This document shows, in pieces, positions 1-34,263 of a DNA stretch of 34,263 nt (position 1 is its first letter; every line of letters starts with the position of its first letter). This stretch comes from a virus: IMG/VR virus record IMGVR_UViG_3300012920_000127, positions 1 to 34,263 of that record. One strand, written 5' to 3'. Both the position numbers and the translations under genes were made by a program. The notes beneath the pieces were generated by a model. It made no database searches, was not told where the DNA came from, and worked only from the letters and a program-made list of their open reading frames with translations.

Positions 1-1
1 A

Positions 2-1135
2 ATGGAGCCGTTCGACGGGATTAAGTTCTTTGTTATGAACGTAGAAGCTTTTTCGACGCCTCGCGGAGCACAAACCGCGGGGCGATTTTTAGTTCAAAAC
101 CCTGACAACCTGATGGCGGTAGACGAAAGCACGACCATCAAAAACCGTAAGGCTTCGCGGACCAAGAACCTTATGGTCTTGCATAAGTACGCCAAGTATC
201 GGCGCATCCTCACGGGATCACCGATTACCAAAAGCCCTATGGATCTCTTCAGCCAGTGCAACTTTCTGGCAGAGAAGGCTCTTGGGTTTAACAGTTACTT
301 CGCATTCCAGAACCGCTACGCAATGGTACAGAAGCGCGTCATGGGGGCCAAAAGCTTTCAGGAGATAACGGGTTACCGAAGGCTCGATGAGCTATCAGAG
401 AAGCTTGACGTTTTTTCTACGCGCATACTGAAAGAAGAGTGTCTGGATTTACCACAAAAAATATATATGAAACGCATGGTGCCGCTGTCAGATGAGCAGC
501 AAAAGGTTTACGACCAGATGCGAAAACTGGCACTCGCACAACTGGACAACGGAGAGCTTGCCACAACTGCAAGCGTCCTGACACAGATCATGCGATTACA
601 GCAGATTTGCTGCGGGCATTTTACACCTGACGTAGGTGATATTCGCACATTAAAGAACAACCGTCTGAATGAACTCTTGGACATTACAGACGAGCTACAG
701 GGAAAAGCAATCATTTGGGCATCGTACACCCACGATATTCAACAGATAGCTTCAGCCCTGCGCCACCGCTTTGGCGTCGAGGCGGTGTCACTTTATTATG
801 GTGAGACACCACAAGATCAACGGCAAGACATTGTCGAGAGCTTTCAAAACAAGGATAGTCCCCTACGCTTCTTTGTGGGTCAACCCAAGACAGGAGGGTA
901 CGGCATTACCCTAACGGAGGCAACCACCGTCATATACTTCAGTAACAGTTATGACTTGGAGATTAGGCTACAGTCCGAGGACCGTGCGCATCGGATCGGG
1001 CAACATCACCCCGTAACTTACATTGATCTGGTATCTCCTAAGACAATAGACGAAAAGATTCTAAAAGCGTTGCGTAATAAAATTAATTTAGCTGAGAAGG
1101 TCTTGGGCGAGGACGCAAGGCAGTGGTTAGTTTGA
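2..1135 (+). CDS. SNF2-family DNA helicase, C-terminal part (5' truncated by window edge)
   Basis: This is the C-terminal part of a superfamily 2 SNF2/SWI2-type ATPase, probably used in phage DNA replication, repair or recombination. Visible motifs are a Walker B/motif II variant DEST at residues 41-44, motif III LTGSPI at 70-75, and motif VI QSEDRAHRIGQ at 324-334 with its paired arginines. The region before motif VI (GGYGITLTEATTVIYF) fits motif V. Walker A/motif I is absent, so the ATG at position 2 is almost certainly internal and the true start lies left of the window. It is the only plus-strand gene here. Its stop overlaps the stop of the minus-strand gene that follows by 9 bp, so the replication and structural modules converge. 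The family is clear; the exact role is inferred. Confidence 0.9.
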   Translation: MEPFDGIKFFVMNVEAFSTPRGAQTAGRFLVQNPDNLMAVDESTTIKNRKASRTKNLMVLHKYAKYRRILTGSPITKSPMDLFSQCNFLAEKALGFNSYFAFQNRYAMVQKRVMGAKSFQEITGYRRLDELSEKLDVFSTRILKEECLDLPQKIYMKRMVPLSDEQQKVYDQMRKLALAQLDNGELATTASVLTQIMRLQQICCGHFTPDVGDIRTLKNNRLNELLDITDELQGKAIIWASYTHDIQQIASALRHRFGVEAVSLYYGETPQDQRQDIVESFQNKDSPLRFFVGQPKTGGYGITLTEATTVIYFSNSYDLEIRLQSEDRAHRIGQHHPVTYIDLVSPKTIDEKILKALRNKINLAEKVLGEDARQWLV

Positions 1136-3976
1136 AAACAATTCTTTATGCTTGCCCTCTTTTATTTCTTTCATCAAGTCTCCGGCGGCTTCTTGAATCT
1201 GTAAAACTGCTTCAAATTTTGGAACTTTTTGTTTTAATTCACCTCGATCACGTTGTACTCGGTAATCCCTAAATTTTATTACGTCAGGGGTTTCTCTAAA
1301 ATCTTCATTCTTATTTTTTATAATTCTTAATTGAAGATCAACACCGGGATTTGCTTCTTTCCAATCGTCTAACGTCTCAAATTCTTTTCCCGGTCCATAA
1401 TGTACTCCTTTTACTAAAACTCTACCGTCTTCAGCTTGATGATAACGACCTGTAATTTTTTCAAAATCTTTTTCAAACATCTCCGCAAAATTTTCGTGCA
1501 AAAATTCAGAGTAAGGATAAGAACGTCCTTTCCCTCTTATTCTGTCTATCAGGTCTATGCGCCTTTGTTCCAACATTTTTGATAAAAAATCAAAAGATTC
1601 TTGACCATATTTTTCTTTATAAAGGAAAGGGTATTTTTCGAAATGTTTTAACAGTTTTTCTAATCCACGGTGTCTATATTCATGCGCTTGAATCTCTAGC
1701 GCACTACCTCCTACATTTATATCTATGCCAAGCCTATCTGTCCCTGGAGAATAGTGATCCCCTAAGCCAGGATTTTTCTGGCGAAATTCGGGGGTTATCA
1801 CAAAAGCAACATCTGGATCAAAACCAAGGCGAGAAACATTATCTGAAAGAAAATCTTGCATGTCTACCTCATACTCAACATCCGCCAAAGATTCTATGCC
1901 CTCAATGACAGGCCCTTTGTCCGGATTACCCTTAGAAGAGGCTAAATCTGCCTGTGCTCTATCTTCTGCGGAAGGAGGAAAATTGAAATTTTTAAGGTCT
2001 ACACCACCACCATTTGTAAACTGTTGATACGCGCCGATGCCCCGTGGGCCGCGGAACATGTCACGGGCTGTCTGGTTTAAACTTCCAACGCCCGCGATTA
2101 GGCGGTTATTGTTAGGGCCTTCAAAAATTTCTCGGCGCTTTTGTTGTTTAAAAATATCTATTTCTTTTGTTGTCTTTCCATCTGCTCGCATAAGTCTGTC
2201 GGCTTGTTGTATTTGTCTATGCAAATCGGAGGGTTGCATAGATTCAACAGCGCCGCCATAAGCCTTTTTATCTGTTCTTCGAAAAAAACCTTTTCTCATA
2301 GGGGTATATTTATCGGGGAATCTTCTATCTGAAATTTCATTTGTTTCTGGATTGAAAAAATATGACCCACCCCTCCGAAATAGTTCTTCAGGTGTTTCTC
2401 TAGGTTCAATCAACCTGTCAGAAAAATTCAAATCTGAGTAAGAATAATCCTCGTCAAGCTCTAATCCTGACGTATCTAATCTGCCGGGTCGCATGACATG
2501 AGGATATCTTGGATCATCTATTGTTTTTACAATAACAGGAACCTCGGGCAAATTTAATTCAATCGCTGCTTGTAAACGATGATGCCCTTCACCTATATTG
2601 ATTTCTCCATTTGATAAGGCTAATTCTATTTCAATTGGTTCCTTTATACCTTCATTAAATATATCTTCTTTAAGTGTCGGTTGCCCAGATTTTTCAAATT
2701 CTTCTAAAAATTGTGGGCTTTCATTTATATTACCCGATTTTAAATCTCCCCCAAATTTACCAACGTCATATCTTGGAAAATTAAATTGCGCCATATTGTC
2801 AGCAATTTCTTTGGTGCTTACGTATTCAACTTTAGGATTATCAAATGCCCGTCTTGGGGCAGCTATTCTATTAGTTTCTGCGTATTCAAGTATTTTCTTG
2901 TTTATCTCTTCGGTGCTTTTTTTGCCAATTCTTCCGTCAAGAATTATATTTTCAATATCTTCGTTAATAATTTTATTTGCGTTTTCTTTTAAATAATTAT
3001 CTACAAAATCATATTTGGGAACCATCTGCATGGATGAGTCTGGTTTAAGAAGACCAGAACTTATTTTTTCTTCTATGCTTTTTTGCGCCTGACTTTTTAT
3101 TGGTTGGTAAAAATCTTCTACAAAAACAGAGGCATTTGGATATTTACTTATGCCGTTTCTATCTTTGGCTACGTCCATCCCTCTACGTTTAATTTCTTTC
3201 GCAAGAACATCATAATTTGGGTGTTCAGGTATAATCATTTCATTTCCGAGGCGGATTTCGTATTGAATTCCTAAAATTTCTTCAATTGCATCATCTGACG
3301 CCCCTGTAAAAACTTTAGGATCCACCTCTTCAATCGCATCTCTTGCTTCATCAATCATTTCATATCGGGCAGTTGTAATGCTTCTATTAGCATCATCTCT
3401 AGTTTTAATTGCATCAATAACTTTTTGACCCGCAGAAGCATCTACATCAATAGATCCCATCTCATTTAATATTTCATTTTGGTCATCAATTTCTTTTCTT
3501 AGAACTCTTATATTAGCCATAGCCATATCAAGAGGATTTATTGCTGCCCTACTCCCCTTTTTAGCTACCTGCGTGGCAACGTCAGTAATTACATCAGGAG
3601 CTAATGCTGCTACGGGGACCGTGGCTGCTGCTCCGGCAAGAAAGTTCCGGCGGCTTGGGTCTTGTACAACATCTTTTACAACCTCTTCTGCTGCCTGCGA
3701 ACCACCAAAACCCATAAGCATTTCAGATATTGCTTGCGTCGCCTTTTGACCCCCAAGTCTTGCAAACAAAGGCGTCAAGCCATAAGCCGCAGTGCCGACC
3801 AAAGATTCAATGCCCCTTTCCACTCTCTCCCGCGTTGGGAGATTGTCAGGATTAGCTATTGCATCAACTGAACCGTCCCCTTGACGATAAAGATCAACAG
3901 GAACATTAAATAAAGTAAGCGCACGATTCACATTTTCAAAACCGGGTAGGTTTATATAACGATCATATTCGGACAT
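1127..3976 (-). CDS. large virion-type protein with ParB-like motif and HExxH metallopeptidase motif
   Basis: A 949-residue protein at the end of the structural operon. Three features stand out. Residues 108-113 read SRRNFL followed by an Ala/Gly-rich hydrophobic stretch, like a twin-arginine motif but internal. Residues 462-467 read GEGHHR inside a segment (about 440-480) that resembles a ParB/sulfiredoxin-like fold, whose signature is a G-H-H-R loop. Residues 765-769 read HEYRH, an HExxH zinc-peptidase motif, with a downstream HENFAEMF helix (827-834) that could supply the third ligand. Short glycine-pair motifs (YGGAVES, TNGGGVD) recur as in neighbouring proteins. Its ATG shares one base with the upstream stop (TAATG), so translation is probably coupled. 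A cargo or ejected enzyme is an inference; the whole protein matches no family I can name. Confidence 0.8.
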   Translation of the reverse strand: MSEYDRYINLPGFENVNRALTLFNVPVDLYRQGDGSVDAIANPDNLPTRERVERGIESLVGTAAYGLTPLFARLGGQKATQAISEMLMGFGGSQAAEEVVKDVVQDPSRRNFLAGAAATVPVAALAPDVITDVATQVAKKGSRAAINPLDMAMANIRVLRKEIDDQNEILNEMGSIDVDASAGQKVIDAIKTRDDANRSITTARYEMIDEARDAIEEVDPKVFTGASDDAIEEILGIQYEIRLGNEMIIPEHPNYDVLAKEIKRRGMDVAKDRNGISKYPNASVFVEDFYQPIKSQAQKSIEEKISSGLLKPDSSMQMVPKYDFVDNYLKENANKIINEDIENIILDGRIGKKSTEEINKKILEYAETNRIAAPRRAFDNPKVEYVSTKEIADNMAQFNFPRYDVGKFGGDLKSGNINESPQFLEEFEKSGQPTLKEDIFNEGIKEPIEIELALSNGEINIGEGHHRLQAAIELNLPEVPVIVKTIDDPRYPHVMRPGRLDTSGLELDEDYSYSDLNFSDRLIEPRETPEELFRRGGSYFFNPETNEISDRRFPDKYTPMRKGFFRRTDKKAYGGAVESMQPSDLHRQIQQADRLMRADGKTTKEIDIFKQQKRREIFEGPNNNRLIAGVGSLNQTARDMFRGPRGIGAYQQFTNGGGVDLKNFNFPPSAEDRAQADLASSKGNPDKGPVIEGIESLADVEYEVDMQDFLSDNVSRLGFDPDVAFVITPEFRQKNPGLGDHYSPGTDRLGIDINVGGSALEIQAHEYRHRGLEKLLKHFEKYPFLYKEKYGQESFDFLSKMLEQRRIDLIDRIRGKGRSYPYSEFLHENFAEMFEKDFEKITGRYHQAEDGRVLVKGVHYGPGKEFETLDDWKEANPGVDLQLRIIKNKNEDFRETPDVIKFRDYRVQRDRGELKQKVPKFEAVLQIQEAAGDLMKEIKEGKHKELFSN

Positions 3977-5754
3977 TAGCTCATGATACCTTGATACATA
4001 GCTGCGCTTGCGGGATCGGCGAACAAGGAAGCGATACCCAGTTCTTTATCAATATCCGCGCCTTGTTGAAACATAGGCATAAAGCGTGGATCGGTAGTAG
4101 GCACATAAGGTATTCCGGCGTAAGGGTCTTGAACTAAAACGTCTGAAGCCGTAACGGGTTGATACCCACCGTAAAAATTACTGCCTAAAAACGGTAGTGT
4201 TGTAATTGGAGAGACTTCACCTTCACCAGTGCCGCCGTCTTCAGTGCCACCACCTGTATCGCCATCTCCTGTATCGCCGCCACCTGTATCGCCGCCTCCA
4301 TTACCGCCGCCTCCATTGCCGCCGCCTCCATTGCCGCCGCCACCTGTACCGCCGCCAACTGTACCGCCGCCAACTGTACCCCCTAAATCTTCTTCAAGAA
4401 TAAGATCTCCGTCCATCGGAACTGTAGTTATAGTCGTATCACCGCCCGTTGGGTCATAGGATGGGTCGTCGCCTAGTTCAAGGTTACCAAATGTGTATTG
4501 ATCAAAAGATTGGCCTTCACCGGGTTGAATTTTATTAGATTGATCTATAATATAGTTGCCATCGGCGTCTGTCTTAGGTGCTCCGCTTTCATCAAATTCA
4601 AAAGTATAATAGCTACCTGTTTCAGCTAAATCCTTCGACATGTTGTAATCAGGGGAGTTTGGATCAGTCGAACCGGGAAAGTTTGTTGACGCATCAAAAG
4701 AATAAGGTTTATCTCCATCCGAGATTCCGGCTTGTGCACCCCCAATAGTCAAAATGCCTGCATCCCTCATGCCTTGAGTGAACTCTTCTGCACTATAGTC
4801 TCCAAATGGAGATACCCCAACGCCCATCTCATTTAATAAAGCGACCTCATCCACAGGTTGTCCTGTGTCTTTGTTAACTAAAACGCCTCCTACATATTCA
4901 GTATCGTTGAAAGGTGTAATTAAGTTTGCAACAGTTTGGCTTAAAGTATTTTCACGATCACCTTGAGCGTAGTAAGCCTCTAACGCTGTGTCGTACACCT
5001 CATCTGCATAAGTGCCATCAGCATATTGTGTATAAAATTTCCCGTCTTTCCTGCGAACCGTTCGTCCGCCTTCTTCTTTTGCTAACTCCGCCTCAACTTC
5101 ATTTTTATCTACAAAAAGACCCGTGTTTTTATCATATCCTAATGAAGGTTCATCCGTGTTTTTAAAAATATCAAGAATGCTACCCTCGTACTGAGGAGAG
5201 CCTCCTGCCTTTTCAACCTCTTCGGGAAAGTTCTCTGCAATGTTTTGTGAAACATGTCCAGCAAAGGTTGGTCCTTGGCTATTATCTTTCGGATCAATAC
5301 TGTAATCCCTACCCAACATATTCGTGTTCTTTAATTGCACCACTGCATACCAATTTCCGTCTTCATCTTGACGAATCTGGTTTACTTGCTTTTCGGCACT
5401 TGGAGATAAAGTGGGGCCTGAGTCATCGTCGTCAGAAGTGTCATTTGTTTCGCTGTCTGAAGTATCAGAAGTTGCACTGCTGTTGTATTCATCGCTGTTG
5501 TATGTTTCTGTGACTGCAGTACCAAAAGAAAAGATTTCTTTAAGCGTGTCGGATATCACATTATACGTCGGAATACCGCCGGGACCGGGCTGTCCTGAAC
5601 CACCAAGATCTTTCAAAAGCTGCCCTTCTTGTGGATTGATATACGCCAAGTAATGTGGTTGCCCCATGATAGTCGTATTACGAGGAATGAAAGACGAAAT
5701 TCCTCCACCGCCCGCTAATCTCATAATTTGTTGTGGCATCATAGAGCGGTTCAT
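3976..5754 (-). CDS. virion-associated protein with glycine-rich linker
   Basis: A 592-residue protein of unknown function lying between two very large virion-type proteins. The N-terminus (MNRSMMPQQIMRLAGGGGIS) carries the Gly-rich motif seen at the start of several neighbours. The middle is acidic and rich in Ser, Thr and Asp (about residues 90-130), then mixed, soluble-looking sequence. Residues about 458-513 are almost pure Gly with Asn, Thr or Asp every few residues, a flexible linker. The C-terminal 80 residues are ordered-looking (PVTASDVLVQDPYAGIPYVP). There is no signal peptide or obvious enzyme motif. The ATG overlaps the stop of the upstream gene (ATGA, 4 bp). A structural or ejected internal protein is inferred from position only. 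Confidence 0.8.
   Translation of the reverse strand: MNRSMMPQQIMRLAGGGGISSFIPRNTTIMGQPHYLAYINPQEGQLLKDLGGSGQPGPGGIPTYNVISDTLKEIFSFGTAVTETYNSDEYNSSATSDTSDSETNDTSDDDDSGPTLSPSAEKQVNQIRQDEDGNWYAVVQLKNTNMLGRDYSIDPKDNSQGPTFAGHVSQNIAENFPEEVEKAGGSPQYEGSILDIFKNTDEPSLGYDKNTGLFVDKNEVEAELAKEEGGRTVRRKDGKFYTQYADGTYADEVYDTALEAYYAQGDRENTLSQTVANLITPFNDTEYVGGVLVNKDTGQPVDEVALLNEMGVGVSPFGDYSAEEFTQGMRDAGILTIGGAQAGISDGDKPYSFDASTNFPGSTDPNSPDYNMSKDLAETGSYYTFEFDESGAPKTDADGNYIIDQSNKIQPGEGQSFDQYTFGNLELGDDPSYDPTGGDTTITTVPMDGDLILEEDLGGTVGGGTVGGGTGGGGNGGGGNGGGGNGGGDTGGGDTGDGDTGGGTEDGGTGEGEVSPITTLPFLGSNFYGGYQPVTASDVLVQDPYAGIPYVPTTDPRFMPMFQQGADIDKELGIASLFADPASAAMYQGIMS
4216..4384 (-). repeat. in-frame 15-bp repeats encoding a poly-glycine linker
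   Basis: Tandem, slightly varied 15-bp units (plus strand ccgccgcctccattg three times and ccgccgccaactgta twice, with related copies around them) encode GGGGN, GGGTV and GGGDT blocks. The length is a multiple of three and stays in frame with the 592-residue protein, so copy-number change would lengthen or shorten the linker without a frameshift. Confidence 0.85.
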
Positions 5755-8700
5755 CCGAATAGACTCCCTATTCCTTGTTGTTGTGGTTGTATCATGCCCG
5801 AAATAGGGTCATTGGGAAATAGTGCAGCATACCTAGACCGTGCCGCGGGCTGCGGAGCGTTGTTCTGGGTGGGGACAATTGGCGCAGGGGCCGTGACACG
5901 GTTAGGTTGCACCTCAGTACGATTGGTGGGAAGCACCGTCTGAGGCATGAGATCACTACGTTGATTACTTGGGGGCAGAGAAGGAACGACTTGAGATTCT
6001 TGTTGTGTTTCAGGTTCGTCTTCCAAACCTTGTGGTTCAAACTCTTCTTCTGGAAACAAAAGGCCACGTAAAATAACAGCTTGTCTTTTACCAATTTGAC
6101 CAACACCAAATTCAGCCATCTTATCTGCAAAACTTTTTTCCGCAGCGGCTAGTTGTTTTGCGTTTTGAACTTCAAGAAGAAGGTCTGAAAATTTTTGAGG
6201 GTTTTCAAGCATCGCTTGCATAGATTTAGCTATCGCCATTTCTGGTGCAATTAAGAAAAATTCTTGAGCACTTTCTGAACCAGATTGTGCCGCTACCATG
6301 CCGCCACCAATGCCGCCACCCTCAGTGCCTAAACCTACCTTTCGTAATATATTATTTAAAGTTTCTTGTGATTTTTGCCCTAATGTGGCACCAATCATCC
6401 TCACCATATTTTTTTTAGCTAAAGTTGGTTTTTTAAACATTATCTCTTCAAGATTATTATTTGTAAAAGCCTCTTCTACGTTTATCATCTCTCTCAAATA
6501 TTGACGGACTAGATTGGAGTCTTCTTTTGACATTATATTGTTTTTTGTCATCCAACTCATTAAGGTGTTTTGAGAGTCGGCTACGTTAGGCGGTTTAACA
6601 AACAAGGTGTCAAAAACAATACGAGGGGACATAGACGAACCTTCGTTTCCACCACGTGTAATTGCATAATTTAAAATTGCATTTTTCAAACCATCTTTAG
6701 CGTCTGCAACAGAAAAGGTTGAATTGGTTTCTGCATCAAAAATGTCAGTTCGAGGTTTTTCGGTAACTTTAACATCTCCACCCCGAAGGATTTTAACATT
6801 TTGTTGATTTTCTACTGTTCTTAAAAGAGAGTTTAAATCAGAAAAAGGATTGTCGGACGCGAGTAGTTTTGCAACAAATTTTTGAGGAGTTTCCCCTCCC
6901 ATATCCGCCGCTAATTGCAAAGCTCGATATGTATCATTTTGCGCAAAAAATTTCTTTGGATCAATGCTTGAAAGAGCATTTTGAGCGGTTTCAACATTTC
7001 TCAAATCCTTTGCAATATTTGGAAATGTTCTTAAAACTAATTTATTTGCAGGGTCTTCTTTAAATGCTTTAAGTTTTTTTGGATCAACAACATCGATTAA
7101 AACTTCAGGATTTGTTGGATCAGGTTTTTGAGTAGTAATTTTTGAAGTGACATATCGAAATGCATTTTCAAAAGCTTGATTAAAATTACCTGAAAAATCT
7201 TTTGCTGCACTTTCTGACAGACCCATTTCTTCTTTTACAAATTTATTTATCAACTCTACTTCGTTCATGCGCCTTACCACAGCGTCGCTACCACCTTGAA
7301 GCAAAAAGTTTAAAGCATTTTCTGGTCCCAATTTTAGACGCCCTAATGTGTCTGATGCGCCTAAATCTCCCAAAAAAGTTCTTTCACTTAAATCCCTACG
7401 GGCGAAAGTATAAGCACGAGCTAAATTATACGGTACGCTATCGGTGTCTTGACTAACTAAATCATTTAAGATTGCGTTTGATAAACGATCTAATCTTTCT
7501 GCGGTGGCGCTGTTACCTCTTTTACCTAAACCCGCTCTTAATTCTGCTGCCTTGTCTAATAAAGCTGTTCTCATTTCCATCAATCTTGCTGCTGTAACAG
7601 GATTTTCCATCTCTGAAGCATCAATGCTTCCTGATTTAAACATTTGTTCTGAAGATTCACGTAGTTTTATTGCTTCTAAATTAGCAACATTATCTAAGGC
7701 AGTAGCATACTTTTTAATTCCTTGATTATCATCAAATTCTTTTCGAGCAGCCCGTTCTCTTAAATTTTCAGCTTTTCTTCTAAAATATTCTACTCTTTCT
7801 TGCGGTGGAAGCTTGGCAGCATCGTCCATTTCCTCTTGTAAAAATTTTGCATTTTGACCCCCAGAAATTTTATCAATCGATTCTTGTAAAGACCTATAAG
7901 CTTTATTTAAAGCAGCAGATTGAGGTGCAACTGCACTTGCGGCGTCAGCCGTATCAGACACCACTCCTTCTGCATTACGTCCGAAATATTGAAAGATTAA
8001 ATCAAGATCGGCTCTAGTGCCCGCAGGTAAATTTGACCAAAAGGTTGCTGTTCCTGTTTCTGAAGCAAATTTTAAACCGCCCTCACTTGCGGGTTTGTCA
8101 AATAAAGAAACTATATTTGGCAGTTCTAAAACATCGCCATTTCGATTACGAAATTCTGTAATTTCAAAATCTCCAACACCCTTCCAGAATTTTTTCTCAA
8201 TATTATATGAATCATCTACGAATGTTTTAAGACGGTCATACAACCGTTCACTTACATCATATTTTGACAATTCTTTGGCATCGCCTTTGGTGATTTTTTC
8301 AAGGGCCTGATAAAGATTGTTTACTCTTCGAGTCAAATCTGCATTAAGCGCATTTTCGAAATAACCTTTTGAAATAATCGCCGATAATTTAATAAGAGTT
8401 GGATCTCCACTATTACTCATATCAATAATGTTTTGTTTAGAAGCTTGAATCCAAGCCTCTCTTCCTTTTTTGGAGGAAACGGAAAGCTCATTTAGTGTAC
8501 GGGCAACATTATTTTCTATAGCAACAAGAGCAGGACCTAGTTCAGAACCTCCTTCTACAGCAGTCAAAGCTACGTTTTGTCTATCAATTGCGCCTTCATC
8601 AATTAATTTAGCCTCCGCCAACAAAATATTATTAAGAAGTTCAATAGAATCATCGGTTAACTGTCCAGATTGTTCAAGCGCCTCGTAAATTCTCTTCATA

Positions 8701-9899
8701 GCTACTTCATCGCGAAGAGTTTTTACTCCATCTTTATCAAAGTATCTGAATATAGCATCTTTTACTTTGCGACCACCTTTGAGCGCACCCTTTACGGTAA
8801 GCTCAATCGCCGGACCGGGAACCGAGGCACCTAAAATTTCGTATAAAAAACGGGTGCCCTCTGATCCGGGCGCTGAAGCCTCTGCGCCTAAAGCTCCAGT
8901 TGCGGCCCCTGCGCCAGAGGTAAAATCAAAAGCTAAAGTAACATAGGGATGATTTCGTGCAAACTCGCCAATCCCAGGAATCGCTCGTTCAAATGCTCCT
9001 AACACACGAATTGGAACAGGCCCTTTGGACGGATCAAAAAACTGACCTTGCAAAATATTCCTACCTTGGCTTGCATTTTGGGCTAATTTAAATTGTTTAT
9101 CGGTTAAACCCGCTGCTTTAGAAGTCAATAAAAAAGAATTTCCATAGTCTTTCCAATTTCCTTTATTTACGTTTCTAAAATTATTAAGAAACGTAGATGC
9201 TCCTAACCATGTTTTATCGCTCGTCCATCTAAATGGGTTAGAAAGAGCAGACACGTTTAAGGCAAGTGCTCCTGTCTCTCCAAAATTTTCAGCGGGTCTT
9301 AAAGAAGGCACTATCGGTGTTTTGTCACCAAAGGCAGCGTCAGAAATTTCCTCCCCTATATAACCTCCGGCAGCAGCACCTACTAAAGTGCTTCCCCCAT
9401 AAATTAAAGCTCTTAAACCTATAGCCGCCGGACTTCTTGGAGGTATTTTACTAGCAAATTTTTGCCCTGCCTTCGCTCCAAATAGTAACCCTTCAGCTAT
9501 TCCCATACCAACAGGTTGTTTTCTAACAAACTCTTCTGAAAATCCTTCTAATCCCGGCAAGGTATTTGTTTTTGGATCGTATTTTCCATAGTCCTCGATG
9601 TTTGAGAATAAGCTAAGTATCGCCTCTGGATTGGAAAAATACGCTTTTCTGTCATCCCTGGACATATCTGCAAATTCATCGCTGTAATCTAGAAAAGATG
9701 CAGTGCCGTCTTCTAAATCTTTATATGTAAACTTAAAATCATCAGGTTGTGTAGCCGAGGCTCTTTCAACTAAGGCGTTTGCTAAGTTTTTTAAACCGTA
9801 AGTCTGTAAAGCTTCGTTAAAACTTTCCTCGGTAAATTGATATCGAATGTCCCCTTTAGTGGCATCCATATTAAGACTTATGCCAAACTCTTCAGCCAT
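5751..9899 (-). CDS. very large internal virion / DNA-ejection candidate protein
   Basis: A 1382-residue protein, the largest in the window. Residues about 155-190 form a hydrophobic glycine-zipper stretch (ALIYGGSTLVGAAAGGYIG) and a second small Ala/Gly-rich stretch lies near residue 320 (FTSGAGAATGALGAEA). The rest is mostly helical, charged sequence. The last 120 residues are rich in Pro, Gln and Asn and end in SRYAALFPNDPISGMIQ, a tail motif I associate with marine phage internal proteins. The size, helical character and glycine zippers resemble podovirus ejection proteins, which insert into the host envelope to pass DNA, but no named family is recognised. A giant tape-measure role is less likely because no tail-tube genes are visible. 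The start follows the upstream stop directly (TAAATG). Confidence 0.8.
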   Translation of the reverse strand: MAEEFGISLNMDATKGDIRYQFTEESFNEALQTYGLKNLANALVERASATQPDDFKFTYKDLEDGTASFLDYSDEFADMSRDDRKAYFSNPEAILSLFSNIEDYGKYDPKTNTLPGLEGFSEEFVRKQPVGMGIAEGLLFGAKAGQKFASKIPPRSPAAIGLRALIYGGSTLVGAAAGGYIGEEISDAAFGDKTPIVPSLRPAENFGETGALALNVSALSNPFRWTSDKTWLGASTFLNNFRNVNKGNWKDYGNSFLLTSKAAGLTDKQFKLAQNASQGRNILQGQFFDPSKGPVPIRVLGAFERAIPGIGEFARNHPYVTLAFDFTSGAGAATGALGAEASAPGSEGTRFLYEILGASVPGPAIELTVKGALKGGRKVKDAIFRYFDKDGVKTLRDEVAMKRIYEALEQSGQLTDDSIELLNNILLAEAKLIDEGAIDRQNVALTAVEGGSELGPALVAIENNVARTLNELSVSSKKGREAWIQASKQNIIDMSNSGDPTLIKLSAIISKGYFENALNADLTRRVNNLYQALEKITKGDAKELSKYDVSERLYDRLKTFVDDSYNIEKKFWKGVGDFEITEFRNRNGDVLELPNIVSLFDKPASEGGLKFASETGTATFWSNLPAGTRADLDLIFQYFGRNAEGVVSDTADAASAVAPQSAALNKAYRSLQESIDKISGGQNAKFLQEEMDDAAKLPPQERVEYFRRKAENLRERAARKEFDDNQGIKKYATALDNVANLEAIKLRESSEQMFKSGSIDASEMENPVTAARLMEMRTALLDKAAELRAGLGKRGNSATAERLDRLSNAILNDLVSQDTDSVPYNLARAYTFARRDLSERTFLGDLGASDTLGRLKLGPENALNFLLQGGSDAVVRRMNEVELINKFVKEEMGLSESAAKDFSGNFNQAFENAFRYVTSKITTQKPDPTNPEVLIDVVDPKKLKAFKEDPANKLVLRTFPNIAKDLRNVETAQNALSSIDPKKFFAQNDTYRALQLAADMGGETPQKFVAKLLASDNPFSDLNSLLRTVENQQNVKILRGGDVKVTEKPRTDIFDAETNSTFSVADAKDGLKNAILNYAITRGGNEGSSMSPRIVFDTLFVKPPNVADSQNTLMSWMTKNNIMSKEDSNLVRQYLREMINVEEAFTNNNLEEIMFKKPTLAKKNMVRMIGATLGQKSQETLNNILRKVGLGTEGGGIGGGMVAAQSGSESAQEFFLIAPEMAIAKSMQAMLENPQKFSDLLLEVQNAKQLAAAEKSFADKMAEFGVGQIGKRQAVILRGLLFPEEEFEPQGLEDEPETQQESQVVPSLPPSNQRSDLMPQTVLPTNRTEVQPNRVTAPAPIVPTQNNAPQPAARSRYAALFPNDPISGMIQPQQQGIGSLFG

Positions 9900-12800
9900 T
9901 TATTTAACCTTCGGTATTTGATTTTGGTTTAGAAATTCTAAAGCGCCCATTGTGCCGCTTTCGGTAATTGGTCTATTATATACACTTCCTAAGTTTTTAT
10001 TAAATCCTTTTTGAAAAGCCAAAACTTCATTTAACATAGGGAGCATAGCCATTATAGATGCTCTAGCTTGTTGAACTTGTGCTTCACTATATTTGGCTGC
10101 GTCGCCTCCAAATTCAGGCACCAAAGGAATCTTTTTCTCTATGCCTAACGCAAGCGTATTAGAAAGCGTCTCCAATACAGCCCTTGCATCTGCGTCGGTT
10201 CTAAAGAAAAGACCCCCGGGTTTAAGTTTTTCCGTTTCTGCTGCAATATCCAATTGTACAAATTTTAAAACTCTATCGTCTGCAATTTGTGTGTTCAATA
10301 ATAAGAGATCGTTAGCAAACGCCGTTAAATCGGTTTGTGCTTGAGCTAAGTTTTGACTTTCAGTATCCGCTCCTTGTCCGACGCCTATTTCTTCTCCGGC
10401 TTCTTGAGCAATCTTTTTTGCTCCCGGATATACTCTGGAAAAACCTATGGCTACAGGATAATCTATTTCTGGTTTATATCGAGTATACTCTGTTTGATCC
10501 CAAATTGGAGAATCTAAATTGACCTTACCGTTTTTAATTATTTCGCCCGACAGTTGAGATAAGTCTACAACTGTAGGATTAGAAACGGCAGCGGCTATTT
10601 TTGCTGTATCGGGACTCTGTGCGGAAGTATCTATCTTGGTAGTTGTACTTCCTGTATTAGAAGTGCCTGTACCGACAGTTTCTCCAGAAGTTACCTTTTT
10701 ATAAAACGCAGGATCGCCTGTTTTTATGGCTTGTAAAATACGATCAGACAATTTTGGTGGCGGACCTTTTACATAAGCACCTTTTTCACGATCCCAAACC
10801 TCTGATCCAGAGCTTAAGTAATTAAGCAGGGCTTGCTCAAATTGTGTTTTATTGTCCCCTAATTGTCCGTTTGCGTAAGCATCTAATCTTTTTTCGTCAC
10901 TTATGAAATTTATTATAGCCGTGTCGGATTTGCTTCCAAGCTGTACTGCGTTCTGTGCTGCCTCCTCAAGAGCAAGTGAACCAAGTTTGTATGTTTGATC
11001 TAATTTTAATTCAGCAGTTTTAAGAATTATCTGATCTTCAGTAAAGGCATTTTCAATCATGTTTTGTGCCAGAGTTGCAGCGCGTTGTTTTGCATTTTCA
11101 TCGCCTTGGAACTCTTGTGACATTGCCTGCAATTCTTTTTGTAACTCGGCTGTTAGTTCAGCGCGTGTAGTGATATTGGTTTTTTCAGCCAAACGGTTAA
11201 GAGCATTTTGAGACGCTGTAAATGCCTGCGCTCTATTTTGCGCCAACATTTCAATGTTAGCTTTGTAATCCAAAAGCTCTTTATCAAACTCAGATCCTGC
11301 TTTCATTTTTTCAAGTTCAAAAGCAGAAGTAATTCCAAATTGAGTTTCAAATTTCTTAAGATCTTCAATAGTTTGTAGTTTAGTCAACTCTTTTTGCGCC
11401 TTGGTGCGAGCTTCAATTAACTCTTTATCATTCGTAAGTTCAGTGGCCTGCAACAGAATTTGTAAAGATTCCTTTTTCTCCTGTAATTCTAATTGAAAAG
11501 CTTGATCGTCCTGACGAGCTAATTTAGCAGCATCTATATCAATGGACTGCATTTCTAATTTAAGAGCATTATTTGTTTCATTTAGTTCTCTTTGAAGATC
11601 AGCCTGTTTTGCAGCTAATCTTTCTTGAAGGGCAATATTTTCCGAATTTCTTGCAGCGGCCGCATCAAGTTTTATCTGCTCAATTCCTGCTTGAAGATCA
11701 GATTTCTGACTTGCAAGTCGTGTTGAATATCCAAATTGTGTTTCATCCCGTTTTTGTTGATATTCAAACTGTTGAGCCAATTGTGTTAAAGCGCCCGCTT
11801 GTTTTAAACCCTCAAGAGCCATAGTGGCCTCACGAGCACGTTGTGCTTCTACCTGACGTTCTGCGCTTTCTAATGCAGATAAATCAAGTTGTTTGCGTTC
11901 TCTTCGTTGTAAATCTTTAGCGGCTTGTAGTCCCGCTGCACGATCCCCAATTTTATTAAATAACTCTGTCCCTTGGGCCGCGGACATAAGTCGTTCAGCA
12001 AAAGACATTGGTTGCGCGGTTGGCGCTCCTGCCGCAAGTGCCGTTTGCGCAATGTCAAATAGCATCTGCGCTTTCGTCATTTTTTTCTGTTCTTCTAATT
12101 CAGCCGCTCTTTCTTCAGGTGAACCAAGAATGCCTCTGCGAATATCTCGCGCCTCTTCATAATAAGGCATTAAAGATACTGGACCACCGGGTGCATAATG
12201 GCGAACCTCGCCGCCTTGGTTAAAATTTACGGGTGGAGTGTTGCCCGCCCCCATCGCCATGAGTTCGCCAACGCCTTGACCCATTGGTGTAGCCTCGCCG
12301 GAGGGTGTTTCCATCTCAATCTGACCCGCCAAACCCTGCATCAACTCACCAATGCCGCTGTCTATCGCGCCTTCTTCCGTCAACATTATGGTGGGCTGCA
12401 CCATCGCCAAAACACTTTCTGGCGTTTGCTGCGCATCCGCCTCCCCGACATACCCCGCAAGTTCCGCGTACCGCGCTTCAAGGGGCTTTTCATTGCCGCG
12501 TATAGCGTCAATCATGCTTTTCGGATCGTCCGCCGCGTCTATGTCTGCCATCATTTGATCGGCTAATTGAGCGCCCTGTTGACGGGAGATGTCTTCCACA
12601 AATTGCACTTGATCAGCAGGAGCCGTGGGCGGTTGTGCAGGCATACCCATCATTGCTTCACCGCCCATTGCCATTTGCGTAGGTTGGTTTTTGTTAAACC
12701 TTTGCAAAGGGTGGTTTTGAAACATTTTACGATCTAAAACGTCACTTAAATTATAACCTGTGGGTGTATTCATAAATTGCGTTTGTTGATTTTGAGGAAT

Positions 12801-13118
12801 TACAGAGATACCACCAGAATTCTGAAATGTATTTTTTCCGAATTCTTGTTCCGCCTGGCCTTGAACTTTTTGCACAAAGCTTGGAACTTTTTGAGTAATT
12901 GCATTAGAAAGATCATTGCCAAATCTTTGAAAAACTTGGTTTGAGCCTGACGGCATTTGACCTACAAGAGAACGTTGTGAATTAATTAGGTCCTGAATTC
13001 CAGAACCCCGTAGTTCACCTAGTTGAGCAACCCTACCGCCTTCGTTAAATTTTTTTGCCATTTCAGGATCAATTTTGCGCTGCACATACTCAGGAAGTGC
13101 TCTAAAACCTTTATTCAT
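9900..13118 (-). CDS. long coiled-coil virion protein, probable internal/ejection protein
   Basis: A 1072-residue protein. The N-terminus holds repeated GG motifs (KFNEGGRVAQL, AMGGEAM, FNQGGEVRHYAPGGPV) and Met/Gln/Pro-rich low-complexity sequence up to about residue 315. From roughly residue 330 to 740 it is a near-continuous charged, heptad-like coiled coil rich in Ala, Gln, Glu, Lys and Leu. A Ser/Thr-rich linker follows, then a C-terminal domain ending in ESGTMGALEFLNQNQ. No transmembrane segment or enzyme motif is seen. Location among large structural genes and the rod-like middle suggest an internal core or ejection protein. A tape-measure-like function cannot be excluded from composition alone. 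It is coupled to the upstream gene by TAATG. Confidence 0.8.
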   Translation of the reverse strand: MNKGFRALPEYVQRKIDPEMAKKFNEGGRVAQLGELRGSGIQDLINSQRSLVGQMPSGSNQVFQRFGNDLSNAITQKVPSFVQKVQGQAEQEFGKNTFQNSGGISVIPQNQQTQFMNTPTGYNLSDVLDRKMFQNHPLQRFNKNQPTQMAMGGEAMMGMPAQPPTAPADQVQFVEDISRQQGAQLADQMMADIDAADDPKSMIDAIRGNEKPLEARYAELAGYVGEADAQQTPESVLAMVQPTIMLTEEGAIDSGIGELMQGLAGQIEMETPSGEATPMGQGVGELMAMGAGNTPPVNFNQGGEVRHYAPGGPVSLMPYYEEARDIRRGILGSPEERAAELEEQKKMTKAQMLFDIAQTALAAGAPTAQPMSFAERLMSAAQGTELFNKIGDRAAGLQAAKDLQRRERKQLDLSALESAERQVEAQRAREATMALEGLKQAGALTQLAQQFEYQQKRDETQFGYSTRLASQKSDLQAGIEQIKLDAAAARNSENIALQERLAAKQADLQRELNETNNALKLEMQSIDIDAAKLARQDDQAFQLELQEKKESLQILLQATELTNDKELIEARTKAQKELTKLQTIEDLKKFETQFGITSAFELEKMKAGSEFDKELLDYKANIEMLAQNRAQAFTASQNALNRLAEKTNITTRAELTAELQKELQAMSQEFQGDENAKQRAATLAQNMIENAFTEDQIILKTAELKLDQTYKLGSLALEEAAQNAVQLGSKSDTAIINFISDEKRLDAYANGQLGDNKTQFEQALLNYLSSGSEVWDREKGAYVKGPPPKLSDRILQAIKTGDPAFYKKVTSGETVGTGTSNTGSTTTKIDTSAQSPDTAKIAAAVSNPTVVDLSQLSGEIIKNGKVNLDSPIWDQTEYTRYKPEIDYPVAIGFSRVYPGAKKIAQEAGEEIGVGQGADTESQNLAQAQTDLTAFANDLLLLNTQIADDRVLKFVQLDIAAETEKLKPGGLFFRTDADARAVLETLSNTLALGIEKKIPLVPEFGGDAAKYSEAQVQQARASIMAMLPMLNEVLAFQKGFNKNLGSVYNRPITESGTMGALEFLNQNQIPKVK

Positions 13119-14242
13119 TATAAAATCCCCGCTTCTTTAGCGCCGCCATACGCACTCAATCCTGCTATTCCAAGGCTTGCCGCTTGCATGAACGGCGAAG
13201 CGTTGCTACCTGTGTTCATTGTTTGTGTAGATTGTGAGGTTGGAATCCCCGCATATACATCAGACAAAAACCCTAACTGTTGGAAAGGTTGTTGATATCT
13301 TTGTTGATTGGTCATTCTCGCTGCGTCGAGAGCCGCTTGTTCACTAGCCTGACTCATACCACCTGTTTGCATGAGTGAACTTATATCACGACCTCGCAAG
13401 CTTTGCTCTAATTCTCCAAGGCCCGCACTTTTTATACCAAGACCCGCTAAACCTGTAGCAAGCTGACCCGTCGTTGCAGCCCCGCTCTGTTGTCTTTTCT
13501 TGGCAGCCTCAAACGCTTGTTGTGCACGAGTGGCAGCATCTTGATATCCTGCTTGACGCATACCTGCGACGGTGGTTCCAAGTTCTCTTTCGAAGCGCTC
13601 TCTGGCAGGTGTCATTTCCCTTGCCTTGGCTCTTTCAAAACCAGACCCTCCGAAAGCGCCTCTAGCCACGGCTTCCGCCGCAAGTTCTTGATTTCTTTGA
13701 GTTTCTCTACGTTCAAAGTTTTTTGTTAGATCTTCTATGGTTCGATCAATTACTTCTTGTTGGTAAGGAGACATAAAATCTGCAATACCCGTCGGATCGA
13801 ACTCAGCATCTGAACCGATTAAACTGGAAATGCCATCTTGCATTGCTAAAGATCCAGTTCTTACGTCACCCAAACCCTCTGTTAAATAAGGCGCATACGA
13901 ACCAACGCCTGCTTCGGCTAAGTTTATCGCGTCCATTTGAGGACGAGTTAATCCTGCTACCTGAAAATCAGGCAATCCAAACATTGCGTCACGAGAAATA
14001 CCACCTATTTCTTCCCCAGTATATGTTCGTCCGGGTACATAATCCTCGTCACCCTCTTCGCCTACTTGCTCTACAGACAACATCTTGCCAATAGTGGCGT
14101 CATCGTAACCTTGTGCTCGCAGGTTTTGCACCTGTTGACCAAACATTTGGTTGCGGATCAAACCCTGTACGTCGCCCAAAAGACCTAAACGATATGCCTC
14201 AATGTTGGGGTCTTGACGTGTTATGGTTGTTGTTACGCTCAT
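13118..14242 (-). CDS. phage structural / DNA-transfer-like protein (SPYQQEVID...GAFGGSG family)
   Basis: A 374-residue protein. The central block around residues 155-205 (ADFMSPYQQEVIDRTIEDL, then a charged helix, then ARGAFGGSGFERAKA) is a pattern I know from a widespread family of tailed-phage structural proteins encoded near tail and injection genes. The flanking sequence is Gln/Ala-rich helix with repeated GLAGLGIKSAGLG. The C-terminal 25 residues are small and hydrophobic (AASLGIAGLSAYGGAKEA), a possible membrane-active end. The ATG overlaps the upstream stop by 4 bp and its own stop overlaps the next ATG by one base, so expression of the three neighbouring genes is probably coupled. 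DNA-ejection or internal virion function is inferred from family and position. Confidence 0.8.
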   Translation of the reverse strand: MSVTTTITRQDPNIEAYRLGLLGDVQGLIRNQMFGQQVQNLRAQGYDDATIGKMLSVEQVGEEGDEDYVPGRTYTGEEIGGISRDAMFGLPDFQVAGLTRPQMDAINLAEAGVGSYAPYLTEGLGDVRTGSLAMQDGISSLIGSDAEFDPTGIADFMSPYQQEVIDRTIEDLTKNFERRETQRNQELAAEAVARGAFGGSGFERAKAREMTPARERFERELGTTVAGMRQAGYQDAATRAQQAFEAAKKRQQSGAATTGQLATGLAGLGIKSAGLGELEQSLRGRDISSLMQTGGMSQASEQAALDAARMTNQQRYQQPFQQLGFLSDVYAGIPTSQSTQTMNTGSNASPFMQAASLGIAGLSAYGGAKEAGIL

Positions 14243-15627
14243 GCTACCGCTCCCCCTTCAAAGGCTCTCATCATATCATACATCTTTCGAACGCCTTTTT
14301 CTCTACTTCCGTTTCCGGCACCGCGTACAGCACGAGCAGTCATTACGAATTCACCGTCAGAAAGCATTGCAGGTATATCATCAGAGGTCTCTGTTCCCGG
14401 CCCTGCTATATATCCTGTTTTTCTTGGAAAATTATTTGTATTCATAGCACCACCTGCCGCTGCAAACTGTGGACTAAACTTTTGATAAAGATCCTGTGTG
14501 GTGGTAGGACGCACCTGAGACATCGGTGTTGGTTTATTATACTGTGCAAAAACACTGAATTTACTTGGGTCTTTTGCATAAAGCTCCTGAGAGCTTATAC
14601 CAAATGGATTAGAGTCGATGTTTTCTTCTGGTGTTTCAAATGCGCCTGCCGCGCCCGCTACCGCGGTCCCTGCTAAAGCCAATGGGCCATAACGGGAAAG
14701 AAAACCGGGCTGTTGTGACTTAACCGTGTCCATTGCAATATTAAAAGCTTTTTCTGGCATAGTTTGCGCGATCTTTTGAAGGGTAGGAGTTGACGACACT
14801 AGAGCGTCAGCTTGTGAAGCCATTTCTACTGGATTTAAAACGTTACGATTTGGGTCAAGTTTACTAAGTAAATCTTTACCCTTATCTATAGATTTTGAAA
14901 GCAAACTTTCTTGTGACCCAACTTGTGGTGTATTAACTGCTACATTTCCCGCAGCCGCTGACGAAAATGGGTTGTTGAAGAAATCACCCTCGTAACCACC
15001 TAATTTTCCAAAAGCTCTTTCAGAAAAATTCTTTGCGTCTGTAGGGCCTCCCATGTCAAAACCTGCCATGACACCACCCGCAATACCGCCCAAAGCCGCA
15101 GATTTTAATGCGTCCTTAAAGCTGCCACCCTGCACCAAAGTGGTAATACCTGCACCTAATGCGCCAGAGCCTACCGAACCAAGTCCCGGCATAAACATGT
15201 TTAGACCAATGGGAATAACAATAGGCGCGACTGCTTTAAAAAGCTTTTTCAAACCGCTTACAAGTTTTTTCAGGAAAAACTCTGGTTGTCCCGTCATAGG
15301 ATTTATGCTGTTTGCACCAGATCCAACCGTATAACGCGCCATGTCTACATTAGATCTGTCAAAAGCTTGCGATAATTCTTTAGCTAATTTAGGGTTTTCT
15401 TCTAAAATTTCTGGAGATACCGCTATCTCACCTGTACGCATGTGGACTAATTGATTATCGCCATTACGCCCCATCGACGCCATACGATTACCCACATCTA
15501 CCATAGAATTAATGCCCCGTGGGGCACCAAACGCGATTACGTTGTCCTCTATTTCGTCCATGTTTGACGTTAAAAAAGACGCTAAACCGCCTGCGGGCAT
15601 TTTTTTCAAAGAGTCATACTGCATCAC
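14239..15627 (-). CDS. virion protein with glycine-zipper segment and C-terminal DGEFVM motif
   Basis: A 462-residue protein. An N-terminal part (MPAGGLASFL, then MRTGEIAVSPEIL and NSINPMTGQPEFFLKKL) resembles a conserved block in marine phage structural proteins. Residues about 140-200 are hydrophobic and Gly/Ala-rich (APIVIPIGLNMFMPGLGSVG, GGIAGGVMAG), suggesting membrane insertion. The C-terminus holds SDDIPAMLSDGEFVM (residues 415-429), a motif otherwise familiar from the ends of some tape-measure and internal phage proteins, followed by MRAFEGGAVA. A 55-bp gap precedes it, with AAGG upstream of the ATG. It probably belongs to the ejection or internal-protein set, with function inferred. 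Confidence 0.8.
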   Translation of the reverse strand: MMQYDSLKKMPAGGLASFLTSNMDEIEDNVIAFGAPRGINSMVDVGNRMASMGRNGDNQLVHMRTGEIAVSPEILEENPKLAKELSQAFDRSNVDMARYTVGSGANSINPMTGQPEFFLKKLVSGLKKLFKAVAPIVIPIGLNMFMPGLGSVGSGALGAGITTLVQGGSFKDALKSAALGGIAGGVMAGFDMGGPTDAKNFSERAFGKLGGYEGDFFNNPFSSAAAGNVAVNTPQVGSQESLLSKSIDKGKDLLSKLDPNRNVLNPVEMASQADALVSSTPTLQKIAQTMPEKAFNIAMDTVKSQQPGFLSRYGPLALAGTAVAGAAGAFETPEENIDSNPFGISSQELYAKDPSKFSVFAQYNKPTPMSQVRPTTTQDLYQKFSPQFAAAGGAMNTNNFPRKTGYIAGPGTETSDDIPAMLSDGEFVMTARAVRGAGNGSREKGVRKMYDMMRAFEGGAVA

Positions 15628-15682
15628 TTAACCTTTTCTACCCATATACTAACAAATAAATACCACAGTTTCCATAAATAAA

Positions 15683-15979
15683 CTACGTTGTTGTTACACT
15701 TACAACACCTATTGCCCCAGTTCCAGAAATTCCTCGCACATGTGGGTTAAATGCACGAGTTATTTTTACAAAGCCATCTTGTTGAAATAATTCGCCGTTT
15801 TCTAAATTAAAATCGTCTTCAGGTAAATCGGTTAACACAAGATTTGTGTGTCGGCCTTCACCCGGATTCTGTTGCTGCGCTAAATAAATAGAAAAGGAAC
15901 GTACCAATTCAGCAAAATATCGCTGTTGATAACCTTGGGGTGGGATGGGGAAATATGGTACGTTGGTAATACGCGACAT
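15683..15979 (-). CDS. small conserved-looking tail-region protein
   Basis: A 98-residue protein that starts on the last base of the upstream nozzle-like gene (TAATG). It begins MSRITNVPYFPIPPQGYQQR and ends in a Gly/Val/Thr-rich strand (GISGTGAIGVVSVTTT). It has no membrane segment or catalytic motif. The tight coupling to the nozzle-like gene suggests a small partner or tail-tip component; the family is not recognised by name. The 55 bp after its stop show no clear hairpin. Confidence 0.75.
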   Translation of the reverse strand: MSRITNVPYFPIPPQGYQQRYFAELVRSFSIYLAQQQNPGEGRHTNLVLTDLPEDDFNLENGELFQQDGFVKITRAFNPHVRGISGTGAIGVVSVTTT

Positions 15980-17895
15980 TATTTTCTCCCATCCTGACGC
16001 ACGTCAATGCGTGGAGAACCTAACCGCCAAGCAACCCCTGTTTCATTTGAAGAAACCTTTAATGCAAAGCTTCTGCCTCTAAGCCTTACGTTTGCTTGTG
16101 TGGTAAACTGTTCTACAGGAACTGAGGTAGACTTTTCGACGGTACTATCAACAGTTTGTAAATAATTTCCGCCCGGAAAGTTTCTTGTTTTCAACGTCAT
16201 GGTTGCCGAAGGTGTTGGATCACTAGAGTTTACAAACGTAATGTCGGGTATCAGTCTTGAAATAAAAGAAAAATTATGACCGTCACCTAAATCCATTTGG
16301 CTTGATTCAATATAGGCATTTATAGCAGAAGCCGGAGAAGTCGATCCGTCGTCAAAACCAGTTTCATGTTCGTAAAGATAACCGTCTGAAGACGCCGCAA
16401 TCGGATCGTCATATATGCCTTGATCAATCCAAGCGGTGCGGCCCAAAGTACCATAATACCAAACGTTTTCTATGTAATTAAAAACAACATATTTATCTAT
16501 GTTTTGACTTGAAGCTGACGGATAAAACCACCAGATTTCTGAATGCTTGCTGTTCAAGGCCGCTATGACCTTTTCCGATTGTGAGTTGTTAAAATCGTTA
16601 AAGACATGTCCGCGGACCGCGCACGGAAGTCTTTGAACCGTACCAGTAAAAGTAAAGAACTCGTTTTGTCCCATCCAAAACACCCTGTCCTCAACAGCAA
16701 TAGCGGACAAAGGCCCTTTAATCGTAGTGTTTTCCGATATCAAGTTCACCCCAAAAGTGAACGGCGGTCCTAGAAACTGCATCGAATAAAGCGATTCATC
16801 GGTAAATACTAGAATTTGCTGACGTGTTTCTACCGCGGTAATAATCTCCGAACCTGAACCAAGCCGAAGTGTCCCCGCGGTATTATCCACAGTGGCGGCC
16901 CAATCTGTTATAGAAGCTTGATCAGAAAAACGAATTAATAGCGGGTCTTGTACGGTGGGAGCATCTTCCGAATCACAACCAAAAGCTATGATGTGACGAT
17001 CCCTATCAGAAACCATTATCTGTTTTGCAACAGTAGGTGTCGATGTTGCGCCCGTTAAACTTGTCAGATTTACAGCCCGTGTACCAAGGCCCACGGAAGC
17101 ATCCCAATAATAAATCCCGCCATCTCTTACATTAATAATTAGATCTTCTCCAAAGTTGTCATGTGACCATATGCGTAAGGTATCTGTTAAAACAGTGACG
17201 TTAGCGGCATCGCCCCAACCTTGACGGCCCCATGTTCCTGCGCCCCAACCATTACTAAAAACGGTAGTATCTAAACCTACGTTAGCTTGGTATTTTGCTA
17301 CGACGGAGGATCCGCCGTTACCTGTATCCGACGAATTTGCTAAAACAGGAGTGGGAGTGTATTGACCGTTTACCGTGACATCTCCAAGATCCGCTACGGC
17401 ACGAGCTTCAATAGTATAGTTATTATCATCTACAATCGAAGCAACTTGGTACTCCTGATTTAATACAGCCGCAGTGATATTTCCGCCTAAAGATGCAGCA
17501 GCACTGAAGGTTACAAAATCATTTACAACTGCGCCATGCGCAGATTCTGTTACCGTTAAGGTGGCGTCTCCATTGGTTGCTGCAAAAGTCGTGCTACCCG
17601 CAGAAGTCGTTTTTCGTAAAGGCGTTATATCAACAAGATTGCCGCCTTGGTCTATGTAATATTTAAGATTTGTGCCAACACCAATAAATTTATCAAGCGA
17701 CAATGTCACCCAAGGATGCAAAGCGCGACACGTTCCAAGAAAAGAAGTCGTAGATCGTTTAACCCAACCACCTATCTTTTCAGGTAAACCAAACCTAAAC
17801 CGCACTTTATCTACATCAAACCAACCGCCCTCATTGGTATATGACGTAGTTTCTCTATTTACGCCCGGTCTAAATTGTAGCTTTGTTAATGGCAT
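15979..17895 (-). CDS. P22 gp10 / SU10 nozzle-like tail protein
   Basis: A 638-residue protein starting MPLTKLQFRPGVNRETT, with a following block (GGWFDVDKVRFRFGLPEKIGG) that I recognise from packaged-DNA-stabilisation or nozzle proteins of short-tailed phages. The body is beta-rich with repeated WS, WG and YYWDAS turns, as expected for a beta-propeller-like tail hub (for example GTWGRQGWGD, RIWSHDNFGED). It contains an inserted Ig-like stretch at about residues 95-165 (TLTVTESAHGAVVNDFV). The C-terminal 100 residues look like beta sandwich. Such proteins close the portal vestibule and carry the tail fibres. It is coupled to both neighbours by TAATG. The family call is moderately sure; the structural role follows from it. 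Confidence 0.75.
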   Translation of the reverse strand: MPLTKLQFRPGVNRETTSYTNEGGWFDVDKVRFRFGLPEKIGGWVKRSTTSFLGTCRALHPWVTLSLDKFIGVGTNLKYYIDQGGNLVDITPLRKTTSAGSTTFAATNGDATLTVTESAHGAVVNDFVTFSAAASLGGNITAAVLNQEYQVASIVDDNNYTIEARAVADLGDVTVNGQYTPTPVLANSSDTGNGGSSVVAKYQANVGLDTTVFSNGWGAGTWGRQGWGDAANVTVLTDTLRIWSHDNFGEDLIINVRDGGIYYWDASVGLGTRAVNLTSLTGATSTPTVAKQIMVSDRDRHIIAFGCDSEDAPTVQDPLLIRFSDQASITDWAATVDNTAGTLRLGSGSEIITAVETRQQILVFTDESLYSMQFLGPPFTFGVNLISENTTIKGPLSAIAVEDRVFWMGQNEFFTFTGTVQRLPCAVRGHVFNDFNNSQSEKVIAALNSKHSEIWWFYPSASSQNIDKYVVFNYIENVWYYGTLGRTAWIDQGIYDDPIAASSDGYLYEHETGFDDGSTSPASAINAYIESSQMDLGDGHNFSFISRLIPDITFVNSSDPTPSATMTLKTRNFPGGNYLQTVDSTVEKSTSVPVEQFTTQANVRLRGRSFALKVSSNETGVAWRLGSPRIDVRQDGRK

Positions 17896-18797
17896 TATGA
17901 GTACCCGATTCTAAAAATATTCCCGTTGTTCTGGCTATCCACCAAAAAAGCGGAAGAACCATTTTTTCGTAAACGAACAAACAAAGAATCAGTTAAAGCT
18001 GTTGGCATCGTAAAGGTTTGAGCAGGAGTTTGAGCAGTGGTTACGTCCCAAGCTCTTGTTAAATTATATTTCATTAGAATATTTGGAGAACTAGGAACAG
18101 AACGAACAACATAAACCTTAGTTCCATCTGTACTGAAATCGACCGATTCATAACGTTCATAGGCACCATTATTGTGTGAAAATGCTTGGGAAAAATTACC
18201 AGAATCTGTTATTATATCAGTAATATTCCAAGCTGTATTACACTCGTACTGGTGAATTCTATTTGTAGTTGTGGTAGTATTTGTTTGAAAATTAGTCGTA
18301 AAGTAAAACTTTTTACCATCTGAACGAAAGTAAAGACCTCGTTTATTAAGGCTTGTTAAATTAGAACTTGCACCGGGAGATCCTGAAGTAACCATAGTAG
18401 TCCAAGCGGAGGATAACGGCCTGCTATAAACTTTTTCGTCCTCGTTACCAATCATATAAACAACAGTGCCGTCTGGTTTAAAATAAACGCCCGTGCCTTG
18501 ATTATCAAAAGAAGAAAATGAACCAAGAGTTGAGCCAAAACTTGCTGTTGTTAAATTAAAAGGTGTGCTTAAATCCCAACGTCGAATAGTCTCATTGGAA
18601 TCATTTACAAAAAGCATACTTCCGTCCTCGCGCAAATAAAAACCAGTTGGCTGATAACCGCCAATGTCTGAAGACTGAATATCGTAATAATCCGAAATAG
18701 GCGCTGAAGTAGATCCAGACCAAGACATTTTACTCAGGTCACCCCAATTTGGATCACCAAATGTCCCTTGCATTAAAATGTGAGTAATAAAACTCAT
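17895..18797 (-). CDS. five-repeat beta-propeller-like tail / receptor-binding candidate
   Basis: A 300-residue protein. The start at 18797 (MSFITHIL) is preferred over an upstream ATG because it forms a TAATG overlap with the preceding gene, matching eight junctions in this operon. The sequence contains five blade-like units, each with a G-hydrophobic-Y/F-aromatic-x-x-DG-x-hydrophobic-Y core: TGFYLREDGSMLF, GVYFKPDGTVVY, GLYFRSDGKKFYF, SVDFSTDGTKVYV and FVRLRKNGSSAFLV. Several are followed by an R/Y-W-x-L strand and a TPFNLTTA or AWDVTTA connector. This pattern suggests a beta-propeller. Position between a fibre gene and the nozzle-like gene suggests a tail-associated adhesin. No enzyme motif is visible. 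Confidence 0.75.
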   Translation of the reverse strand: MSFITHILMQGTFGDPNWGDLSKMSWSGSTSAPISDYYDIQSSDIGGYQPTGFYLREDGSMLFVNDSNETIRRWDLSTPFNLTTASFGSTLGSFSSFDNQGTGVYFKPDGTVVYMIGNEDEKVYSRPLSSAWTTMVTSGSPGASSNLTSLNKRGLYFRSDGKKFYFTTNFQTNTTTTTNRIHQYECNTAWNITDIITDSGNFSQAFSHNNGAYERYESVDFSTDGTKVYVVRSVPSSPNILMKYNLTRAWDVTTAQTPAQTFTMPTALTDSLFVRLRKNGSSAFLVDSQNNGNIFRIGYS

Positions 18798-19693
18798 TAG
18801 CTCATGTCCTGACCTGCGGTGAAGGAGTACCAATTCGAACCGCCGTCCGTTGTGAAGAAACCATACACATCGATAGCACCGCTGCCTGTTGATACTGTAG
18901 GCTCCAAACCGTTTGTAAATTTGAAACTAGCAGGCCAAGTAATGGTTCTTGCTGTGGAGTCTTGAACAACCCGTAAAATAAAACCATATGCTGTTCCCGA
19001 AGCGGGAGGATTTGAAACGGTAAGTGTAGTAACGTTTTCTGACAAGGTAACTTGGAAAACATTTGCTGCTTCACAATCTATTGTAAGCGTTCCGCTTGAG
19101 GAACTTACAGTTGCATAGGTTTCGTTATAACTTTTTACCTTCAATTCTTCTGAAAGATTAACGTCACCGTTCGCGTCTGCGGTAACTGTCTTACTGGCTT
19201 GTGATGTTCCCAGTGTGGTAATGTCATTATAATCAATCTCCGTTGCACTGGCTGAAACCCCTAAATCAGAGAGAGAAGAAATCCCTATAGAAAAAACCGC
19301 CGCACCTGAACCCGCACCATTTGCATATATAATGCCCGTTTCGCCATTTGTTACCGTAACGTTTGCGCCAGAACCTTGAGAAAACGTACAGTCTTGACCA
19401 CTATTATTGTCTATAAAATAAATTTTTTGAGCGTCGTTAGGTGCAATTGTAATCGTGCAAGCTTGCGTTGCACCCGTGAGAATAAGAACTTTATACATTC
19501 CATCAGACAAAGTACCGTCTGTTGTGGTCAAAGTATGTGCGGCTCCAGAGGTACTTAAATTAATTGTGCCAACACCACTGTTAAGTCTATCTATTATATC
19601 AAAGTTTGTGTTAGTTGTTGTGCCCCACGTACCAGATTGTTCTCCAGTAGCGATTTTTTCTATGCCACCATTGGTTGTATATGAACTAGGCAT
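18797..19693 (-). CDS. tail fibre protein
   Basis: A 298-residue protein with an N-terminal block GGIEKIATGEQSGTWGTTTN and NFDIIDRLNSGVG, known to me from fibre proteins of marine phages. The rest is Thr/Ser/Gly/Asn-rich beta sequence in repeated short strands (QACTITIAPNDAQKIYFIDN, VFQVTLSENVTTLTV), with an acidic DYNDIT segment near the middle. The C-terminus (YGFFTTDGGSNWYSFTAGQ) resembles a fibre tip. A GGTG-type ribosome site lies about 7 bp before the ATG. Function as a fibre or fibre-tip subunit is inferred from this composition and from neighbours. Confidence 0.75.
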   Translation of the reverse strand: MPSSYTTNGGIEKIATGEQSGTWGTTTNTNFDIIDRLNSGVGTINLSTSGAAHTLTTTDGTLSDGMYKVLILTGATQACTITIAPNDAQKIYFIDNNSGQDCTFSQGSGANVTVTNGETGIIYANGAGSGAAVFSIGISSLSDLGVSASATEIDYNDITTLGTSQASKTVTADANGDVNLSEELKVKSYNETYATVSSSSGTLTIDCEAANVFQVTLSENVTTLTVSNPPASGTAYGFILRVVQDSTARTITWPASFKFTNGLEPTVSTGSGAIDVYGFFTTDGGSNWYSFTAGQDMS

Positions 19694-19704
19694 TTATATC
19701 ACCT

Positions 19705-20796
19705 CTATGCTGCTATTTCTGTCCATGCTGTGCCCGGACTTGGTTGTATCTCACTATAACTTGTTTCTGCGTCTGGAGCAATCGTAGCATATCCTGTGCC
19801 CGGACTTGGTTGTATCTCACTATAACTTGTTTCTACATTTGGAGCAATTAGAGCATATTCCGTGTTTGGATCAGGAATAATTCTTCCCCAAACAACAACT
19901 GGAGATATCGTGCCTGTTGCAGAAAGCCCTGTCACAGAAACAACAGCGTCACCTGTAGTGGTAACGTAATTTAAAGCACTGGTTGCAGCAAGCCCTGTTA
20001 CAGAAATATTTATACCGATTCTGACTGTGGCTGAACCCACAGAACCTGTGGCAGCTAAACCTATAGGAGAGATAACTGCATCGGCACTTATAGTTACATC
20101 ATCTGTTTCACCTGTTGCGCTTAATCCAGTTGTAGAAACAACTGCATCCCCAGTTACAGTTCCAGAATTTATCTCACCCGTAGCCTCCAAACCTGTCGGA
20201 GAAACAATTGCAGTGCCTGTTATTGATGGGCTTCCTAAACCACCCGAAGCCTCCAAACCTGTCGGAGTGACAACTATTCTAGGAGTAACGACAACAGAGT
20301 CTACCTCACCCGAAGCAGAAAGACCCGTAAGTGAGATAAGCGCATCGGCGGTGACAGTAACCGTCTCAACTTCACCTGTTCCTTCTAAACCAGTAAGAAT
20401 TACAAACGCTGAACCACCAGAAGAAAGACTTCCTACAAAGCCTTGGGCTGCTAGTGAATCTGTTGATACGACGGCCTGTCCACTTACAGTGACATCATTT
20501 AAGGCACTAGTGGATTCTAAGCCCGTGACAGAAAGAGAAGAGTTACCACTTACACCAACAGAACCAACAGAAGCTGTCGCTGATAAACCTGTGGCGGAAG
20601 TATCAGATGCTCCAATTACACCTACTGACCCTAAGCCACTTGTAGACGCTAAACCTGTAACGGATATTGAAATATTAACGCTTGCACTTACTGACCCTAC
20701 AGCACCTGTTGCGCCTAGACCTGTTACGGATACTGATACGTCCGTACTGCCAGTACTCGCAAGTGGTGCGGAGGCTACAGGTGTAAAGCCTAGCAT
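19705..20796 (-). CDS. repetitive fibre protein with twelve 22-residue repeats
   Basis: A 363-residue protein built from tandem 22-residue units. From residue 24 to 287 there are twelve full units with the consensus x-TGLxATGxVGSVTVxGxAxVS, and a thirteenth partial unit to about residue 304. Each unit would give two or three beta-strands, so the protein likely forms an extended solenoid or trimeric beta-shaft. The C-terminal 60 residues contain a second repeat, SYSEIQPSPGT, present twice with a 22-residue period. Ser, Thr, Gly, Val and Ala dominate and there is no Cys. It lies among tail fibre genes and is probably a fibre shaft; receptor contact is an inference. The 67-residue gene follows 3 bp upstream in transcription order. 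Confidence 0.85.
   Translation of the reverse strand: MLGFTPVASAPLASTGSTDVSVSVTGLGATGAVGSVSASVNISISVTGLASTSGLGSVGVIGASDTSATGLSATASVGSVGVSGNSSLSVTGLESTSALNDVTVSGQAVVSTDSLAAQGFVGSLSSGGSAFVILTGLEGTGEVETVTVTADALISLTGLSASGEVDSVVVTPRIVVTPTGLEASGGLGSPSITGTAIVSPTGLEATGEINSGTVTGDAVVSTTGLSATGETDDVTISADAVISPIGLAATGSVGSATVRIGINISVTGLAATSALNYVTTTGDAVVSVTGLSATGTISPVVVWGRIIPDPNTEYALIAPNVETSYSEIQPSPGTGYATIAPDAETSYSEIQPSPGTAWTEIAA
19728..19834 (-). repeat. 41-bp perfect direct repeat, 66-bp spacing
   Basis: The 41-bp plus-strand sequence beginning ctgtgcccggacttggttgt is identical at 19728-19768 and 19794-19834. The offset of 66 bp is exactly one 22-residue unit of the same gene, and it encodes SYSEIQPSPGT twice. 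The perfect identity points to a recent in-frame duplication. Confidence 0.9.
19885..20727 (-). repeat. 66-bp tandem repeats (22-residue units)
   Basis: Twelve complete and one partial imperfect 66-bp units encode TGLxATG-type repeats. Protein-level identity between units is well above the DNA-level identity, which suggests old duplications held by selection. The period keeps a long open frame on the plus strand as well, which is a shadow. Confidence 0.85.
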
Positions 20797-20799
20797 ATA

Positions 20800-21003
20800 T
20801 TATTCCTTTTCTAGTGAAGCCTCTAACATTTCTATAAACTTACTTCGTCCTACCTTTAATTGATCTAGATTAAAGGTGGTTGACCCTATCTTTCTGTCTA
20901 AATCTATTACATGATTAACAAGGTTTTTCTGTTCATCTGTTAAATCATCTTCCGTATATTCTTTGTCCTTAATCGTAATGGTTTTTGTTTGTTTCTCTAC
21001 CAT
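20800..21003 (-). CDS. small fibre-region protein, DUF6447-like
   Basis: A 67-residue charged helical protein. TKTITIKDKEYTEDDLTDEQ followed by a helix with NHVIDLDRKI and LDQLKVGRSKFIEML resembles a small family (I recall it as DUF6447) found beside fibre genes in marine phages. A GGAG ribosome site lies before the ATG. It may act as a fibre-assembly factor, but that is only a guess from position. The family name is from memory and unverified. Confidence 0.7.
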   Translation of the reverse strand: MVEKQTKTITIKDKEYTEDDLTDEQKNLVNHVIDLDRKIGSTTFNLDQLKVGRSKFIEMLEASLEKE

Positions 21004-21021
21004 TTTGATCTCCTTTCTTAA

Positions 21022-21294
21022 TTATGGTTCTTCAATGACTTCTGGTTCAACATATTCAGAATTTACAGTCCAAGTATCTCCATCAAAAAAGTATTTGTGC
21101 CCCGCCCAATCCGAAGGAACATTTGTTATTTCTTCATAAAAAGTTGTGTTTGAATTATTGCAATCAGCAATAATTAATGTCCTTACACCTTCAACGACCA
21201 CTGAAGTTTCTTGATGATTTTGATAAATGTCTACGGTGTCAGGCCACGTATATAAACATAAGTTTGTTTTGTTCTGAACTAATACTTTTGACAT
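21022..21294 (-). CDS. small tail-fibre-associated protein of unknown function
   Basis: A 90-residue protein, MSKVLVQNKTNLCLYTWPDT at the start and an acidic EPEVIEEP end. It contains DWAGHKYFFDGDTWTVN, a W-x-G-x-K-Y-x-F pattern also seen in small proteins that follow phage fibre genes. It sits 2 bp after the 700-residue fibre gene and may be a fibre chaperone or tip component. The acidic C-terminus continues into a 18-bp gap containing GGAG for the next gene. Function not recognised. Confidence 0.7.
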   Translation of the reverse strand: MSKVLVQNKTNLCLYTWPDTVDIYQNHQETSVVVEGVRTLIIADCNNSNTTFYEEITNVPSDWAGHKYFFDGDTWTVNSEYVEPEVIEEP

Positions 21295-21296
21295 AA

Positions 21297-23399
21297 CTAA
21301 CCTTTTACAATAAGTTTTGTTGAAGCGATGGCAGTTCCTGCAAAAACACTTGGCGTTCCTTCCGTGGTACTTATGCTTCCATCAGCTTGAACATAATAAG
21401 CTTGTCCCGGTGTTAAGCTTGACTGTGCGTCATCAACTGACCCAACAATTTGTACTGTTGCCGTTGCACCATTTGAGTAAGCCGCATCAGAAATCCCTAT
21501 ATAATTTTCTGAGGTTAAATTTGTACTTACTGATGCAGTTTTTTGAGATATTAAATCCAAATGAGTATCATCCCCCTGAAAAAATAAGGCGGCGTGTGTG
21601 CTTCCCATTGCAACGGTTGCAAGTTTAAAGTCAAAGCTGCCAATACTAACAGCGGTTGTAAAAGTTGCTGATGTTCCTGCTATAGTTGCAGTTATAAGTT
21701 TACCTTCATAATCAACACTATCATTATAATTTATACCAATATTTTGATTTACTGTATCGTAATACACAACCACGTTTGTAATATCATTACCAGAAGACGC
21801 TGTAGCAAATGTTTGTACAGAACCAAATGTTATCGAATTACCAGATGTTGCAACTGTACCAACAGCGCATTTTCCATATTCATACGAACTTCCTGCCGTT
21901 GAAGCTACAAAAATTTTATTATTACTGGAATCAAAAGCGATTCCAGTTAAATAATTACCAGTTGGTCTTGTTTGCTCAGAGTTCCATGTTGTTGGCGTTC
22001 CCCAAGTAATTCCACCCCCACTAGCTGCAACCGTACCCACACAAACTTTTCCATAATAACTATCGCTATAATCCGTGTATGCGACGACCACTCTATTTGC
22101 ATTTGTGTCGTAAGTTACATGACAATTTTCCACGCCACTATCAAATTGTTGTACACTTGTAGCTTGAAAATAACCGTTCGTATAATGTATAACAACACCA
22201 TAGCCACCTCGTGTATTAGATCTGTAACACAAAATAATTTGTTGTGTGTCGGGATCATAAACAGTGCTAATACTTTGAGGATAACCACTACTTACAAAAT
22301 TATATGTACTACCCATTGATGCCAATGTGCTACTTGGTGTAGCTGTACTTCCGGCAGAACACTCCCTTGCCCGACCCGGAGATCCCTCCATGTAAAAAAT
22401 AATAAATTTATTTTGAACTGGATGAAAACCCACGGCACATTGATTAGTAGAATTACCAGTATCAACAGTGTACTGACTTCCAATAGTTATACTTCCATCT
22501 GTATCTATTACAGCAACTTTAAATTTTAAATCATTGCTGTATTCAAAAGCCAATCCGAAACAATTGTGTGTACTATGATAACCAACAGAATTATTTTTAT
22601 CACTCGTCCTTACCTCTGAAACGGCACTAAACGAAGGAGCGACTATGTTTTCGCCCACTGCGCTTACAGTGCCATCACTGTTTATACAGCAAGTATCACC
22701 ATTCGATATAGCACCAGAGGCCGTCGCCGTTAAAGCCGGACCGCCACCCACAGGACTACCGCCAACAGTTAAAGATCCGCTAATAGAAGTGTCACCGTAT
22801 ATTGTCACATTGCCATTACCTGCAACTTGAAATTTTGGGGAGTAAACGGAACTTTGATAAATAGATACACCGAATAAGGTTTCACTGCTAGTTGTACCGC
22901 TATCACCTAAAACCATATACTGATTTGTACTTCCTTGTAAGTTTGAAAATACACTTGCATTATCAAACTGATATGTGAAACCTCTATTATTTGAGTTATC
23001 TTGAAAAATACCGACCATATTATCGCCAGAATAATCACCAACATATAAAGAATGATCTTCTACAATCAAATCCCCACCTAAAGTAATAGTATCGGTATTA
23101 AGAACTAAATCTTCAGCCGCAGCCGTAATAAAAACAACTGCGTTGCCGCTCAGATCAAGCAGTGAACCTGTGGAACTTTCAGTAAGGGTTCTGGATAAGG
23201 TAGTTCCACTAGCTGTATACGTACCAGTTCCAATTTCAAAAGCACTACTACCATCTTCTATTGTGTATCTTACAGTTTGCCCATTAGTAATACCGCCGTC
23301 TGCGAAGGTTTGAAACCCCGCCTCCGCAGATCCAAGCGTTATCGTGCCAGTGCCAGTAGTGCTAGTAGCGACCTTTACCCTATTGGCTAATGTGACCAT
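21297..23399 (-). CDS. major tail fibre protein with propeller-like repeats
   Basis: A 700-residue protein. The N-terminal 120 residues ([57 protein letters not shown]) are a conserved marine-phage fibre attachment domain. Residues about 125-215 carry a VGDYSGDN repeat region. From about 250 to 600 it has irregular 50-70-residue units with the pattern [19 protein letters not shown] or [19 protein letters not shown], suggesting a beta-propeller. The C-terminus ([17 protein letters not shown] ... STKLIVKG) is a fibre-end motif I know from such phages. It has few Cys apart from scattered single residues. It is probably the main receptor-recognition protein, inferred from architecture. Confidence 0.85.
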
Positions 23400-23401
23400 T
23401 T

Positions 23402-23851
23402 TTAGGCAATCCTAATAATAGCCGTTGAAGCACCTGCCGCAGGGAAAGCGATTTGAAAATCACCTGATGTAGATGTTTTGTTAGAGCCAAAGTCCAAAAC
23501 AACAATACTGTTAGAGGTGCCTGATCCGCCACCTTCTGTGGTATTGTATATCAAAGCGCCACGAGCAGTGATTGTTGCAGATGTAAATGTAATATCTGCA
23601 AAGTCGGTAAATGCCGTTGTGCTAGATGTGGTTGGATCAACACGAGTTAGTGTTCCTCCACCCGCGGTATAAGAACCAGATGCACTTACTTCATTTGAAG
23701 TTGTGTAATCTGTAGTGGCTGCGGTGAATGAGGCATTGTTATCGTATAATGCGATTTTGAAAGTATCTCCACCACTGTTTTTGAAGTCGTGACCACCCTC
23801 AAGAAGCTCTTTCTTGAAAGAAGTACACATAAAATTTCCAGAAAAGGCCAT
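23402..23851 (-). CDS. conserved phage structural protein ([13 protein letters not shown] type)
   Basis: A 149-residue protein. [12 protein letters not shown] and the block [16 protein letters not shown] are a pattern I recognise from a common phage structural family encoded beside fibres. The rest is Ser/Thr/Gly-rich beta sequence ([19 protein letters not shown]). A clear GGAG ribosome site lies before the ATG. It is 2 bp from the fibre gene after it. Role in the tail or capsid surface is not decided by sequence. Confidence 0.75.
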
Positions 23852-23852
23852 G

Positions 23853-24149
23853 TTAAAGTCTCCTTATAAGTTCAGCCAGTTGGGGATGACCCGCATCAGC
23901 CAGTGCGTTACACACCGTTGTGCGGTCTGATCGAATCGCTTGCCGCATATAAGCTGCGACAAGCGTTTCAACGTGCTTTGAAAAAGCACGAGCTTGATCT
24001 CTAACACCTGGGTGTGTGTTATCAGAGACCGATATGATCTTTTGGACACATTGTTCCGCAAGTTCATCTGGGGTAAAACCACGATTAGCTGTGGTGTTTA
24101 TACCTACTAAACTTTCATGTTGTGGTACGCTCATTTCTATTTTAAACAT
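23853..24149 (-). CDS. small conserved phage protein (ELAEQCVQKIISVSD type)
   Basis: A 98-residue, helical protein with FTPDELAEQCVQKIISVSD, VRDQARAFSKHVETLVAAYM and NALADAGHPQLAELIRRL. I recognise this as a small protein commonly linked to structural genes in phages, function unknown. The ATG at 24149 forms TAATG with the adaptor gene. An internal ATG (MSVPQHES) five codons later is a possible alternative start. No membrane segment is seen. Confidence 0.75.
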   Translation of the reverse strand: MFKIEMSVPQHESLVGINTTANRGFTPDELAEQCVQKIISVSDNTHPGVRDQARAFSKHVETLVAAYMRQAIRSDRTTVCNALADAGHPQLAELIRRL

Positions 24150-24799
24150 TATTGTTTCGCCCTTATAACTTTACCAGTTCTATATTCGTCGGTTGTATCT
24201 TTGGCTTCACCTAACATTTTAACGCCAATTAAAGCTTCTTGAAATCTTTTGTCGTAAACTGCCATCATATCAGCTTCGCCTTTCATATAAACGTAAGCCT
24301 CCGTTAACGCTCCATACAATAAAGCTATTTCTGCGTTAGTGCTCAACCAAGTGGTCCCGCTGTCGGCTCCCGCAGTTAAACTTGCAGGTCGGTGAAAATA
24401 GTGTAACTCCGCGCTGTAAGCCGCATCTGGGGTCGGACCTAATAAAAAATTATTTACATCAAATTGAGCGTAATATCGAGGTGCGCCTGTGGTTGCAGGA
24501 TTTGGAGTATACGTTTGAATAAACGAAGGGTCTTTAAATTCTGTAAAAAACTTGTCCCCGCTCGTTCCTGCAAGACTGAGTGAAAAAGGAGCCAAAAAAT
24601 CAGAAGGACAAGCTAAATATTTGTTGGAAGCGGTAGTTGTTGCCGAAACGTTTTTTCTGAATATACTCAGTTGAACGTTTTTTAAAATTCTTTCTTCAGA
24701 TTGTCTAATAAATAAAGGTATATTAGTCACAAACGAAGTCTCATCGTTTTCCGTGTAGTCTTGAATTGCTGTTTTTAATTGAGCGTAGGTAAAAGCCAT
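24149..24799 (-). CDS. SU10-type adaptor-like protein
   Basis: A 216-residue protein starting MAFTYAQLKTAIQDYTEND. FIRQSEERILKNVQLSIFRK and YLACPSDFLAPFSLSL resemble the adaptor proteins that sit under the portal in SU10-like podoviruses. A C-terminal helix (EIALLYGALTEAYVYMKGEA, DKRFQEALIGVKMLGE) is typical of such adaptors. With the gp4-like protein it would form a two-part connector. The resemblance is from memory and moderately sure. Confidence 0.7.
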   Translation of the reverse strand: MAFTYAQLKTAIQDYTENDETSFVTNIPLFIRQSEERILKNVQLSIFRKNVSATTTASNKYLACPSDFLAPFSLSLAGTSGDKFFTEFKDPSFIQTYTPNPATTGAPRYYAQFDVNNFLLGPTPDAAYSAELHYFHRPASLTAGADSGTTWLSTNAEIALLYGALTEAYVYMKGEADMMAVYDKRFQEALIGVKMLGEAKDTTDEYRTGKVIRAKQ

Positions 24800-24802
24800 A
24801 GG

Positions 24803-25453
24803 TCACACTATTGTTATATTACCAACCATAGCAGAATGGTTGGTGCATTGATAGACTAAGGATGTATCACTTGGTTCATGCGGAACAATAAATTGTGTTA
24901 ATCCTGTAGAAGAATTGTAGTTTTCAGTAACTCCTGTAGTGAAAGCAGACCCCCCGTTAGACGTTCTTATCTGCAAGGGATGACTACTTACATTTGCAGT
25001 ATTATCTATGAGGTACGTATGACCTTTATAAAAAGTAAAGTTTGGGTTGTTACCCGCAGTAGCTCCAGGACCAGTAAAAGTATATGCTGAAGAACCACTT
25101 GTTCCTGCTACATATGTCGTTACAGGCCCAGATACCTCGTCGTTAAGTCTTATCCAATTCCCACCATGCGCGAAGTACAGCCCCCCCGTCGCATGTACAT
25201 GCGCCACAGCGCCATGATAAGTTGAAGCACTAGGAAGATCAGTTAAAGCTGCGTAATAAAATACAATTTTGTTTGCGCCAGAACTCACATCCAACAATCC
25301 ATTCGAGTCTATTATATCAGTAAGAGTTGTGCCGTTTCCAAGAGCAGCGTAGACCTCGTTAAAATTGTCATTGATTTTATCCGCGCCTGCACGAAGAGTG
25401 TCTCCCGATCCGTCATTTGCAGATGAACCAATACCTACTGTTTGTTTTGCCAT
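24803..25453 (-). CDS. virion protein with cupredoxin-like domain
   Basis: A 216-residue protein in two parts. Residues 1-45 (VGIGSSANDGSGDTLRAGAD, KINDNFNEVYAALGNG) match an attachment block known from marine phage tail and fibre proteins. Residues about 120-216 look like a plastocyanin/cupredoxin fold: YTFTGPG, FYKGHTYLIDN, SSHPLQI, and the ending YQCTNHSAMVGNITI. Candidate type-1 copper ligands are His158, Cys203, His206 and Met209, in the family's usual order, although C-x2-H-x2-M is shorter than plastocyanin's C-x2-H-x4-M. No signal peptide is present. The role (copper binding, redox or just a stable beta sandwich for surface contact) is unknown. Three bases separate it from the adaptor gene. 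Confidence 0.75.
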   Translation of the reverse strand: MAKQTVGIGSSANDGSGDTLRAGADKINDNFNEVYAALGNGTTLTDIIDSNGLLDVSSGANKIVFYYAALTDLPSASTYHGAVAHVHATGGLYFAHGGNWIRLNDEVSGPVTTYVAGTSGSSAYTFTGPGATAGNNPNFTFYKGHTYLIDNTANVSSHPLQIRTSNGGSAFTTGVTENYNSSTGLTQFIVPHEPSDTSLVYQCTNHSAMVGNITIV

Positions 25454-25456
25454 CTT

Positions 25457-25918
25457 TTATCCCTCATCAAATGTCTGAGATGTTGAGTCTAATGTAAGTG
25501 ATGTGTTATCAAAAGTCGTCGCATCATTTGTAATAGTGACGCCACCAACACCACCTATTCCCGCCAATCCTGTAACAGAAATTTGATTATCAACTTGATT
25601 AACTACAACTGTACCGACACCACCTGTTGCCACTAAATTATTTTCAGGAGTAACTCCTTCTATCTCCCTGAATCCAACTGGGTTGAAACCGTATTGAATA
25701 GCTCTTTCTGACGTTACATTTTGAGGAGGGCGAGCATCTTGCAAAGCTTGAGCATCAATAACTTTACGAAACGGACCTAACTGCGGCTGCTTTCTTTCGA
25801 ACTCATCTTTACCAACTAAAGCCCCATTCCACTCCCGACGCATATCTCTATAACGATATCTAAAACCAGATCGATCTGATATAGCGTAAGCGTTTTTTCC
25901 AGAAGCAAATTTTATCAT
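25457..25918 (-). CDS. conserved head-tail region protein with two 22-residue repeats
   Basis: A 153-residue protein. The N-terminal part (SGKNAYAISDRSGFRYRYRD, MRREWNGALVGKDEFE, QPQLGPFRKVIDAQALQDAR) is a structural family I have seen in many tailed phages, near head completion genes. Residues 93-136 contain two 22-residue units (NNLVATGGVGTV..., VTGLAGIGGVGGV...) of the same type as in the fibre protein at 19705-20796. The end (FDNTSLTLDSTSQTFDEG) is a short Thr/Ser repeat. The ATG overlaps the gp4-like gene's stop (TAATG). It may be a connector protein with an added surface arm. Confidence 0.75.
   Translation of the reverse strand: MIKFASGKNAYAISDRSGFRYRYRDMRREWNGALVGKDEFERKQPQLGPFRKVIDAQALQDARPPQNVTSERAIQYGFNPVGFREIEGVTPENNLVATGGVGTVVVNQVDNQISVTGLAGIGGVGGVTITNDATTFDNTSLTLDSTSQTFDEG
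25511..25642 (-). repeat. two 66-bp units of the fibre-type 22-residue repeat
   Basis: Residues 93-114 and 115-136 of the 153-residue protein fit the TGLxATGxVGxVTV consensus and the 22-residue period. They are about 5 kb from the main repeat array in another gene, indicating shared origin or parallel use of one module. Confidence 0.7.
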
Positions 25919-26586
25919 TAGGTTGTCCTAAAATACTGAAACTGAGGCACAACACTGAAAGAAGCTCTGTCTCGATCCTCCGCCATCGCCCTCTCAAACT
26001 CTTCTTCGTAAACTGCCTTTAAAAGCTGTAAACGATTTGGCGCTCGTTTTAAAGCTATATAGTACGCAAGTCCCGCAGCTAAACACGGATAAAACCTAAA
26101 AGGCATGTCTAAAGTGTTAACTTGCGCATCAGCATCATCCATTCGCGTCAAAGCATCGTAAACAATTACATCTGTGCTGTTGTCAGGTACAGGCCACACT
26201 TTTAGATTCGGAGTAATTTGCCTGTCTAAAAAAAATTGAGACGGCCTTCCTTCTGTTGTTTTCACAGGGATAGACAAAAAAGTATCTCTGCTTACTCTAC
26301 TTAATGCAAAATCAGTATTATCTCTTCTAATTACTAAGGACAAAACATCTATTACATCTGCACCAAGATCATACTCGCCATCAGCTTGTGTAACCGTTTG
26401 AGTACGTTGTTTAATAGTCCACTGATTTAAGCCTCTGTTAGCCCACTCTGCAAGCATAAGATTGAGAGATCGCTTTGCTGTTTTTAAATCATAACCTGTA
26501 CGAACCTCAAGACCGCAACGCTCAAAAGCTTCTTCAATGTATTCTGCCACATCTAATTCAAAATCTTTTGACCCTGATACCGTCAT
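25918..26586 (-). CDS. P22 gp4-like head-tail adaptor
   Basis: A 222-residue protein. EYIEEAFERCGLEVRTGYDL, KTAKRSLNLMLAEWANRGLN and QADGEYDLGADVIDVLSLV match the tail accessory/packaged-DNA stabilisation protein family of P22 (gp4). The following FALSRVSRDTFLSIP and MPFRFYPCLAAGLAYYIALK segments continue the family pattern. P22 gp4 binds beneath the portal and recruits the tail hub. Its presence beside an SU10-type adaptor and a nozzle-like protein supports a short-tailed virion. It starts 3 bp after the 224-residue gene stops. Confidence 0.8.
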   Translation of the reverse strand: MTVSGSKDFELDVAEYIEEAFERCGLEVRTGYDLKTAKRSLNLMLAEWANRGLNQWTIKQRTQTVTQADGEYDLGADVIDVLSLVIRRDNTDFALSRVSRDTFLSIPVKTTEGRPSQFFLDRQITPNLKVWPVPDNSTDVIVYDALTRMDDADAQVNTLDMPFRFYPCLAAGLAYYIALKRAPNRLQLLKAVYEEEFERAMAEDRDRASFSVVPQFQYFRTT

Positions 26587-26588
26587 CT

Positions 26589-27263
26589 TTAATCCTCATT
26601 ATACAGGTTATCAAAAACCCTGTTTACATCTAGTGTATAGTCTAAATCACTTTTTGAATAGTGTATATGTTGTGACGGTTTAAAGTCTGGCGCACCCTCT
26701 CCCGCGGCAAACCATGCGGGATGCGTAACTCGTACTCTATTATTTGGCAAAGCAACTATATTGCCCGTCCAATCTCCGGCATCTAAAAGCTGCAATACAT
26801 GACTTTGTTTATGCTGTGCAGGATCATCAGCTATCTCACTTTCAGCATAGTCCACAGTAAAAAGATACTTCGCCGGAAGCATATTTCCGTCAATCTTTGC
26901 AAGCCAAGGACACGGTGTTGCGCGATCCATTACAAAAACAGAATGATGATAAGATGCACAATCCCACGGTTGAGCATCGTAAGTTTCCATCGGTTCAGGC
27001 CACTCTTCAAGTGGTATATCTGCAACAAGCGCCGTCAACGGCATTCTCGCCCACATCGCGCCTCCATGTACAGTATCTTCTTCATCACCTTCCGCTTCGC
27101 TTCCAGTAAATATAACTTGAAAACTTAAACACCTGTTTGGCATAGTGGTGACCCCAATTACCATCGCGTGTAAAAATTCGCCGTGGTACTTCTCGTGGTT
27201 GTGAGTGTATTCACGGCGAACCCATGCCTTGAAATAAGGCACATTTGAATGTAAATAAGCCAT
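26589..27263 (-). CDS. conserved virion-region protein of unknown function
   Basis: A 224-residue soluble protein. It starts MAYLHSNVPYFKAWVRREYT and is rich in aromatic residues, His and acidic residues (EYTHNHEKYHGEFLHAMVIG, AQPWDCASYHHSVFVMDRAT, FKPSQHIHYSKSDLDYTLDV). I see it as a protein that recurs in marine phages next to the head-tail adaptors, but no function is known to me. The His clusters are not in an HExxH or other standard metal motif. The ATG forms TAATG with the preceding basic protein, so the two are probably coupled. Confidence 0.75.
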   Translation of the reverse strand: MAYLHSNVPYFKAWVRREYTHNHEKYHGEFLHAMVIGVTTMPNRCLSFQVIFTGSEAEGDEEDTVHGGAMWARMPLTALVADIPLEEWPEPMETYDAQPWDCASYHHSVFVMDRATPCPWLAKIDGNMLPAKYLFTVDYAESEIADDPAQHKQSHVLQLLDAGDWTGNIVALPNNRVRVTHPAWFAAGEGAPDFKPSQHIHYSKSDLDYTLDVNRVFDNLYNED

Positions 27264-27553
27264 TATTTTTTCTTCTTCGCGGCTCCGCCTTTAGCTTTTT
27301 TTATTGGGCTTAAAGTCATACCTTTTTGTTTTGCTGCACTTCGAAGTTGTGCCATAGTCATTGCACTGCCGCCCATCATCATTTTCATAGGTTTTTTACC
27401 ACCCATTGCACCGCCTTTAGACATACGCTTTGGTTTTTTACCACCCGCGGCTCCGCCTTTAGCCATTCGACGCATTTTACCGCCCGCAGCGCCACCTTTG
27501 GACATACGCTTTACTTTGCCACCTGATCGGTAACCTTTTTTCTTCATTGCCAT
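27263..27553 (-). CDS. repetitive lysine/glycine-rich basic protein
   Basis: A 96-residue protein that is nearly all Lys, Arg, Gly, Ala and Met. A unit of about 14 residues (KRMSKGGAAGGK, RRMAKGGAAGGKK, KRMSKGGAMGGKK) repeats three times and is followed by a Met-rich KPMKMMMGGSAMT and a helix with AQLRSAAKQKGM. The tail is KGGAAKKKK. It resembles histone H1-like or protamine-like tails in composition, and its GG motifs are like those in the large internal proteins. DNA binding is likely from charge, and its location in the structural operon hints at a virion DNA-condensing protein. That is inference. Confidence 0.75.
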   Translation of the reverse strand: MAMKKKGYRSGGKVKRMSKGGAAGGKMRRMAKGGAAGGKKPKRMSKGGAMGGKKPMKMMMGGSAMTMAQLRSAAKQKGMTLSPIKKAKGGAAKKKK

Positions 27554-27570
27554 AATAAATCCTTTCTAAA

Positions 27571-27954
27571 TTAGGCAGAAACAGAACCACTGGTTCTTTT
27601 TCTACGGTTTGACAATACTTTACCACAACCTCTAGCTATGATTCCTTTTTTACCTTTTTTGTTTTTGGGGGACGGCCTCTTGGCTTCTTGACTGATGATT
27701 TCACCGCCGTTGTAGGCGAATTTGACCTCTGCTTCTTTTGTGTTTTTGACGAAGGTTTTACCTGTTTTGCCTTCTTTTTTCTTTTTTCGGGCTGTGGCTG
27801 CTCTTTCCGCTTTTGAAAGACTATTTGCTTTAGCCCTTGGAAGACACCTGTCAGGATTCTTTTTATCTTTTGAAGTGCCGCACTTACCTTTGATTTCACC
27901 ATCAGACCCAATCCTTACCCAGTCTTGTTTCAACCATTTTTTAAGCTCACCCAT
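27571..27954 (-). CDS. basic lysine-rich protein, DUF5872-like
   Basis: A 127-residue protein beginning MGELKKWLKQDWVRIGSDGE. The block KGKCGTSKDKKNPDRCLPRA with paired Cys residues, followed by SLSKAERAATARKKKKEG, resembles a small marine-virus family that I remember as DUF5872. A second basic half (KRPSPKNKKGKKGIIARGCG, KVLSNRRKRTSGSVSA) follows. It is strongly positive. An AAAGG ribosome site lies 7 bases before the ATG, at the end of the preceding tiny gene. Probable nucleic-acid-binding virion or host-takeover protein; function not known. Confidence 0.75.
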   Translation of the reverse strand: MGELKKWLKQDWVRIGSDGEIKGKCGTSKDKKNPDRCLPRAKANSLSKAERAATARKKKKEGKTGKTFVKNTKEAEVKFAYNGGEIISQEAKRPSPKNKKGKKGIIARGCGKVLSNRRKRTSGSVSA

Positions 27955-27958
27955 AAAA

Positions 27959-28078
27959 TTACCTTTTAGCTTTGATAACTTTCTTCAAGCTTTTTGCTTG
28001 TTTCGCATGTGTTTTTGAAGCCTTGTTCAGACCCTTGATTACTTTTTTTACAGTTGCTCTTTGTTTTCTGTTAACCAC
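27959..28078 (-). CDS. 39-residue basic peptide, GTG start
   Basis: A small gene below usual length cutoffs. Starting at GTG, whose G is the last base of the upstream TAG stop (TAGTG), it reads MVNRKQRATVKKVIKGLNKA (start as Met) and continues SKTHAKQAKSLKKVIKAKR, then TAA. It is an amphipathic, highly basic helix. Similar short KKAS-HAKQAK peptides occur in marine phages as I recall. The overlap with the stop of one basic gene and the ribosome site of the next supports it being real. No ATG is available in this frame. Confidence 0.65.
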   Translation of the reverse strand: MVNRKQRATVKKVIKGLNKASKTHAKQAKSLKKVIKAKR

Positions 28079-28272
28079 TATCTACCCTTTCTTTTACCGC
28101 CTTTTGATTTTTTGGCGTAATTAGGATCTTTGCAGTACTTGGAAGCAGCCAGATTTGCATACGCTGAAGGATATGTATCAAAGGTTCTTTTAGCCCAAGC
28201 TTTACCCTCTGGACAAATTTTGCTTCCTTTGCTTTTTTTAGATGCCGATTTAGATTTCCTTGAATAACTCAT
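28078..28272 (-). CDS. small basic protein (KICPEGKAWAKRTFDTYPSA type)
   Basis: A 64-residue protein. The start at 28272 (MSYSRKSKSASKK) is chosen over an upstream ATG at 28323 because it forms an ATGA overlap with the 52-residue gene. The core KICPEGKAWAKRTFDTYPSA followed by YANLAASKYCKDPNYAKK is a conserved pattern I associate with small marine phage proteins. Two Cys residues and many Lys and Arg residues suggest a small folded nucleic-acid-binding protein. The end is KGGKRKGR. Function is unknown. Confidence 0.8.
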   Translation of the reverse strand: MSYSRKSKSASKKSKGSKICPEGKAWAKRTFDTYPSAYANLAASKYCKDPNYAKKSKGGKRKGR

Positions 28273-28427
28273 AAAAATTTCCCCGCTATCGCTGTAGCAA
28301 CAATAAGAATAGCTATTCCCCAAAGACGCATATCTAATTTATCTAGCTGTTTATCAATTTTTTTATATCGCTCATTACATTCAGCTTCATGTCTTTCTAA
28401 ACGATTTAAAAGATCATCAATATCCAT
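28269..28427 (-). CDS. 52-residue coiled-coil single-pass membrane protein
   Basis: A gene too short for common ORF cutoffs. It reads MDIDDLLNRLERHEAECNER, then YKKIDKQLDKLDMRLWG, then a hydrophobic segment IAILIVATAIAG and KFL. This is an N-terminal coiled coil with a C-terminal membrane helix, the layout of XhlA-type haemolysin/holin accessory proteins. Its ATG shares one base with the upstream stop (TGATG), and its TGA overlaps the next ATG (ATGA). An ATG two codons earlier (28433) is an alternative start. It is separate from the lysis cassette at the right end, so a lysis role is unsure. Confidence 0.7.
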   Translation of the reverse strand: MDIDDLLNRLERHEAECNERYKKIDKQLDKLDMRLWGIAILIVATAIAGKFL

Positions 28428-28747
28428 CAACATTTCCATCTTTTTCTAGCTTGTCTTAATCGTGAATTGGGATTTTTTGCCGCTTTTGGGAATTTTTTCA
28501 TTTGTCCCGCTGAACGAGCACAAAATGATTTACGACGTTTATCCGCTTTGCTACCTTTTTTTACTTTGCCCGTTACGGCTGTTTTTAATTTAGATCCAGG
28601 GTTTTTTCTCCTATACGCTTTTACCCCCGCCTCGGTCATTCCCGCCCCTTTTTCAGTAGGGCGGAAATTCTTTTTATTACGCTTTGGCATCTTATCGCTT
28701 TTGCGTTTTTTTTCCTTTGACGACTTTGTTTTTACCTTAGACGCCAT
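28427..28747 (-). CDS. basic protein, DUF6321-like
   Basis: A 106-residue, extremely basic protein. After a Lys-rich N-terminus (KTKSSKEKKRKSDKMPKRNK) comes GAGMTEAGVKAYRRKNPGSK, then KADKRRKSFCARSAGQMKKF and an end in RKRWKC. I recognise the MTEAGVKAYRR and RRKSFCAR signatures from a small family in T4-like cyanophages and other marine phages (remembered as DUF6321). The function is unknown; nucleic-acid binding is likely from charge. It sits 9 bp after the 92-residue gene and is coupled to the 52-residue gene by TGATG. Confidence 0.8.
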   Translation of the reverse strand: MASKVKTKSSKEKKRKSDKMPKRNKKNFRPTEKGAGMTEAGVKAYRRKNPGSKLKTAVTGKVKKGSKADKRRKSFCARSAGQMKKFPKAAKNPNSRLRQARKRWKC

Positions 28748-28756
28748 AAAATTACC

Positions 28757-29035
28757 TTAACTAAAGAAAATAGTTAATGCGGTGACATTTGTGGCGGTGC
28801 CAACATGAATGTCACTGGTAAACAGTAAACCCTCATCTGGAATGTTCACAGAGTGAGAATCAGACGCTAAAAAATCAAGGTCCAAAACTGTGCTACCGCC
28901 GTTACCATCAGTTAGCGTCAAACGACCTGCGCCTCCTGAACTGGTCAAAATTTGTATCTGACGAAGTCTGGCACGGCCCACAGAGGCCGCACCTGCTCCC
29001 GTCAGACGTTTGGATTTTACGTCTGAATTAGCCAT
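28757..29035 (-). CDS. small structural protein, beta-rich
   Basis: A 92-residue protein. MANSDVKSKRLTGAGAASVG is followed by RARLRQIQILTSSGGAGRLT, LTDGNGGSTVLDLDFLASDS and a C-terminal VTALTIFFS. This beta-strand-rich short form resembles small capsid or head proteins seen in marine phages after a capsid gene. No catalytic motif is seen. It probably shares the message with the 153-residue gene 11 bp upstream. Function inferred only. Confidence 0.7.
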   Translation of the reverse strand: MANSDVKSKRLTGAGAASVGRARLRQIQILTSSGGAGRLTLTDGNGGSTVLDLDFLASDSHSVNIPDEGLLFTSDIHVGTATNVTALTIFFS

Positions 29036-29046
29036 TAATGCCCCCT

Positions 29047-29508
29047 TTAACCGAGGTTATTGTTTTGAGCGTACAGAATAGTAACTCTAACTTCACCCGC
29101 ACTTGTCGCCGCAGAGTTGGTAACAGTCAAACGAATGTCTGCTGTTCCTGTATCTTCCCACGCTAAGGCACCACCAGATTGAGTAGTCGGATATTTACGA
29201 CCCGCAGTGGTTCCAAGAGCAAATGTATTAACAAGAGTTGCTGCACCTCCAACGGTGTCTCCAACACTAAGATTAGTAGCATCACTAGATGCTGTAATGA
29301 CATCAATCACACAATCTATTATCTGAGAGTTTGCAGGAATAACAACGTCTGTAACAGACGCGGCTAATGCACCGCCAGATAGATCGGCTGCAAATGTCTG
29401 AGACATTACTACTTGACCTGTATTTTTGATATTTGAACCAAGGGTTGTGCCCGTAGTTTCTTTAATGGTTCCTGCTTTAATAGGACCAGAGAAAGTTGTT
29501 GTACCCAT
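29047..29508 (-). CDS. structural protein, capsid-associated candidate
   Basis: A 153-residue protein starting MGTTTFSGPIKAGTIKETTG, a start I know from marine phage head-region proteins. The remainder is Thr/Ala/Gly-rich beta sequence: SQTFAADLSGGALAASVTDV, VIPANSQIIDCVIDVITASS, and ending RVTILYAQNNNLG. It is the first gene after the capsid terminator and the predicted promoter, with a GGAG ribosome site. A decoration or surface protein is plausible; the sequence does not settle it. Confidence 0.75.
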   Translation of the reverse strand: MGTTTFSGPIKAGTIKETTGTTLGSNIKNTGQVVMSQTFAADLSGGALAASVTDVVIPANSQIIDCVIDVITASSDATNLSVGDTVGGAATLVNTFALGTTAGRKYPTTQSGGALAWEDTGTADIRLTVTNSAATSAGEVRVTILYAQNNNLG

Positions 29509-29565
29509 TTAGATCTCCTGTCTTGGGTTAAGTCAGCCGCCCTATGCCGCTGTCAGGGATGTCTT

Positions 29566-29574
29566 ATTATAACA
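29566..29574 (-). promoter_or_regulatory. extended -10 promoter candidate
   Basis: On the minus strand the sequence TGTTATAAT is a perfect extended -10 element (TGnTATAAT). No good TTGACA-like -35 exists at the normal distance, as is common for extended -10 promoters. It lies between the capsid terminator and the first tail-module gene, with about 57 bases of leader before the ATG at 29508. Confidence 0.5.
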
Positions 29575-29581
29575 CATAAAT

Positions 29582-29612
29582 TTTAAAAAGAAAGAGCCGC
29601 AAAAGCGGCTCT
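29582..29612 (-). terminator. intrinsic terminator after the major capsid gene
   Basis: On the minus strand an 8-bp perfect stem AGAGCCGC / GCGGCTCT with a TTTT loop (29593-29612) is followed by a T-rich run TTCTTTTTAAAA. It begins 23 bases after the capsid stop codon and should end the head transcript or reduce read-through. Confidence 0.85.
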
Positions 29613-29634
29613 CTCCGTAGACATGTGATTTGAA

Positions 29635-30543
29635 TTAAGCGCCGGGTGTACCGAACACTGAGCGCCAATCTGATACGCCGAAGCTGTAACGCTCACGAGC
29701 TTTAAAGCGCATGTTTCCTGTATCAAAATCGCCTTCCATAGCTGTTTTGATCGGAGCACGGTTGAAGTACTTGAAACCGTTAGGTGCGTCAGTTTTGATG
29801 AAAAACGCATCTGTGTCCGTTAGGAAATGGTTTACAACCGCACCTTCTGGCAACATGCCCATGTTTTTCATGGCATTTGCGTCGTTGTCGGCTGTTCCCG
29901 GACGTAGGTTTGAGTTAAGCACTCTTTCAGCAATAAATTGAAGTTCTTTTGGAATAATTAATTTCATTCCCCGAACTGCAATTTTCAAGCCACGCTCATC
30001 TGTAAAACCTGCAATATCGATGAGCATTTGCTCAAGAGAGGTTTCATTCAAATCAGCCGCAGTAGACAAGAGGTTTCTCTGGTTACCTGACAAGCTTGGA
30101 TGTGAAGCAGAGCAAAGCGCCGCGCCATCACCAATTGCATTAGCACCCGTGCTGAACGCATTGTTCAAAATAGATGCTGCTTTGATTTGCTTTGTTTGCG
30201 CCATAGAACGCGCTAGAGCCTTCGTATAACGAGACGCTAAACGGTCATATAGGTTATCTTCAATCGCTTCCTCAGTAATTGAAAACGCCAAAGCAACAGT
30301 TTCGTGAGTGTAACGAGCCGTGTATGTCTCTTGTGCATCGTCAAAACTAATGGCTCCGCCTTCAGATTTAACAGGTGCCGTTGAGAAACCACCGAGCATC
30401 ACTTCTTCTTCAAAGGCTCTATCAGATGCCTCTTCTTCAAAGATTTCTGAATGCTCGTTTTCGTAACGATCATATTCCAACCCAAACAGAGCGTTTAGAC
30501 CGGGTTCTAGCTCTTTAGCTAGTTGTGCGCGTGATATAGCCAT
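29635..30543 (-). CDS. major capsid protein
   Basis: A 302-residue protein starting MAISRAQLAKELEPGLNALF. The sequence has an N-terminal acidic region (EYDRYENEHSEIFEEEASDR), an ALAFSITEEAIEDNLYD helix (the spine-helix region of HK97-fold capsids), the ALCSASHPSLSGNQRN loop, and an ending YSFGVSDWRSVFGTPGA. These are typical of the marine phage branch of HK97-like capsids. It has a strong GGAGG ribosome site 7 bases before the ATG and is followed by the intrinsic terminator, as befits a very abundant protein. It lies next to a scaffold-like gene, as expected. No N-terminal protease domain or cleavage site is seen. Confidence 0.85.
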   Translation of the reverse strand: MAISRAQLAKELEPGLNALFGLEYDRYENEHSEIFEEEASDRAFEEEVMLGGFSTAPVKSEGGAISFDDAQETYTARYTHETVALAFSITEEAIEDNLYDRLASRYTKALARSMAQTKQIKAASILNNAFSTGANAIGDGAALCSASHPSLSGNQRNLLSTAADLNETSLEQMLIDIAGFTDERGLKIAVRGMKLIIPKELQFIAERVLNSNLRPGTADNDANAMKNMGMLPEGAVVNHFLTDTDAFFIKTDAPNGFKYFNRAPIKTAMEGDFDTGNMRFKARERYSFGVSDWRSVFGTPGA

Positions 30544-30555
30544 ATTTAACCCTCC

Positions 30556-31206
30556 TTATACGCCTGTCGAAGTCGCTGTCGTTTGAGAATCAAACCGCGA
30601 CGTGGTTGCATTGAAATGAGCGTTGATGCGAACAATTAATGGTATACCCGCTGCGGTAAAATCATTGTTTGCTTCATCATCCATGATACCAACAATACGC
30701 AACGGTAAAGTCGCTGTTGTATTTATAGATGAAACGCTCAATGCTGAGTTTGAATTGCCCGTATTGGTTGAACCAGTACGCGCAGATGTACCCAAAGATG
30801 CGTTTGCAAAAACGCCTGTCAAAGCAGTGGCACGATCTGTAAGAGTCGCGTCAGAAGCTACTTTAAACAATTGATTTGGGTTATCAGCAACAAAAGCTTT
30901 AACAGGGTGGTTAGTATCAACGCTGACATTATTGGAACCAGGCCAGAAATTTTTAAATACTGGTTTTTTAGTCCCTGAATCAACATATTCTACGCCCATC
31001 AGAACACCAAGAGCAGGAGTTGAACCCCCACTTGTCGCTCCCGCATGATCTATTACGCCTGCCGCAGTTGGCACACATAAAGAGTATTGGAAGATCGGAT
31101 TGGTGTTGTTAGAAGCGATTTCATACTGAGTTACCCCAGTAGAATTTACACCGTTTCCAACAAGCCCGATAGGACGTAAACCGAAGGCAGTTTCTTGATT
31201 TGCCAT
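30556..31206 (-). CDS. capsid-associated structural protein
   Basis: A 216-residue protein between the scaffold-side gene and the capsid gene. MANQETAFGLRPIGLVGNGV, TGVTQYEIASNNTNPIFQYS and GVLMGVEYVDSGTKKPVFKN form a pattern seen in marine phage head modules. The end is Ser/Thr-rich (NATTSRFDSQTTATSTGV). It could be a decoration or head-completion protein. A GGAG ribosome site lies before the ATG. No enzyme motifs are present. Confidence 0.75.
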   Translation of the reverse strand: MANQETAFGLRPIGLVGNGVNSTGVTQYEIASNNTNPIFQYSLCVPTAAGVIDHAGATSGGSTPALGVLMGVEYVDSGTKKPVFKNFWPGSNNVSVDTNHPVKAFVADNPNQLFKVASDATLTDRATALTGVFANASLGTSARTGSTNTGNSNSALSVSSINTTATLPLRIVGIMDDEANNDFTAAGIPLIVRINAHFNATTSRFDSQTTATSTGV

Positions 31207-31232
31207 TTTAGTTTTCTCCTAATTGGGCGACC

Positions 31233-31712
31233 CTAATTTTTACGAGGGCCACCGAAGGTTACACGAGATTGACGATCAGCTTTACTAATCGTCATGGTTG
31301 AGTGAGCATTCTCGCGCATCATGTCATAATCAACAGCTTCCATCTGATCCTGCGACTTTCCATCAAAATACGCAGTTCTTTCGGCAACCGTCTCTTCTGG
31401 TATCCGTGCGAGAATTAAGCCGCCTATTCCAAATACACCTTCATATTTTCCTGATTCTACAACGGGAGCTTCAAAGTCAGGATATTCGTCCTTACGAACG
31501 AGTTCCCAACCCTCCCGCATTTTAGCACTGATGTTTTTCGTATCATCAAATCCTCGCGTTTCGGCTCGAATCCAACGATGTTTAAAGCCATCAGGGGCAG
31601 GCGGTGCATCTAACATCGACGGGGGCGACCACGGCTTACGTTGTGCCGTTTTTTCCCTAGTTTGGTTTGCGCGAGAAGTTCGCTTGATTGGTCCTGTGTT
31701 TTCTTCGGTCAT
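31233..31712 (-). CDS. head-module protein of unknown function
   Basis: A 159-residue protein. The N-terminus is basic (GPIKRTSRANQTREKTAQRK) and the centre reads PPAPDGFKHRWIRAETRGFD and MREGWELVRKDEYPDFEAPV, a pattern I associate with a small family encoded before capsid genes in marine phages. The C-terminus (NAHSTMTISKADRQSRVTFG) is polar. It starts 5 bp after the scaffold-like gene with a ribosome site in that gene's 3' end. A head-assembly role is inferred from place. Confidence 0.75.
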   Translation of the reverse strand: MTEENTGPIKRTSRANQTREKTAQRKPWSPPSMLDAPPAPDGFKHRWIRAETRGFDDTKNISAKMREGWELVRKDEYPDFEAPVVESGKYEGVFGIGGLILARIPEETVAERTAYFDGKSQDQMEAVDYDMMRENAHSTMTISKADRQSRVTFGGPRKN

Positions 31713-31717
31713 CTTAC

Positions 31718-32584
31718 TTACTCCTTCACGTATTTCGCATATTCTTCTAGCGGCACACCCAATTTCTTCGCAATTGCGACTTGGCTAGGGGTGAGTCTAA
31801 CCTTTTTCCCACTGCTGCGCCCAGAATTTGATCTTGATACGCCTGCAACCGTCTGAGCGGGCCGTTTGCTTGCGCTTTTCGCGTTACCTCCGAAAGTATC
31901 GGAAATGCGGCGATCAAGTTCAGTATAGTACTCATCGCTCGTCGGGTCAAACCCTTCGTCTTCAACGAGCTTTTTATGTATTCCAAATGCAGCAAAAGTT
32001 TTGGCTTCGTCTTGACCAAACCAATCGTTTCGCTGCGCCCATTCCTCTGCTTTTTTATCAGGTCTACGGACAGGCGGAGCTTGCTGCGCTTGCTGTGCAG
32101 GCTGTTGAACCTGTTGCTGCGCCTGCTTTCTCTGCCTTTCTTGGGCAACTTTAGCTTGGTTTGCACGTTCGCCCTCTTGCGCAAGAGTGATCATGCGTTT
32201 ATTTGCCTCAACCGCAGCCGAGGTGTCTCCAATTTCCATAGCACGAGCTAATTCTTTTTCAACTTGCTCCATCTGTGTTTGAACACGAGTTGAATACTCA
32301 TTCACATAATTAGTATCTAAATTTGAAAAACGTTGTTTTAATTGTTGAGCTTCTTCTTGAACCTGTTTTGCGTAATTTAAGGCTTCTTCCTCGCGTCTTT
32401 GAGCCTCTCGCATCTTTTTTGTTAAACGATCTATACGTTTTTGTGTAGCACTTTCTGCTTTTTCGAACTGATCATCGTTTTGTTCAACAATTTCTACAGT
32501 ATCTTCCTGTTTCTGTTCTTTTTCGGAAGTTTCAACTTCTACTTCAGTATCCATTTCCATTTCTAATTGTTCTTGCTCTGCCAT
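31718..32584 (-). CDS. scaffolding-like protein
   Basis: A 288-residue protein. It starts with a very acidic stretch (residues 1-45), then a long coiled coil (about 46-150, KRIDRLTKKMREAQRREEEA), then a Gln/Pro-rich linker (QAQQQVQQPAQQAQQAPPVR, about 150-172). The C-terminus (KKVRLTPSQVAIAKKLGVPL, then EEYAKYVKE) is a basic helix-turn-helix like the capsid-binding ends of phage scaffolds. Scaffolds of this size and layout direct HK97-fold capsid assembly and leave or are degraded. The upstream stop codon lies inside its GGAG ribosome site (TAGGAG). Position before the capsid gene supports the call. Confidence 0.8.
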   Translation of the reverse strand: MAEQEQLEMEMDTEVEVETSEKEQKQEDTVEIVEQNDDQFEKAESATQKRIDRLTKKMREAQRREEEALNYAKQVQEEAQQLKQRFSNLDTNYVNEYSTRVQTQMEQVEKELARAMEIGDTSAAVEANKRMITLAQEGERANQAKVAQERQRKQAQQQVQQPAQQAQQAPPVRRPDKKAEEWAQRNDWFGQDEAKTFAAFGIHKKLVEDEGFDPTSDEYYTELDRRISDTFGGNAKSASKRPAQTVAGVSRSNSGRSSGKKVRLTPSQVAIAKKLGVPLEEYAKYVKE

Positions 32585-32593
32585 AAATATCTC

Positions 32594-33037
32594 CTAGTAA
32601 TGCAAAACGTCTTCTGGGTCACTAATTTTTGCCAAAATTTCATCGTCATTCAAAATTCTCACTTCTCCACCGTCAATGTTGAAACGAGAGCCAGAATATC
32701 TAGCAAACATCACCCAATCTTTTTCTTGACACCACGGTCCTGTTGGGAATTTTTCGCTATCTTTGTATGCTAAAGAGCCAACTTTTAAGACGTAGCCAAC
32801 CTGAGTAGACACTTGTTGTTGATCTACGGCTGATTCAGGCATGTAAACACCGCCCTCAGTCTTACCTTTGCCCCGGTACGGAAGTACAAGTATTCTCCAA
32901 CCTGTTGGATTTGGCATTCTATCTAGGAGGGAACCACCAATGTTCTCTGGATTGAGAACTTTTGGAGCTTCGTAAGCCTCTGAAAGATTAGCTACCGCCG
33001 CTTTCACAGAGGATAAATTAAATTTTTTGTCAGTCAT
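32594..33037 (-). CDS. GroES-like co-chaperonin
   Basis: A 147-residue protein. Residues about 46-137 match the GroES fold: GWRILVLPYRGKGKTEGGVY with the mobile-loop-like GKTEGGVYMPESA at 58-70, then GYVLKVGSLAYKD, WVMFARYSGSRFNIDGGEVR and ILNDDEILAKI. The first 45 residues are an extra helix not found in bacterial GroES. Co-chaperonins carried by phages partner with host GroEL to fold capsid subunits. The gene lies just before the scaffold-like and capsid genes. It overlaps the 65-residue gene by 8 bp. Confidence 0.85.
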   Translation of the reverse strand: MTDKKFNLSSVKAAVANLSEAYEAPKVLNPENIGGSLLDRMPNPTGWRILVLPYRGKGKTEGGVYMPESAVDQQQVSTQVGYVLKVGSLAYKDSEKFPTGPWCQEKDWVMFARYSGSRFNIDGGEVRILNDDEILAKISDPEDVLHY

Positions 33038-33227
33038 CGCTGCGCTCCTGTTTATCTAGCAGGCCCTTGAGTTCCTGTTCCACGTGATTTAGGGCTTCAA
33101 GATTTCCCATAAGCTCACGATATTGCTCCATCGACGAGACATTGCCAAACTGCATCAAGTCAACAACACCTTGTCTTCTGTCCTTTATAATGCGAAAAAC
33201 TGCCTCCGCAACATATATCTCATCCAT
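33030..33227 (-). CDS. small hypothetical helical protein
   Basis: A 65-residue, mostly helical protein, MDEIYVAEAVFRIIKDRRQG, then VVDLMQFGNVSSMEQYRELM and GNLEALNHVEQELKGLLDKQ. No motif is known to me; it is seen next to the co-chaperonin in other marine phages as I recall. The ATG at 33227 is followed by another in-frame-independent ATG (33223); the first gives the long helix. AAGGTGG lies about 12 bases upstream as a ribosome site. The role is unknown. Confidence 0.65.
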   Translation of the reverse strand: MDEIYVAEAVFRIIKDRRQGVVDLMQFGNVSSMEQYRELMGNLEALNHVEQELKGLLDKQERSDD

Positions 33228-33289
33228 TCTTAGATATTCCCACCTTTTCTTATATGAGAGATGCTAAGATATTTTGAGACAATATGCAA
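33228..33289 (-). promoter_or_regulatory. intergenic gap, weak promoter candidate
   Basis: The 62-bp gap between endolysin stop and the head module holds a TTGCAT hexamer, a 17-base spacer and TAGCAT on the minus strand, a weak match to -35 and -10. An alternative TATAAG lies nearer the gene. A head-operon promoter here makes sense, but the match is poor. Confidence 0.25.
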
Positions 33290-33901
33290 TTATATATTAA
33301 ACCACCTATATATTTTTTGGGTTTCCTCTTTTCGGTGCTTTAAACCATTGTATCCGCCGTTCACCCTTTTGGTGATCGTCTTGATCGTTTCGTCATTCAC
33401 ACCTTCGTCACAAATTTCCCACAATTTATTTCTATGAAAGAACCAAATTGCGCTTTCCATCGGGTATTTTGAAGCCACAAGGTCAGGATCCTTCATTATT
33501 TCAGGTAAATCCATGTCCGATGCAAACTGAGAGTAATTATTTTTGCCCGTGCATTGCAGAAATCCGCGGCCTCGCCACAAATATCCTTGTCCGTCATTAC
33601 CCATTCTGCCTCCGTAGACTTTATCTGCCAAGGCTTGAGGGTTTCTAGCGCATTTTTCCGCCTCACCCTCGGTTGGAAAGTATTTTCCAAACACTTTAAG
33701 AATGGATTCTTTAGAATAATTTAAGTTTTCCTCTACATAACGAAAAGTTCCGCTCTCATGCACTAATTGACCCAAAAAATGAGCACCGCGCTCTGGATTT
33801 AACGCATAGTGGTTACAAATAGCTTTCGCTGTGTTGGGTCCAAACGCACCATCCGGGTTTGAACCTATCTTTTCTTGTAATGTTTTAAGTGCTTCACTCA
33901 T
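33290..33901 (-). CDS. endolysin, GH19 chitinase-like muramidase
   Basis: A 203-residue peptidoglycan hydrolase. The start at 33901 (MSEALKTLQEKIGS) is chosen over a 34-residue longer upstream start because the extra residues have no conserved character and lie over the end of the previous gene. The N-terminal 32 residues (IGSNPDGAFGPNTAKAICNH) look like a small binding helix. The catalytic domain has HES at 48-50 (Glu49 as general acid), a second Glu in RYVEENLNYS (57 or 58), and GRGFLQCTGKNNY (111-123), all typical of GH19 lysozymes of phages. It overlaps the 89-residue membrane protein by 8 bp, so the two are coupled. No signal peptide, so export must depend on a holin. Confidence 0.9.
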   Translation of the reverse strand: MSEALKTLQEKIGSNPDGAFGPNTAKAICNHYALNPERGAHFLGQLVHESGTFRYVEENLNYSKESILKVFGKYFPTEGEAEKCARNPQALADKVYGGRMGNDGQGYLWRGRGFLQCTGKNNYSQFASDMDLPEIMKDPDLVASKYPMESAIWFFHRNKLWEICDEGVNDETIKTITKRVNGGYNGLKHRKEETQKIYRWFNI

Positions 33902-34163
33902 TAACAAACTCCTTCGATCCGCAGACACGCTCATATACCATGTCTGACGTGTAACTTTCAGCCCATTTATTTTCCGTGAAAGTACAAAAGGCCCACAAAT
34001 CATTCACATCTGCATTCAAAAGATCAATAATGTCCTGTTGCGCAGAAACTTGACCCTGTAAATGCTCAATGTCATGTACAATGTTGCTGATATACCACAC
34101 TAAACCAACTAATTGCACCGCCATAGCAAAAACTAAGGCTACTGGTATCTTTAAATCACTCAT
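33894..34163 (-). CDS. single-pass membrane protein, lysis-cassette candidate
   Basis: An 89-residue protein with one hydrophobic segment at residues 6-26 (IPVALVFAMAVQLVGLVWYI), then a coiled-coil region (IEHLQGQVSAQQDIIDLLNA) and a polar C-terminus. Orientation with the N-terminus inside is likely. The layout suits an i-spanin-like or holin-like lysis protein. It directly precedes the endolysin and its ATG overlaps the stop of the truncated gene upstream (ATGA). No spanin lipobox or partner gene is visible. Confidence 0.75.
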   Translation of the reverse strand: MSDLKIPVALVFAMAVQLVGLVWYISNIVHDIEHLQGQVSAQQDIIDLLNADVNDLWAFCTFTENKWAESYTSDMVYERVCGSKEFVNE

Positions 34164-34263
34164 TTTTTACTGTCCGTTTTCTTCAACTTATCAAATGACC
34201 TCATTCCTCCGATCCCAAGCATACCAAGCAATAAAGGCATCATCACTGACATATCGGCTTGTG
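34160..34263 (-). CDS. partial small hydrophobic gene (5' truncated)
   Basis: The frame is open to the window edge. From an internal ATG at 34252 it reads MSVMMPLLLGMLGIGGMRSF followed by DKLKKTDSKK, a short hydrophobic helix plus a basic tail. Its TGA overlaps the next ATG by 4 bp. It could be a small holin or the end of a larger membrane protein. The true start may lie to the right. Confidence 0.5.
   Translation of the reverse strand, partial: QADMSVMMPLLLGMLGIGGMRSFDKLKKTDSKK

Follow-up and report, generated by a model that had tools for sequence, protein, structure and literature searches.

The window analysed here, the whole stretch of 34,263 nucleotides that makes up positions 1 to 34,263 of IMG/VR record IMGVR_UViG_3300012920_000127, encodes a 949-residue protein in which a ParB-like GEGHHR motif and a peptidase-like HEYRH motif occur together, and the question that it raises is what such a protein does and where. 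The answer that we favour, with somewhat more confidence than doubt, is that it is a late, modular 'polyvalent' virion protein of the ejection module, and that the virus is a marine podovirus with the HTVC023P-type pelagiphages among its relatives. The gene and its surroundings are as follows.

1127..3976, minus strand: open reading frame with an ATG start for the 949-residue modular protein (N-terminal Tat-like module, ParB/sulfiredoxin module, linker and zincin module)
3976..5754, minus strand: late gene for a 592-residue protein without a family match, overlapping the 949-residue reading frame by 1 bp
5751..9899, minus strand: gene for a 1382-residue homologue of phage DSL-LC04's 'DNA transfer protein'
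13118..14242, minus strand: DNA ejection protein of the same late operon (PHROG 4287, E 1.4e-8)
2..1135, plus strand: SNF2-type helicase, cut short where the contig ends and convergent with the gene for the 949-residue protein
33290-34003: separate endolysin-type gene within the window

The gene is the last of the late minus-strand operon and follows the ejection-protein genes. Synteny around it is conserved in relatives, where the SNF2-type helicase is the constant right-hand neighbour and the corresponding gene adjoins either ejection-protein genes or the portal gene, so that the virion-module setting proposed in the initial annotation is borne out; we infer that packaging of the protein in the virion is likely. 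The modules are absent from the equivalent place in the cultured or complete relatives HTVC023P, HTVC027P, DSL-LC04 and CRP-901, which marks the gene as accessory and weighs against the favoured reading. The motif residues (GEGHHR, 462-467; HEYRH, 765-769; HENFAEMF, 827-834) and the 949-residue length are exactly those first annotated, to which the minus strand can now be added.

The region around the first motif comprises three nested features.

2249..3004, minus strand: ParB-containing module, residues 325-576 (AlphaFold2 pLDDT 77.6, pTM 0.76)
2459..2842, minus strand: ParB/sulfiredoxin-fold core, residues 379-506 (structure and profile matches)
2576..2593, minus strand: GEGHHR, aligning with ParB box II GERR and resembling the sulfiredoxin GxHR motif

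In the predicted structure of the module, GHHR stands at the start of helix 141-149. The top Foldseek matches and nearly all of the VIA matches of this model are sulfiredoxin, ParB, Noc, SbnI or SerK; they are weak one by one (best Foldseek E 0.024, prob 0.97; VIA Z 4.9, rmsd 3.9, 86 aligned) and consistent taken together. A profile search of the PDB matched only ParB, Noc and Spo0J, the GHHR region aligning with the GERR region, and a PHROG ParB-like profile was matched at E 8.8e-8. The model, Foldseek, VIA and the PDB profile search thus all agree with the ParB/sulfiredoxin context first suggested for GEGHHR, and both profile search and structure prediction point to this fold, the profile alignment placing the motif in register. 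GHHR is invariant in 13 relatives carrying the module, whereas E463 of the GEG varies among E, S and Q. On its modelled fold and its G-x-x-R nucleotide-site motif, the module is a predicted member of the ParB/sulfiredoxin superfamily: ParB/Noc CTPases and sulfiredoxin share with it both the fold and the position of the nucleotide-site motif (G-x-H-R or GERR). It does not classify as a ParB partition protein proper, since curated Pfam and NCBIfam cutoffs are missed and the N-terminal domain of the ParB/Noc CTPases alone is matched, here embedded in a virion-module protein. The TIGR00180 match (E 2.6e-4) reaches 20.8 bits against a curated cutoff of 58.45 bits, and that to PF02195 reaches 19.7 bits, under the curated Pfam cutoff of 26.3, which counts against the favoured reading.

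The second motif lies in the C-terminal part of the protein.

1130..1909, minus strand: zincin-type metallopeptidase module, residues 690-949 (alignment and predicted structure)
1670..1684, minus strand: HEYRH, predicted zinc ligands and general base (predicted helix, pLDDT ~96)
1475..1498, minus strand: HENFAEMF, predicted third-ligand helix (E828 invariant, E832 nearly so)

Across 26-27 divergent relatives of this module, down to 22% identity, H765, E766, H769, G771 and E828 do not vary, and E832 is nearly invariant. The HExxH sequence lies in a confidently predicted helix and ENFAE in a second one, and a predicted HExxH helix with a conserved downstream glutamate is a gluzincin-type signature, in which H765, H769 and either E828 or E832 would bind zinc and E766 would act as the base. 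The peptidase assignment of the initial annotation therefore holds for the conserved His, Glu and His and the third-ligand glutamate, aligned in predicted helices, but less so for the fold: Foldseek gave no significant match of the model in the PDB, and the best VIA rows are mostly zincin peptidases with weak scores, Z being at most 3.6 (LTA4 hydrolase, Z 3.6, rmsd 5.4, 135 aligned; 3c37, Z 3.2; selecase, Z 2.9). A profile search against PDB sequences returned only antibody chains and a regulator, judged to be chance matches, no credible family was found for any of the 27 members in Pfam or PHROGs, and a scan of bacterial and archaeal genomes with one narrow zincin pattern confirmed no relative. 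Judged from its alignment, the module represents a predicted zinc-protease family that had previously gone uncatalogued, outside Pfam and PHROG; it spans marine and other environmental phage contigs, and curated libraries are without it.

GEGHHR and HEYRH thus both lie within real, conserved domains. One might argue, from the shortness of the motifs, the weak family scores of single sequences and the weak zincin fold match, that both arose by chance in loops or helices that form no active site; however, the composition of the protein predicts only 0.016 HExxH and 0.0009 GHHR occurrences, and the ParB/sulfiredoxin matches obtained by three independent methods already contradict this reading for the ParB module. 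Conservation of the motifs across relatives rules out a chance origin of the motifs themselves; the probability that we leave to this reading is very nearly negligible. A quite improbable alternative is that the protein is mainly a structural ejection protein in which the ParB and zincin modules fold yet have no catalytic role, serving as spacers or DNA-binding modules. Gain and loss of the enzyme modules between close relatives, which implies that none is essential, and the variability of E463 speak for it, whereas the motif positions rank with the most conserved of each module, even in zincin relatives at 22-35% identity, and dN/dS is ~0.13-0.27 in every pair except one very close pair, indicating purifying selection on all modules tested.

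Among known systems, the polyvalent proteins of phages and conjugative elements (Iyer et al., 2017; PMC5512222) resemble the 949-residue protein most closely in being long, late-gene products with several unrelated enzyme domains in a virion-gene context, often pairing a zincin-like metallopeptidase with ParB-like or lysozyme domains. The present protein likewise carries at least two unrelated effector domains in one polypeptide (ParB and zincin) in a late, virion gene context. The pairing, first described as unusual, is so only in part, because ParB followed by a C-terminal metallopeptidase is a theme already described for polyvalent proteins, exemplified by DdrB of phage P1, a processed form of which is packaged in the head (PMC5512222). 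DdrB shares with the 949-residue protein the order of a ParB-type domain and then a C-terminal HExxH peptidase. However, it gave no significant profile match to either the ParB or the zincin module, the only alignment of the zincin profile being a non-significant one at its HELGHH site. The ParB domain here is ParB_N-like, unlike the DdrB-ParB of polyvalent proteins: PF18763 (DdrB-ParB) listed no match for the 949-residue protein at E up to 10, whereas the positive control, P1 DdrB, matched at 2e-39; the Pfam scan of DdrB was without a Tat-signal match. The zincin also differs from polyvalent-protein domains in matching no Pfam or PHROG family, and the internal Tat-like module and recurrent linker are absent from PMC5512222, the text of which contains neither 'twin-arginine' nor 'signal peptide'. 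The protein is best filed as a polyvalent-protein variant, with neither enzyme domain matched to the described polyvalent subfamilies.

The N-terminal part and the linker contain the remaining features.

3134..3739, minus strand: N-terminal module, residues 80-281 (conserved across an alignment of 14 relatives that bear different enzymes)
3593..3661, minus strand: Tat-like (twin-arginine) block DPSRRNFLAGAAATVPVAALAPD inside the protein, residues 106-128, better conserved than any other block of the module
2003..2101, minus strand: linker motif LIAGVGSLNQTARDMFRGPRGIGAYQQFTNGGG, residues 626-658, found repeatedly where modules join in relatives

The block has the consensus DPSRRxF[LIM]xGAAA, with a twin arginine that is invariant across the family, and combines the [ST]RRxFLK-like motif and hydrophobic stretch of Tat substrates. 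TIGR01409 matches it in 13 of 14 members, and in the window scores 17.6 bits on the N-terminal piece, against a cutoff of 16.7, and 15.2 bits on the full-length protein. Tat signals are normally N-terminal, whereas here, in most relatives whose 5' end is complete, the RR lies near residue 108-110, a conserved distance from the start that counts against the favoured reading. An internal start just 5' of the block was rejected, because relatives do not share the candidate Met codons (none in L001, L015 or L027). The N-terminal piece gave no match in isolated phages, and nothing relevant on Tat signals in virion proteins was found in the literature. The family-wide invariance of the signal, the TIGR01409 matches and the SLT lytic transglycosylase modules of relatives would also suit a protein that stays unpackaged and is exported late by the host Tat system, its peptidase (and SLT in relatives) attacking the envelope and aiding lysis or blocking superinfection. 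We consider this unlikely: besides the conserved internal position of the signal, the window has its own endolysin-type gene, the gene adjoins ejection or portal genes and not lysis genes, and a periplasmic ParB module would make little sense.

In the favoured reading, the protein would be synthesised and packaged together with the ejection proteins and would enter the cell with them at infection. The shared N-terminal module (approximately residues 1-320), with its twin arginine and hydrophobic segment, may place it at or across the inner membrane by a Tat-like use of the signal; the ParB/sulfiredoxin module would bind a nucleotide through GxHR and act early on DNA, by nicking, protection or DNA hand-over; and the zincin might cut the protein's own linkers, freeing its parts, or a host protein. 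Peptidase-driven processing of polyvalent proteins has been proposed (PMC5512222). The internal signal offers a testable hint as to how proteins delivered by the virion may reach their position at the host membrane.

In related phages the same frame carries other enzymes, in particular a lytic transglycosylase. The N-terminal, ParB, zincin and SLT (lysozyme-type) modules occur in many mixtures, singly or together, and ParB, zincin and SLT are all combined in relatives L038 and L016; one protein with all three has 1257 residues. In several relatives the SLT module at this position is matched at Pfam E values down to 1e-19. Architectures cut by contig ends (L002, L004, L005, L008, L022, L031, L032, L036 and L037) were never scored as lacking a module on the cut side. 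Module content differs, even completely, between phages that share 95-99.8% identity in the neighbouring genes, so that a single genomic site displays phages exchanging enzymes that are probably injected. A more specific proposal, which we consider rather unlikely, is a conserved marine podovirus chassis in which an N-terminal module with an internal Tat-like signal is joined through the linker to interchangeable ParB, zincin and lytic transglycosylase modules. The assembled protein would travel in the virion, cleave itself at the linkers and rely on the twin-arginine signal to position the enzymes so delivered at the inner membrane of the host or across it. If true, the locus would be a combinatorial, fast-evolving effector-delivery site encoding a virion protein that uses a Tat-type signal.

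The lytic transglycosylase (SLT) ejection proteins include T7 gp16. They too are late products of the ejection module, and several relatives carry SLT at this very position, whereas the 949-residue protein lacks SLT and bears a peptidase module. Beyond the initial annotation lie the Tat-like signal inside the protein, the repeated linker, the exchange of modules and the occurrence of SLT in relatives. The zincin module also occurs on its own, as the 225-residue ORF46 of phage KZY1-k141_1027853 (PQ867840, Zobellviridae), which, unlike the 949-residue protein, has neither ParB nor the N-terminal module and adjoins a lysozyme gene.

The open reading frame at 1127–3976 on the minus strand of the window, which covers the entire virus record (34,263 bases), encodes a 949-residue protein, and its three motifs, GEGHHR (residues 462–467), HEYRH (765–769) and HENFAEMF (827–834), lie exactly where the initial annotation had placed them. 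Composition alone would give 0.016 HExxH and 0.0009 GHHR motifs in such a protein; since the motifs are conserved in relatives, they are considered to be genuine. The dN/dS ratio was 0.13–0.27 for most pairs in all modules, and 0.38 in one very close pair. The relevant features are as follows.

1127–3976, minus strand: gene of the 949-residue protein
Residues 325–576 of this protein: ParB module
Residues 690–949 of this protein: zincin module (putative HExxH metallopeptidase)
2003–2101: linker motif, window copy
3593–3661, minus strand: internal twin-arginine (Tat-like) block
32594–33037, minus strand: GroES-like co-chaperonin encoded by the phage among its late genes

The ParB/sulfiredoxin (Srx) fold proposed around GEGHHR is borne out by the agreement of structure prediction, structural matches and a PDB profile search. 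The single sequence matched the PHROG ParB-like family (8.8e-8), TIGR00180 (2.6e-4) and, at 9e-4 yet below the Pfam cutoff, ParB_N. GHHR is kept in all 13 aligned sequences, with a variable E before it, and the model (pLDDT 77.6, pTM 0.76) contains a strand–GxHR–helix arrangement. Its best structural matches all belong to the ParB/Srx superfamily (sulfiredoxin, ParB, Noc, SbnI and SerK), the top match having a Z-score of 4.9 and an r.m.s.d. of 3.9 with 86 residues aligned, and the profile search returned only ParB, Noc and Spo0J. The DdrB-ParB subfamily was ruled out: P1 DdrB scores 2e-39 and the window's protein gives no match.

For the peptidase proposed at HEYRH, the sequence evidence held, whereas structural matches were weak. 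In 26–27 relatives collected by a pattern scan and tblastn, with identities to the query down to 22%, His765, Glu766, His769, Gly771 and Glu828 are invariant and Glu832 is nearly so; an E-x-(hydrophobic)-x-E-x-(F/L)-(D/E)-form motif follows HExxH by about 38–66 residues, and the module has the N-terminal signature ...GxxEFRADM...RLGFDP. The model places HExxH and ENFAE in two helices (pLDDT about 96 and about 77, respectively). Foldseek gave no significant match to this model, the best VIA rows were mostly zincin peptidases with Z-scores of 3.6 and below, and no Pfam or PHROG family describes the module. A scan of bacterial and archaeal genomes with one narrow pattern confirmed no relative. 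ORF46 of PQ867840 is a stand-alone zincin. Hits in isolated Roseobacter and HMO-2011 phages are not evidence of a zincin there, because these phages are matched mainly by about residues 280–440 of one relative's protein, outside its zincin segment (60–224). One protein, L063:6938-12235, carries a tandem pair of zincin modules. In L037:3-3086 the module is preceded by another HExxH of different sequence (HELQH), and there is a weak match to LPD23, a large polyvalent protein domain.

Architectures at related loci (L numbers) were read with module profiles from ORFs complete on the relevant side, several relatives being truncated. N denotes the N-terminal module and SLT a lysozyme-type transglycosylase, which has a clear Pfam match (E down to 1e-19).

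N+ParB+zincin+SLT: L038 (1257 residues)
ParB+zincin+SLT behind a different N-terminus: L016
N+ParB: L014, L015
N+SLT: L003, L023, L026, L028
N+ParB+SLT: L027, L085, L086
N+zincin: L001
N alone: L025

The genes occupy two seats: after the ejection genes and before the helicase (the window, L003, L015, L025, L027 and L038), or directly before what we take, from our own reading of its sequence, to be the portal gene (L001, L008, L014, L016, L036 and L037). The portals of L001 (N+zincin) and L014 (N+ParB) are 99.8% identical over the 570 residues compared, and helicases 95–99% identical to the window's partial copy adjoin N+ParB, N+SLT, N+ParB+SLT and N alone. Because near-identical portals and helicases adjoin differing module sets, the modules are swapped on a short evolutionary time scale. 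L027:1573-4740 and L022:3-2399 share a possibly β-rich module (VNLRPLDLPVDGRMSYT...) after the ParB part. LRPRPRP-like Arg-Pro repeats occur at the C-termini in L003, L026, L028 and L038 and at the start in L010.

The linker GxGSL...AR.M.RGPRGIG.Y.QF..GG is found at module joints in 16 distinct proteins, and GVGSLSETARRMNEGG-type repeats lie at the joints of the 1257-residue L038 ORF. Either recombination or cleavage may take place at this linker, or both may. Shorter motifs of the GI[AG]SL type also occur close to the termini of neighbouring late-gene products (the 1382-, 592- and 462-residue ORFs).

The N-terminal module has 15 invariant columns, 13 of them within D...DPSRRxF..G.AA....A..AP. 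This Tat-like block is invariant in the family (L001, L003, L014, L015, L023, L025–L028, L038, L085 and L086), and 13 of 14 members gave matches to TIGR01409 (best 8e-6) and Pfam TAT_signal (best 9e-8); the N-terminal piece of the window's protein exceeds the TIGR01409 cutoff, which the full-length protein slightly misses. [ST]RRxF[LIM] occurs in 26 of the 551 ORFs of at least 200 residues across all loci, and all 26, which are not independent cases as several loci overlap, belong to this family. In most relatives, 108–110 residues separate the block from the first Met, an unusual placement for a Tat signal; the block might just as well be a segment with which an ejection protein inserts into the membrane.

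The window's capsid protein is 70–73% identical to those of DSL-LC04, 023Pt_psg01 and the Pelagibacter phages HTVC027P and HTVC023P, whose 'stabilization'-type protein is matched by its 638-residue protein. The late-gene order, read along the minus strand, goes from an endolysin-like gene through GroES, an unassigned 288-residue gene (PHROG 28737; scaffold-like, as we infer from its position), capsid, tail and DNA ejection protein (PHROG 4287, E 1.4e-8) to the 1072-residue gene, the 1382-residue homologue of the DSL-LC04 'DNA transfer protein' (1e-20), the 592-residue gene and finally the 949-residue gene, convergent with an SNF2-type helicase. The late genes of DSL-LC04 end with its homologue of the 1382-residue gene, which a small nuclease gene separates from the helicase side. 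As the 949-residue gene is missing from the equivalent place in DSL-LC04 and its modules were not found in the other named relatives checked, it is regarded as accessory.

Polyvalent proteins, encoded by late phage genes, unite domains of metallopeptidase, ParB-like and lysozyme type, and their peptidase has been proposed to process the polyvalent protein itself (PMC5512222). P1 DdrB is processed and packaged in the head (cited in PMC5512222), and N4 vRNAP is packaged uncut (PMC5512222). The 949-residue protein would work like these polyvalent proteins, with two enzyme domains that may lie outside the subfamilies of that study. By analogy, it is most likely packaged and delivered; nucleotides or DNA would then be the target of the ParB/Srx module, and the zincin would free the parts of the protein or cut a host protein.

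Other late genes have features of their own. In L005:5273-7864, a homologue of the 592-residue gene, there seems, by eye only, to be a Hint/intein-like stretch (CPTPDMRITLANG...EVGDVVYTSHE...VLSHN), which the window's gene, likewise by eye, lacks. The 363-residue protein at 19705–20796 (minus strand) consists of degenerate V-S-V-T-G-L-x-A-T-G repeats, and 27263–27553 and 28427–28747 (minus strand) encode small, very basic Lys/Arg-rich proteins that are possibly DNA-condensing.
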